Position numbers and translations under genes: made by a program. A DNA stretch of 64,000 nt, taken from contig RBZT01000480.1 of NCBI GenBank assembly GCA_003693705.1, positions 22,702-86,701 on the forward strand, read 5' to 3'. This document shows positions 1 to 64,000 of the stretch, piece after piece; position 1 is the first letter of the stretch; each line of letters starts with the position of its first letter. The notes beneath the pieces were generated by a model. The model worked only from the letters and a program-made list of their open reading frames with translations, did not search any database and was not told the origin of the DNA. The DNA is from Polymyxa betae (taxonomy: Eukaryota; Endomyxa; Phytomyxea; Plasmodiophorida; Plasmodiophoridae).

Positions 1-87
1 GAATATGAATATCAATAGATCAAGGAGTCTTCCTATTCATTAAAGTGCACTATGTTTTCAAAACAGTTTTTATCGCGCAAAACTCTA

Positions 88-1106
88 CTCCCTCCGTTCA
101 AAAATAAGTGTCGGAAATGGGTTTTGAAAATATTCAAAAACAAGTGTCGCAATTTTTGTCTCAATAAGTCCGTCCCAGGTGCACTTCTAGAAACATTTAG
201 ATCTCGCTTTATTCATCAGTCTTTAAGCATCTCAATGCTTGATTGATGACGTTTCGTTCAACACTGATTTGCAAAGGAAGACGGTTCTCCTTGATCATCT
301 TCTGCTTCCCCATATAGGGAATTTGTAATCGTTTTCCCCCTCTCTTTTCATTGACTCCAGCATGCATTGCAGTTTAACGCTTGATCTGGCATGTCAAAAA
401 GGACTGCTGCACTACAGATATGAGCTCATCCACGTTTACAGACTTCTTCTTTTGCTGCACAGCCTGAATGGCTCGGAAAAATCCCAAACCTAGGACATTG
501 AAGTCTGGACTATTGGCTGGCACATCCTTTCTATTGTTCGCCTATTTATGTTCAGTTCTTGGGAAAGATCTTAAATGGACCCTTTTTTGAGCTTTCCATT
601 GTTGCTTTTCATCAATAAATTTTCGTAAATTCTGGCGCATATCGTTCCCTAAATGGGCTTCGATCGTGGTGGTACGGCAGGAGCATTATCAGTGCCTGCC
701 ATTTCAGCATCGGAATCATCCGCAATATTACAAGAAAGCTGCTCAGTTATCGATTCGGCTGAGTAGTCAGCCACTTGATGCCTTGCGCCGGCGATTCCAC
801 AGTTCGAGAGTCTATCGACAAGGGAGTCCATTTTGAAATGAGCACATTTCAGCAGAAATGATAACGTTACCACTGGGAGGCTGCGGCGCCCTCTTCACTG
901 CAATGCCTACATTTGCTGAATTTACTATGGAAAGTGAGCTGTGCTCTATCTGCGAGCATAATTTTTTTATTTCCAGCAAAAATTGAGGCTGGGTGATGAA
1001 GGAATCATATAGACATGCATGTAGCAGTTTCCTGGGAAATGGTTAAGATCTGACGTTAATCCGTCACGCAACCGCATTTCCGACACTTATTTTTGAACGG
1101 AGGGAG
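88..1106 (-). mobile_element. Tc1/mariner-like element with Stowaway-type inverted repeats, decayed
   Basis: Seen: a perfect 32-bp terminal inverted repeat at 88-119 and 1075-1106, beginning CTCCCTCCGTTCAAAAATAA on the left and read in reverse complement on the right. Both ends are flanked by TA (86-87 and 1107-1108), the expected target duplication. Known: CTCCCTCCGT is the hallmark terminus of plant Stowaway MITEs and their mariner-like (IS630/Tc1/mariner) parents. The interior holds a transposase remnant on the minus strand (209-523), so this is a damaged, internally deleted parent-type element rather than a pure MITE. At 1,019 bp it is shorter than an intact mariner with a complete transposase. 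Identical termini suggest fairly recent mobility despite the broken gene. Confidence 0.93.
209..523 (-). pseudogene. mariner-like transposase, C-terminal remnant
   Basis: Reading the minus strand from 523 gives the residues VPANSPDFNVLGLGFFRAIQ, which match the region around the last catalytic aspartate of plant-type mariner transposases (typically NSPDLNVLDLGFF). It continues with a basic helix-rich stretch, hits one in-frame stop (374-376), then resumes in the same frame with a GGKRLQIPYMGKQKM-like segment also characteristic of these proteins before stopping at 209-211. The N-terminal helix-turn-helix and the first two catalytic aspartates are not recognisable upstream. A minus-strand reading frame at 649-873 lies inside the element but I cannot align it to transposase. 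The enzyme is therefore inactive; the element would need a helper to move. Confidence 0.88.
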
Positions 1107-1167
1107 TATCAAATATATATTAGGGCATGTATGATAGATTCCTATCGAAGCATCCCATGACGTACGA

Positions 1168-2864
1168 ATGGTGACGGACTCCGTAGCTGATCACTTTAAT
1201 GAATCGATGTGGGTCCATCGTCTGCTGTTATCTATTGCTGTTCTATGTCAGTGTGTGGATATCTGTTTTACATTACCATCATCATCTACATCTGTACCGT
1301 CATGGATACAACGTCATGTAACAGCATTCCAAGAGGTCATATCCAGATCTGTAACATGTAACTGTTGGGATGGTGGGTGCGAAGTCCTAGACGATGGATG
1401 CGATAAACTCAAACAACACAATCTCACACTCGGTGTGTATAGCTACTCTGATTTATTCGATATGTTTGTCGCACTTATAAAGTCCGCAGAATGTTCCACG
1501 CATGTTTCCACTGGAGCGGGGTGCGGCCATCTTACTCACTAGAATGTTCCGAACACTCCAACAGTAACTACATATGGACTCAACCATTAGATCATGTTAC
1601 ACAGCCATATCATGGAGGTGCATTACGTTTACTAATCACTACATTAGTATATGATGATGGTATTGGTGATGTATTTATTGCTTTAGAAACATCACGCACC
1701 AAAAAGCAGATATTCACGGACATGAACATCAGTTTAGTATTTCAATTTCAAAGTCCGACCGGTATGAAAGATCTTCATAATGACTGGACGGAATTCGGCC
1801 TCCAATCGCATCAAATACGTGACGTACACGACCGCAACATTGACGAGATCCGCGACTGGGCCAGCACGTCGTTCGACGCGATCCTGGTCGTACCGTACCA
1901 CCGTCCCGAGTTCCTGACGGGCCTGGCGCTGCCCCTCTACCATATCCGTGAATATCATCTATATGATAGCCCACTTGAAGGGCTCAGCTTCGGCACTTAT
2001 GATAACGGGCACGGCGTGCTGGTCCCCGACGTACCGGCCCCGGACTCGGCGTTCAATGACCCTCGCCTGACGGCACTGTTCGCTGCCATCGCCGAACACG
2101 GGTTCGATTCGTTTCTGGCGTATCTGAAGGGGTTTATGATACGGAGGCGGTTTCTGCGAGCCGCGCTTCGTTACATGAAGCAGCAACGCTCACGCGGTAT
2201 CGTTGTGTTTATGAATGGTAACGTTGATGCCGATACGTTACGTGGTCTGGTGCGTACACGGGTCCGTGTCATTAATATGAATGAGACTACAGATACATCT
2301 ATACAGTGGACATCTCGACATCCATCTGTTACTATCATACAGAATCTATCTGTTACACATAGTGACTTTATGAGATTAATAGATCGTGTATCTGGTCCAT
2401 TTATAGGATGTCGTGGTGGATCATCTATTATGGAAGTTCTATTTACTGGCAGAATACTTTATTATGAACTTCCACATCAAATGTTTCCTCTTATGGTTAT
2501 GTGTGCTCAGATCATTAAACGTATTAATGCAGATCAAGACACACACCTATCACACCTATTTCATCTGTTTATTCGAACGCTACCGGACCAGAATGTGATC
2601 GAGTACCACCTAGGGGGCGGGTCTTGTACGGCGAACGTATTCGGGTCGTGCGCTGGGCCAGATTCGGAACGCCGCTCACTGGACGAGATCGAGAGTTTCC
2701 TGCTACGCAGTGATATATCGGAGTTGCAGGCGGAGATCCGGCGCCTGTGCCAGTACCTCCGAGACGAATGGGATTTTGCCAGATTTTCTCCGACCGTGAT
2801 CGATCGATTGACCACTGAACTCAACGAACGCTACCGCCCATCAACCAGCAAAATGATCGAATAA
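1168..2864 (+). CDS. Unrecognised protein, possible GT-B-like fold; frame break near 1490-1540
   Basis: Not recognised. Two overlapping open frames make up one probable gene: 1168-1542 (hydrophobic leader about residues 16-36, then a Cys-containing segment NCWDGGCEVLDDGC) and an open frame entered near 1491 that runs to 2864. I could not find an intron restoring frame with a good donor and acceptor, so either an unusual intron or a frameshift separates them. The second part has a DDGIGDVFIAL motif near its start and GPFIGCRGGSSIMEVLF near residue 300, a spacing that recalls the N-terminal GxGD loop and the C-terminal Gly/Ser-rich nucleotide-sugar loop of GT-B glycosyltransferases; this is inference only. 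Base composition is odd: about 1780-2230 and 2570-2850 are clearly GC-richer than 1550-1750 and 2270-2560. The leader suggests entry to the secretory pathway. Confidence 0.5.
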
Positions 2865-4735
2865 AAATTGCTCAAATTACAATTCATTCTTTATGGCATT
2901 TCGATCGTTTAGTTTATTAGATGTAATCTGCTTCTATTATGTGATTGCAGGATCTTGATTATTGCATTTCGATTATCGAATGCTGTATAAAAAGTCGGGC
3001 ATCATGTTGCATTCGAACTTCATTACAGGCTACGTTACTGGATTTCATAAGCATGGCATCAGTCGGCTCATCTGTACAAAACCGCAATCGGTGAAGGAAA
3101 CATTAAATGATTGGTGAGCGCTTATCAAAATGTGACAATTTGCACAGAATGAAGACCATTCTATATCTAAATTAGGGTTAGGGTTTACTGTTTCCTGATG
3201 TTATATAACAGGCCGGCAACGTCACAGAAATCGGCTCAATCGGCCGCGCGACTCGCTCCAATATGAACGACTGGCGAGCGCTGCTAATCCGTAGTCACAT
3301 AAACAGCAGAGCTCCGAGTGGTTTCATTACATGATCAGCCAGGTTACGTTACAATCCTGGATCTCTGTGTCAGGTTCACGACTTTCAAGTCGATCTTCTC
3401 GCCATCCCATTAAGCCTTAATCAATCACAGAATACAATCAGTACAACTTAATCATTATTACAGCTTGTCTATCTTGACATCATTGTGTACATAACCGGCC
3501 CAATTTATAGCCGTTAGAGCTTACTCTCTTTGCTTTTCTGTACCCTCTATTCAGTCTATTGCAATGTTCTATCAGCGAAAGCTCTCAGCATCATCCGAAA
3601 CATAGAGACTGATGATCTTTTGCCTGCTGATCGCATTGGCCTTGATTATTCGATTCCATCATAGCTATCTCAGTGGAATATGATCTGAATAAATGCATCT
3701 TTGAACACCGAAATCATGACAGAATGCTTCACCTAGCTGAATGCTGTATTAGTTCATGAATGGTAAGATAAGTCTGTACGTTCGTAGTATGGATATCTAT
3801 CTTACACTCCAATATGGAAGCCCCAAGACAGAGACCGCCGATATCAATGATAATACCGAGTTCAATCCCATTTATTTCTATAAGGAAGCAGATCTATATC
3901 CTCATATTACTATTCATTGTATGATTATGCCACTTCCCAAGAAATGTGTTTCTGCTGACAAACTTGAAGCCAGCATCGCTACCGGTAATTGTTCCAGTAA
4001 CGGAGGAATCCATTTGCCGAGACATGTTGTCAAACGAATTCTGATGCCTGGCGGGATGTTAACTGCAAAGTCCATATCAGAATCCAGTATGTATTTGAGT
4101 ACTTTATATTATAGGTAAACCTGTGTAGTAGGTATTCCTTTTCGTCTTCGTCAAATCAGCACAAATTCGCACCGCTCAAGCATCAGGCAGATGGGGTTTC
4201 CCACATCCTGTCACAACTCATATAAATCCAGCTGTGACATAAAGATCTTCGCTTGCTCATGTTTTTCTGTGGAATGTTTAAGACAAAAGAGGATGTTTTG
4301 AGCCATTAAATCCCTCACCAGCCCAATGTCAAGTTTTCATTAATGGATGCACGTACTGAGCCAATTAAACCGATTGAGAATAGAATTTCTCTCATATAAC
4401 CGCACATTTGCTGACAGCGGAGTCATACTGCCCTTCTTTGGAAGCAGGTTGTGGCTATGCAAATATAAATTTCAGGGCCAATCTCGAGTAGCAAGCTATT
4501 GTAATGAATATTGGATGATTTCAGCATAGCAGATTTCTAACATTGCTACAGTAACAATGGGATGCCTACTACCGGTAGTCGTCGACGATTGAAGGCCCAG
4601 CACTGGCATTTATCAAATGTCTACTTTATCATCTCTAAAGCACGAGAGAGGGCGTAGAATAGCTAACTTCAATGATATTCGTTCATTGCCTATGACAGTG
4701 CTTTGTATTACTGAGCCTAAATGAACGTTCTCATA
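2865..4735. other. Intergenic; one weak ORF, no supported gene
   Basis: An open frame at 3756-4118 (+, 120 codons) has no recognisable domain, no leader and no homologue in the window; I do not call it a gene. A telomere-like motif lies at 3172-3187. I see no RNA gene or inverted-repeat element here. Confidence 0.4.
3172..3187 (+). repeat. Interstitial telomere-like motif (TTAGGG/TTTAGGG type)
   Basis: The bases TTAGGGTTAGGGTTTA occur in an intergenic stretch. Two further TTTAGGG-related motifs lie at 12431 and 61776. They may be ancient repair scars, or promoter-type telo-box elements like those described upstream of plant housekeeping genes. Confidence 0.6.
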
Positions 4736-6773
4736 TTAAAGGCTGGCTCTCTGTAAAGCCTCAGCAACGCGGCGGCCATAGTCAGGATCGCATTTAGAAA
4801 AGTATTCAATAACTCGCTTCTGAATCTTCGGATTGGCATGCTTAACTGATCCAGCGATGTTATTAGCCAAATTAACTCGCTCCTGTTCGTTTAAGACGTT
4901 ACGATACAGCGCCCTTGGCTGAAAGTACGGTTAAATGAAATTTTGAACAAGGGGTCCGATAAACCTGAGCGAAATCGTCGTTCGGGTGACTTTGAGGAAA
5001 ACGGGCAGCTTTACAAGCAGATATCGGGTACGCCTTCGCGGCGTGGGCTTTACTTGGCCTGGGAGTTCCTTCAACGGAGTTAGGGAAGTAATTTGGGCCA
5101 GATCCACCCTGCAAGGAAATGAGCTTTGTAATCTTAGAAGATGAAAAACAGGATTATACATTTCCATTAATGCACATAGAGCCATCTCTCTGATAATTAG
5201 CGACGCCGCTAGCATACGGGCAGTTAACTGGAATTTGGGCATAGTTCACTCCAAGACGATGGCGATGAGTATCAGGATAAGAGAATACGCGAGCCTACAT
5301 TGACAATATAAGACCTGGCAATGGACAATATACACTGATTGAACCTGGAGCATCTTGTCAAGACTAACTTCAATCCCTGGGACAAGGTGCCCTGGGCTGA
5401 ACGCTGATTGCTCAACTTCAGCAAAGTAATTGGTTGGATTGCGGTTCAAAACCAGCTTTCCAACTGGCAGCAAAGGATAATCACTGTGCGGCCAGACCTA
5501 AATGATATTGGGAGTTGAGAGAATTGGGTCAAAGCAAGCTACCTTGGTGACGTCGAAAACATTCCATTTGTATTTATATCCTTCCTCTTCAGACATAACC
5601 TAGGCCCATAAGAGAAGCGTCGCATTAATGCTCACTACGATCTTCACCTGAATATACATAGACCATGTGGCCGATTTTCCGGATTGAATATGGCTAAACA
5701 GATCCCGGGTCGCGTGATCTGGATCTTTCAATCGCATTTCGCCTGCTTGAACACCATTGAAATTCTGTTTAAAATCGTTTCACCATAGGCAATAAACAAG
5801 AAGTACAATCGTCACCTTAATGCCAGCGTCAGTCTTATAATGAAATTTAACCCAGAATGATTCATCGTTAGCGTTAACCATGCGATAGGTGTGAGACGAA
5901 TAACCTTATCCCGACTTAGATAACATCAAACAAAAAACAATGTTACCATTCATGTGGCGATAGCTAGCTGGAGTTCCTCGATCAGACATCAAAATAGTAA
6001 CCTGGTGAATGGACTCAGGAGCAAGACTAATATAACACATCAGAAAAGCAAATGCGTTCTTTGTCATAAGCACTTACGTCAGGAAATCCCAGAACATGTT
6101 GGGATCAGGGCAGTTTGTTGCGGGGTGACGTTTTTGGGTATGGATAAAGTCAGGAAACTGCACTGGTGTCAGACCGCTTCTCCAAACGGTGGCGACTCAC
6201 TTTGCTCGGATCACGAATGAAGAAAACTGGAGTGTTGTTACCGGTCATATCCCAAATACCTTCCTCTGTGTAGTGCTTGACAGCGAATCCACCTACAAAC
6301 GAATGAAATAAGACCAGTGCACATATTTAGTTGGCGGCTTACGGGGATCACGAGCAGCATCAGCTGACCCTTTCTCACCACCGACTGTACTAAAACGAGC
6401 AAAAACAGTAGTTCGCTTTCCAACCTGAATGGCATTTTAAGCTAATTCACCAGAACCTCAGCAAAACTGTTGACCTTGCTAAACACGTTTGCTTTGCAGT
6501 ATCTAGTAATATCGTGAGTGACTTCAAAGTAGCCATAGGCACCGGCGCCCTTAGCGTGCACAACACGTTCCGGAATACGTTCGCGGTCAAAGTGAGCTAA
6601 TTTATCGACCAAATGGAAATCTTCCATCAGAAGCGGTCCATAAGGCCTGCCGACCAATCAATTCGAACAGAGCGTAGACAGGAAGAAAGTCACTACCCAG
6701 CCGATTTGGAATTGTTATCATCATCGATAGGGGCACCATTGCCTGATGTCATGACGACAGACGAGCGAGACAT
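4736..6773 (-). CDS. Catalase (haem monofunctional), multi-exon
   Basis: Converts hydrogen peroxide to water and oxygen. Start at 6773 ([13 protein letters not shown]...). Exon 1 (6697-6773) and exon 2 (6457-6646) join to give [20 protein letters not shown], followed by [20 protein letters not shown], the distal active-site signature with the catalytic His. Later exons give [70 protein letters not shown] and [14 protein letters not shown], the proximal haem-ligand signature containing the Tyr. Roughly eleven exons with introns of about 45-60 nt; about 490 residues, normal for a small-subunit catalase. The protein ends RASL, which is not a textbook PTS1 tripeptide, so peroxisomal import is unproven. 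No frameshift seen. Likely an antioxidant enzyme of the peroxisome or cytosol. Confidence 0.96.
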
Positions 6774-8017
6774 GTTAGAGAATGCAGAGATGTAGACAAG
6801 AACACGATAAGATAATGAATAGTGATATCAATGTTGTCTAAGTGGCTCTATCACACTAATTAAAGTCACTTCTCGCTTCAGCGCAGCCCATTCGCCGCGT
6901 TACCCTACAGCCACCCATTCGGTCGCCCCTGAAGGTCCCCTTTATCGGTAGTTTATTATCGGCAATAATAACCCTGATTGGGTAGGTCTCGGATTCATCA
7001 ACAAATCATCAAAAACAATGCTTGTAAAGCCAAGATGATAAAATGTTTCGGTGAATGATTGTTGAATACAAATGAACGAAACTGCATCTAAACACCAATG
7101 TAGCAGAAATGCTACCTGGGACCTCAGCATTTTCTAATTGACTCTTTGCCGATAAATAGCTTGGCGAGTTAGGTTAAATAAGTTCAAAATTTTAAACTAG
7201 CAGAGATTCCACGCTAGACTAATGCTGACTTGCAAATAAATACCCCCTCTGTGCACAAAAACAATCTTAGCCATATTTAATGTGAATTTTTGTTAAAGTT
7301 TCTCTTCTTGGCACGCAATTTGAAGCTCTGGTGCGAGAACTTGAGTAAAAATTTTCGGCTCCAAAAGAAAATTGATCGCTGAGATAGTGAGATAGTGGCC
7401 ATGCCTTTCTGACCTTGCAACAATGATCGATAAGCGCAATGGAAGTCGGTACAGTATAGGGAACGACTCTTAAATCAAACATATGCAGAAAGATCAGCTC
7501 GACCGAGCCTGCGTTGAAAAAGTTTCAAATTGACGCTTTTAAATCAACAATCAAGAACGTTTTCTGACCAACTATGCCAATTGGACATTTCTTCATTGGA
7601 CAGCGCATATCCACGAAATCGGGTATTCATTACGGGACAGAGAGGTACCAATGTTTGCTCAACAGGAGCTTAAGCCTCAACTGATGGCGAACAAATCTCA
7701 CATGGATGCAGGGAATATGGATCGCATGGGCGCCCAGGTGTGGCTATAGATGGCATGGGCTTTTCTTATCAAAGTTGATACAGAGTAAAAGACTCAATGC
7801 TCACATTCACGAAAATGCCAATATAGAAGTCACCAAGCAATGGGAACCAAATGAATCACTTGACAGTATAATCTTGGCCATAGAAAGCATTCCGCTTTCT
7901 TGGAGTGACAAATCACAATTTAAAGAAAAAAAATGCGAAATATTTTTCCATGATTTCCGTGACTCCGGTTCACCCGAGATGGAATTTCTAACAATTAGCA
8001 TTTGAAATCTGATAGCG
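6774..8017. other. Intergenic; ambiguous open frame before the next gene
   Basis: No supported gene. An open frame at 7706-8005 (+) is in the same reading frame as the gene starting at 8018, separated by one TGA (8003-8005). It could be a 5' part of that gene lost to a stop, or chance. Frames on the minus strand around 6942-7482 show no domain or leader. Confidence 0.4.
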
Positions 8018-8617
8018 ATGGGCCGAGCTGGTGAAGAGTCTGAGGGAATTGACCTCGATAAGGCCATGGCCTCAATGAGCCGAGATAATTTGGAAATGGT
8101 CCTGGCCATTTGTATTCACAAATACCCGGATTGCTACGATATCTTATTGAACGAGCTTCGCAAACCAATCGATCTCTCTCAATTGAACATCGACGATTCT
8201 ATCGACGCTTTAGAAGACGACCCAGAAACCGCGATCGGCCTTCTGACTGATATCATTGAACGTGCCAACTCTTTTACCGACTCGGATTGTATCGCCAACG
8301 CCATTACTATTCTGAGATCGACGACAGAGCTTATCTCCAAAAACACGGACATCATCAAGAATATCGATGACAGCGATTATCTGAAGGAGTTCTGGGTGAT
8401 CCTCGAACAAGCATGGGAATCGCTATTCAACAAAGTCACTGAATATGACAAGATGAAATCATTATTTAGCGATCTGGCAGCATGGCGCAAATCCATAGTT
8501 GGTTGTGCTGGCCCGATCTTCGACGAGTCATTACGGGCACTGAAAGCGAGAATTGAGACCATTCGTGCTGAACGCCCAAAGAAGCGCTCCAAAACCGAAA
8601 TGCTCACATCCAAATAA
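8018..8617 (+). CDS. Possible STS1/Cut8-like nuclear proteasome tether
   Basis: Single-exon, 199 residues, helical and acidic. It begins MGRAGEESEG, has DKAMASMSRDNLEMVLAICI then HKYPDCYDILL near residues 14-48, a central helical part, and a segment FWVILEQAWESLFNKV near 125-140 followed by a WRKSI helix and a basic C-terminus (PKKRSK). The pattern of a short 'leucine-rich helix - HP - helix' start, then paired helices with conserved Trp, resembles the Cut8/STS1 domain that anchors 26S proteasomes at the nuclear envelope; the basic PKKRSK tail could be a nuclear localisation signal. This match is from fold-level resemblance, not a diagnostic motif. Alternative: lineage-specific helical protein. 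Open frame continues 41 codons beyond the TAA stop. Confidence 0.4.
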   Translation: MGRAGEESEGIDLDKAMASMSRDNLEMVLAICIHKYPDCYDILLNELRKPIDLSQLNIDDSIDALEDDPETAIGLLTDIIERANSFTDSDCIANAITILRSTTELISKNTDIIKNIDDSDYLKEFWVILEQAWESLFNKVTEYDKMKSLFSDLAAWRKSIVGCAGPIFDESLRALKARIETIRAERPKKRSKTEMLTSK

Positions 8618-9557
8618 ACTGATTCAATCGTTGAGATACTTGCAGAGTTGTTAGGAGATGAAGATAGACACGATCGTGAAGTCATCCATAATCTCACCAA
8701 TTTGATTGCAATCAAACCTTTTCAATCAGTGATCAACATCTAGCCGTGACTTAAGTCAACTACAAGTATCAAAACGGCGATGTCATTTTGATAGAAGAGT
8801 ATCGCTGTTGATTCTGGAGGAATCTTTCTCCCGATTCCACGATTTCTTGGGTCATATTGTTCAATGTTGGCGAATTTTAAATAGAGAAAAAAAATGGAAG
8901 ACTGATGAAGCGATATACGCTAGACGTTGGAAACAAGAGATGTGAGTGAGGGATTAGCAGGAACCCTATTCAATATCCAGCGCCTTCACATACCATTCCA
9001 ATACTGATTCTAGATATACAGTGAAATATAGCGTTGGTTCTAGAATCTATCAGATTAGGCTGCTGAGAATAGCCAGAGCACCAGCCGTTCCGATGGTGGA
9101 GGTATCAGCTGCGTTAATCACATCGAAGTCATCATAGCCACAAGCGACTCGATTTTCTTGAAGAAAAAAAAAACATCAGGTTTGTGCGTAAGATGTGCGT
9201 TTGCTGACAGGCGCAAAAACTGCTGTGGTAGGGGCGCGGCCAACGCATCTTACTGCCGATTGCGCAGTATTTCAGCCAGTTGATCGAATCTCTTTGCTGC
9301 ATTCGAATCGAGTTGAAACCTCAGTCGCCTTTTATCGGCAATCGTCTGCGAGCAGCTGTCACCTTCCCTCCACGTCTTAGCTGCAAAGTATGTCTCTCTT
9401 TCTACTTCAGCTGTATTTTGGTTCTTGAGCTAGGTTTTGTTTCTAGTCAGTTTGCTCTTTTTCACGATGCCTCTTTCAATTTCAGCTGACGTTTTATGAC
9501 TCTGTTGGCAGCATTTTTGTGTATCATCAATTCTAAGGCTGCTGGATTATAGGCGGA
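8618..9557. other. Intergenic; nothing recognised
   Basis: After the TAA at 8615-8617 the same frame stays open to a TAG at about 8742. The remainder up to 9557 holds only overlapping short frames (9195-9489) without domains. The 5' region of the E2 gene must lie in its last part. Confidence 0.4.
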
Positions 9558-10281
9558 ATGACAACTGAGAATAACGCGGGCTCTTATGGTGCTATCCTGC
9601 TCAGGAATCAACTCAAAGGTTATCCTCTGATTTTGATGTGTATATGAATCTAATTTTTTATGCAGATCTAATCAAGAGTCCTGTTGATGGATTCTCTGTA
9701 GGTCTAGTTGATGATAGCAATATCTATGAATGGCAAGTCATGATTGAAGGTCCATCGGGGACCTTGTTCGAAGGAGGCTTGTTCCCAGCTTTGTTGAAAT
9801 TTCCTTCATCGTATCCAAACTGTAAGTACCATTTAATCGCTTTCGAGCACCCATATTTATCCCATTTTCGTAGCTCCTCCTACCATGATTTTCCAGACAC
9901 CCGATTTTTGGCACCCCAACGTCTATCCTGGTAATTCTTCTGAGGCCGTCTTCACAGCATGTAATCATGTCTGAAATGCAGACGGCCGCGTTTGTATTTC
10001 GATTTTGCACGAGGCCAAAGAAGACGCATTCAACCAGCAAGAATCAATGGAAGAGAAATGGCGTCCTATTCTTGGCGTAACTATCTCTGTCTGTAGTTCT
10101 TTTCCGTTTGTAAAGATGCTTTCAGGTGGAAAGCATTCTGATCAGCGTTGTATCACTATTATCAGACCCGAATCTTGAAAGCCCTGCCAACATTGATGCT
10201 TCTATCAATTTGCTGAGAGATCCAGAAGGATATCGCAAGAGAATCCGGCGACTGGTTCGACGATCTGTTGAAATGATTTAG
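9558..10281 (+). CDS. Ubiquitin-conjugating enzyme E2, UBC7/UBE2G1 type
   Basis: Transfers ubiquitin from E1 to substrates with an E3. Five exons: 9558-9618, 9666-9821, 9874-9930, 9982-10076 and 10126-10281, all GT-AG, giving 174 residues. The UBC fold is complete: YEWQVMIEGPSGTLFEGG, the HPN motif in WHPNVYPDG, and the active-site Cys in DGRVCISILHEAKED. Directly after the Cys comes the extra acidic loop (AKEDAFNQQESMEEKW), the hallmark of the UBC7/UBE2G1/CDC34 class; the C-terminus SPANIDASINLLRDPEGYRK matches UBE2G1/UBC7 rather than CDC34, which has a long acidic tail. The family works in ER-associated degradation and K48-chain formation. No transmembrane anchor, so recruitment would need a partner. 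Complete, no anomalies. Confidence 0.95.
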
Positions 10282-11453
10282 AAAACGTCAAGAACTCTCT
10301 GTGCATATATTTTGACAAACAAGAATTTTCAATCTTGATGCATATATATTTTTCCACCTAATATCAAATCTTTGGCTTTTCCTATATCATATTATTTAGC
10401 TGTTGTAGTGTAAATATTCGGCTTGAGATGGTTTCTCATCCCTCCTCAAATGTCACTTGTCAGCTGACACTTGTATGGGAAAAACATTGCTGCTTTATGT
10501 CTCCATTCTCTGTTTCACGAAAGATTCTGATTTGCACGCTCGACCTCAATGCTGGCCCATTTCTTCATGCTAAGGAAACCAATGACACACGTGGATTGGA
10601 TCCCATGGCCTGATTCCTTTGATCGAATGATATTTTCAGAAGCTGCATGCTCAACTTTGATTCTATTGTCGTTTGCTTTCTAAAATCTGATAGTTGTGCA
10701 GATTTTGGAATTTTACTGAATACTATTGTAAACAAGCAATGAGTAGTTGTGTCTTATCGAATTAAGCAAAGTTTTCTTGCCTATCCCAAAGCTAGAAGAA
10801 AAATAGTTCAAAAACTCTTGATGTCTACCGTTTTAGAGCTACCGTAGAAGACATCTAAACATGATACTCTATGCATTTTCCGAACGTTCTTGATGCCAAC
10901 CTCGTGATTATCCAAGGTCGATAATTCGGCTTAACGACGACGATCTGGAAACTGGACGCATCACAGCGGCGAACTTTAGCATAGATGTGATGAACGTATG
11001 ACTATAACAGACAACATATTCAGAATTCATCTTCGTGAGCCAGCACTGCCAATAATACATCTTAACAATCGCCAACAAAATCTCAACCTGGCATCCCCCT
11101 AGTAAATTCAGCTTGACCCATTGTCTTGAAGCCTTATAAAAAAGCAATGGAGCCAAACCAAGTCATTCTATCAGCTTCTATTGTGAACCTGGCGGATGTG
11201 CTTCATTTAACTGTATTGCTGGCTAATTCGGACCAGATCTAGTGGAATTCGGTTACAAACAATGATCATGTAAACGCTAATAGGGTCGAGCAACGTATCT
11301 GGCAAATATCAGGAGGCTCCTCTGTACGCTTCGTTAATGCAAAGAGAAAACAGATTCAACGGCTCTAAATGTCTGATCTGGGTCGATGAATTTCGCTTTC
11401 GCCGATTCGATCACATAATTAAGTTGGCTACTTTTGTATACTCATTTGCAAAC
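10282..11453. other. Intergenic; nothing recognised
   Basis: Only short frames without domains (10428-10613 +, 10908-11156 -). An in-frame ATG at 11337 lies 117 bases upstream of the preferred start of the next gene. Confidence 0.4.
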
Positions 11454-12191
11454 ATGTCGCAACCGAATCCGCCTTCCTATGCAGAAAAGCTTAAGCAATC
11501 ATTGGAGCAAACCTCCGATCTCGGCCAGGCTCCAAAACTCTCAGCCACCGCCAAAGAGTCCATTTCCAGTTCAAAAAGCCAAGTTCTGGGGGATCGACCT
11601 TCGGTCTCTGCGAAAGCTAAAGGTCCTGCAGCAAGATATCATGATCCTGCCATAAACAAACATCCTTCACATGTTGATGAATATGGATCAGGTGATGTCA
11701 CTGAAGCCCTTCGACAACAAGCTGTGAATCGTTCTGGGCCAAATTACTTACCGGAAGCTGAGGGTCGAACTGAAGCTGGCAGTAAGGCAGAGCCAGTTAG
11801 TGAAACAGGTCGTGAAACTGGCCCTACCATAACAGAGAAGGCAAAAGAAAAGCTATCAGCAGCGAATGAATCATTGAAAGAATCAGTAACTCGTACTCAA
11901 GAGAATCTTAGTGAGGCGATGAGCGGAGGCATTCAGCAGAAAGCAAGCAAAGCTTGGGGCAAGACTAAAGCAGCTGTGACACCAGATGAGAATCAACCTT
12001 CTATGATGGATAGACTCACTACATCTATAGCTGAAGGATCCAAGAAATTGACAGAAACTGCCCAGAACGTGAAAGAGAGTATGAAAGAGGGAGTAAAGAC
12101 AACATTGGGTCTGGGTGAAGCTGGAAACGAGCCTCCACAGACCACGTTGGCAGAAGAAGCAATCGCAGGAGAACCTCGCAGACCGGCCTGA
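11454..12191 (+). CDS. LEA-like / stress-type hydrophilic protein
   Basis: One exon. The ATG at 11454 gives 245 residues starting MSQPNPPSYAEKLKQSLEQT; an in-frame ATG at 11337 would add 39 residues of non-matching composition, so I prefer the later one. The protein is very hydrophilic, rich in Ala, Lys, Glu, Ser and Thr and nearly free of aromatic residues. Repeated amphipathic pieces such as TEKAKEKLSAANESLKESV, QKASKAWGKTKAAV and LTETAQNVKESMKEGVKT resemble LEA group 3 and HSP9/HSP12-like segments, which are disordered in solution and form helices on drying or at membranes. A role in desiccation or resting-spore tolerance is plausible but inferred. No signal peptide or membrane segment. 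Confidence 0.6.
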   Translation: MSQPNPPSYAEKLKQSLEQTSDLGQAPKLSATAKESISSSKSQVLGDRPSVSAKAKGPAARYHDPAINKHPSHVDEYGSGDVTEALRQQAVNRSGPNYLPEAEGRTEAGSKAEPVSETGRETGPTITEKAKEKLSAANESLKESVTRTQENLSEAMSGGIQQKASKAWGKTKAAVTPDENQPSMMDRLTTSIAEGSKKLTETAQNVKESMKEGVKTTLGLGEAGNEPPQTTLAEEAIAGEPRRPA

Positions 12192-12814
12192 TCAGAAAGC
12201 CAGTTGACATTTGCAGATATCGGCAGAATTCTTCACGCGAAAGCTCGTAATCGTAAGATATATCACAAGACACCAATTGCAATAAAATAATCACAAAATT
12301 GAGTTCACAAAATCGTGTAAGAATGGAAGCTATAAAAAGCGTTTCGAAAGCTCCAACTCACAAGAAGGTCTCTTTTAGATCCAAAAAAGGACAAAAGATG
12401 TACTGATATGTTCTGTAATCGGTCAGCGTAAAACCCTAAACCCTAATCATATTGTTGTTATTACGTTGTCATATTCTTAAAATCTACAACACCCTAAGCG
12501 ATCATAAATAAGCATTGGTCCTGAAAAGAAATCCTTCGTCTCAGCTTATCCTCGTTGCCGCAGGATAGGACAAGAATTCTGAAGTATTATAATGTTATAC
12601 GCTTGAACATGAGTCAATGTAGGAGACGTTCTGTGAGAGAATAAAAGAGAACGTTAAACAGAAGGTAAATATAAGCAAGCAAATCAGGAGAATTGCATGC
12701 TTCCCACAAAATCATTTTGGCATATCCATGTTGAACCTACTATGTAGATATATGGTTTATGGATGGTTTATAGAGCTGTGCAGAATCAGTACAGTCATGA
12801 TGAAGATGATAAAT
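12192..12814. other. Intergenic with telomere-like motif
   Basis: No gene seen. The motif AAACCCTAAACCCTAAT lies at about 12431-12447. Short frames here lack domains. Confidence 0.45.
12431..12447 (-). repeat. Telomere-like AAACCCTAAACCCTAA motif
   Basis: Two TTTAGGG units on the minus strand. It lies between the LEA-like gene and a small minus-strand ORF. As at 3172 it may be a telo-box or an interstitial remnant. Confidence 0.6.
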
Positions 12815-13102
12815 TCATCTGAAACAACTAGATCGACGTCTTCTGGAGCTTCTAGGATAGGTGACCAATATGGCGGCAGTCGCAGCAGTGGCAAAAACCG
12901 AGAGGACATCGTGATCAACATGTTCGCTGGATGGTTGCAGGTTTGGAACAGGTGGAGGAGGCGGTATGCGAGCTTTCAGATCAGGAATCACGAATCTAGA
13001 CGAAATTTGGGAGGCATCACGAGCATTAGCAACAAGAAGAGCAGCAACGGTAAGGACGATGTATAGCGCGAGCATTGTAAGGTTTGAAGGGGCCGATCTC
13101 AT
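12815..13102 (-). CDS. Small putative secreted or membrane protein
   Basis: About 95 residues from the ATG at 13102 (MRSAPSNLTMLALYIVLTVA). A hydrophobic core of about 15 residues ending AALLVANA looks like a signal peptide with an Ala-x-Ala cleavage site. The mature part carries a proline run (RIPPPPPVPN), a second moderately hydrophobic stretch (FATAATAAILVTY) and a basic tail RSSRRRR. No domain recognised. The frame is also open upstream to 13234. Plus-strand frames overlap it, and with so small an ORF the call is tentative. Confidence 0.4.
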   Translation of the reverse strand: MRSAPSNLTMLALYIVLTVAALLVANARDASQISSRFVIPDLKARIPPPPPVPNLQPSSEHVDHDVLSVFATAATAAILVTYPRSSRRRRSSCFR

Positions 13103-13395
13103 CGGATGCTTGACCTCGGTTATCGCTTGGATTAATTTAAAGATCAAACGCGATGCGATTATGTAAGAATAGCACAATGATAAAGGCCATGCTGATTGAT
13201 TAAATGCTTTGCAATTGGATCTGGTACTAATCACTCGGTTTTCAGCTTTACGAATTAGCCCTCAGTCTATGTAGAACATTCATACGTGCAGTAGCAGGTT
13301 CCATTGCATCTCTGGATGTAAAACTGATTCGGCTTTTCTCTTAGATCCACAATACCGGAATGTGACGCAAGCGATAATAACCGGTTCATCAATTT

Positions 13396-13626
13396 TTGCT
13401 TTCAATGTCGATATCGTCACATCTATCGCGAGACATGGTATCGGGTCGGTCATTAACCATCATCTACACGGTTCTTGTCGTAACTATGTCCATAACTAAT
13501 GTAATCGCAAGTTATGTCAGTACCGAATACGATCGTCTGCATCAGATCTCGAATACCGCTTTACTTATGGCCGAAAGTGGCGTCATTGTTTTGGCAGGAA
13601 TTGCCATTGCCCGGCTGCAGCGGTGA
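13396..13626 (+). CDS. Small two-pass membrane ORF, hypothetical
   Basis: 76 codons. Two hydrophobic segments, about residues 20-40 (LTIIYTVLVVTMSITNVIA) and 56-72 (LLMAESGVIVLAGIAIARL), are separated by a polar loop. No family recognised and no neighbour supports it. It may be an exon of a longer gene or chance. Confidence 0.3.
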   Translation: MLSMSISSHLSRDMVSGRSLTIIYTVLVVTMSITNVIASYVSTEYDRLHQISNTALLMAESGVIVLAGIAIARLQR

Positions 13627-14974
13627 GGTTATCGCCCCTATGGGTACGAAAAGCGTGACATGATGTATTCAGGGCTGATCTAGAATCGCAGCTGATGGAA
13701 GAGTCGGCCACCGCCTAACGAATGAAGAGTCGGTGTTTTAGCTTCAAAAGAATTGGGAACCCACGAATAACCGTCATATACAATAGCATTTAAAACATTC
13801 AGGATAGAAGCAGTGAATATCAAATATTTAAATTGATATGATTTATATACTTATGAACAATCAAATGCATGAAAACACCAAACCAATCGTACATCTTCAC
13901 ATTAGATTAATGGCCACCCGTAGATAGGCCTAATCCGAACAACGAGGATTTTCCCAGAAGCATGATTGAAGCGACTCTGAACACCATTGGGTTGGATTAT
14001 CTAGGTTATTGACTACATCAACATCTGATGCTTTTTACAACACCTCCATTTCCACAGGAGTTGTCAGGTCGATCAAATCAACAGCTAGGAACCGATGTCG
14101 GTTTAGTGTCTACATCTTGTTAAACTCATTGGAATCATAAAATAGTTATTTCGAAGACATTCACGGGCAGATTGGTCAAGTTTGGCTATACGAACATCCA
14201 GCTATGTTTCATCCCTGAAGAGAGCTTTAAGGAATACGTTATCACAGGTGCTTTATAGCGATTCAAAGAACAGCTATCGTGAACTCTGAAAGAGCTTACA
14301 ACATTGGATCCAGTTGGCGAATGACAGACATCTTACCGTAATCTGGCATGCTGAATCAAGCTCTACTCAGCTTCCTGTTGAATTGAACATAGCCATGATC
14401 TTCGAGCTGGAACAACGGCTCCCAAGGGTCGATTTAAATGTTCGAGAAGCAGAGCTGTCTCCAGGACAAAACGACGAATGGAATTTATCGCTTTCGTTGC
14501 CATTGGAAGTTATACAATCACCCAATGTTAGACAATCAATAACCTCATCATGATATTCAAAGCCAAAATTCCTAGAATGCTCATCGATCATTCAAAGCAA
14601 AGTCGAAGGGTTAACGCTTTGAATTGCATTGATAAGTTACGCTATGCCGGAATGTTTTGATGGTGGATGAGACAGTTAAAGCCCAGCGAAAAACACAGGC
14701 CTGATAGCCTGTATTTTACCAATGGACAGATTTCCACAGCCAAAGGGCAAATTTAAAGTCTTCAATGACGCTGTGGTTGGAGCTTAAGACATTCATGAGC
14801 AAATCTGTCACCAATGGAGAATGAGAGAAGCCACAACTCTGGTACCGGTAGCCGGTAGGTACTTGTTTTTGGCATCACGATCTTGTAAATAATTGGAGAG
14901 ATTTAGATAGTGCGGAGTGCGTCATATAAACTTGCTTTGGCCGAAGCCTGACTCTCATTCTCGCTATATATACC
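13627..14974. other. Intergenic containing one copy of a dispersed repeat
   Basis: The segment about 14500-14845 reappears in inverted orientation at about 63495-63745. No convincing gene; frames on both strands at 14314-14591 lie partly in the repeat. The end of this stretch is the 5' region of the RRM gene. Confidence 0.5.
14500..14845 (-). repeat. Dispersed repeat, copy 1 (inverted relative to copy at 63.5 kb)
   Basis: Reverse complement shares long near-identical runs with 63495-63745, for example CATGATGAGGTTATTGATTG and GTGGCTTCTCTCATTCTCC, in the same order. The minus-strand frame here is open over 74 codons (14367-14591); copy 2 has a one-base insertion that breaks it. I see no terminal repeats, so the class is unknown: a decayed gene or transposon fragment. 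Confidence 0.75.
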
Positions 14975-15789
14975 ATGTCTTCATCTTCCGTTGTAGCTCA
15001 GTCTTCGGATTTATACGAGGTCGATATTGATGATGAACCTCGTGATGATGAGGAGGACGTTGAGGCGATGAAGAGACGTGTCAGAGAGATGGAGGAGGAA
15101 GCGGCTAAAATCGAGGCCACCATTGCCGCAAACAATACCGAGGCAGACTCGTCGACATCACCATCTGGTGGTGCTGGATCTCAATCAGATCCAGATGCTC
15201 GATCTGTTTATGTTGGTAATGTTGATTATCAGGCAACCCCAGAAGAGTTGCAATCTTTTTTCCAGTCGTGTGGTGTCGTGAACCGAATCACCATCGTCTG
15301 CGATAAATTCACAGGTCATCCGAAAGGTTTTGCTTATGTTGAATTCAGCGATGCTGAAGCTGTTGCTAATGCCATGCTGCTGAATGAAACTGAGTTCAGG
15401 ACTCGAATTTTGAAGGTCAACTTATCAATTTTTTCTGCTATTTACTCAATTCTGTATGCAGATTTCACCCAAACGTACCAATGTTCCAGGATTTAGTCGT
15501 GGAGGCTCTGTAAGCAACTTAATAGTTTCACTTATTCGCATTGATCCGTTTCATTGTCTTATAAGCTTACACCGTGATTTCCTCGGACGAATCTTTTTTT
15601 ATAGTTTGTTGTTGAAGCTTCTGGCTGTTCATGAGCGATGGAAATCTAATCATGCTAACTCGCTTTCGCTAATATTTAACTCAGCGGCGGTTTGCTGGTG
15701 GACGACGACGAGGCCGATTCCCTCCATCTTATGGTCGTTTCCGTGGTGGAAGAGGTCGAGGTCGTGGTTCACATCCATACTATTCCTAG
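14975..15789 (+). CDS. Nuclear poly(A)-binding protein, PABPN1/PABP2-like
   Basis: Three exons: 14975-15415, 15462-15509 and 15685-15789; 197 residues. Order: an acidic N-terminus (EVDIDDEPRDDEEDVE), a coiled-coil helix (AMKRRVREMEEEAAKIEATI) that in the family stimulates poly(A) polymerase, one RRM (residues about 76-150) with RNP2 VYVGNVDY and RNP1 KGFAYVEF, then SPKRTNVPGFSRG and an Arg/Gly-rich tail (GGRGRGRGSHPYYS). This order and the KRTNVPG motif are diagnostic for PABPN1/PABP2. Known role: coats new poly(A) tails in the nucleus and sets their length. The Gly-Arg tail is where the family is methylated. It is shorter than the human protein, lacking the polyalanine tract, as in other protists and plants. 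Complete. Confidence 0.95.
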
Positions 15790-16275
15790 AAATATACTCT
15801 GCATTATCTGTTTTAATTTCAAGTCATTGCAAACCACTGCTAAGATGTATGAAAGAGAATACGAATTCCACAAAATATCAACGAAAAAAATGCTCTTGAA
15901 GCGCAACTTAACGAAATGATTGTGGATGATGCCTACAATAGAAAATGTTTGTTTGCCAAAAAATATGAAACAATATATTTTTCGAGAACTATTAATGCAT
16001 CACTGATGAATTGTTCCAAAAACTGTAAGTGTAATAATATAAATAAATCAGAACTCACCACTTTGTGCCTATGTTTGTATAAACTGCACGTCTCCAGCCT
16101 TCCTGTTCTTTTTCATCAACATGGGATTGCTATTCTACTACATCGGTGTAATGTTACAGGTGGAGATCCTGCCTATTTATAACTCATAGTATTAACTGAT
16201 AGGGTTTAGTCGCGTGGCCTCATCTCTCAGTACCTCTATATTAGGTGTGATGACTCAGATCTTGTTCAGTCGGTC
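15790..16275. other. Intergenic between RRM and HEAT-repeat genes
   Basis: 486 bases, AT-rich, with an ORF of 88 codons (15916-16182) that has no domain. I see nothing else. Confidence 0.4.
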
Positions 16276-18641
16276 ATGTCCAATAACGAACTGAATCCCA
16301 GTTCTATTTCTGAGGCTGAATTCACACATTTAATCTCTGTACCAACACCAGATCCTATCTCCGCCCAAACTGAACGTGATCGTTTCCATCAGTTCGTCAT
16401 CAGCAATGTCACCCGGCATCGTCTCCTATACAGCCGACAGCTGGGAATCATGGCTAGCACCGATCTCGATCTTGTCTTGCAGGCTCTGCTTCCGCTAGCT
16501 ACCGATTCTGATCATCAGGTTCGAGTTAGTGCTTGCTCTGATTTGGCTGATATATATCGAGCTGGCATCTTGCAAAATCTGCATGATGTGGTACTTGGCG
16601 CTCTGGTAAAAGTCTTACAGATTGCTTTATTAGATGAATCTGGTGATTTGAGATGGACAGCTATGGATTCTGTAGTATCAATGATACCAATGATGTCACA
16701 ATCAAAGATCAATCAGGTTATCATACCTATAACCGATCAGATGTGGAACCAGCCAATCAGTGATGAAATACGAGCTAATGCTGTCACTCTTTTATATCGT
16801 TTAATGCCATGGCTATCTACCCATCAAGTTGAAAGAATACGACAGCAGACTGCATTTTGGTCTAAAGATCAATCGTTTCGGGTTCGTAAAGCAGTAGCCC
16901 GATATATCTTTGAGGTCGGCGATGAGTTTTTGCCAATAGCTGAGAGTCTATCTCGAGATCCGATATGGTCTGTTCGACAAGCTATCGTTCAAGGTCTCAT
17001 ACAATCTCTGCAGAGAATCGAATCGCCTGCTCTTAGACAGGAATTTCTAATCCCTCAAATGAAACGAGCTTGTGCTGATATATCGAGATGGGTGCGAAAA
17101 GACTCGCACGAAGTTCTCGGCGCTTTCTTATTCCATTTGGATCCCGATCAGATCGATGATGAGCTTCTCTCATTATTCACATCTCTACCAGGATTATCGC
17201 AAGACGCTGCTGATAATGACGATCACTTTGCTTGTGCATATCATTTTCCAGCAGTAACTGCCCGGTTGGGAAGATCACGTTGGTCTGATCTATCATCAAG
17301 TTATATGCTGTTATGTCGTAATCCGACATTTAAAGTTCGAAGGTCGTTAGCATACTCTATATGCGAAGTTGGACGAGTTGTTGGGCCTGAAATCACAGAT
17401 AGGGATCTACTTCCTATCTTTGAGCTTTTTTTCAAAGACCTTGATGAAGTTCGACAAGGCATCATCGATAATCTGTCCGATTTTCTTTCTTGTATGTCGT
17501 TGAGATCCCGATTGACGTACACAGATTTATTATGGGATATTCAGAGAGAAGCATCAAGACAATGGAGGTATTGTAGTTCTTGCCTTTTACTAAGACTATC
17601 TCAGTCTTTCTCACTCAATTTCATGGTTCACAAAGGTTTATTTAAGTTTAGTTCACTCTTCCATTCCCACACCTGTCGTGGTTTGAAAAATCGTTAAGCG
17701 CTTCAATGTTATATACAATTTGAGCGATACCAGCTGTGCTTTGATGGTTTCTTTTTGTTTTACCACTAACTTTTTATGCAGGTATAGGGCTTCAATAGCA
17801 TCTCAATTGGTCCGACTTTCTGACCTTTTCCCAATCGACACTGTGTGTACCCGTTTGCTACCACTAGCCCTGTACGACGATTTGGTTTCACTCGTTGTTT
17901 CATATAGCCTACTTTAGCACTCATTTTGTGTTTTTCATGCGGTTTTAGATAGTTATTACCTCAACAGCCATTTCTCTTCAAGTGAACGTCAATGAACAGG
18001 ACGCTAATGCGTGATCGTGTCGCGCACGTTCGCAAGATTGCTGTTCAATCGATCGGTAATCTTCTGCGAGTCGTTCAGGGTCCAGCTCCTGGCGCATTCG
18101 ATGAGCTTCTGGTCGAATGCTTAAGCCTGTCTACGGCTGAATCTTGCCATGATAGGCAACTGTAATAGGAAGTGTTTCTCCACATTGTCAAACTGATGGT
18201 TTCCAGATTTCTCCTTTTATGTCAGTCGTTGCTGTACACTATTCAGCTGCCTTTGTACCGACAATTTTTTCTGGCTCCTTTTGTCGCTCTAGCACACGAT
18301 CGCGTCATAAACGTTCGGCGGCTTTTGGCTCGTATAATATTCGAATTGCCAGGTTGAATGCCGAAACTGTTACCCGTTCGATTATTGATGCTAACACAGT
18401 TGATCATGCAATACGCTCTGATCCGGATGTAGCTCTTGCCATGAGATATCTCCATTCAGCTGAACAGGTGCCTCGCCTATCATATCCATCATCACCCTCA
18501 GTGCAGCTACCACTAGCAATAGCAGGCCTGGAGCCGGTAAAATCTGCCGTTGAGGAAGTTGATGCAGACGTAAGATCAGATGACGTCAAGGGATCTGGTG
18601 AATTCGTTCAGGATTCTGGCCCCTTCAGCGTCAGTGTATAG
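16276..18641 (+). CDS. HEAT-repeat regulatory subunit of PP4/PP2A-type phosphatase (PPP4R1-like)
   Basis: Five exons: 16276-17567, 17782-17871, 18000-18161, 18207-18352 and 18400-18641 (643 residues; introns 214, 128, 45 and 47 nt). HEAT repeats run almost throughout, with typical helix-B patterns: DSDHQVRVSACSDLADIY, ESGDLRWTAMDSVVSMI, SFRVRKAVARYIFEVGDEF, DPIWSVRQAIVQGLIQSL, NPTFKVRRSLAYSICEVG, DLDEVRQGIIDNLSDFL, MRDRVAHVRKIAVQSIGNLL and HDRVINVRRLLARIIFELP. The last two are separated by a low-similarity insert. The organisation and QWRYRASIASQLVRLSDLF resemble PPP4R1 and the PP2A scaffold PR65; the acidic C-terminal tail and leading extension favour PPP4R1 over the canonical 15-repeat scaffold. 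It would recruit PP4 or PP2A catalytic subunits to substrates. Complete as read. Confidence 0.8.
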
Positions 18642-18945
18642 TTCAATGTTAATATTCTAGTATAAACCTATCCATCGAAATGACTAACTCCAACATTTTG
18701 TCCAAATGCTGGTAGGCAAACAGGAATGATAAAACCAAATTTTGAGACATTCAAGTTTCGCATGAAGCTTTTCCTGTCACTCCTTTGTTCACTATGGCAA
18801 AAGTTCAGGTCCTCACTGTCAACTCGACTTAAAACTTTGGTTTGCACTGCACAAATGCTGTTAACAAGTTTTGATGAATTTTTTGTGAGTACAGTAGGAT
18901 AATCTAAATTTCATGTTTTGTTTATTTGACACTCTGAAATCGTTT

Positions 18946-20355
18946 CTAGACGTCACTGGGTGTTTTCTTTGAATTCATCTCAATCGGTGCTTTAATATTC
19001 TCTGGAATAAACGAAACCACTTTTTCATAAAATTTCTTCACAGCATCAAGTTCTGAAACATAGTACATGACAACACCAAGCAAGATGATACTGATCGCTA
19101 TTGAAGATGGCAGCCAATCTTTCAACGTAACGACAGTAACTGCAACCGAGAAAAGCACAAAGAATGCAGGCAAAACCGGGTATAAGTGAATCCTGTATGG
19201 ACGGGCCAGATTGGGATAGCGAGAACGCAACACAAATAGTGCAATACCAACTAGAATAAACACGGACCATTGCCCGACAGTATAGATTGTGACAGCCATA
19301 CTGACTGCTTCTTCCGGATTCAGGCTAAGAAGTAGCAGTTGAATACATGTCCAGATAGTGAAAAACACGACGGAAACTGCAGGAACTTTGTGTCTTCTAG
19401 TCTCAAATCCTAATATAGCAGGAAGAACTCCATCACGACCATTTCCTTGGATACATCGTGCAGTACCCATCATTATACCATTACAAGCGCCTAGACAACA
19501 GAAAGAGATTAAAGTGCAGAGGACAGGTTTAAGACCCGGTAATAGGGCCGCAGCAAATGGTCCAGCTAACGATGAAGAGCTTTTCACAAGGATTTGGAGA
19601 GGCAGAACTATATAGAAAGCAAGATTGACCAAGATAGCCAATACCATGGTGAGACCCAAACCAGATAGGTAGACTTTTGGGATATTCTTCTCTGGCTCTG
19701 CCATGTTCTCAGCTAACGGGTTTAAGAAATTCCATCCACCCAGAGCGAAGGCAGCTACCATTACTGCTTCCCCAAATCCAGTCCACTTCTGAAAGCTAAG
19801 GGGTTCAAGGATGAAGGCTTGTGAAGAGACCTGCCCCATAGACATGGCATAAAATCCTCCAGCTACAACTGTCAAAACAGCTAATGCCTTACAGCAAACA
19901 TTGAATCGATTCAGCATGAGAACGTAGCTTGGATTGATTAGATTCACAAAACACAATAAAGCCATGACGACGATTGATGTCAAATTAGCAAACAGATGGT
20001 TGTCGTGATCATAAAAGATAGCCCAGAGATAACCAGCCATTACTCGAGATATAATAGCACATGCTGTAGACCCGATAATCATAGTCACCGTCCATGCGAA
20101 TATAAACGACACAGATGGTCCGAATGCTTTTCTAAAATAAAGCGATTCAGCACTGGATGAGACTAATGAGGTGCCAAGCTCAGCATAAACAAGAGAACCT
20201 GCCATAGAGATGACACCGGCGACGATCCATGCTGCTATGGCCATATACGGATTCAAAGTAGAGCGTGCTGCTATAGCTGGAGCGAAGAATAGACCAGAAC
20301 CAATCGTACAGCTGAGTACGAAGACAATACCATCGAATACGCCAACACGCAGCAT
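18946..20355 (-). CDS. Amino-acid permease (APC superfamily), tandem copy 1
   Basis: Intronless, 469 residues, about 12 membrane segments. Begins MLRVGVFDGIVFVLSCTIGSG; the GSGLFF motif in TM1 is the APC-family substrate-backbone-binding loop. Further typical parts: AWIVAGVISMAGSLVYAELG in TM2, RFNVCCKALAV, ALGGWNFLNPLAENMAEPEK (TM6 broken helix) and GTARCIQGNGRDGVLPA. Likely an L-type or general amino-acid exchanger/uniporter in plasma or organelle membrane; specificity cannot be read. Shares most TM segments with the adjacent copy at 20706-22193, so the pair arose by tandem duplication. Both lack introns although most neighbours are intron-rich. Two methionines lie close to the start; the first is used. 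Confidence 0.92.
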   Translation of the reverse strand: MLRVGVFDGIVFVLSCTIGSGLFFAPAIAARSTLNPYMAIAAWIVAGVISMAGSLVYAELGTSLVSSSAESLYFRKAFGPSVSFIFAWTVTMIIGSTACAIISRVMAGYLWAIFYDHDNHLFANLTSIVVMALLCFVNLINPSYVLMLNRFNVCCKALAVLTVVAGGFYAMSMGQVSSQAFILEPLSFQKWTGFGEAVMVAAFALGGWNFLNPLAENMAEPEKNIPKVYLSGLGLTMVLAILVNLAFYIVLPLQILVKSSSSLAGPFAAALLPGLKPVLCTLISFCCLGACNGIMMGTARCIQGNGRDGVLPAILGFETRRHKVPAVSVVFFTIWTCIQLLLLSLNPEEAVSMAVTIYTVGQWSVFILVGIALFVLRSRYPNLARPYRIHLYPVLPAFFVLFSVAVTVVTLKDWLPSSIAISIILLGVVMYYVSELDAVKKFYEKVVSFIPENIKAPIEMNSKKTPSDV

Positions 20356-20705
20356 GATTGAATATGGCTATTATTAGAAATGAAGAGGGCTCTGTATAAA
20401 GCACTTATGAGATTCAGCTTATAACACGGCCATACAATAACCATACACTGACCGATACAATACAACATAACTCGGTCATATCTCTCTCTATATCTGTAAT
20501 CTATACTTAACAAGCTTTGTTTAGATAGTCACAACCCAAATCTTACATCGAACAGGTTGGCGAATGGCGAGGCAGTTATGGGTCGCAATCGAAAGATGGA
20601 CCCTGAAACGGATTCAAGCATTGCCAAGCAATCTAATCAACATAAAAGTTTTCTATCGATAATTAGTTTTCACATTGACAAGTAATAAACCGACACATTT
20701 TATTT

Positions 20706-22193
20706 TCAACCTTCTGGTTGCATTGTTGACTTGGTCATCTCAACGGGTTTGTTTGCTTGGTTCTGACCAGAATCAGGAACGAACGATGCCATTTTGAAGT
20801 ATATACTCCTGAATTCGTCGATCTTCGAAGCGCAGAATAAAGCAGCGCCAAACGCAATGATGCCCACAGCGATGACACCGGCTACCCACTCATCGTTTTT
20901 ATAAAATGCCATGACGACGATGAATCCAGCAACTAGAATAAAGAAGGCAGGGAATACTGGGTACAGAAACACTTTGTAGGGTCGCTTCATGTTTGGATAT
21001 TTGTAGCGAAGAACGAATAGGGAGAGACCAACCAAGAAGAAGAAACTCCACTGACCAACCGTGTACATGTTGACAACGAATGCGATTGCTCGATCAGGAT
21101 TCATGGACAAAATGAAGATGAGCATGGATGTCCAAAGACTGAAGAATACAACCGAGATGAAAGGAACTTGGTGCTTCTTGGAGGTGACACCGAAAACACC
21201 AGGAAGGACGCCTTCGCGACCATTTGCAGCGATACACTTGGAGGTTCCCATCATGATTCCATTGCATGAACCAAGACAGCAAAAGCAGATCAATGTGTTC
21301 AACATGATTCGGAAAAGGTTGTACACGACACCATCTACAAATAAGGCTTTAGCCAAAGGAGTGGCTAGCTTTTGTGTTTTGTAGAAGGGAACTTGATCAA
21401 TACCAGCATAGAAAGCAATATTGACAAGTAAAGCAAGGATCATGGTGGCGATCATGCCCAGAGAATAAACCTTCGGAACGTCTTTAGCTGGGTTGGACAT
21501 ATCTTCTATAAGAGGGTTCAACATGTTCCATCCAGAAAGAGCAAAGCAGGCGTACATGATAGCAGAACCAAACTTATCAAATTTAGCTTCAGACAATGGC
21601 GCCTGACTGATGAATGGTTTCTGTTGGAAGCCACCGAAAAAGGCAGTGAAGCCAGAGACAATGACAATAACGACAGCGAGAACCTTGCAGATAACATTGA
21701 ATCGATTCAGCAAGAGGATGTAGTTCGGGTTGACTAAGTTCACGAGGCAGAGGAATGCCATCACTGAGAGAGCGACTATACAGATTATCGCTGGGTCTGT
21801 ACAATTAAAGCTGTCGGTGAAGTATTGTGCAAGAACCCATGAGATACAAGCACATGCAGTTGGACCAATGATAGTGCTCATAGTCCATGAGAACGTGAAT
21901 GACACAGCAGGACCGAAAGCTTTCTCCAGATAACAGGCTTCAGCACTAGCAGATACCAAAGAGGTACCCAATTCTGAATATACCAGAGATCCAGCTAGCG
22001 ATAGAACACCAGCAATAAGCCATGCAAGCAAAGAGAGCCATGGATCACGTACAGCCTCAGACGATTCCGATGGAGAAAAGAATAGCCCAGATCCGATAGT
22101 ACATGATAGAACGAAGACAACTCCGTCAGCAATGCCGATACCCTTTTTAGCAGGTGGAGCTTGGGGAGTCGCATCAACCTTTACGAAGTCCAT
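20706..22193 (-). CDS. Amino-acid permease (APC superfamily), tandem copy 2
   Basis: Intronless, 495 residues, starting MDFVKVDATPQAPPAKKGIG, a cytosolic N-tail absent from the neighbour. Same scaffold: DGVVFVLSCTIGSGLFFSPS, GSLVYSELGTSLVSASAEA, CFALSGWNMLNPLIEDMSNP and GTSKCIAANGREGVLPGVFG. C-terminal tail PVEMTKSTMQPEG. Same orientation as copy 1, 350 bases apart. The two proteins are clearly homologous over the whole length but diverged in loops, e.g. a longer loop before TM8 here (GIDQVPFYKTQK), so they may differ in substrate or regulation. Not truncated. Confidence 0.93.
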   Translation of the reverse strand: MDFVKVDATPQAPPAKKGIGIADGVVFVLSCTIGSGLFFSPSESSEAVRDPWLSLLAWLIAGVLSLAGSLVYSELGTSLVSASAEACYLEKAFGPAVSFTFSWTMSTIIGPTACACISWVLAQYFTDSFNCTDPAIICIVALSVMAFLCLVNLVNPNYILLLNRFNVICKVLAVVIVIVSGFTAFFGGFQQKPFISQAPLSEAKFDKFGSAIMYACFALSGWNMLNPLIEDMSNPAKDVPKVYSLGMIATMILALLVNIAFYAGIDQVPFYKTQKLATPLAKALFVDGVVYNLFRIMLNTLICFCCLGSCNGIMMGTSKCIAANGREGVLPGVFGVTSKKHQVPFISVVFFSLWTSMLIFILSMNPDRAIAFVVNMYTVGQWSFFFLVGLSLFVLRYKYPNMKRPYKVFLYPVFPAFFILVAGFIVVMAFYKNDEWVAGVIAVGIIAFGAALFCASKIDEFRSIYFKMASFVPDSGQNQANKPVEMTKSTMQPEG

Positions 22194-22926
22194 ATTATCG
22201 TACTTGGCTTGGATAGATATGAGTTGGGAATAAATATGGGTTTGGAGCTGTTGATATTAATTGAATAATATCGGTATGACCACGGGGAGTGCATGTGGGC
22301 GCAGAACGAGGACTCCGACATCAGGGCCAGCTAGTCGGTCTAGACTGTAGAGCCGACGGAGTTTGCGAGGCGGCCTGACCCGACATCACATCCATGTCAC
22401 ATTAGGACCGAAGATAGATTAACAACCACTGGGAATACTGTCATGAATACGGACATTGATACAGTGCCATAGTCATGGACAAGTGCAGAAATAGGCTCCC
22501 ATGTATCCATACAGTACGAGCGAACGCCCTCACATGGTCACTTTCGCCAAATCCGGCTTCAAACAGGCATATATTGGGCAGTATCCAATTCCTATCTCCG
22601 ACTAATCAGGGATTAGTCTCTTACTAATCTCTGACTGTAATCACAACTGATATTGATTAATCGCACCATGACTAATTTCTGGAATAATCACTCAGGTACA
22701 TGCAAAGATACTAGTCAATCCTGTTAGATTGTTTGCTAGTCATTAGCGTTTGAACGTCATGGGCTTACTGTACACAGAGGACTCATGTTTGGGGTAAGAT
22801 ATGAGATATTGTCGATATTTTAATACATTAATTAAATAAATAAAGATGAGATTGCAATGTACAGATGAAAGCAATTTTCAACCCATAGATAATGGATGTA
22901 CAATTCATTACTTGTGAAAGCTGCTG
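22194..22926. other. Intergenic; presumed promoter region of permease copy 2
   Basis: 733 bases without an ORF worth calling. Contains several CTGATTAGT / GACTAAT-like short repeats around 22590-22680. The coiled-coil gene ends at 22927 on the minus strand, so this stretch lies 5' of the permease and 3' of the coiled-coil gene. Confidence 0.4.
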
Positions 22927-25900
22927 CTACCTTTTCGGTATTTCATTGAGTGATGAGATGTTTCTTCCACTTCCAGGACTTAATGAAGCAAACAAAGGAT
23001 CACTTCTAACCTAAAACTACTGTTAATGCAACAGATTGTTGTGAAAATGAAATTACCTGTTGCCGAAAGAGCTCAAAGTCATCCATTACTTTAGAACCAC
23101 TGGATTCAGTAGAAGGTGGTATAGACGGTTTCTTAGAAGATGACAAGCTTGCCTCATCTGCACGATCAAGGAGCTGTTGAATCCGAGATAGTGGCCCAAT
23201 CACCCGATCATGCAGCGATTGTGACCATTTCGATTGCAGCGACAACTGGCGACATGCATCATTGATGACATCAGCAAGTGCATTACGATCCCCATCTTCA
23301 CGTTGTGAGAGCATGGCTCCGCAAATAGATGAGTTCTCGCGTTTGATATCGTCCAGATCATGCTCCATGTCAATAAAAGCAGACTTGATGCTATCGATGT
23401 CTTCAGGTGAACATTGGGCGGCGACAGATTTCATGATACCCCGAACACGTTCAAGTAATGGAGGCGAGCGGGTTGTAGTCCAAAGCGTCCCATCCTGCAT
23501 ACTTTGAAACAATTGCTTCAGGTCGCGATACATGCGTCCTGTCAAAGCTGAATAATGCTGGATCGCAGCACCCAGCCTTGCAGTTGCTAAGCTCTCAGTA
23601 GATGTATCTGAATAAGCAGGACCCATGTCTCTTGCTGGAGTTGAGCTTCGAACGGGGGAGATAGACGGTGGTGAAACCAAGCGAGTTGCTGAGACACTCT
23701 CATTGATACATACGGGAGTAGGACGGTGAAGAGATCCGGGTGCTGGGGATTCGGTCTTGCGGTGAAGACAGGGAACGGGAGACCGATGTGAGCTAGATCC
23801 TGTAACAAAGAGTCAGCAGCAAGATCTTTCAGGATTACATTTCGTACTTGAAGAAGTAAAACAATCGCGATCAATGAATAGCTTTTGTAAGTCCTTCATT
23901 TTTGCTTGAACGGCGGCAAATTCCGCTTCTTCTGCTATAAATACAGTTGGGAGGACGACCAAAGGAAATGTGAAATCCTTACTAGCTTTTAACTGCACCT
24001 CTCGCTCGCTGACGTCTGATTCTCGCTCTTTGAGCTTTAATTCGCGAGCATTAATACTACATTGTAGCTGCTGAATGACAGAGTCAGATGATGTCCCGAC
24101 TGAGAGGAATTTACAACCAACCTGAACTAAAGCACGTTCTTGAGCAACATCACTTAGAGCTTTAACTCGATCGACTTGAGCTTGGGCGGCTGCTTCTCTT
24201 GCATCTGCACATTCACGATTGGCTTTTTCTAACATTTGCTCGATTTGTTTCCTCTGGCTTTCCAAGTCATGCAGCAGGTGACGTGCCTCAACAATTTTGT
24301 TTTGTAAATCTGCAAACTCAGACTGTAGTGATTGATTAGCCATCTTGGTCTCTCTCATAGCTTCTCGCGATGCCTTCAATGCAGCTTCAGCATCACGCTG
24401 CTCTGAACGAGCTTGTGATGCCTGCGCGGCAGCTTGTTTCAAAGTAACATTGAGGTCTGTAACACGCATCTCTAAATCTCGTTCTTGGCGTTGGAGCTTG
24501 GCCTGTAAAACTTGAGTTTCTTCTTCGCGTTGCTGAAGCACCTTCATCTGTCTTTCAAGGCTCTTCCGATCATTATCAACAGTGGCATGAGATCGGGCTA
24601 GCCGAGCAGCTTCCTCTTTCAAAGCTTTAGCTTCTTCAGTCACCTTCGTCTGAGCTTGTAAAAGCTTAGCCGCTTCATTGCGATACTTTTCTTCCAGCTT
24701 TTCTCGATCTGCATCCAATGAAACACGCTGCTGCCGACAATCTTCAAGTCGTTGCCCCAAAAGATCGAGCTGTGCTTGAGTATCAGTCTGAAGACGTCGC
24801 TCGTGATTTTCGAGACGTTTGACTCTCTTCTCAGTCTCAGCAGCTTCATCATCCAGAGCGGCACGACGCCGTTGCATTTCTTCCTCTTGAGCAGCGAGCT
24901 CAGTAAAACGTTCAGAAAGAGACGACTGGGTCTGATCCAAAGCTCGAACACGTTGACGGAATTCATCAGCTTCTTGGGCAAGGCGATCCGTTCGTTCTTG
25001 CAGAGTGGTTTCACGCACATCGAGCTCTTGGTTGCGTTGTTCGAGGAATTTGATCCCTTTATTGGCCTGCTCCTGAATCATAGCTTGCTTCTGAGACAGA
25101 ATTCCCTCCCGATCTTGTAATCTTTTCTGGTCACGCTCTAGATTAGCAAGTTGTGCAGCTACCTCAGAACGGCGCTCTGTAAGCTCATTGCGGTCGCGCT
25201 GCAGACGTTCACGTCCATCTTCAATGCGATTTGCTTCAACTTGTGCTTGCAAAGAGACTTGACGGCTGCGCTCCAATTCTTTCTGCGACAAAACTTGTTG
25301 TTCGCTGATCTCTTTTTCGGCTTTTTTCAGTGAGGCAGCACGCGAGTCTAAGGCGACACGATCACGTTCCATGGTTTTCCGCTGCCCTTCGAGGTCATGA
25401 TAACGCTGCTCGACTTCCCGCTTTTGCTTGTCCAAAGAAGACCGTCGATTATGCAGAGCCGACTCAGTACTACGAATTTGATCCTCACGACCCAGAATCT
25501 GCTGTTCACGTAAAGAGAGCTTCTCCTGGCGTTGATCAAGAGATCGCCGTTCTCGCTCTACGTTTGACGCCTGATCACTGAGTTTAGTTCGTGTTGCATT
25601 CAGCTCTTCCTCTAAGGCTTGCAAACGCTCTTTGCGTTCTTTGACAGAAGATAACATAGCTATTAAATCAGCACGCTTGCTTTCAAGATCGAGGACATTC
25701 TGAGTCCGTGCTTGCAAAGCCTTTTCGTTCTCTTCCAGCATAGTTTCGCGTTTAGAGCAGCGCGCTTCGCGATCATCGAACTCTGATTTTGCCAAATCAA
25801 GACGCTTCGACTCATGTTGAAGTCGGTCCTCATCATCGCGCTTCTGATTCTTCCAAACTTCTTGAGCGTTACGCTCTGCTTGTAACTCAGAGCGTGTCTT

Positions 25901-28153
25901 CTCGACTTCCTTCTGGAAGTCTTTCATTGATTCTTCGAACAGCCGCTTTTCATCTTCCAAACGTCTTGCAGCGAGATCAAGATTAGTGCGGGCCTTAGAA
26001 AGCTCTTTCTCAGTAGCACGATTCTCTTGTTCAGCTTGCAACGTATTCGATTCACGAATAGCAATAGCAGCGCTACGCCTCGATAATTCTTCAGCCTCAT
26101 TATCGAGCTGAGTTTGCCTCCTTTCAATCTGCATTAGCTGCTGAGATTGTTCGTCTTGAAGGCGACGCTCCGCTTCCAGAACAGTTCGTTCACGATGGTT
26201 CAGCTCTTGTTCCCGTTCAGATACGACTTGTTTACGCTTCTCGCATTCGCTTCGTTCAAGTTCAAGCCGTTTGCCCAAAGCAGCAAGGTCCGCTTCGCGC
26301 TGCTTCAGTCTCAGAAGCAAAGTGTCGACTTCGCTCTCTTTCTCTGTTAATGCAGTCTCACGATGCTGTAATGAAGCTAGCTGAGAGTCGATCTCTTGCG
26401 TTAAAACTGTAACTTGCTGACGAGCTTCCAATGACACTTTCACATCATTCTGTAGCTGAGATTTTTCCAAAGTCAATGCTTTGGAGTCGTTTTGCAACTG
26501 AGTCCATTCATGATCAAAATCGTTCTTCATGCGAATCATTTGCTGCTCACGTTCTTGTAGTTGCTGTTCACGTTCATCGAGACGTTGCTGCAGAAGTGAC
26601 AATCTCCTCTCAGAGGCAGTGATATCTGCCTCTCGAGAAGATAAATTCTTCCTTAACGTCGTTAATTCAGTCGATTTGTTTAAAACGTTTTCACCATCAA
26701 CATCCATTAATTTCTTTTTCCGTTCGAGTTCCATAGATGTCGCCTCCAATGACTCCCTCGTCACTTGGAGTTCACGCTCGCGACGTGCCAGATCATCTTT
26801 GGCTGATTGCAGCAAAGCCCTCTCATTGTCAAGAGCATCACGTTTACGAGCTAATTCGTACTGAAACAGCTCAGATTGCTTCGAACCAGCACCATTCTTG
26901 TCATCAAGCGCCCTTTGTTGCGCATCGAGTTCAGCTTTCAGGCGAACTAGGTCATTATGTTTTTGCTGCAGCGACGCTTCCATAGCTGAGCACTGCGCCT
27001 CACGTTCAGCGCAGAGCTTCTCTTGCTCATTAAGTCGCGCAATCATCTGAAGTTCAGTCATTCATGTATGAAACAATGCAGATTGGATAAAATACAAGAT
27101 CCATTTCGGCATTATGGCGAATAGTGTCATTTTCGAGCCGACTACGCTCCACAGCGAGATCGTAGGCCATTTTCTCATCGGAAGTACCAGTAGATAAAAG
27201 AGAAGGATTTCTGGATGGCACTGAGGGCGCAAAAGCAGTAACATTTGAGCTTTCAGCAGGAGGCTGGGATGTCACTGGACAACACAATCAGATATTAAAT
27301 ACAGTAATGGCTGAAACATACCAGAAGACTGCCGGGTCAATGAGGGCACCTGAGAGCGTTGGACTAACAAAAATATAAGAATATAATGAGCGAGGTACAT
27401 AGCAAAACATTGTACTTGAAGGTTGGCGAGAAATGGTCGGAGCTGGAGCCACAAGAGATGATGATCCGACTGTCTGAGTTTCTGTAGGTGTTTCGAACGA
27501 TAATGAGGCACGTTGACGCGCCACCACTACTAAGTTTGAGCGTGCATCATGTCGGCATTAATGCAAACCATACCAAGATTAGCGATATTCGACAACGAGG
27601 AGCTCCGTTGTTGATCTTGCTGGGCAACTGCAGCAGCAGCCAAATTCCGAAATCTTGATGAACGTTTCGGAGATACCGAAGACCTTGGAGAAGAGGAGGA
27701 ATCTATTTCATCTTCAGATTCGGTGACACGATCAAGGGATTGCTGCTGCTGTTGCTGATGCTGTTGTAATGCTGCTCTAGTTTGCGATACCATCTGCATC
27801 GATAGTGATCGAAATCGATTAGTGTTCGATGGATCCTGTGGTACATTCCCATTGGAAGTCAATGAAACACTCTGATGTCTTCGTGCCTCTTGTTTGGCCT
27901 TCAATGTATTCAACGATGATACCGTATCCTGCAACGACTCACGGAGACGTTCCTTTGTCTCACTAGGTCCCGGTGTAGTCGCAAAATCCGGTACTGAAGG
28001 GGCCGAACCGCTCGTATCCCAGTTAAACAAATCGGTGCTACCTGAGCGCGAATGTCGACGTAGCGAAGAGCGGCGCGAGGCGCCTGCCGACATTGCGCTG
28101 TTCGTAGCGCCGTGTTCTGGGATAACTGTGCAGTCGAGCGCGTCCTGTGACAA
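22927..28153 (-). CDS. Large coiled-coil protein, nine exons
   Basis: Exons read from 28153 downwards: 27574-28153, 27416-27529, 27322-27363, 27096-27274, 24122-27046, 23983-24070, 23848-23934, 23057-23799 and 22927-23010. Coding sum 4,842 nt, 1,613 residues; introns 44-56 nt. N-terminal about 310 residues are Ser/Gln-rich and disordered, including a QQHQQQQQQ stretch. Residues about 310-1300 form an unbroken coiled coil packed with ERE, RE..L and Q-rich heptads (for example NEQEKLCAEREAQCSAMEAS). A serine-rich linker follows, then a helical C-terminal domain with PEDIDSIKSAFIDMEHDLDD and a disordered end. No motor, CAP-Gly or kinase domain. The architecture is that of a centrosome, basal-body or Golgi scaffold. 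FBF1- or CEP-like proteins are possibilities I cannot confirm. No functional claim beyond structural scaffold. Confidence 0.85.
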
Positions 28154-28707
28154 ATCTGTCTATGATCGCGACGTCACTTTTCCGGTCCTGATCTGGTTCA
28201 GGGAACACGAAGAGGCCGCGCCTGATACCACTTGCATTATTGCTTACAGCTTCTCATGATTGCTCAATACCTTTGTCATGTATGATTTCAATCAGGCTTG
28301 TTGCCACATCGTCCCTGAGGACGCTGACTTATGTCCACACATTTCAAAGACGTCATGTATGATTTCAATCAGGCTTGTTGCCACATCGTCCCTGAGGACG
28401 CTGACTTATGTCCACACATTTCAAAGACGAATGTCACTTCTCGGCAAAAAAAATGCATCCGAAAACGATTCCATTTCGGTTTGGTCATCTAGTAGACTTC
28501 GTATAGACCTTTCTACCTGGCTTTTTGTGTATGAAACTATATCAACTTCGGGGTTGCATACTCGCTCAGCGTCAATGTCTTATCAATCTGTCTCAGTGGT
28601 CATCATCTCTCAGGTTGAAGTTATTGCCATCTTGATCTGCGACTTGCATCTCGTGTTTAATCATTACATGAAATCAATCAAACAAAGTAAATAAATAATC
28701 AAATATA
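28154..28707. other. Intergenic with a 77-bp tandem duplication
   Basis: Between the start of the coiled-coil gene and the end of a secreted-protein gene. A plus-strand frame (28260-28694) is created by the duplication (same peptide twice) and looks accidental. Confidence 0.5.
28275..28429. repeat. Perfect 77-bp tandem duplication, two copies
   Basis: Units begin GTCATGTATGATTTCAATCA and end with TTTCAAAGACG at 28352 and 28429; period 77. The copies are identical over the whole unit, implying recent duplication or a concerted process. It lies directly upstream of the coiled-coil gene, about 120-275 bp from the ATG, so it may double promoter elements. Confidence 0.93.
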
Positions 28708-29328
28708 TTAACCAGAATTTTGTAGGTTTAAACAGTTATCTTTGCAGTATTTTACATCATCTGTCTCTGTACAGCTTGTCCATAATTTGTACATTTTAAA
28801 TGCTAAGGATGCCTGGGATGACATCTGCTTGTTTTGTTGGGACATATTTTCCAAAATGTAATGATAAACAGATATAGTATCGCTTTTGGAAATTTCACTC
28901 CCTGCTTCTTCAGTTGCCTTCTTCGCTTCATATAACAAATTCTGTAGTTCTGGCGACATTGCTCTTCTTGCTGCGAGTCGGTTGGAAATATCTGTCGCGA
29001 TCTGCACATCTTCAGTCCTTCCTTGAAGACTGCCTCTGATCTCAATTGATGTCAAGAAGGCCAAAGTTATCAAATCAAACTGGGAATCGCGATTGTTAAC
29101 CTGCTCTTGTTCGATTGCCACTTCTGCTTGAGTGATATTATGTTCCAAATACTGTATCGGCAGATGGTCAAGGGATTCACATCTAGCGAGTCTGAATATG
29201 GGCTCATGGATACTGAGAAGTGGGCCATCAAACTGTCCGCCAGAGCAGGATTCCCAATCACTTTGTCCAAGGACATTGGTCAGAATACAGTTCAATAACA
29301 GAATAATGAGAGATGAAGGCAGCAGCAT
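28708..29328 (-). CDS. Secreted protein, hypothetical
   Basis: Single exon, 206 residues. Begins MLLPSSLIILLLNCILTNVL with GQSD following, a clear signal peptide with likely cleavage before Q. The mature part is helical and polar with six cysteines (e.g. ESCSGGQ, RCESLD, TSCTE, YCKDNC), consistent with disulfides in an extracellular protein. No further membrane segment, no known domain. Its size and cysteine content resemble effector-like secreted proteins, but nothing shows the role. It starts a run of leader-bearing genes extending to 46 kb. Confidence 0.65.
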   Translation of the reverse strand: MLLPSSLIILLLNCILTNVLGQSDWESCSGGQFDGPLLSIHEPIFRLARCESLDHLPIQYLEHNITQAEVAIEQEQVNNRDSQFDLITLAFLTSIEIRGSLQGRTEDVQIATDISNRLAARRAMSPELQNLLYEAKKATEEAGSEISKSDTISVYHYILENMSQQNKQMSSQASLAFKMYKLWTSCTETDDVKYCKDNCLNLQNSG

Positions 29329-30214
29329 GGCTAATATCCAGGTCGATTTAGGCCCATCTCCCTATTGAGTCATAGAAAAGAGAGACGAAGAAAAGGAGAA
29401 GGAAGAGAGAAGCGCTTCCCTCTGCCAACTTCTCACTCTCAGCTCACCAATTCTAGAGACCTCTAAAGCCATTACGGACAGCTCCTATGAAACGTTACAG
29501 CAGAAACTGGTGCCGGGAGCGCTCGACTCTTAAATATCCTATGTGTGTCTGGGATGGCCTTTCCCCTTTGGTAAGTGTGTAAGAGCACTAGGTCCTTGCT
29601 GACGGAGATCGATTCGAACGGTCATATAGGAATCCTTTGATCAAGAAGTTTGCACTGAATACTGCTACATGTTCTGCTCTCTGGCAATCCTACAAAACTG
29701 TAAACATGCATGAAAAACGACCCGCGTGGGCGACATTAATTGCCGCCGGTTCTTTAAAAACATAAACCTCAAGTAGCGATAAGCATATCAACTCATAAAT
29801 TTCAAATTGAAGCAAACCTTTAATGAACCAAAATTAAGTCGAAAGGGTTTATAAGGTCTAAAAAGATAAATCAGGTCGGGAAACTATACCAAAATGTGGA
29901 TTAATGTTCACAAACTTACCTCGCGTAGATGTCGTTCCTTCATTTCGTATACGTGTTGAAGCTTACTCAAATCACGTCATCAGCCAGCTGAAGCTGTAAA
30001 GAGATTCTGAGCCATTCCAAATTGGCGGTCTATGCTACCGAATAACAAACCAGTAAAGTGGCAAGATAACCTATCCGAAGTAAGTCGGAGAATATCCATG
30101 CCACGCCAGCCCGAGTCCTATAGTACATATCTGTCGTCACTCAAACTTCACTACTCATTATACATTTCGTAACTTTTTAAACAACAAGAAGGCGAACTTC
30201 ATTGCTATACTAGC
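29329..30214. other. Divergent intergenic region between two secreted-protein genes
   Basis: 886 bases, no ORF of note. The flanking genes point away from each other, so promoters for both probably lie here. I recognise no motif. Confidence 0.45.
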
Positions 30215-31494
30215 ATGCTCGCTACACGACACGTTGTTGCTCTTTTTCTTGTCGTTGCATTATGTTCGGCAATCATTGCCGCTGTCGTCTGGAAGACCCA
30301 GTCCAAGGGTCTGTCGCAGCCAACAGAAACTCGAATCGGCAACGCCCCCGACTCCGACTCTATTAATATCTTGGAGGAAAATAGTATCGGATTGAAAGGC
30401 TTGTGAATCCAAACCTAATGGAGTTTTCACTGATTTGTCAGTAGATGAGAGCACAACCGAGCCCACAAAGATGCTGCTCGAGAAACAAGACGATTTTATC
30501 TCGATTGATGCCGTAGATAGGCAGATTATCCAAACGAAGGGTTGGTTTTTCAACCACGTCTGGGATGTTGATTTTGATTTTGGTAACAGATGAAAACCCA
30601 ACACCTGAAACTTTGAAACCAGCGGATGTTGATTTGAATGATGAACTAATGAAACCACCTGTAAAGTCTTTCGATCCGACAATACCGTCTTATGCAATTG
30701 ATGAAAATGGCAATGTCTATGAATGGGTGGAGAAAGGTCCTGATATGTTCGATTCACTTCGTCTAACTGACAACGCATCTGGCAATACTGCTACCCGTCG
30801 ATATATGTGGTTTGCACATATGAACCGATTGGATGAGACTGAATCGCTGTACGACCAGCTGAACATTACTCAAAATGATATTGAAAGTAATGAACCCTGG
30901 GTTAAGGTCGCTGTTGACGTTGCCAAAGAAATTCGTCGCCGAATTATGCAATACTTCGTTTGTCTATCACCTGAACACGCTATATGTGATCTGAATTCTT
31001 GGACTACGATCCAACATGAAGCTCCCGATGCAGTACAGCATCGCATGCGAGTCTTTGTGGCAAAACTGGAATTTCTGAAACCATTCGATCACCTTCGCCA
31101 AGTTACGCAAGACGATTGTAAATATCCACCCATGGCCGGTACAGTACGCGAGTATTTCCTTTATCTAAAATTCTTTGATAACTGGCACCAAAAATATCAT
31201 GATATTGCTGAAGAAGTCGAACGGCTATCTTTTAGAGGATGTACCCGCGTGTTCGAAGTCATTGGCGATCACGCAGCAGCATTAGAGAAGATTCAAAAAA
31301 TGTTAGATCTCTGCATAAAGATTTTGAGCACAAACCCGAACCTAATAAAGGTCGTGGAGGGAACCGATCTCTTAAACCGTGCATGCGGCCCTGGATATGA
31401 AATGTTTGATCGACTCCCAGAGCCCATCAAACCAAGACTATCGAAGTTTGCAGAGTTGACCCGGGAAGTTGTGGTCAAAATGACAAGCCTTTAA
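30215..31494 (+). CDS. Signal-anchored or secreted protein, hypothetical
   Basis: Three exons inferred: 30215-30383, 30442-30540 and 30590-31494 (390 residues, phases consistent). The N-terminus MLATRHVVALFLVVALCSAI continues to IAAVVW: a long hydrophobic segment serving as signal peptide or signal anchor. An acidic linker leads to a globular helical domain of about 270 residues with Cys at several points (RRIMQYFVCLSPEHAICDLN; QVTQDDCKYPP; SFRGCTRVFEV; NRACGPGYEMF). I find no known domain and no clear homologue in the window, though helix spacing loosely recalls the pair at 33.3-38.6 kb. The first intron donor (GTATCG) was picked because it is the one that keeps the frame open. Confidence 0.6.
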
Positions 31495-33282
31495 ACTCAC
31501 CCTACAGTAAAAGTTTCTGATTGGGCCCTGGGCAATATTGCCAGGGTCCAGGGTCCTTAGCAAAAATGAGTGCTGAGGGTCTTATCAAGGTGCCAACGTC
31601 ATTTTAGGGGCCTTAATAAAGAATTGGCGGTTGTTACTTGTTATCACATGTAAATCGAAATCTCCAACAATTTCGTCGTTTCCTCAAGAGAGATACGTGT
31701 TGATTGCCGAAAGAATTTTTATTTGTAGACTGGACGAGTTTTGTCCAATTTGGCTATGAAACGCACGTCTACGATGTAAAAGCACCCACAGCCTTCGCAA
31801 AATCGATTCAGTTCACTATGCAATAAAATTGCTTCATTTAAAAAAACTTTCAAGTCGATGGCCAGGGCATGTACGATTACGCTATCGAGTATATTCAAAT
31901 AGCATTAGTTCAGGGAGTGTACCTATTAAGAGCCTGGGAAGCTGGAATTTCAAACTTTTACTGTATACTTTTATTTTGTATCTTATACATACAGTTGGAG
32001 TACTTTATCTGGAAACAACTGACTTTAAAACCCTAGCAATATTATAGTAAAAGGTGCTCAAAAGCCTCCCAGACATTGTTTCTTCGTTCATCGGAAATAT
32101 TTATCAATGGTCAATTGCTTTGACGACGAATTAGAAAGCGTCCTAATGATAGCTTTCACGCTCAGCAAGTCAAGCTCTTCTCTGAAGAGCAAGTACAGTA
32201 GACTTGCAGGAAAAGCTATACGCGGTCAATTAAATGGTACAAAACAGAGGACTTCGTATAGAGAGTTTGTTATTATTAGGTATAAATAATCAGGGTTTGC
32301 TCTTTCCACAGTTTTCTGTACCATAAGCGAAGGTGTAATTTATACAAGTTGTATCTTATACAGAGGTTCCAAAAGGTATACACTGATCCCCCAAAGCGAT
32401 CTTGACTGCATATACAAACGCGAGCCTCAACAGAATTCACCAAGGTCGGGCTCTAAAGCGTCAGGAAAGCGAAAAGACGGTTTCAAGAAATCATCGCGAG
32501 CCAGCCGAGATATGACCAAAAGCTGATACAATTCCTCACGTTGGTAAGAACAACATTATAAGGTGGTCACCACTTGAACGAGCATGAATTTGATATTCCA
32601 AGAGAGATATGGATTTTGCTGCAAACGCTCATGTGGACTGCTGCTAAAACAAGATATCTTCCCATTAGCAAAATTAAGACATTCTATGACGAATACCGCT
32701 TCGTATTTGACGTTGCTTCCGGTGTAGCCCGCTCCTGGTGAAAGTTATCCTAAATTGATATTCGATTCTGGTGCTGGGATTACGGACGACTGGCTACATT
32801 TATTGAAGCCTTATTTTGAGCATTACAAGGTATTTTTGTGGTGAGAAGCGCTGCTCAAATCGTATCGTCATTGACGATTTCACCTTTCGGGTTTTACTCT
32901 AATAAACAATGCGATTAATCAGGATCATGAAACTGATAGATTAACCTCGAAACTTGCTCAATGACACCTCTCGTTCAATAATGTATCATTGATTCATAGA
33001 TGAAACTGAACCAATTTCTCTGGAGTAATTATCAAGTCTACATCATTTTTTCCAGATGTATGAGCTCTTCATTGTGATAGCTTTACTTCCTATTGGGAGT
33101 ATGATATCACATTGGGGTGTCCTTTAAGAAGCCGCGCTAGAAGTAAATGCACGCACTTCAACCATGTTGTAGCGCAGCACCATATGCATAATAGCGATCA
33201 GCACAAGTCCTGAAGGGACCCTTTCCCGAATTCCGATTTCTCTGGCTGTCCAGAGCGCAGAAGTCCAATATAAACCATCATT
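31495..33282. other. Intergenic; hairpin after the upstream gene, otherwise nothing
   Basis: Just past the upstream gene at about 31524-31546 is a palindromic CCCTGGGCAATATTGCCAGGG, a possible hairpin, followed by a related CCAGGGTCC motif. A few short frames (31829-32047, 32107-32289) have no domain. This 1.8 kb may hold decayed sequence; I see no transposon ends. Confidence 0.4.
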
Positions 33283-35209
33283 ATGGCGATGAATAGCCTG
33301 TTCGGCCTGACAGCTATTGGTGTATTTGTAGCTGTGACAGCCACATTCGCTGGTGGTTTACGCTTCCGATCATTACGAGTCCCAGTACCCAAACTGAACT
33401 GTTTCTCTCGTCCGCAAACCCACGACGATGTTCCTATACCATGTATCTCCATTTTGCCTCTACTTGTGCTTTTTTAGTTAAATTTGCCCAGACCACTATC
33501 ATGATATCGAATTTGTCGATAAAGGATTGAGCACCAGATATCACGTGACTCAGGATGTTGCTGAGATTCCCGAAATCGTCAAAGAGGTCATTCATGAAAT
33601 AAAAGCCTCGCAATCGTCCATGCGCATTCTGAACGAAGCCAATTCAAACGTCGCTGCCGCTAATGACGAAAGCTTCTTGGACATAAGCCGAATTGTTTCT
33701 GAGACTCTTGTCAACCCGAACATGCAGGTTGACGATTTTGGGTTTTCAACAATATGTCACCAGATCCGAAGCGCTATCAGTGTAATCTCTCTCTACCCAA
33801 CCAAGACCTTCGAAATCATCAAACCGCTCTATGACCATTACGAACAGCTCACCAGCGATCAACGTAATGTGCTTCGAAACTTGGCCATCTTACAGCGCAT
33901 GGTGGTCATGTACGACCTGGTTCGCATTATTGAGCATCGAATGGCTTCTATCCTGCGTCGGAGTCGTTACACGATACAATTCCCAGAGCTGCGTCAAATG
34001 CATCGTGATTTTGAGCCGTTGGCCCTCTCACGAGCATACGCCGCTCTTCGAAAAAAAGACGAGTTCGTCGACCATCCATTTCGTCAATCTGTCAAAGAGA
34101 AGAAATTTATCGAAATGGGCCTGGACAGCAAGCGTGTTTACAGAAATAATCTGTTTAATGATGTAACCGGCAAATGGGAAGAATTCCAAATTCAGATCGA
34201 TTCTATCGTTGGTAATGCAATCTGCGATATTGATTTTCGATACATTCGCAATCTTGATGAGCCATCACCTTCGCTAAATGTTCTCGGTCTTGATTTCGAA
34301 TTTATCAAGAGCCCATTTTACATTGCGATTTCGGATATTGGCAACAAGGTAGCGAATAATTCTCGAGCCTGTCCTGTGTTTCACACTTAAGGTTCTATCC
34401 TGTATGAGTACTGAGCATTAACCATTGTTATAGGTATTAAACATGATTCAAGCGGTACGACCTACTGACACGAAGTTCTTGTCTGTTTATGAAGTATAAT
34501 AGCTAAGCGACATTTATGTGAATATCATTTCTAAAGACATGACGTACAGGTACCATATCAAAGGCATCATTTCACGACCGAATATCTGCAAACATTACTT
34601 GACGGCGAACTTGATGCTAACAATGGAAATGCTCTGGAGTCGCTAAATCTAGCTTTAGAGTCAGGTTTATATCGTGAATATGAGCGCCTTTCAGATCAAG
34701 TTCCTGATCGCAAACTTCTTTTGAATCAGCTTCTACAAAAGCAACGCTCTTTAACGGTCACTCGTGCAAGCGATCAGAGTTTCGATCTGTTTAATTATTA
34801 TGCCAAATATTCGATTCAGTTTGATTTGTTATCTGCACAAGGTCAACAGCTTTATGAATTAGCCAAGTTTCTCATTGAATTCGCTGTCTCGAAATTCCTC
34901 GATGGTGCCGGCCCGGAGATGCTCCTTTATCATCTTTGCAATGATAGTCCATGGGCCCTGCCTGTACTACGATTTGATTTCAGACATCATCGTTGGGAAG
35001 CGGTATCACTGCCTTTGGAGATTATCGTCGAATTTGCTCTTCAGGTTGCTGTTGATTATGGATCTGATCTAGCTGTTAGTCATGATCAGGATGGAAATAC
35101 GTTCTTCTCGTATCAATCTGATAATGATGCTGGTAAAGATATTTTACACAATGCATTCATCTCTCACTTTGATCATTCACTTCTTACACTACTTACTCTT
35201 AATGAATAA
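33283..35209 (+). CDS. Secreted protein, four-exon family, paralogue 1
   Basis: Four exons: 33283-33352, 33492-34348, 34434-34493 and 34550-35209; 548 residues. Exon 1 encodes only the signal peptide (MAMNSLFGLTAIGVFVAVTA, ending TFAG) and stops in phase 1. Exon 2 gives a helical domain with YPTKTFEIIKPLYDHYEQLT, NLAILQRMVVMYDLVRIIEH. Exon 3 is exactly 60 nt. Exon 4 has ALESLNLALESGLYREYERL and the ending motif LPVLRFDFRHHRWEAVSLPL followed by EIIVEFAL. The gene at 36329-38588 shows the same four exons, intron phases and motifs, so these are tandem paralogues. No transmembrane segment after the leader: presumably extracellular or vacuolar. No known domain; function unknown. Confidence 0.8.
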
Positions 35210-36328
35210 ACTCATGATTCTGTTGCGTTAGTATCCGAACTAGTAAACATTCTCCGTCATCACAATTATTGAATCGTTTTCTCGTCTTCGACATTCTGTG
35301 ATACATTTGACATCTTTATAGAGAGACTTCAGCAAAGTCTTGTTATAGGTCATGCTGCATGGTCATATATAATGTACACAATCAGGGATTCTGTGTGTAC
35401 TGTATGTAAAAATTTCGTTTGGAAATAGCGAATGAGAAGAGATGCACCTGAGACCATGGGCTAACACTCCTTATTCAATCAATCTATGATCTCGATTCGT
35501 TGCGCAACATACCGAATCTGTGACGACCTCAGATGCTGCCAAGAATCAAGAATGTGAATGTGTCGATGTTCACAATCAAAATCCGGTTCATACATACTGA
35601 TAATATGGTTATAAGTAGTTGTTAGTTGGATCGAAACCTTCTAGAGGGCAGGTTCTGGCATATTAAAACTTGAAAATGATAAAGCTGGATACAGTCCAAG
35701 CCAATATGCAAGCTGCTTTAATGAAGTTGAATTGTCATAATAGTCGGAAGCGGTGCATAATTGATGATGGATCGAATGAAAGGGAAGTAATTTTATATCG
35801 AAAATCTGGAAGCTCTATTAATAATCTATAGTAGAGAAAGACTCCACATAATTCAACACCTCGACAACGAAACGTTCCAAAATGGTAAGATATACCTGGC
35901 CACTGATGCTCAACACACAAAAAGGAGGGTAATAACTGACTAATGACAGCTGCCTAAATCTTCGCCCAATCGGCTCTCATTCTCTGTTCATCATCAATCT
36001 GTTTACTTATAAGTATGATCGCATTTGCAATGTTATTTACATGTTCGTCACGTTGATTATGCAACAGTTGGAAATTTTCCGTCTTGTTTATTGTTGATGT
36101 CGAGGCGTTGGCCGTTAGGTGCTCATTATTATTGAGTGTTATGATACATGAGAATCTAATAATGTCACATCACATATAACATGTCTCTGTATGTCATGAA
36201 CCACATCATATTATGTTACCTAATAATTTGTTTTGCAGAATATATGATAATGTTACCTGAGTACGGAGAGCCCCCAAATGCTGACTGGGTCAAGGTCCCT
36301 CTAACAACATTTTATTCTTTCATTCATC
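35210..36328. other. Intergenic between the two paralogues
   Basis: 1.1 kb without a credible gene (a minus frame at 35735-35920 is short and domain-free). I did not see a duplicated promoter block here. Confidence 0.4.
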
Positions 36329-38588
36329 ATGAGAACATCCATAATATCGTTAATCATCATTACTATCTTGTTAGTGGTATTCTCACAAGCTCAGGGTACC
36401 ATCAAACGATGGAATCCTTCATTATGCTTTACAGATTCAGTTCAACCCCCAATGTCCATCTTCGATATATTTCACAAGAAATCATTGGACTTCTTTGCAA
36501 AGTGTACAGACTTTACAACAGACATATTGATTTGATTTTAGTATGCCCCTTTTTCGCATGTCTATTTTGATTATAGGCCTTATATTTTCACAAATACGTT
36601 AAGACTGACATCCACTCAGTTTCTATTTCATAATAACCGTGAGATCCATAACAATGTAATGAATGTTATTTAGGTAAAACACTCGTTCGTCCAAGAAACA
36701 GGAAGGCTCGTAAGAATGGTTCAAAAGAAGTACCTTCTAAGCAACCGTCTTTGTATTCTAGTCGAAGTTCAGATCGGTATCTAAGTGAAAGTCGACGATA
36801 TGCTGGAAATATATTGGAGTTGGCTAGTGGAGAGATTCATAATTTTAATGATGATGTATTGGATGTTCCCAATACATCTCCTATATTCACAGAATCAAAC
36901 CAGCAATCTGATGATGATTATGATGATACTTGCAGTATCGCCAGCTATATTTCAGAAACATCCAAACAGGTGCTGTACACGAAGATCGTCGAAGAAGTCC
37001 TTCACGAACAGACCTCTCAGGATACCGTTGTTGGTGATATCGCTGATGATCTTCTATCTTATTATATCGAAGATGTCGTATACGATCTAAATGACACAAC
37101 TGCTCTATCTTATCAACCATATGATATCTCTTCATCATCATTCATATTCCGATCAGATTGGCATGACATCTATGAAGCTATCGTCATACTGGACCAGGAC
37201 TGGCACAATGCAGTTGATATCATCGTGCCGTTGTTTCAGAGGTATCATCGTCTATCAAAAGATCTACAGAATGCATTACAGAATCTGGCCACATTGTATG
37301 AGATGCGGGTCGTGTATGACCTGGTCCGCATTCTTGACGAGAGTCTGGCAGCCATTTCACGAATTTATCGCTATACATCAGCATTTCCTGGTTGGAAGAA
37401 ACTTCATGGATTATGTGAGAGATTAGCAATCTCTATCATATACCGTGTTATTACACAGGACGCCGTCTTCGATAATTTTGGTGACCAACATCGTCCTACA
37501 TTCGAATTGGTTCTGAATATAACGGGACTTGATCGTAATGTCAAGTTCAGAACAATGTTATATAACCGAATGATGAATTCATGGAGTGCTAAAGATCTCA
37601 ATGTTAATGAGATTGTGTTGAATGCTATTGCTGAAGCTGACTCTATCCATCTATCTACTGAACAATATCCAAGTTCTTATTACCAGATCTTTGACTCTGT
37701 CGATTTTTATCTGATTGATAGTGCATGCTTCCAAGAGTTGCAAGATGTTTATGACAAGGTGATATCGATTTATAACATTTTCCTGAGAAATGCCGACACA
37801 TTTGTGACAATGCCTCTCTTGATCGCTAATATCATATAATCAGATTATGATCATGTTGTCAGAACGTTATACACGAAATGATATGTTTGGATCGATTTAC
37901 AAGGTAAAACCTAACTCTGTATTAGATCGAATTTCTGTTTACAAATGAATATCAGGCTCCACTGACCAAATCGAATTTTTCCGAAGATGAATTACGATCA
38001 CTTTTAGATTTCATTAAAGACGATAAAAACAAGGACGCCCTCGATCAGCTGAACTTGACCATCGAATCAGGCTTGTACGTTGAATTCGAGAGGTTTTCGG
38101 CTCAAGGCCCCGTTTGTCAGGTGCTGCTTCTGGAGATTGTCAAAGCGCAACGTCGTCGTACTATCTCCCGAGCACTTCCAACCTGCTATGATCTGATTGC
38201 TGGACGGTTTGGTGGTATACCTCGAGGCCCTAACAATCGACATCGCATTGTTCGTTATCTAAGATCACAAACTATCGTTGAGAACATACTCGGTGATTTC
38301 TTAAATGGAACTCCTACGATGCACCAGCTGCAGAACCAGATCGTTGACGCTCTGGATACGGATTGGACCTTGCCGGTATTGATATTCAATGAAGATCATT
38401 ATCGATGGGAGGCAGCTGAGATATCGCTGGAGATGATTGTTGATATTGCTCTTGCAAATGAAGATGACGAAATAGAAAGGATTGATGAATCAGATCTTGC
38501 TGAAAGCTCAACTAATCGGTTACGATCCGATATTGGACGGTCTCTGCCTATCGATTATCGCCTTCAGCCGGAATCAAAGATTCATTGA
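36329..38588 (+). CDS. Secreted protein, four-exon family, paralogue 2
   Basis: Exons 36329-36395, 36674-37758, 37844-37903 and 37956-38588; 614 residues. Signal-peptide exon (MRTSIISLIIITILLVVFSQ, AQG) ends in phase 1, as in paralogue 1. Exon 2 is longer by an acidic, Tyr/Asp-rich N-terminal insert (DDYDDTCSIASYISETS), then aligns: DWHNAVDIIVPLFQRYHRLS, NLATLYEMRVVYDLVRILDE. Exon 3 is again 60 nt. Exon 4 gives DALDQLNLTIESGLYVEFER and LPVLIFNEDHYRWEAAEISL followed by EMIVDIAL. Motifs YDLVRI and PVL.F..hRWEA...LE.IV are the family signature. Divergence is high outside these motifs. Function unknown. Confidence 0.8.
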
Positions 38589-39735
38589 TCTTGGGAAGTT
38601 TCCTATGATGAATATATTATCTCACATTGATCGAAACTCATTGTACTCGTGAATAAACATCATTGTTAATAGAAATCAAATACATTTGATATATTCTGAG
38701 CACGTTATAGGCGATTTCTACAAGCACGGTTGAGGCCTTGGCAGATCATTAGTTATTCTCAAAGTTCGCCTGCAATCGCTCTTTCGCGACCCGTCTAAAA
38801 TCTCTTGAGACATCTTTTGGTTAAAGAAGACGTATTCATCCCTTATTTGTAGCGAAGGGTATACGAACTCCCAGCGATATCTTTCATCACGACCAGATCA
38901 GCATCTATATATAACAAGATCATAGATCGTATATCTCTGATAGAACTGTGGGTAGCAAATCCTTGATTTTCAATTGCTGAGATATAGTTCATAGAGGAAG
39001 GCAGTACAGTATGTACTAGATCTGCCAATAGCAACAACCTATTCTTAACTTCAATTAATATGCAGCATCTGGCCATACAATGAGTACAAATCAAACGCCA
39101 AAATGATTCAGTTGTACTTGACCACAAGGATTTGATGATTGCAAGTGTCATCTGAACAGTCGCCATGAAAGTATTGTGGATTTGGAGTCCGAAAGCATGA
39201 AGAGGGTGTTATTAGAGTTAACTCGATCATTGCTTACATTTATAGCAACACCTCGTAGTATTCTGATATTAACTCGCCATAGACCATGCAATAACATAGA
39301 AGCCATTAATCAATCTCCTGCATCATACTATCCAAATAAGCATTTCTTAAAAGAATAAGAATTCAAACACCTCTGAAACATCTGGAAATAAACATCAACA
39401 GCATTAAGCAACGGATTCCAGCTGATGATTGTGATTTAATCAATCTGGCCGATGATATCGAGAACCATTTCATCCTCTACGGCTGACTTCTGTTGCTCAA
39501 GAGCACCATAGAAATCGCCAGGTTTCTCAACATACGCTGGGTGTAGTGTCGCAGTGAGATCAAGAGAATAATGATTGCATGATTCAGGATGTGTACGTAT
39601 GACTAATTTGCACCATGATAAAAGTCGAGTTAGCTTCAGATATTGCGAATAAATACAAGCGTCATAGGGTTTGATCGTTAATTGGGATCCTATCATTTGA
39701 TACATTGTGAATAAGCTAAAAGATATCAAATAATA
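38589..39735. other. Intergenic; two uncertain minus-strand frames
   Basis: A minus frame at 38843-39166 (107 codons) starts MATVQMTLAIIKSLWSSTTE and is weakly hydrophobic; a second (39436-39690, minus) has IKPYDACIYSQYLKLTRLLS. They could be exons of lineage-specific genes like the neighbours but I cannot join them to a start with a leader. The tRNA gene follows. Confidence 0.35.
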
Positions 39736-39807
39736 GCCTCTATAGCACAGTGGTAGTGCACCCGCTTTGTAAGCGGTAGGTCGCAGGTTCAATCCCTGCT
39801 GGGGGCA
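39736..39807 (+). tRNA. tRNA-Thr (anticodon UGU)
   Basis: Cloverleaf closes: acceptor GCCTCTA with TGGGGGC (G-U pairs tolerated), D arm GCAC...GTGC, anticodon stem CCGC/GCGG with loop TTTGTAA giving anticodon TGT, and T arm GCAGG-TTCAATC-CCTGC. Discriminator A at 39807. Internal B box GGTTCAATCC fits Pol III. CCA is not encoded, as expected for a eukaryotic nuclear gene, and a T4 run follows at about 39812 as terminator. No intron. Confidence 0.93.
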
Positions 39808-39861
39808 TTATCTTTTCATATGCAACGGTCAATTGCTTTTTGATAACTTTGTTGATAGCCG

Positions 39862-40395
39862 TTAAGGATCATCTGATCTATTAGCCGTTGATATTTTTTG
39901 AACAGGTCCAAGCAAATCGTTTAAATTTGTGCAACCGTCATCAAACGAGAGGAAATTTTCAATATTTTTTGCTCTAATTGGCATTATGTCGTCAAACATC
40001 AAATGCAACCGTTGTATGGGGAGATCCCAATACATCCAATATATGATAAGATTGTGCAGTGCTTGTCTCATAGAAATTGTATAGGCATCTTGACAAAAGC
40101 ACATCTGCCTTTTATTTGCAGCGCCAATTATAAAAAACGATATCGATTGTTAAATAATTACGATCCTGCCTAATCTTGCCTCAGATCCCACAAGCGGCTT
40201 TTGTGCAAACGCTTCATTACAAAGAAACAGCTGGTGATCATGGTAAATGGGTAGATTACAGAATGTAGAGAGTAGTTGATGGCAGATTGCAGGATCAGAT
40301 TTAACATACATAATATTGGTATTCATTGACAAATAATCAACGAGAATGAATAGAGCAATGAAGCGACTAAAAGCGACATCAAGTGTCATGGCCAT
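39862..40395 (-). CDS. Small secreted protein, two exons, hypothetical
   Basis: Exon 1 is 40162-40395, exon 2 is 39862-40104 (GT-AG, 57 nt intron, phase 0), 158 residues. Starts MAMTLDVAFSRFIALFILVD, a plausible signal peptide. The mature part has Cys in ICHQLLSTFCNLP, FLCNE, MCFCQDA and GCTNLN. No domain. It is a minus-strand neighbour of the similar-looking gene at 42.3-42.7 kb, but I see no sequence homology between them. Confidence 0.5.
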
Positions 40396-42272
40396 TTAGA
40401 CCTCACAAACATAATTTAAATGTAAAATGAATGAAGACAATTCGGGAACCGAAGCATTGTCTGATCTCTGGATATTCCATTCAGTTCATGAATAGAAATG
40501 AAGTAGCAATGTTTGAAGTCCAGCACATCTTCAAGTAAATGCTACAGATATAGGATTGCTTGTTGGGCATTTTGCAACTGGTTCTTCCAATGGTAATGGA
40601 CATCGGATTGTTTTGCAATCCTTTTAAAACATTCTTGAAATGGTTGGTCGAATTGAGCAGCTTCTATCTGCTGGCGTTCATCGAAAACGTTGACTTCTCT
40701 GAATCAAACATTTTTGAGATTCTACAAAAGGATCAGGAATTGATTCAACTCGGTACTCACCAGCATAATTTTTCAAAATTTGAACCGAGGATCGATGGGG
40801 TGCTTCCTGAGGACCGATTGGATCGCTTGATCACACAATCTACCTCAGATTAATAACACAGATTAGATCTATAAAATATGAGAATCTTGATGTGTGCAGG
40901 CAATGCAGCTGTCCATAATGCTGTATTGAAAAATTGTATCAATACCCAGAACAATATATTTAGTATCAAATATTTGATTGTTATATCTGTAATGGACTGA
41001 CAGATCCAGCAGACAATCAAGGAGGAGGACACCCTCGTCCATAAAATGCACCAGGTGACATGTCGCTCATAAACATAGCTTTAGCACAGAATCAGCAGAT
41101 TAAGATTGTACGAGGACTTGGAGTGAAAGGATCGAAAATATTGACAAAAATCGAGCACCACATTTTAATTACATTTTCTAATTTTGAAAGAAAAATGACA
41201 AGACTTCATATGCATGAATATTACAAAGCGGGACATCTGAACTATTGTCATCCTTTTGTCATTCACCGAAAGCGGCAGCTCTTTTTGCCATCAGTTGAGT
41301 TACCTTGCTGAGCATGTTAGCTGATTTGCCTTCTGTAAACCATATCCACGGTCAGATCTGGAACGAGCCTTATTCGGTGATTGCGAGGTGCTAATTACTT
41401 GTCGTTCAACTTCCCAGACTCCAAGACTATAATCACATCGAATCTTGATGCAAATCAGACTAAAACAGATTGAATTCGATTAGTTCGCTGATCTTTATCA
41501 AGCAGGGGAGCTGTATTCAGGCACTGATGGTAACCTAGGTAGTAGCTTTTGGTGTCGATTTCTGCGACATCGAATGCAAGCCTTCTTTTGTTGCCAATGC
41601 GAAATTATCCAACAACAAGACAAATTCATATGGTGACATCACGAAACATGGAAGAGGTCTAATCATGAAACATAAAAGAGGAGGTCTAAGTAAACAATTT
41701 TAAATTCAACCAAATTATAAATACTCAGGTCAGACCATTGAACGAGAAGCGAAAGTTAGATCATCGACAAAAAAGCTTGTTGACTCTCTGACCATGTACA
41801 ATGTACTTCCATGACCTGTCATAGATTCATAGTACACTTTGGGTTGTGCAAGTAATATATTCCTTTTTCCAAACCTATTAGCTCGTTAGATTTTATATAT
41901 AGCCCATATACCGCAAACAGTAAGCAGAGTTAGAACTCGGGCTTGTCAATATAGAACATAGAGTATTCTTTATGGTGCACTTCGCAGGTAGTTGAGAGAA
42001 AAAGCTCCAACTATACCGACATCGACTAGCAATGATTGGAGTACAATCAAGTGGACGAACCTGAGGGGAGTTCAGAAAGGGAATAATTTATGTGCAATGG
42101 CTGTATGGTACATGGATCTGGAGCTCATCGTTCTCATCTCCATCTCAACTTCATCTGGAATATCAGTTATCCCGCCCGAAAGATCCCCAATAACAAGCAA
42201 GAAGTTCACGACATCTTGAAGTAAAATGACATCTATAGTGCAACGATCTCCTCTGCGTTTTCTTTAGGAGCA
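40396..42272. other. Intergenic; no supported gene
   Basis: Several short frames (40560-40853, 41060-41311, 41992-42219 on plus; 40850-41051 on minus) show no domain or leader that I trust. The frame at 40560-40853 could be a fragment of a split gene. Confidence 0.4.
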
Positions 42273-42715
42273 TTAAAATAGCGAGTGTTCATCTTTTGCA
42301 GTTTTTAGAATGCCCTTAAGGAATGGAGGAGGGTCATAATGGGCTTTCAACGGTCTCCGTTCTTCTGAGACCGAGGTTAGAGTTTCTGTCGACCTCTGTT
42401 GTTTAAATAAATGAAAGGCTGCTTTATTAGAATCGACGTTTGCAAGTAGAATGTTTCTGGCAATTCGCCATATCCTGCATGATCTGGGTTTCACAGACTT
42501 CTGTTGCCAAAGTACTCGAAGTCTAGCTTTCGTGACAGGATCAGTTTTCTGTAAGTCGATAATTGAAGCAGGGTAAAACTCTTTCTTATTATTGCCTAAA
42601 GGCAAATAATCAGAAACAGAAACCATGGTTTGTATAGGGAGGGATTACCATATAAAGCTGTATCGGCAGCCTTGACTGAGGCTAGATCAAGCATTGTCAC
42701 GAGAATGACAATCAT
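42273..42715 (-). CDS. Small secreted basic protein, two exons, hypothetical
   Basis: Exon 1 42649-42715 (67 nt, from MIVILVTMLDLASVKAADTA) and exon 2 42273-42595, joined in phase 1 (intron 42596-42648), giving 129 residues. A longer start at 42799 would add a charged N-terminus; the chosen one begins right at the hydrophobic core with an Ala-rich cleavage site (VKAADT). Mature part is rich in Lys/Arg (NNKKEFYPASIIDLQKTD; RIWRIARNILLANVDSNK) and has no membrane segment. The leader-only first exon with a phase-1 junction mimics the pair at 33.3 and 36.3 kb, although the rest is unrelated. Confidence 0.55.
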
Positions 42716-43445
42716 GATACGAACAAGAAATGGTAAGGTGATGATTTCTTCAAGGCGGATATCGATGGCGGCCAACGGCCAACACATTTGATCATACAAT
42801 AAGCATTGATCATGTGTAGTGACATCTATCTCGTTATATACAGTTAACTACCGTAAAGGGGGTCGCTATCTCTCATGTTTCACGCTTTCACTGTCTAATT
42901 GGAACTGCTGTGTCACTGCCATTGCAGTTTAACGAACTCAGCTCATCTGCTGCTGTTGAAGCAACCTAGAGCAATGATGGGAATGTGACTCTTCGACTGG
43001 GAGTATTGTTTCAACTAGCAGTCCCTGCAACATGGCAGAAGTTGGTACTGTAGCAATTACACGAATGGCGAAGCTTCTGATGATCAAATGAGCATTATAT
43101 GACTAACTTTTAATGTATCAATAGCTACACGTTCATAAACTGATTTTTAAAGTGGAACACAGCATTCTTTGGAAATAGTTCAATGTGGCGGATCCATTCA
43201 ATCAAGATAAGCAAGAGATCATGGTATGAAAAGCAAGAGCGCCACACGCCTGTGCGTGTGACCACGGCCTGCCGGCTGAGTGACATACGGAGTTGGGTTA
43301 GCGGGTGCTTGCCAGGTGATGTTATGCTCATAGTTGGGACTTAAAAGGTTACCCGGATGAATACCCCATCACGTTACGTGAGAGAGAGAAGCCCCTCTCA
43401 GATCATCTCGGAAGCAACCCAATCATTTAATCGAAGCTGACTTGC
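42716..43445. other. Divergent intergenic region
   Basis: 730 bases between two leader-bearing genes pointing apart. A GC-rich hairpin CACACGCCTGTGCGTGTG lies near 43233-43250. No ORF of note (43125-43331 is domain-free). Confidence 0.4.
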
Positions 43446-45963
43446 ATGGAGCAGCATTCGTCCATGCTCAACTCCATCGGCTTTGCAATCGTCTTGTTCT
43501 GCCTCTTGCATATTGCAGAAGCTGGAGACTGTTACTATCGAATAACCAATACATATCGACGTTTTGTGTCAGCGTATGAGTTGCTGTCACTTCGTAGCAT
43601 TTTTATAACCTGGCCGTTTCTTAGGTCCTGTACTGATATCGCATTTGATCAGATGAGAACCGACGTTCCAAGAGACGAATTCATTGATTATAATTCGTTA
43701 GAGGAAATCAAAATGGCCATAAATGGCGCCTCTCATAAATCGAAAGACATGTGTGTACCACATCAGGAGTCTTTTTTTGAATTCAGTGTCCTAAGCGTCA
43801 TTGTTTAATAGATACAAGGTGACGTCATTGAGGATGATATTTACAGACAGTTTCATGCTGTCGAATGGGTCGCTGTCGCCTGATCAAAGCGACAATGCTT
43901 GGCAATCGCAATTCCAGTTAATCCATAATCTGGCTGTGTATTCAAAACGTGACGACATCAAAAATTACGTCCTGTCAAACTTGGAGTACTTCCCTAATGT
44001 TGTCAAACTGTGGGAGGACGTAAACTGTAGCTGCTGCGCTGCTAACTTCTTTAAAGCCATTTGCATGGATTCCAGCTTGACGACCGAGATATGGATGACC
44101 TCTGCAAGCTGCCTGCCTTGGAAACTCTGTATTGTCACACTTTCTCAGACAAGCTCCAACCAACTGATCTGCTGATTACAGAATGTTGACATCACCCGAA
44201 TCTGAGAACAACCTGCAGAATATTCGAAAACGGCGGTGCGTTAATTGCACATTTGCTGCCCAATGGCGTTTGGCTGAAGCCTCTGCTTAGAAGAGAAGAA
44301 GAAGAAACGTTTGTTTGTAGAAAGCGTGTCAACTCAGAATCGAACAAAGAACGGCTGGAAACGTTTCAGTTCAGGTAATCAGATCCTCACACGTACTCTC
44401 GATGCTCATTGTTGCGACAGCTTTGTAGACAGCTCTGAAGTACAGATCATCTTAGAAACGGACCACCACGAGCTGCTAAAAAAACGGGCTTATCAAATCA
44501 TTCGGCTAGTGTCTAAACTAAAACAAAGGTTCCAGGAGCAGTCCACTGGCCGATCAGCTACAAAATGGAGCTTTCTGCGACGCTTTTTGACCAGCTGTCG
44601 AGTATTCAAATTCCGATCCCAATATCCTGCTAATTCCAGCTCAAAGCCGGACGAATCTAGCCTAGAAAACCATCGCTTCGCCATTTTCTGGTCGGCGATC
44701 AGATTCGGAGGGTCTATGGCAACAAAAATGTACCAGTGTTTATGACCTAATTTTTTTCACTAACTGTAGTCTTGTCGCAGAAACAAATTCTGGAAGAACG
44801 GGAGAGGATCTATATCCAATTCTAGAGAATGCGCTCCAAACAATTCGCCGTACTCTCTCAAAATTCGACATTGGCTTGCTTATTGGGTTGTATGGAGAAC
44901 ACATCTCTCGACATCTCAAGTCAAGATTGCTTTCTTGGGAGGTCTGCGTCGATTACGATCCGGTTCAGCAGCATTTTCAGTACCTTCGGATGCTCGCATG
45001 CCCTCCTCATCAGATCTACATCGCTCCTCATCTACGCTTTGCCCAACTGTTTTTGACAATTCCCTGCCTGTCGCCAGCACGGTTTCTTCAAAGCGTCAGA
45101 AAACAGCTACGATGGAAATCGATAAAGAATCGTTATCTGATGCAATTCCGTCATCTTCACTGACCAGTTCTCAACCTCTCGTTTCAGAAGACATAATCGT
45201 TCCGACAAAATGGTATGGTGCTTTCGATATATTTTCTGTAGCCTTAATATTTCTGATGATATAGGGACACAATGAGAGTTAGGTTTCAAGCGCTGCGGAA
45301 AGAATGTTTGTCTCACAACAAGCCAGTAAACGATCCCTGTTCGTCAGCAGAAGATACGATGTCACACGATCTGTAAGTATAAAAAAGTCGTTTCGATTTT
45401 GTATATAAATTCATTCGACATAGGGCTACTGATGAAAGCAGTGCAAGAGCATCCGGCGCGCTTCCCTCCTTTTGGTATGCAAACTCAAACATTCACTCGA
45501 AGGAGCCAGCCTCTACATCTTTGTCGAGCAATTCGGCCTCCAACGTTAGCTTTGGTTGTTTATGGATGTTTTATCTATTAACTCTGCATAGGAGCTGGAA
45601 TCGCACAATGCAGCATTTTCGAAAAAAACAGATTATTCGAGAGATTCTAATGCGGTTGCGTTTCCTGAGATATCCAGCACGGATAACGCTGACGCCAGCT
45701 CTGGTCTAAATCAGTCACGTATCAGTACAAGCCACAGCATCATATTTGCAATTTGCGGGCTTGCTATTTTGATATTTGTTATCTTCGTCAAACTCGCAAT
45801 AGTGTTCAAATCTGGCTCTGAAGAGGAATTCCGACTTCAACGCTCTGAGCTCATTCGGCAGATTGATCTGTTTGCTAACGCAAGGCGACAACGAGAAGGC
45901 CTTCCTCCTCTCTTTACCGACCTAGGTGACTTCTCCAGCATGCCTCATGTTAGCTTCCGCTGA
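43446..45963 (+). CDS. Type I membrane protein with conserved cytoplasmic tail, family C, copy 1
   Basis: Multi-exon (at least nine). First exons: 43446-43573, 43625-43750, 43812-44009, 44057-44128 and 44182-44235; later junctions I leave open. Signal peptide (SIGFAIVLFCLLHIAEAGDC), then CYYRITNTYRR, CTDIAFDQMRTDVPRDEFID, YKVTSLRMIF, an LRR-like LHGFQLDDRDMDDLCKLPAL and NIRKRR; further on DSSEVQIILETDHHELLKKR. Near the end a single membrane helix (IIFAICGLAILIFVIFVKLA) precedes a tail of about 50 residues: EEEFRLQRSELIRQIDLFAN ... SSMPHVSFR. Homologous, with matching intron positions, to 55597-57861 (-) and to the decayed 60984-63290 (-). Receptor-like topology; ligand and function unknown. 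Confidence 0.75.
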
Positions 45964-46731
45964 TCATTATTTATTCTATTTTTATCCCGTCATTTAACAT
46001 TAATACCTAATATATATATATATTCATTTCGTTATTCTGATCAGACTCTGATTACTTGAGTATCATAACGTTCCAAATTACAAATCAAATTTTGCAAAAA
46101 TATCAAAATAATCACAAACGACTTTGGCGGACCGGTTATGAAACCGTCATTTATCTTCCTTCATTCATAGGAAGACATGCATCACTATTTCGTTATCTTA
46201 TTGATGGTGTATCTGAAATGGACTGCAGGCCAAGCAGGTGAACGTTGTTAAACATTTCGATTACGACGAGCCTGCAGAGAGAACCTTTCTCATATCCGTC
46301 TCAGTGTATAATATCTTCATATCACTGCAAAGAATCTACAAGCGAATCGTTCAATACGTTTGGTTTTGAATATGAACCAAGCGGTCCAACAGAAATTGCT
46401 ACACACATTGAAAGGGGACAGGAATGTCAGTGGCAAGATGAGTAAATGGCGGGCTGTATTGAGTGTAGCTCAAAAGGACACAGAGAGGGCACCAAGACAG
46501 TGGAGCGGCTGCGCCGGGGCAACATGACGGGCCGCCACAACCGCCGCGTTTCATTACTCGGTCTTGCCTCTCCGAATCGAATCATCACAACACACATTGT
46601 TCTATACTTGCCCGATATTAGATCAGTATAGTGTCTTCGTCGACGATATGACACATCATCAATGTGTGGCTGGGTATCCTATCGCTGATGTCCGCTGAAT
46701 CTGATTATGGTTGATAGTTCCTTCTTCCTTG
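45964..46731. other. Intergenic; AT-rich, nothing recognised
   Basis: Includes a short (AT)n run near 46010-46022. Frames at 46056-46241 and 46446-46631 have no domain. Confidence 0.4.
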
Positions 46732-49152
46732 ATGCAAAATTGGGACATCCTTTCCGATGCCGAGAAGAATGCTGCTAAAGTTCTTTGTGATGCCGGCCAA
46801 GAACACTTGTTCAAAAACTGGCCTGCACCTGGAACGAAAGATGAAGAAAAACATCGCTTTTTAGCCCAGGCATCTGACCTTGACAGCAAATATCCTGGAG
46901 GAATCCAGGTAGGTTCACATGCGGAAATTCTACAAATAGGCTGAATACACTTAGCGCTATGTCGACAATGCAAAAAAGCTCTTGAAAGCCTCAGCTGAAG
47001 GCGTCAATCCTTTCGAAGGCTTCACTCCAAGTGTCCCTACTGGCGAAACCCTTCATTTTAACACAAAAGAACTGGACGAAGCCGAAAAGTATTTCACATT
47101 GTGACGAGGTTTTCTTTTAACAAATCGTTAGGCTGGGGATGGAAGCAATTCCTTATACGAGTTTCGTTCTGGTCGCTGGAGGTACGTTTCGTTCTTTGCT
47201 ATGCCTTGATAGCTAACATTGGATCAAAGGACTCGGAGAGCGTCTTGGATATAACCACATCAAAGTTTAATGGATTTTCCTGTTACTAATTCCTTTTCTA
47301 ACTTCGATCAGATTGCTTTGCCTGTTGATGTCATCAGCAAAAATTCGTTCATTCAGCATTACGTTGAGTTTATTCTCGCCTATCAGGTAAATTCGAAATC
47401 CTCAAGCTTCTGCCTTTACAATGTTTCGAATAAAGGATCGTGCGCGAGCTATGACCGGCAAACCAGACTTAATTCTGCCTTTGGCTATCATGACTTCTGA
47501 TGATACACACTCAAAAACTGTTGAACTGATGTCAACATACAGCTTCTTTGGCATGGAAGAGTCCCAGGTTACCATTGTCAAGCAAGATAAAGTGCCGGCA
47601 CTTATGGATAATGATGCTCACTTTGTGTTGGCCGATAATGATCCATTCTCCATTGTCACTAAGCCTCATGGTCATGGAGATGGTAGGCTTTGTGTTGCCT
47701 GAATAAGGGTTTCGACTAAGACCAATTTTAGTGCACACTTTATTACATCAACATCATGTGGTGGAAAATTGGATCAAGAATCACGGTACCCGCTATGTTT
47801 TTTTCTTCCAGGACACCAACGGTGCCGTTTTCAGAGCTTTCCCTGCTGCACTTGGAATGGTAACCTTATTTTCTCAGATTCGAGTGTAGTGAGTATAAGT
47901 TTTAATCAACAATCATAGAGTGTCAAGCGCGGATTCGAGGTGAATTCGTTGTCTGTTCCCAGGAAGGCTGGTGAAGCCGTTGGTGCTATTTGCACCTTGA
48001 AGTCAGAGAAACAGACTCTGACCATCAATGTCGAATACAACCAATTGGATCCTCTATTACGTGCAACCTACAATCCGCAAGGAGACGTGGCTGATCTTAA
48101 AACGGGATATTCTCCATTCCCAGGTTGGCAACTCTGACTACTGTCTTATCGTGTCGTCTTTAATATCTTCGTTAGGCAACATCAACGCATTGATCTTTGC
48201 CGCTCAGCCCTACAACGAAATCTTAAATGTATGTCTACTTGATTTATTTCCAAAATTCCTGTGACGTTGTTTTTCAGAAATGTGGCGGTTCCGTTCCAGA
48301 ATTTTGCAACCCCAAGTATGCTGATTCGACGAAAACGAAGTTTAAATCGCCTACTCGGTTGGAATGCATGATGCAAGACTACCCTCGATTACTTGGTAGA
48401 ACTGTTATTGTTTCCATTAATTGTTTTAACTGAGTGAATTCCCAGCACCAACCGCTAAAGTCGGCTTTACTCAGATCGATCGCTTTATGACATTCACAGC
48501 CGTCAAGAACAACCTCAGTGATGGCCTTGGTTTGTGCTTGAAACGTTTGTATTTGGTCTTGTTTGACTTGGCGTTCAGCTAAACACAAATCTACTGGGTT
48601 TTCGGAGACTGCTGGTGCCGCCGAATCTGATCTTTATTGCTTAAATCTGGCATTGCTACAACTAGGTGGATCCAAGATTGTTGCTCAAGGAGGGAAACGA
48701 TTTGTTGTAAGCTCACAATTGTATAATTATCTGAATCTAATTTTTGGGTAATTCAGGAATTCGCTGGTATTCCTGTGATTGCTGGACCTCGCATTAGCCT
48801 AGCTCCTTCATTTGGTGTGACCCAGCAAGAGATCCGCGATGCCCTCAAGGATTCGGAGATCGAAATTACAGAGCGCTCCTCATTGTTATTGAAGGGCAGA
48901 GGTACTTGCAGGATTGAGAAGATATATCTGGACGGTGCTCTGGCTGTCGACACCGTTGAAGGCAGTGCATGTGTTTTAAAATTCGTCAAAGAAGTCAATG
49001 CAGGCATGGAGCTCAAGCCTGTGAACTCCGAAGATAAGAATACTGAAGAACGGTTCTTGATTCGCGGTTATCAGCCAGTTATACACGCACAACGAGTGAT
49101 ACTCTGTTCGAAGCCTGGTGATCACAAGGTCATCAACGATCTTGCTGCCTAA
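46732..49152 (+). CDS. UDP-sugar pyrophosphorylase (USP)
   Basis: Makes UDP-sugars (UDP-Glc, -Gal, -GlcA and others) from sugar-1-phosphates and UTP in the salvage pathway. Start [20 protein letters not shown] at 46732; about twelve exons with 45-60 nt introns. Diagnostic stretches in order: [65 protein letters not shown] (nucleotide-binding loop), [76 protein letters not shown] and, in the last exons, an [13 protein letters not shown] beta-helix part and [10 protein letters not shown]. This is the promiscuous USP group of plants and some protists, not the UGP1 type. Ends at 49152. A partial second copy lies just downstream (49581-49790). Complete as read. Confidence 0.95.
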
Positions 49153-49580
49153 TTCTACGATAGATGGTTAAATGTAATGCATTTGTCTTTGTTTGTTTTC
49201 AAGTCTGCCTTAACTGCGAATCAAACGATATTTGGTAGCCTTTTCTGCAATGCCATTGATTTATTCGGTGTTCTTCCTTTCTGTTCTTCCATAAAAGTGC
49301 AAGTTGTAGCCCCAGCTTTGATAGTCCAAGTTGATATTTACCTGCGCATCACTAAACTGGGATGTTGTGCGAATCTTGGCTATTGGCAAATGCAGCAAAC
49401 TGATCATTTTGGCAATCTTTTCACTGCTGACTTGTAGGCAAGGATAAAGAAATTTTATACTGGAATTGAATTAGGTTTCATTTGAATACGTTGATTGGCA
49501 ACAAAAGAAGCACGATGTTTAAGTCCTGAACTTCATTTGACATGACATCAAGAAGTAAAACTAAGATCGATCAAAAATAT
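49153..49580. other. Spacer between USP and its pseudogene fragment
   Basis: 428 bases. An ORF at 49177-49437 has no domain. Nothing else seen. Confidence 0.4.
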
Positions 49581-49790
49581 AGTTTTCGTCAAGCAAGGAA
49601 ATGTGGTTTGCAAGTTGTCAAGGAAGACAGTTGGGGTATTGAGTTCGAGCCTGTAGACCCTAAGGGTAAGACCACTGAAGAAAGCGTCTTGATTGGTGGC
49701 TATCAGTTATAAGCTGGCAGCGACTCATACCTTGTATTTACATGCAAGGCCTGGTGAAGTGGTGATAATGTCATCGAGGATCTTGAATAA
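49581..49790 (+). pseudogene. UDP-sugar pyrophosphorylase C-terminal fragment
   Basis: Translation gives WGIEFEPVDPKGKTTEESVL then IGGYQL and a stop, matching the intact USP end ([25 protein letters not shown]). Beyond the stop, a homologous CKAW...GDNVIEDLE-like stretch continues to 49790, parallel to [13 protein letters not shown]. Only the last 60-70 codons are present; the rest of the duplicate is gone. Non-functional remnant of a tandem duplication. Confidence 0.85.
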
Positions 49791-50060
49791 TAGTTATATC
49801 TCTTCGTTGATGGAGTTGTTATTCTAATACCTATACGAATGCATTTCTCAAGTTATTCTTATCAACGATATGGTTTTCAGTTTTTCACATTTTTGGTGTC
49901 AATCTTCATTCTGCTGATTCTCATACTTGGATAAGTATCGTTGTATTTACTGCGTACAGTTTCTTTTGGTTCTTAGAACGTTTCTGCTGGCTGTCTGGAT
50001 TTTCAATCTGCTAGACCCTGTAGCTCGGCGATATCATGTTTACTGATAATCGAAGTTAGT

Positions 50061-50602
50061 ATGTCGTTCGTCGCTTATCTAACATCATTAAGGCGTGGTA
50101 CAGAGCTGGGCATTGGGCTAACTGGTGTTGGCAGTCTTTTCTTGCTTCTCGGCGTTATTCTGCTATTCGATAAAGCATTGCTAGCACTAGGAAATGTACG
50201 TCTGGAACACCTGAATTTGAAATTCTCCTGAAAATTCTCAAGATATTATTTCTGTCTGGGGTTTTGCTTCTTCTCGGTACACGAAATACTGCTAGATTCT
50301 TTTACAGGAAGGGCAAAATACGCGGAACAGTCTGCTTTTTGGGAGGAATAGCTTTGGTACTGTTTGGCTGGCCAATAATTGGGATGTCTATTGAGCTATT
50401 TGGCATCATTAATTTATTCGGGTATGCTTATTTAGTCGATTTCACTGTCCCGTTACAAATTAAACTTTGTAGAAACTTTTTTCCCATAATTATCGCATTT
50501 CTTCGGCGCGTACCAGTAATTGGGACGATTCTGAACATCCCTGGCGTCTCTCATGCTGTTGATGTTGCTATGGGTCAGATGCTACCCACTCATTCTGCCT
50601 GA
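50061..50602 (+). CDS. GOT1-like vesicle transport protein
   Basis: Three exons (50061-50195, 50243-50421, 50473-50602), 147 residues. Four membrane helices: ELGIGLTGVGSLFLLLGVIL, ILFLSGVLLLLGTR, GTVCFLGGIALVLFGWPIIG and the last around NFFPIIIAFLRRVPVIG. The motif GIGLTGVGSLFLLLGVILLF plus RRVPVIGTILNIPGV match the GOT1A/B family, small Golgi/ER membrane proteins needed for ER-to-Golgi and Golgi vesicle fusion. Length matches the family (about 138-145). Complete; introns 47 and 51 nt. Confidence 0.93.
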
Positions 50603-50850
50603 TATTGCCATCAGACATTTGTATACATAATTTTTATCTATTGAGTTTTTTCTAGCTGTATCTACTCCATCTTCTAACTTCCATTTGATGTGCGATGGTT
50701 CAATACAGAATTCGAACGTCCCATAAAAACTGATGGCATTATCTAGCGCAGCCCAGTTTAGCTAGAGCGCGGCCCTTGTTACTTTTGGTTAAGGGCACTG
50801 TTGAACATAACATAAGCTACACTTGGTTATTATTCTATCGGGGTCTCCTG

Positions 50851-51889
50851 ATGAAGGTCATCGACAAGATCAGCAATGCCAAGGAAGGGCCATTCTGGTC
50901 TTTTGAATATTTTCCTCCGAAAACCGAGGATGGTGTAAAGAACCTGTACAAACGCTTGGGGCGTATGTCACACCTGAGTCCTTTGTTTATCGATGTGACC
51001 TGGGGTGCCGGTGGCACCACATCAGAGTTGACCCTAGAAATCAGTTGCTCAGCCCAGGAGAAGTTTGGAATGGAGACGATGATGCATTTAACTTGTACAA
51101 ATATGCCTGCTGAAAAGCTTCATAATGCACTTGTCACAGCTAAAGCTGCTGGAATTCAGAACATCTTGGCGCTTCGTGGAGGTACTGTGTCTGGCAAGTT
51201 AAAAGGACTTTGGTTTAGTGTTCACTCAGACCCACCTCATGGAACCACGACCTGGGAGAAATGTGAAAGTGGCTTCGAGCACGCTGCCGACCTTGTTCAC
51301 TATATTCGTCGAGAATTCGGCGATCATTTCGGGATTTGTGTGGCAGGTTACCCCGAGGGGCATGTCGATTGCCCTGATCTGAAGAGCGATCTTCTCTATC
51401 TGAAAGAGAAAGTTGATGCAGGAGCAGACCTGATCATCACTCAACTGTTCTACGATGTTGACCTTTTTCTGGATTTTGTTAAGAAAGCTCGGCATGTTCA
51501 TTGCATTCCACTAAACCTTCAACTAACATTGTGATTTCAGAGCAATTGGTATTACTTGTCCTATCATTCCCGGAATTATGCCAATCCAAAACTATTCGGC
51601 TTTCAGACGTATGACTTCGTTTTGCAAGACGAAGATTCCAAAGCAGATCGAAGATCGCCTCGAGCTGATCAAAAATGATGAAGATCAAGTTAAAGCTTAT
51701 GGTGTCGAATTAGGCATTGAGATGTGCAAAAGGATCCTGGCTGCAGGCATACCCGGCATTCATTTTTACACATTGAATCTCGATGCTAGTGTAAAGAACA
51801 TTATCGAAGGTCTTGGTTTTATTCCTCGGAATGAAGAAGAAACTGATGGTCCAGTTACAAAACCTATTGGAGAAAATATATCTGCTTAA
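50851..51889 (+). CDS. Methylenetetrahydrofolate reductase, catalytic domain only
   Basis: Reduces 5,10-methylene-THF to 5-methyl-THF with FAD. Exons 50851-51181, 51230-51491 and 51541-51889; 313 residues. Motifs: [48 protein letters not shown] (across intron 1), [46 protein letters not shown] and PGIHFYTLN: a complete TIM-barrel. The reading ends soon after ([15 protein letters not shown]), so the C-terminal regulatory domain of most eukaryotic MTHFRs (animal, plant and yeast, about 600+ residues) is missing; the length resembles bacterial MetF. Intron 2 (51492-51540) starts GC instead of GT. Start at 50851 chosen because upstream codons are unlike the family. Confidence 0.92.
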
Positions 51890-54352
51890 GCAGCTTTCTA
51901 CCATTCCATGTTCTGATTCGTTTGTGTGCCGGAATTGCTATGGACCTTCACTGTTTTTATTCGTCCTATAGATTTAACCGTTCTCAGTTCAGCTTGAACT
52001 TATCTGCATGTGCAGCAGGTTAACACCAAGGCTACGGTAATTTGAGTTCTTGATGTTCGATTTCAGTCGTCATGATAACAGCGGCGTTTCTCTTGTCCTT
52101 GATATGCACAAGCTCGTGTTCACTCATACAAGAACTGAAAGTGTCAGGCGAACCTCCTGTGGCTTCTCCGCTTTCTCGAGATTATTTTCAGAGCAACCTC
52201 GCTGTCACTGGTTGCCTCAACTGTACTTAAAGACTTTCCGATTACAGAAGGTTCCACGGTGCCAACCTACCATCTTCGTCGACAATATTCCGATCATACT
52301 GGCTCTCGTGTCTATTCCAGTAGCAATGTTGGTAATGTTTCATGTTAGATATTCCTATCTCGACTGGACTTTTCAGGATATTACCAAGCATCTCTCCATG
52401 ATGATGCCAAATGACCTTTTCCGCCTGCTCCGGGCATTGGATTACTTCTCCCTTACCCAGCCTCAAGAAGGCCATTGAATCATTGTCCTCGCTGACGCTA
52501 ACCGTGTGTGCTGAGACTTTTGTTGATGTGTTGAATGATGCTAATCACATCGACAAACTGGGCTGCCTTCACCAGGAAATAGGACTGACAGATCATGACG
52601 AAATTCTACTGTCTGAGGTCTTTAGTCGCTTCGATTGCAAGTTTCTTTATTGTCTGGATAGAGCGTCGTGCTCACAAATTGTGACATATTTGCTTTATGA
52701 TATGATTGCGAGTTGCATTGCGACATTCTGTGAGAAGATCCGGTGCTTTTTACGTTTAATTGCTGAACGTTATCTCATGCTGTGGCTCAGGAAAAGTGAT
52801 CATCGCTCTGCCCCCGATATGATGCTGTTCTTCCTCAATGTCGAAGCCCATTTCGAATTTCGAATGTCGAAATTCTCGCATCCTGCATTGACAGTATCCT
52901 CACTGTTGAGATGCCACATCTTCAGTTACTGCTGAGTTTGGTCAAGAGCATTGTGTTTAATACTGTAATTGTATACAGTGGATATGATGACGTCAATACT
53001 GTTGTAGAATCTGATGGTGGCTGTTTACTACATCATCCCATTCAACGCATCAGGTATGACGATGCTCTGCTCGTTATGTACAAATCCAGCTTGAATTCAT
53101 GTGATATCAGTGAGTTGCCCATTAATGAAGAAGCATTTGAAACGCATAGCGAGGTCATGGGTTTGTTCTAAATCGTTGCTGTCCGAACCAGCTTCGGCTC
53201 GGTTTATCGGAAAGATTTCCATAACAAGGACTGCTTCTCGTATGCGTCCAGGCACTTAGAAACGACATGATGTACACTGACAGTTTTTATTTAAAGAGTC
53301 CTGCTGGAATTCTGGTCATGACGACTTTACTCGACAAAATTCCTGATAGCTGTCTCAACGTGCTTCATATAACTCTGTCTCAGCTTGTTTCAACTCTTTG
53401 GTACTCCAACATCCATCAGTTTCATGTACAGATGATTGATGCTGATCTTTATTTAGGTCTCAGGTCCATTTAGCGTCTTAGAGATGGACGGATTTCTCAA
53501 ATAAATTCGATTACGTGGTTACCGTGGTTTGACCATCACAATGGATTCCTGGATCAAAGCCATAAAGTCTGTCATATGTCGTATGCGACATCGTACGTTC
53601 TTGCCATTCTCACAGTGAGTCATCTCCCGATTTTCCTCAAACTTGCTCTCGTGTAAGCTTAACATTCTATCTTCAGGTTTGAAGTTGATTTTCTATTACC
53701 GCAGCACCAGCAGGGCAGAAGATTGACACAGGTTAGAAAGCATCGCTACCAACCCTTGGAAGCTTCCTCTCAGTAAATGACTGAACACTAATTCAATACC
53801 ATAGGATCGTCCCCATCCAGATGTGACCTGTGAGTTGCTCAATTATCGCTGCTTTTATAAGTTGGTTCGATGTCCAAATTACACATAAGATAAGAACGAT
53901 TTATGACAACTGACTACCAATTATTTTGTGATCAGGATATGCAGTTCGTTGACACTTGTCGATGGTAACGATGGTTGACAGAGACAATCACCGAAATGAT
54001 GAGTGATATGTGAATGAAGCGCTAAGATTCATCTCTGCTTATCAGGAAGATTGTCTGTTAATGTCAGACCGAGAAAAGGTCTGATTCAATCAGCACACTT
54101 CGAATGTAGCTGAATATGCATGTATGGTTACTGTTGTGTTATTGGGGACCCTTCTGCATGCCCTGCCCCGTTTACATGTGACAGTGCGGTCAGAGTGTCC
54201 ATGTACAGTACGTTACCCCGCACCGCACGTGGTAACATATTGCCACTGGGTCTCTACGTCAGTTATGTAACACCAAGTCGACAGAAATAGCTCTTGAGCT
54301 CGGATATCTTCGAGGCCGGTCGCTCATCATCTTGTGCATTTGCCATTTCAAC
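51890..54352. other. Poorly resolved region; possibly one multi-exon gene about 52050-53500
   Basis: Several plus-strand frames overlap in series (52050-52478, 52411-52935, 52911-53171, 53267-53473) with in-between GT...AG pairs, which suggests exons of a gene I could not assemble. One part (52270-52370) has a hydrophobic helix VDNIPIILALVSIPVAMLVM. No domain recognised. From about 54200 onward the sequence matches 59745 onward (upstream part of the duplicated unit). Confidence 0.3.
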
Positions 54353-55201
54353 ATGCCTTTCTTTTACGAATTAATCCAAACAGCCATACTCGTGTTCATT
54401 ATATACATCTTCGTTTTATGGTTGGATCCTGCACCGCGGCAACCATTGCCCACTTCTGCATCTACTACTGCACCTAAACCTACACCTGTTTCTGCTCCTA
54501 ACAAGATTGTTTCTCCCTATACGCCGGACAGCATAAGCGACGAGCATGAGAGAAGGGTTGAACTCTGGTGCCCCCCAGTTTACCATGCTGTTTTACGGAA
54601 TATCCTGAATAAGGCCACATCGGTCATTAAGAAGGACACTCCCGAAGATTTGCAAGAGATGTTTCCTTTTACAAGATTCAGTAACATTTATTACAGCCAG
54701 CGGCTTCGAAAGCAGCTTTATCAGCATGTCATTAAAGAACGCCTGCCGATTATTGCTCATTTTAGTAAGTTAAGATTCGAGAAACGCGTCGTCGCACTAG
54801 CCGAAAGTTTCAATTTTCGTTACCACAAGTTGATGAAAGAACGCGGTAATGGCCCAGCAAGGACTATCATTAATTTGCTGCATTTACTTCAAGATCTTCT
54901 CGACATCAAACTCAATTTTTTCTTGCGTGTCCAAAAGCTCAACTCAGTACCATACGCACAAACTTGCAAGCAGTTTCCAGACTTCATGCATGATTTTATT
55001 GCAGTGTTCGTAAGCGAATTGAATATGTCTATGACGCCGTATCCGTTTCCTATTGCTCTCGATCACTGTATCGTTCTGACCATTATTAAGGCCATTGATG
55101 TTGGCCTGGCCGCTGACGATTATCTCATCGGAAAAGAAGACGTTCTTAAGCATTGCCCAGATAACAAGATGACAGCAAAATCTCCACCGCGATGGTGTTA
55201 A
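54353..55201 (+). CDS. N-terminally anchored membrane protein, family N, copy 1
   Basis: Single exon; 282 residues from MPFFYELIQTAILVFIIYIF (ATG 54353). An in-frame ATG at 54332 adds seven residues; the later one aligns with the other copy. One N-terminal hydrophobic segment (TAILVFIIYIFVLWL) acts as signal anchor; then a Pro/Thr/Ser linker (TPVSAPNKIVSPYTPD) and a soluble domain of about 200 residues: VLRNILNKATSVIKKDTPED, LQEMFPFTRFSN, KQLYQHVIKERLPIIAHFSK, TIINLLHLLQDLLDIKLNFF, and a C-terminal IDVGLAADDYLIGKEDVLKH. All-helical, likely with its bulk in the lumen or extracellular. No known domain. Paired convergently with the type I gene at 55597-57861; the pair is duplicated at 59.9-63.3 kb. 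Confidence 0.75.
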   Translation: MPFFYELIQTAILVFIIYIFVLWLDPAPRQPLPTSASTTAPKPTPVSAPNKIVSPYTPDSISDEHERRVELWCPPVYHAVLRNILNKATSVIKKDTPEDLQEMFPFTRFSNIYYSQRLRKQLYQHVIKERLPIIAHFSKLRFEKRVVALAESFNFRYHKLMKERGNGPARTIINLLHLLQDLLDIKLNFFLRVQKLNSVPYAQTCKQFPDFMHDFIAVFVSELNMSMTPYPFPIALDHCIVLTIIKAIDVGLAADDYLIGKEDVLKHCPDNKMTAKSPPRWC

Positions 55202-55596
55202 CTTATTAACTTAACCTCTAATACTTAGATTCACTTAGCCTCTACTAAAATTTGGAAGTTTTTCTTATTATTTTAATGATTGGATTGCCGGTTAATCGAT
55301 TTCGAATGTTTTGCTATTGCTGAGATCTTTGGGAGGCCAGAGGAAGCTGATCATGACAATCTTAATTGTTACTTCAGAATGGTTCGATTGACAGATTCAA
55401 TGATGCATTGTCGGTCAGATTGTGAAAGCAGTTTCGCATTTGCCATGGATTGATAAAATATGGGCAAGATGTTAATCGTTAATCGAGCATTCAGGGTAGA
55501 ATTGCACATTGTAGAATATAGAAGAAACAAGAATAAAATGGCTACTATATACATAAGTGTAACTTATTGCACATAAATAAGGATTTTCAAATAGAT

Positions 55597-57861
55597 TCAA
55601 CTGAAGCTGATGTGAGGCATGCTTGAGAAATCAACCAATAGCTCGGCAGGTAAAGGGGGAAGGCCTTCTCGTAACCGCTTAGCGTTAGCAAACTGATCGA
55701 TTTGCCGCATCAGCTCAGAGCGATGCAGTCTGAAATTTTCATCCGAATCAGATCCGCGAAACGAGGCAATTTTGGCCATAACCGCTAACACAAGGATAGC
55801 AATGCCAGCCAGTACAAAAGCAACAGTATGCCCCAAAGTGAACTTCGGTAAATCGCGGCCTAAACAGTTATGTTAATAGATGCGATCAGAGAATAAAAAC
55901 GCGAATTACCTGAAATGTGTTGAGATGGGGCAAACTCTTTCTTGGAAGTCGCCGTTTGCGATTGCTTTTCCTACAAATATACACTAAGATGAGATAATCA
56001 GCAGTCATCAAACATCTCTAACGTTACAGTCAGGCGACGCGGATCCCAAATTTGCCTTATTATTGGTATTTGCAGTGAGCTCCGATCCACATTCAGAATT
56101 CAGCAGATTTTCGGCAAGTGCCGTTCTTCTCAGTCTGGCTCCGTTTTCGTTATCGGAAACGCCTATGCTGTAACAAAACACAATCATTTCATTGTACTGC
56201 AGCAAAGCCATCTAATACATTTGAACGATTGCATCAGGTTCTGATCGTCTGCGGCACAGGGAAAGTTCACATCGAGCGATTTTTCTACAAAGGGATCAGC
56301 TCAGAGTTAACGATCATGTCGAGTCCTACAGAATCACAAGAGCTTTCTGAAGAGAAGCTAATGAAGAAGCATTGCAAGATCTCCAGCATTTAGCAAAACT
56401 ACTGAAGCGAAGGAATTTAAAAAGAGAGCCTGCAGGACAAGAGACCGTTCTTCTCAAACTCTCTGACGAGGAAGTATCGGAGTCTCTCGAGAACGTGGTT
56501 GTTCTATGAATTGGAGATGTAGGCGAACGTATCATGCTTCTGCAAGACGAACGAAAATGAATTCAGCATCAAATACGATACGAAACTTACAAAACTGATC
56601 GAAATGACCAATGAAATTGTTTCAGGGAAGCCTTGATTGAGGCAAGGGAATTATTTCCAAGTCGAGCAGTAGAACGGATCCGTTTTCGAGTGATGGCAAT
56701 TGAACAAGACAAGATTAGCGACTTCACTCCATGATATCTTAACGTCTTCCTGACACCACCTGGACTAGTATGATGATTTATCTCAGTTATTTTGAAACCA
56801 GTAGCTCTAGTTCGATACGCCCGAGCACGAATGTGGTCGGGGCCAGTATTCTCCAGCACTTTCTGGATTTCAGAGCCGTCAATGTATCTAAAGCAAGTTT
56901 AGCGATGACAACCATACTCTCAGTAAAATGGGAATGAGCAACCTACCTGATATCTACAGACGATGATGACTTATTGATTCCCAAATCATCATTAATGTTG
57001 CTTTTCAAGTAAGTCGTCGAGTCCTCGCTTCTTCTTACAAATACAATTCAGATCGATGTGAATTAGTAGGGATTGTTGAAACTTACCTTCGCTTGCGAGG
57101 ATTTTGAGGATGGTTACCAGAATGCTCAGGCGAAGCAGTCAGCACCCTAAAATCAGCATCAGAGCAGCCACGCAAATGAAAATAGCATTGTCTTACAAGG
57201 TCTTCAAAGCGGGAAGGTTGCAGACGAGATCCATATCTTGTGCATTCAGCGAGAAACCATGAAAGTGCCTGACAGTAATTAGCAAAGGCGTGCTTTAGAA
57301 CAATCCACACACAATTCATTAACTTGGTCGAAATATTGCAAATTTGCTAGAACATAGGGTTTAAGGGCATCTGTCTGCGAGTAAACAGACAGATGATGAA
57401 TGTCTTGGAAATTTGAACGGGCATTCATCTGATCGAGCAACGATCCATTATGACTCGGCTTGAAATTATGTGTAAACACCATCCTGATAGAAGTTACAGT
57501 ATATCTATACATCGTCTATAAGACTGACAAGTAAAATGTGATTTACTAATACATTCATGTACATACATGGCTTTAGATGTTAAGCTTTTAGGGAAGCCTG
57601 AATCATCAGGCATCTGCAGTTCCGTGATCGAGTTGAAGTTTATAAACTCGTCCCGTCGCAGATAACTTCGAATATGATAGAATTCGGTATCGCTACATAT
57701 CCTGAAAACTAAAATCACCAGAGTGATCGCGATGATATTGGGCACCCATACGACGTTAGATTGCGTCGCTCTGTATCTGCGATACGATAATAACAATCAC
57801 CAGCGTCAACGATGGCGCAAAAGCAGATTGCGAACATTAGAGTAATAAACAACTTGACCAT
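55597..57861 (-). CDS. Type I membrane protein, family C, copy 2
   Basis: Reads from 57861 downwards: signal peptide MVKLFITLMFAICFCAIVDA then GDCYYRIADTERR, the same start as copy 1. Exons by homology: 57755-57861, 57567-57701, 57313-57504, 57197-57268 and 57087-57146, with intron positions equal to copy 1. Matches include SDTEFYHIRSYLRRDEFINF, YTVTSIRMVF, LHFHGFSLNAQDMDLVCNLP, NPRKRR, YIDGSEIQKVLENTGPDHI. The end has a membrane helix (VAFVLAGIAILVLAVMAKIA) and tail DENFRLHRSELMRQIDQFAN...DFSSMPHISFS. The middle (about 55850-57000) has multiple exons I did not join. Function unknown. The promoter side has a (CT)n run at about 57910-57926. Confidence 0.75.
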
Positions 57862-59893
57862 ATCTTGTCTAATAAGCAGAGAGAGCACTTGCAAGCAATG
57901 TCTTTATTGCTCTCTCTCTCTCTCTGATCCTTCTGTTCTGTATTAGTATAGAGACACCCCCACATAACCGTTGGGGTGGCCCCATGAGCGACTCGCCCGA
58001 ACATACTCTGTAGCGCCCGTTGTCCCTGATGGCTGCGCCCGTCCCTCCCAGTCACTCCATGCTGGAATCGGCCTCCTCCACCAGTTACTTGCATTGACTT
58101 GGTCAGTTTAGCTTCGGCTCGGTCGTCGTTTTAGGTCGTCCATTCTTGGATTGTCTACTGTCCTCTGATTTTGCTCACGAATGATTTCTCGAACTCCATC
58201 CATTACCGTCAATGCGGCGCATGAGGTATGTTGTCCCGTTGGGTATAGTATGACCGCCTGAGCTTTCCTCATTTCCGTCCATCATTGCAAAAGAATGCCA
58301 ACGTAATAAACCGATTCAATATGCTGGCTTCTACAAGATAGTTCGGATGCGTAATTGAAGACTTCACCACGTTGAAATCTTGCTAGGTTTTCGAATCCTG
58401 TTTGATTTTAATGATGCACACTCATCATCAATGTTATTGTTTATTGTAACATTGGTCATTGCGAAAACTTCCCACGATCACACGACCTCTTTTTTGTAGA
58501 CAACGAAAATGACAGATTTAGTTATTAGTCGCTTTGGGCCTTAGAGACAGCTCAGCTTCTCGAAGCATATATGAATGCCTTGAAAAGAATGACGATTTTT
58601 TTATCCATTTTCGTTCGAAGATGATACTTGATAGCTATCTTGATACTCTGGTTGCGTTGACACCAAATGATCACAAGATCACGACCGTCACTATTGGAAT
58701 TGATGTTAGAGGCCAAAGGTTAGTGGCGAATATAGGCATTTCCTAAAGATTAAGCTATTGTTTTTATCTTACTATCTGATAGCTATTCGTGGTTCTTCAC
58801 CTCCCTGAATCTGTGGAATGTTGACTTCTCTTTCATGTTGCTGTAGCTGGCAGCGATTTTCAAATCTTCCCTACATACATCACGTCAAGTCTTTCGTTAT
58901 CAATAGTGGCGCTAAGCTTGCCGTTGCAGCCAGGCAATGGCGAGTCTTGCCTGTACAATGACGCCAGCTTGGCCGTAAGCTATATTCGAAAGTTGATGCA
59001 GCCGATAATTATTAGGTACGGACGTAGATGACGATTATACTGGTCAGCGACATCGACAAGGACCGAGTTGTGACAATATTATATCAAAGACAATGATGAG
59101 CCACTTATTCTCTCTCGCTGCGAATCCCACGATGGTTGCTAAGCAGAACGGAAAAATAATGGTTGCAGCCAACGAACGTTGATTTTGACTAAATAAAAAT
59201 CAAATGCCCTTTCGAGGCAGGGTTCTTATTATGGAAGATATCCGTTCGTTAAGATATACACTGTCAACAGTGGCCGCTGGTCGCCCAGAATCGATAACTG
59301 TGAAGTATTATTCGAACGAGATTGCGCATTCGAGCGGCGTCAGCCAGGATGTCGGGTCCATGCTGATTCTAATTCCTGACAGCAGTTCGAGGGAGGAGAA
59401 AGAAGCCATTATTAAGGACCTCAAGAATCAAATGGAAGGTAATGGTTCCTCTCGAAGTTTATTTCCCTGGGTAAATAAGCGGTGAACTTGTGAGATTTGT
59501 GTCCAGTAGCACTAAACATTGAGCTCTTGATGCATCAGAACAAAGCATAGCGACAATTGATTCTGCAATGGAGGCAGTAAATGATAAAATATCCACTCGG
59601 TTGTCACATTATCAGGACAAACTCATCAAATGATTTCGTGGAGAAGGATAATCTGCCTCCAGTAGATTTGGGGATTGGGACCCTTTTGGGGGAAACTCAG
59701 TTGGACTCATCAGCAAGATTATCGCATCATGCATAGCGTATACGTTACGGGGTCCCTCATGCTGTAGGCGGTAATATAGCGTCACTGGGGGGTCCGCCCC
59801 CTATGTAACACCAATTCGACAGAAATAGATCCCTATAACTTGGATGTTTTCGAGACTGGCCACTCATCATTGAGTGCATTTGCCTTTTTCATC
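57862..59893. other. Intergenic between the two duplicated units
   Basis: Contains a (CT)n run (57910-57926) and, at about 57945-57985, a GAGACACCCCC...GGGGTGGCCCCAT motif also present near 63426-63450, i.e. in the 5' flank of each family-C copy. Frames at 58534-58746 and 59204-59485 (GRVLIMEDIRSLRYTLSTVA) are unassigned. From about 59745, the flank of the next family-N copy begins. Confidence 0.4.
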
Positions 59894-60695
59894 ATGACGT
59901 CCTTGTACGACCTTATTCAAACAGCCTTGTTGCTGATCCTAGTATACACGTTCTTTGCATGGCTGAATCATGCATCATTGCCTGCTCCTGTACCAGGTTC
60001 TGAAGAGATACTCGGCACGTTACGACCTGTAATCGAAACTCATGTTTCTTATTTTGATAAAAGGGAGAAGGGTAGATCTCTGGAGCCCCCCGGACCATGA
60101 TCATTATTTATTGAAGGTTCTGAATAAGGCCACAACTATCAGTAAGGCGAACACTCCAGAAAATTTGCAAGAGATGTTTCCTTTTGAAAGGTTCAGCAAC
60201 GTTGATTTCAGCGAGCGGTCTCGAAAGCAGCTATATCAAGATTTTAGAGAAGAGCGCAAGAAGGTCACAGCTGGTTACAATGAGATAAACTTCGAAGCTC
60301 GCGTCTTCACGCTAGCTAAAAGTTGTAATGCTCGTTATCACAAAATCATCAGAGAGCCGGGGAATACTCCCCATCAGAAGATCTTTAATCTGCTGCATTT
60401 ACTTCAAGACATCCTCGATATCAGAATGAATTTTTTCCTGCATCTCCAAGATCTCAATTCGGTACCATTCTCAGAAACTCGCAAACAGTTCCCAGGCTTT
60501 GAGCGAGATTTCGATGCGACAATTGTTAGCGAATTGAATTTGTCCAGGACAACGCATTCTTTTTCAATTGCTTTCGATCAGTGTATCGTTCTGACGATTA
60601 TCAAGACCATTGATGTAGGCCTGGCCGCTGACGATTTTCTCATTGAAAACGAAGACGTTCTTAAGCATTACCCAAACGGTATGCCCAGAGAATAA
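59894..60695 (+). pseudogene. N-terminally anchored membrane protein, family N, copy 2, frameshifted
   Basis: Starts MTSLYDLIQTALLLILVYTF (ATG 59894), homologous to 54353. After a linker the frame ends in GRSLEPPGP; the neighbouring frame takes over at GRRVDLWSPPDHDHYLLKVL and runs to 60695, matching copy 1 (ERRVELWCPPVYHAVLRNIL). Aligning the DNA shows copy 1 has GAGAGAAGGGTTGAACTCTG where copy 2 has GAGAAGGGTAGATCTCTG: two bases fewer near 60064-60078. Downstream domain is well kept (NLLHLLQDILDIRMNFFLHL; IDVGLAADDFLIENEDVLKH). Either a recently broken gene or an assembly error; an intron is unlikely since copy 1 has none there. Confidence 0.75.
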
Positions 60696-61420
60696 TCTCC
60701 TCCGGCATCGCGATAACATTAGTTGATTATCATAAAATCAATTCGAAAATTCTTCTCTATCTGCAATGATTATACTTTCGGTTCCTCGCCATCAATGCTG
60801 TCTGCTGAGAGAGTTGGATACCTACGAGAGACGAAGCTGGCATGGGCGTTCGAATTGTTGCCTACTCAGGTCACTTACATTTGCTTTCAGAAGCAGTTTC
60901 ACTTGGCATCGACTCGCTGATTATCATCGCTGACACAAAGCTTCCCCTGTAGTGAAATATTTTATTTTTGCAAGAAGAAAAAACTACGATACATACTCAC
61001 ACGGTTGGTTATAACTGAAGCGGAAGCGAGATATGGTTGGGATCATAACCGGCAGCTCGGGAGATAAAGGGCCGCTTGTTGATGGCCCAGTGCGCCGCAA
61101 TAGCTCAGGGCGCTGCAGTCTAAATTCTTCGTTTGAATCAGATCCTGAAAGTGTATTTCGGTAACTCGTTTTTCTGAATCGATGATGTGACCGGAAACTT
61201 AAAAAACGCAAAATTGCTGGAACTGTGTTGAACGGAAACGGCCAGGCTGATTTTTGAAGACCGCCGTCTGCGATTACTTTTCCTGCAGATAGAGGCTGTT
61301 TCAAGTGAAAATTCCGATACGCATATATCGATACCTCCAATCAGATTTCAGCATCCGCAATATTTATCGCAATAAATTCTATGGACCATCCGAATAATCC
61401 GATGGTCAATAATTGAATTA

Positions 61421-61935
61421 CCGTAGAGAACAAAATAAAACCACGCATTTTATAACGCCACATGGTCACAATGGAACATTAATCGTTAGCACATGCAAGC
61501 AAGTGGAGAACAAAAGTCGCCTTCACGCGTGTCGATATAAAGTCATGTTACCTGTAACATGTCACATTTCGAACAATGCGGGCAAAATTCGTGGGCTCCA
61601 GATGAATCTAGACTTGAGTCTCATTTGGCGTCGTTAGAAGAAGAAGAAGATTCGGTTTATGCGCATATGATACAGTCAAAAGGTACAATTAATTTGGCAT
61701 AATTGCAGTATACGCTAATGTAAAACTCTGATAATACAGAACAAGATTTCGCATTCGTTTTCAATGACGAAGTTTGGGTTTAGGGCTAGGGCTTCAGCGC
61801 TTTTTTATCAGCGAGAACACAATGATGGCACATGGCATTTTTTAGAACACAATTTTTGGCACATCCATTTTTTTAGAACATAAGTTTTTGCTCCACAACG
61901 CCAAAATTTTTGTGGTTTTATTTTGTTCTCTACGG
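61421..61935. mobile_element. MITE-like element with 24-bp inverted repeats, TA target sites
   Basis: A perfect inverted repeat starts CCGTAGAGAACAAAATAAAA at 61421 and is mirrored at 61912-61935; each side has TA outside (61419-61420, 61936-61937). At 515 bp, no transposase gene. Sub-terminal sequence contains repeated TTTTTAGAACA motifs (about 61827, 61852, 61871) and a GGGTTTAGGGCTAGGG motif (61776). TA duplication places it with Tc1/mariner MITEs, but its ends differ from the element at 88-1106, so it belongs to another family. It sits inside the decayed family-C copy 3. Confidence 0.85.
61776..61791 (+). repeat. Degenerate telomere-like GGGTTTAGGGCTAGGG
   Basis: Inside the MITE-like element. 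If other copies of this element carry it, the window's telomere-like motifs may in part be spread by transposition. Confidence 0.5.
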
Positions 61936-63290
61936 TATATCGATAGAATTCAGTCGGCTAAATCGCGCGCGGAGCCTCCACGCAACTTATCTGAATTTAA
62001 TCTCCTTATTCAGTTGCCATGAATGTCTGTATTTCATGCTTGAAACACGCACTTTCTCTGCGTTCTATTTTATCTAGGTATATAAATGCCAGCTTGAAAC
62101 AGCCTCATATACGAATGAAAATTGACAATGAAGGCAATTTATAGCGCTCGAAACTGGAGATGCAAATTTTCGACTTTGCAGCATCTGCCGTAGTGTATAC
62201 AGGTTGATCTGATTTGCTCTTCATTCTTTCAAACTTCTGTCGTTATCAATAGCAGCTGACGTGCAGCAAGAGAGCAAAATCCGTTTACAATACTGTATTA
62301 GAGAAATTGCATCAGATTTTGGTGACCTGCGAACAGAATAAAGTGTTAAAACGGCGGAATTTGCAACAGGAAAACGGTCGGCCGTCAGATCTCGCCTAGC
62401 GCTGTGATCGCTGCAAGTTGAAAACGGCTCCTCCTCACACTATCTGCTAGCAAAGCGCCTGAGAAATCAGTTGAAGACGCTGCGGTTTGCAATAAATAAA
62501 AGCGCAGACTATCCAAAAATGCTCATGCAAACCAAGCAATTCAATTAGTGGCACCCAGTACAAAAGGACACTTACAAAAATTGACCGAAATGACCAAGCG
62601 ATTGCTTCCTGTTGGACCAGATCGAGCAGCAGTATGATGGCGATAGAATAAGTTATTAGAATATGAGCGTCTTCACAGGATGATATGTTATCAACTTCAG
62701 CAAGATTCCAGCTGGATTGAAAAGCCTCTTGACCACAGCAGTTTTGGCAGCCTGGATTTGGTCTGAGCGGTTATACTCCACACTATCTGGGCACCAAAGA
62801 CATCTAACTATTTGAATCAGTTGTTAAGCATGGCCTCAATGACGATGAATACGTCGTACCTAATCTGAACTGATGATGGTGTTTGATTCCCACATTCTCT
62901 TTGTTCAGTTTCTAGTACGTTGCCGACTCCTCGGCCCCTCCAATGAAAGCGATGCAGATTGAAATGAGATGATATAAACGATCATGCATTCTGGCAGAAG
63001 TTCTAAGGAATCTTCTGTAATATCCCAGTTGGGCTGTCAGCATTCTCCAATCAGCGTCAGAGCAGCCAGGCGAAATACAAACGACTATGCCTTATATCCT
63101 AGAGCGGGAGTTGCAGAAAAATTCATTCCGAATCTTGTGTATCGAATGAAAAACATCAAGGGCCTGACAGATTAATACATGATAAACCTCAGATTAAACC
63201 ACTCACCACCCATTAGCTTGATGATACTATTGCAATTTGCTAAGGCATACTGGCTGCGAATGGAAGCCAGACGGTGTAAGTGTTGAGAAT

Positions 63291-64000
63291 GAGGACTCCT
63301 CAAACTCTTGAACCCCTTATCTGGTCTCGATTCTGGCCTAATAAGCAGCCAGCAGGCTGACCCATCTTACGAAATGTCTGCCGATTTGTCTGTCTCTGGT
63401 GATGATCTCTCTCCATATAAGTGTAGAGACACCCCTTGGGGTGCCCCATACCATAGGACAGACTTCCCGCATGGGCTGCACCCATCAAGTCAAACCAGAT
63501 TTGTGGCTTCTCTCATTCTCCATTGGTGACAGATTTGCTCATAAATGCCTCAAGCTCCAAGCGTCACTGAAGACTTTAAATTTGCCCTTTGGCTGTAGAA
63601 ATCTCTCCATTGGTAAAATACAGGAGGCAATTCAATTCGACTCTGCTTTGAATGATTGATGAGCATTCTATGAATTTTGGTTTTGCAATATCATGATGAG
63701 GTTATTGATTGTTTAACATTGTGTGATTGTATGACTTCTAATGGTAATTCCACAGATAATAACAGATATTTCTCTAAGTTGAAAAGGCGAGCGATGATAG
63801 TTTAAATTTGAGAATTTCACTAAGAGGGTGGTCCAAGTAGAAAGAGGTACCGACGCTCTCTAAATCGACCAATAAATCGACCAATGCTCAATAAAACGAC
63901 CAATGCGTAAATACTGCGTGATGCACTGTTGAATCCCTGTTATCGCGCTGGATTTTATTTGCAAGCTGAACTTCATGTCATGGCAATGCAATCGCCATCT
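63291..64000. other. Right end of window; flank of decayed copy and dispersed repeat
   Basis: A GAGACACCCC...GGGGTGCCCCAT motif near 63426-63450 marks the 5' flank shared with copy 2 of family C. From 63495 the dispersed repeat begins. Frames here (63308-63659) lie in the repeat and are not called. Confidence 0.45.
63495..63745 (+). repeat. Dispersed repeat, copy 2
   Basis: Matches 14500-14845 in reverse complement: TTTGTGGCTTCTCTCATTCT, AGACTTTAAATTTGCCCTTT and CATGATGAGGTTATTGATTG. It begins right where homology between the two duplicated membrane-protein units ends. Confidence 0.75.

Follow-up and report, generated by a model that had tools for sequence, protein, structure and literature searches.

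The 64,000-nucleotide stretch of Polymyxa betae DNA analysed here (the window, 22702–86701 of its contig) carries two related genes, copy 1 and copy 2, and raises the question of what their products do. An earlier note had read them as a lineage-specific receptor-like family with a single C-terminal membrane helix, and had taken a tail better conserved than the ectodomain as the mark of a receptor or adhesin with a fixed cytosolic partner. We therefore asked how the genes are built, whether other copies exist and how evenly the two proteins are conserved.

Gene models and transcript support

Both genes, each with the GDCYYRI start, lie where the earlier note had placed them (Table 1). In each, the coding sequence is a chain of short open stretches (stop-to-stop frames), and the introns of both are GT-AG introns of 40–62 nt. 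A spliced two-genome alignment, written by us, recovered six introns at matching positions. Introns 1–6 have the same position and phase in the two copies, all phase 2, and align with confidence, while intron 7 agrees in order and phase within a stretch that is only weakly alignable; at least four common introns had been claimed. A phase-0 intron preceding the last linker may also be common to both copies. Exons 8–10 of copy 1 were placed by splice signals and frame only, and exons 9–13 of copy 2 likewise by splice signals and frame. A first automatic model of the linker was dropped for its implausible mini-exons and replaced after the protein P0001, described below, had been seen. Open frames antisense to copy 2 exon 8 were read as shadows of its Ser-rich stretch. 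By codon score the chosen frame beats both other sense frames in 22 of the 24 model exons and the antisense frame is higher in six of the 24, a weak test because stops penalise a frame and the chosen frame is stop-free by construction.

Table 1. Positions in the window of the two genes, their parts and the related features.
Feature	Position	Strand	Remarks
Copy 1 gene	43446..45963	+	Model of 11 exons, 667 aa; spliced two-genome alignment, refined after P0001
Copy 1 exons 1–6	43446-43573, 43625-43750, 43812-44009, 44057-44128, 44182-44235, 44291-44374	+	
Copy 1 exons 7–11	44421-44729, 44781-45212, 45265-45372, 45424-45544, 45592-45963	+	
Copy 1 LRR-like core (exons 3–5)	43812..44235	+	Exon 4 exactly 72 nt; LRR_14 below cut-off
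Copy 1 predicted membrane helix	45727..45813	+	Hydropathy peak 3.0
Copy 1 tail	45814..45963	+	49 aa, ends DFSSMPHVSFR
Copy 2 gene	55597..57861	-	Model of 13 exons, 548 aa; P0001 match 388/388 residues
Copy 2 exons 1–7	57861-57752, 57701-57567, 57504-57313, 57268-57197, 57146-57087, 57033-56947, 56887-56591	-	
Copy 2 exons 8–13	56539-56403, 56346-56289, 56248-56219, 56167-56023, 55970-55910, 55859-55597	-	
Copy 2 LRR-like core (exons 3–5)	57087..57504	-	Exon 4 exactly 72 nt; AF2 beta-alpha repeats
Copy 2 intron 8	56347..56402	-	56 nt; retained in P0001 source; stop before membrane helix
Copy 2 predicted membrane helix	55750..55836	-	Hydropathy peak 2.69
Copy 2 tail	55597..55749	-	50 aa, ends DFSSMPHISFS
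Decayed third copy	about 60987..63250	-	Broken matches, stops inside, shortened tail, inserted element
Element in decayed third copy	61419..61937		About 520 bp; 26-bp perfect inverted ends, TA at borders
Neighbour gene, first copy	54236..55201	+	Adjoins copy 2; 60% protein identity over 204 aa to 60033-60692
Neighbour gene, second copy	59780..60692	+	Beside decayed third copy
Neighbour gene, decayed remnant	40416..40688	-	Upstream of copy 1; 31% identity, two stops inside

A 410-residue model of copy 2, with the linker partly omitted, was searched against 5.8 billion proteins. Among 6565 candidates a single protein, P0001, was returned at E<=10, and no plant protein was among the results. P0001 has 397 aa and comes from a 1909-nt contig whose source label, lgn, we take to denote assembled public reads. 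In the genome its start is a GTG codon, which P0001 renders as Met; from MVKLF on it equals copy 2 (388 of 388 residues), with introns 1–7 removed and intron 8 kept. Bacterial-style gene callers read a GTG start as Met but do no splicing, so the contig is most likely spliced RNA. It therefore supports introns 1–7 of copy 2. RNA-type support for the joined exons covers exons 1–8 of this copy; P0001 ends before the tail, and the join to the tail exon is predicted. Elsewhere in the window, an MTHFR gene at 50734–51886 (+) likewise has a spliced counterpart, P0002, whose source is of the P0001 kind, and RNA of the same species is therefore probably public. A tree of 53 of at least 120 hits to MTHFR left this gene unplaced.

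P0001 departs from the full copy 2 model at residue 363 and continues for another 25 residues, stopping short of the membrane helix. It could thus reflect a gene whose ectodomain is mainly released: retention of intron 8 would give an LRR protein that is secreted and free of the membrane, and the tail would belong to a minor isoform or to a product of its own. That the tail search described below found no tail-bearing protein among 5.8 billion would fit such a gene. However, with intron 8 retained, the model spans about 1730 nt between the start of P0001 and the stop of the tail. The 1909-nt contig is long enough to include the tail region, so its transcript may well extend across the tail exon. 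The helix and tail also keep frame in both copies, and intron retention seen in a single contig can be noise. We consider a mainly released ectodomain quite unlikely. A lineage-specific LRR receptor system in which one gene, by removal or retention of the 56-nt intron, yields both a membrane receptor with DFSSMPH as its private tail code and a secreted, tail-less LRR decoy is more speculative, and we regard it as very unlikely.

Predicted membrane topology and the LRR-like ectodomain

A hydropathy scan (19-residue span, threshold 1.4) gave two and only two hydrophobic segments in each protein, at the N-terminus and directly before the tail, in agreement with the single C-terminal membrane helix proposed earlier. 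With a signal-like N-terminus and one helix segment, both copies are predicted by hydropathy to be single-pass (type I) membrane proteins. Searches of the tail (about 50 aa) gave no kinase domain and no domain above cut-off in Pfam or NCBIfam.

The core of the ectodomain appears to be LRR-like. Domain search of copy 1 returned an LRR_14 match (E 0.0015; 17.8 bits, under the cut-off of 40), and the same search gave nothing for P0001. LRR proteins carry tandem repeats of 20–30 residues with an LxxLxLxx pattern, and here such a pattern is visible by eye in two adjoining repeats (exons 3–5). Introns 3 and 4 of both copies are in phase 2 and split the first Leu of xxLxLxx, and such introns with repeat-sized exons are a frequent, though not universal, trait of LRR genes. 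In the copy 2 core, AF2 predicted beta-alpha repeats, with a block pLDDT of 75–91 over P0001 residues 121–180, and the structural neighbours of this core are largely LRR proteins. An AF2 model of P0001 alone, with a mean pLDDT of 36, was set aside. Motif spacing, the 72-nt exon and the AF2 block suggest that the ectodomain is LRR-like.

Plant LRR receptor-like proteins and LRR receptor kinases have a signal peptide, an LRR part and a single helix, an order that copies 1 and 2 would share. Unlike these, copies 1 and 2 have few, degenerate repeats, no kinase domain and a tail without a match. F-box-type LRR proteins (SKP2, D3, TIR1, FBXL17) are intracellular and carry an F-box, whereas copies 1 and 2 have an N-terminal hydrophobic segment and a predicted membrane helix. 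At the gene level, rice LRR kinases have LRR exons of 72 nt, with introns in phase 2 that interrupt the first Leu of xxLxLxx (PMC3050792), and the same exon length and introns occur here. The LRR genes of one protist show a strong phase-2 intron bias and lineage restriction (PMC6564038), as the two genes here do so far as searched. Unlike those genes, exons 3–7 here measure 54–309 nt, none being 90 nt, and only two intact genes were found.

Family size and a decayed third copy

A degenerate codon pattern for DFSSMPH matched exactly twice in the 24.4-Mb assembly (541 contigs) and not at all in the reversed control. Own-genome searches with the tail, the copy 2 start, the copy 1 ectodomain and P0001 returned the same two loci only. 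Self-comparison of the window revealed a decayed third copy, which all four of these searches had missed; other decayed copies may therefore exist. Blocks at 61094–61145 and 63033–63242 match copy 2. By tblastn, the third copy has no match to exons 1–2, its exon 7 piece carries two internal stops (E 0.12), and its tail is 8 residues shorter and without DFSSMPH (E 6.6e-4). As found, the family consists of two paralogous genes that are intact and a third copy that is decayed, all on this contig.

Next to the third copy lies a second version of the gene that neighbours copy 2, and for this reason the two-gene block 54236–57861 was probably duplicated to 59780–63250. The neighbour gene family comprises two copies and a remnant (63117–63389 in contig coordinates), all on this contig. 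Its first copy has no Pfam match, and by eye the family has an N-terminal hydrophobic stretch.

Outside this genomic neighbourhood the lineage-specific character held as far as searched, since only P0001, which equals copy 2 from MVKLF on, was returned from the 5.8 billion proteins. The copy 2 tail region searched against the same set gave 173 candidates, none at E<=10, consistent with restriction to this genome; this search reaches proteins of about 94–297 aa sharing 5-residue words and would miss a shorter tail-only entry. A profile of helix and tail against PDB gave one chance-level match, to a ribosomal protein (E 1.3).

Other repeated sequences are present in the window. A dispersed repeat at 14497–14843 and 63494–63747, on opposite strands, aligns in two blocks, each 91% identical; its occurrence at 63494–63747 lies upstream of the decayed third copy. 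A tandem pair of larger unnamed genes (+), 32–35% identical, aligns in two blocks (33482–34387 with 36652–37836, and 34535–35206 with 37926–38585); block 33482–34387, the one searched, has no Pfam match. An element of about 1 kb at 86–1108 has inverted ends that hold CTCCCTCCGTTCAAAAATAAGTGTC and resemble plant Stowaway/mariner ends. With up to 2 mismatches allowed, the 25-mer of these ends matches the genome four times; every match is exact, and two of the four lie here. Transfer from, or contact with, plant DNA is possible for this element. Among marker sequences, COX1 had no match in the assembly, and a universal 18S stretch matched the end of a contig where Rfam recognised nothing. One Spongospora subterranea primer (PMC12855457) has no exact match, and a Polymyxa primer listed with it matches once, at 2 mismatches, in a place without rRNA by Rfam.

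Conservation of the tail and the ectodomain

Conservation between the copies is uneven, and the tail is the best-preserved segment by identity (35/49). For the stretch between the signal and the beginning of exon 5 (hereafter exons 1–5) identity is 82/150, and for the LRR-like core alone 56/92. The remaining segments gave 7/20 (signal), 26/58 (exons 1–2), 16/41 (basic loop, exons 5–6), 23/96 (exon 7) and 9/29 (helix), and the linker gave 54/151 in an unreliable alignment. Tail identity exceeds that of exons 1–5 (one-sided Fisher p=0.027); against the LRR-like core the difference is not significant (p=0.14). The claim that the tail is better conserved than the ectodomain therefore holds against exons 1–5 but not clearly against the core, and the contrast is milder than had been stated.

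The dN/dS comparison that had been suggested gave no sign of extra constraint on the tail. By NG86 the tail has dN 0.168, dS 1.13 and a ratio of 0.15 (bootstrap 0.05–0.37; finite in 1874 of 2000 resamples). For exons 1–5, dN is 0.336 and dS is near saturation (pS 0.75), so that the ratio of 0.07 is nominal (bootstrap 0.07–0.27; finite in 1029 of 2000 resamples). Synonymous differences number about 20 at 34 sites in the tail and 77 at 103 in exons 1–5 (Fisher on rounded counts, p=0.086). With fewer synonymous differences, the high identity of the tail may partly reflect lower divergence instead of stronger constraint.

These values allow a reading in which the tail is under no special constraint and the 3' ends are less diverged, for example because gene conversion took place in the past, the family being small and in decay. 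The decay of one of the three copies would agree with it, as would the lower synonymous divergence and a dN/dS that is not lower in the tail. On the other hand, DNA similarity at the 3' ends (45810–45963 vs 55753–55597) starts at about the helix end and does not go beyond the stop codon. Gene conversion has no need to respect such boundaries, whereas these limits of the match agree with selection on the tail as a protein, and the tail dN/dS is still about 0.15. We judge a tail free of special constraint to be rather improbable.

Proposed function

Our leading reading, which we hold with about equal measures of confidence and doubt, is that each intact gene encodes a lineage-restricted, LRR receptor-like, single-pass membrane protein, putatively at the cell surface, whose ectodomain would bind a ligand and whose tail would dock a partner. 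A signal peptide would be followed by a short Cys-bearing cap (GDCYYRI...C) and by an LRR solenoid of about five beta-alpha repeats, with the basic stretch RKRRR as an interruption. Beyond the solenoid would come a variable linker with many Ser, Thr and Asn residues, then a single membrane helix, and last a cytosolic tail of 50 residues. The LRR face would most likely bind a ligand outside the cell or in a lumen, and the tail would most likely dock a cytosolic adaptor or trafficking protein through the charged stretch RSELxRQIDxFANAxRxREGLPPL and the end motif DFSSMPHxSF. The earlier interpretation is supported in part: the anatomy and the pattern of conservation are borne out, and the fixed cytosolic partner is putative.

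The same architecture could serve the secretory pathway, as a cargo or sorting receptor whose LRR part binds lumenal cargo and whose tail is a sorting signal recognised by a coat or an adaptor, without a role in signalling. A short tail lacking any Pfam or NCBIfam domain and a C-terminal end motif fixed in both copies agree with a cargo receptor, but no known sorting motif was recognised in the tail by eye, and we think this unlikely.

A likely LRR membrane gene of this kind is recognisable by intron phase and a 72-nt exon where domain libraries stay below their cut-offs. Should the tail indeed have a fixed partner, as the receptor-like reading proposes, it would offer a small handle on a lineage-specific signalling or sorting route.
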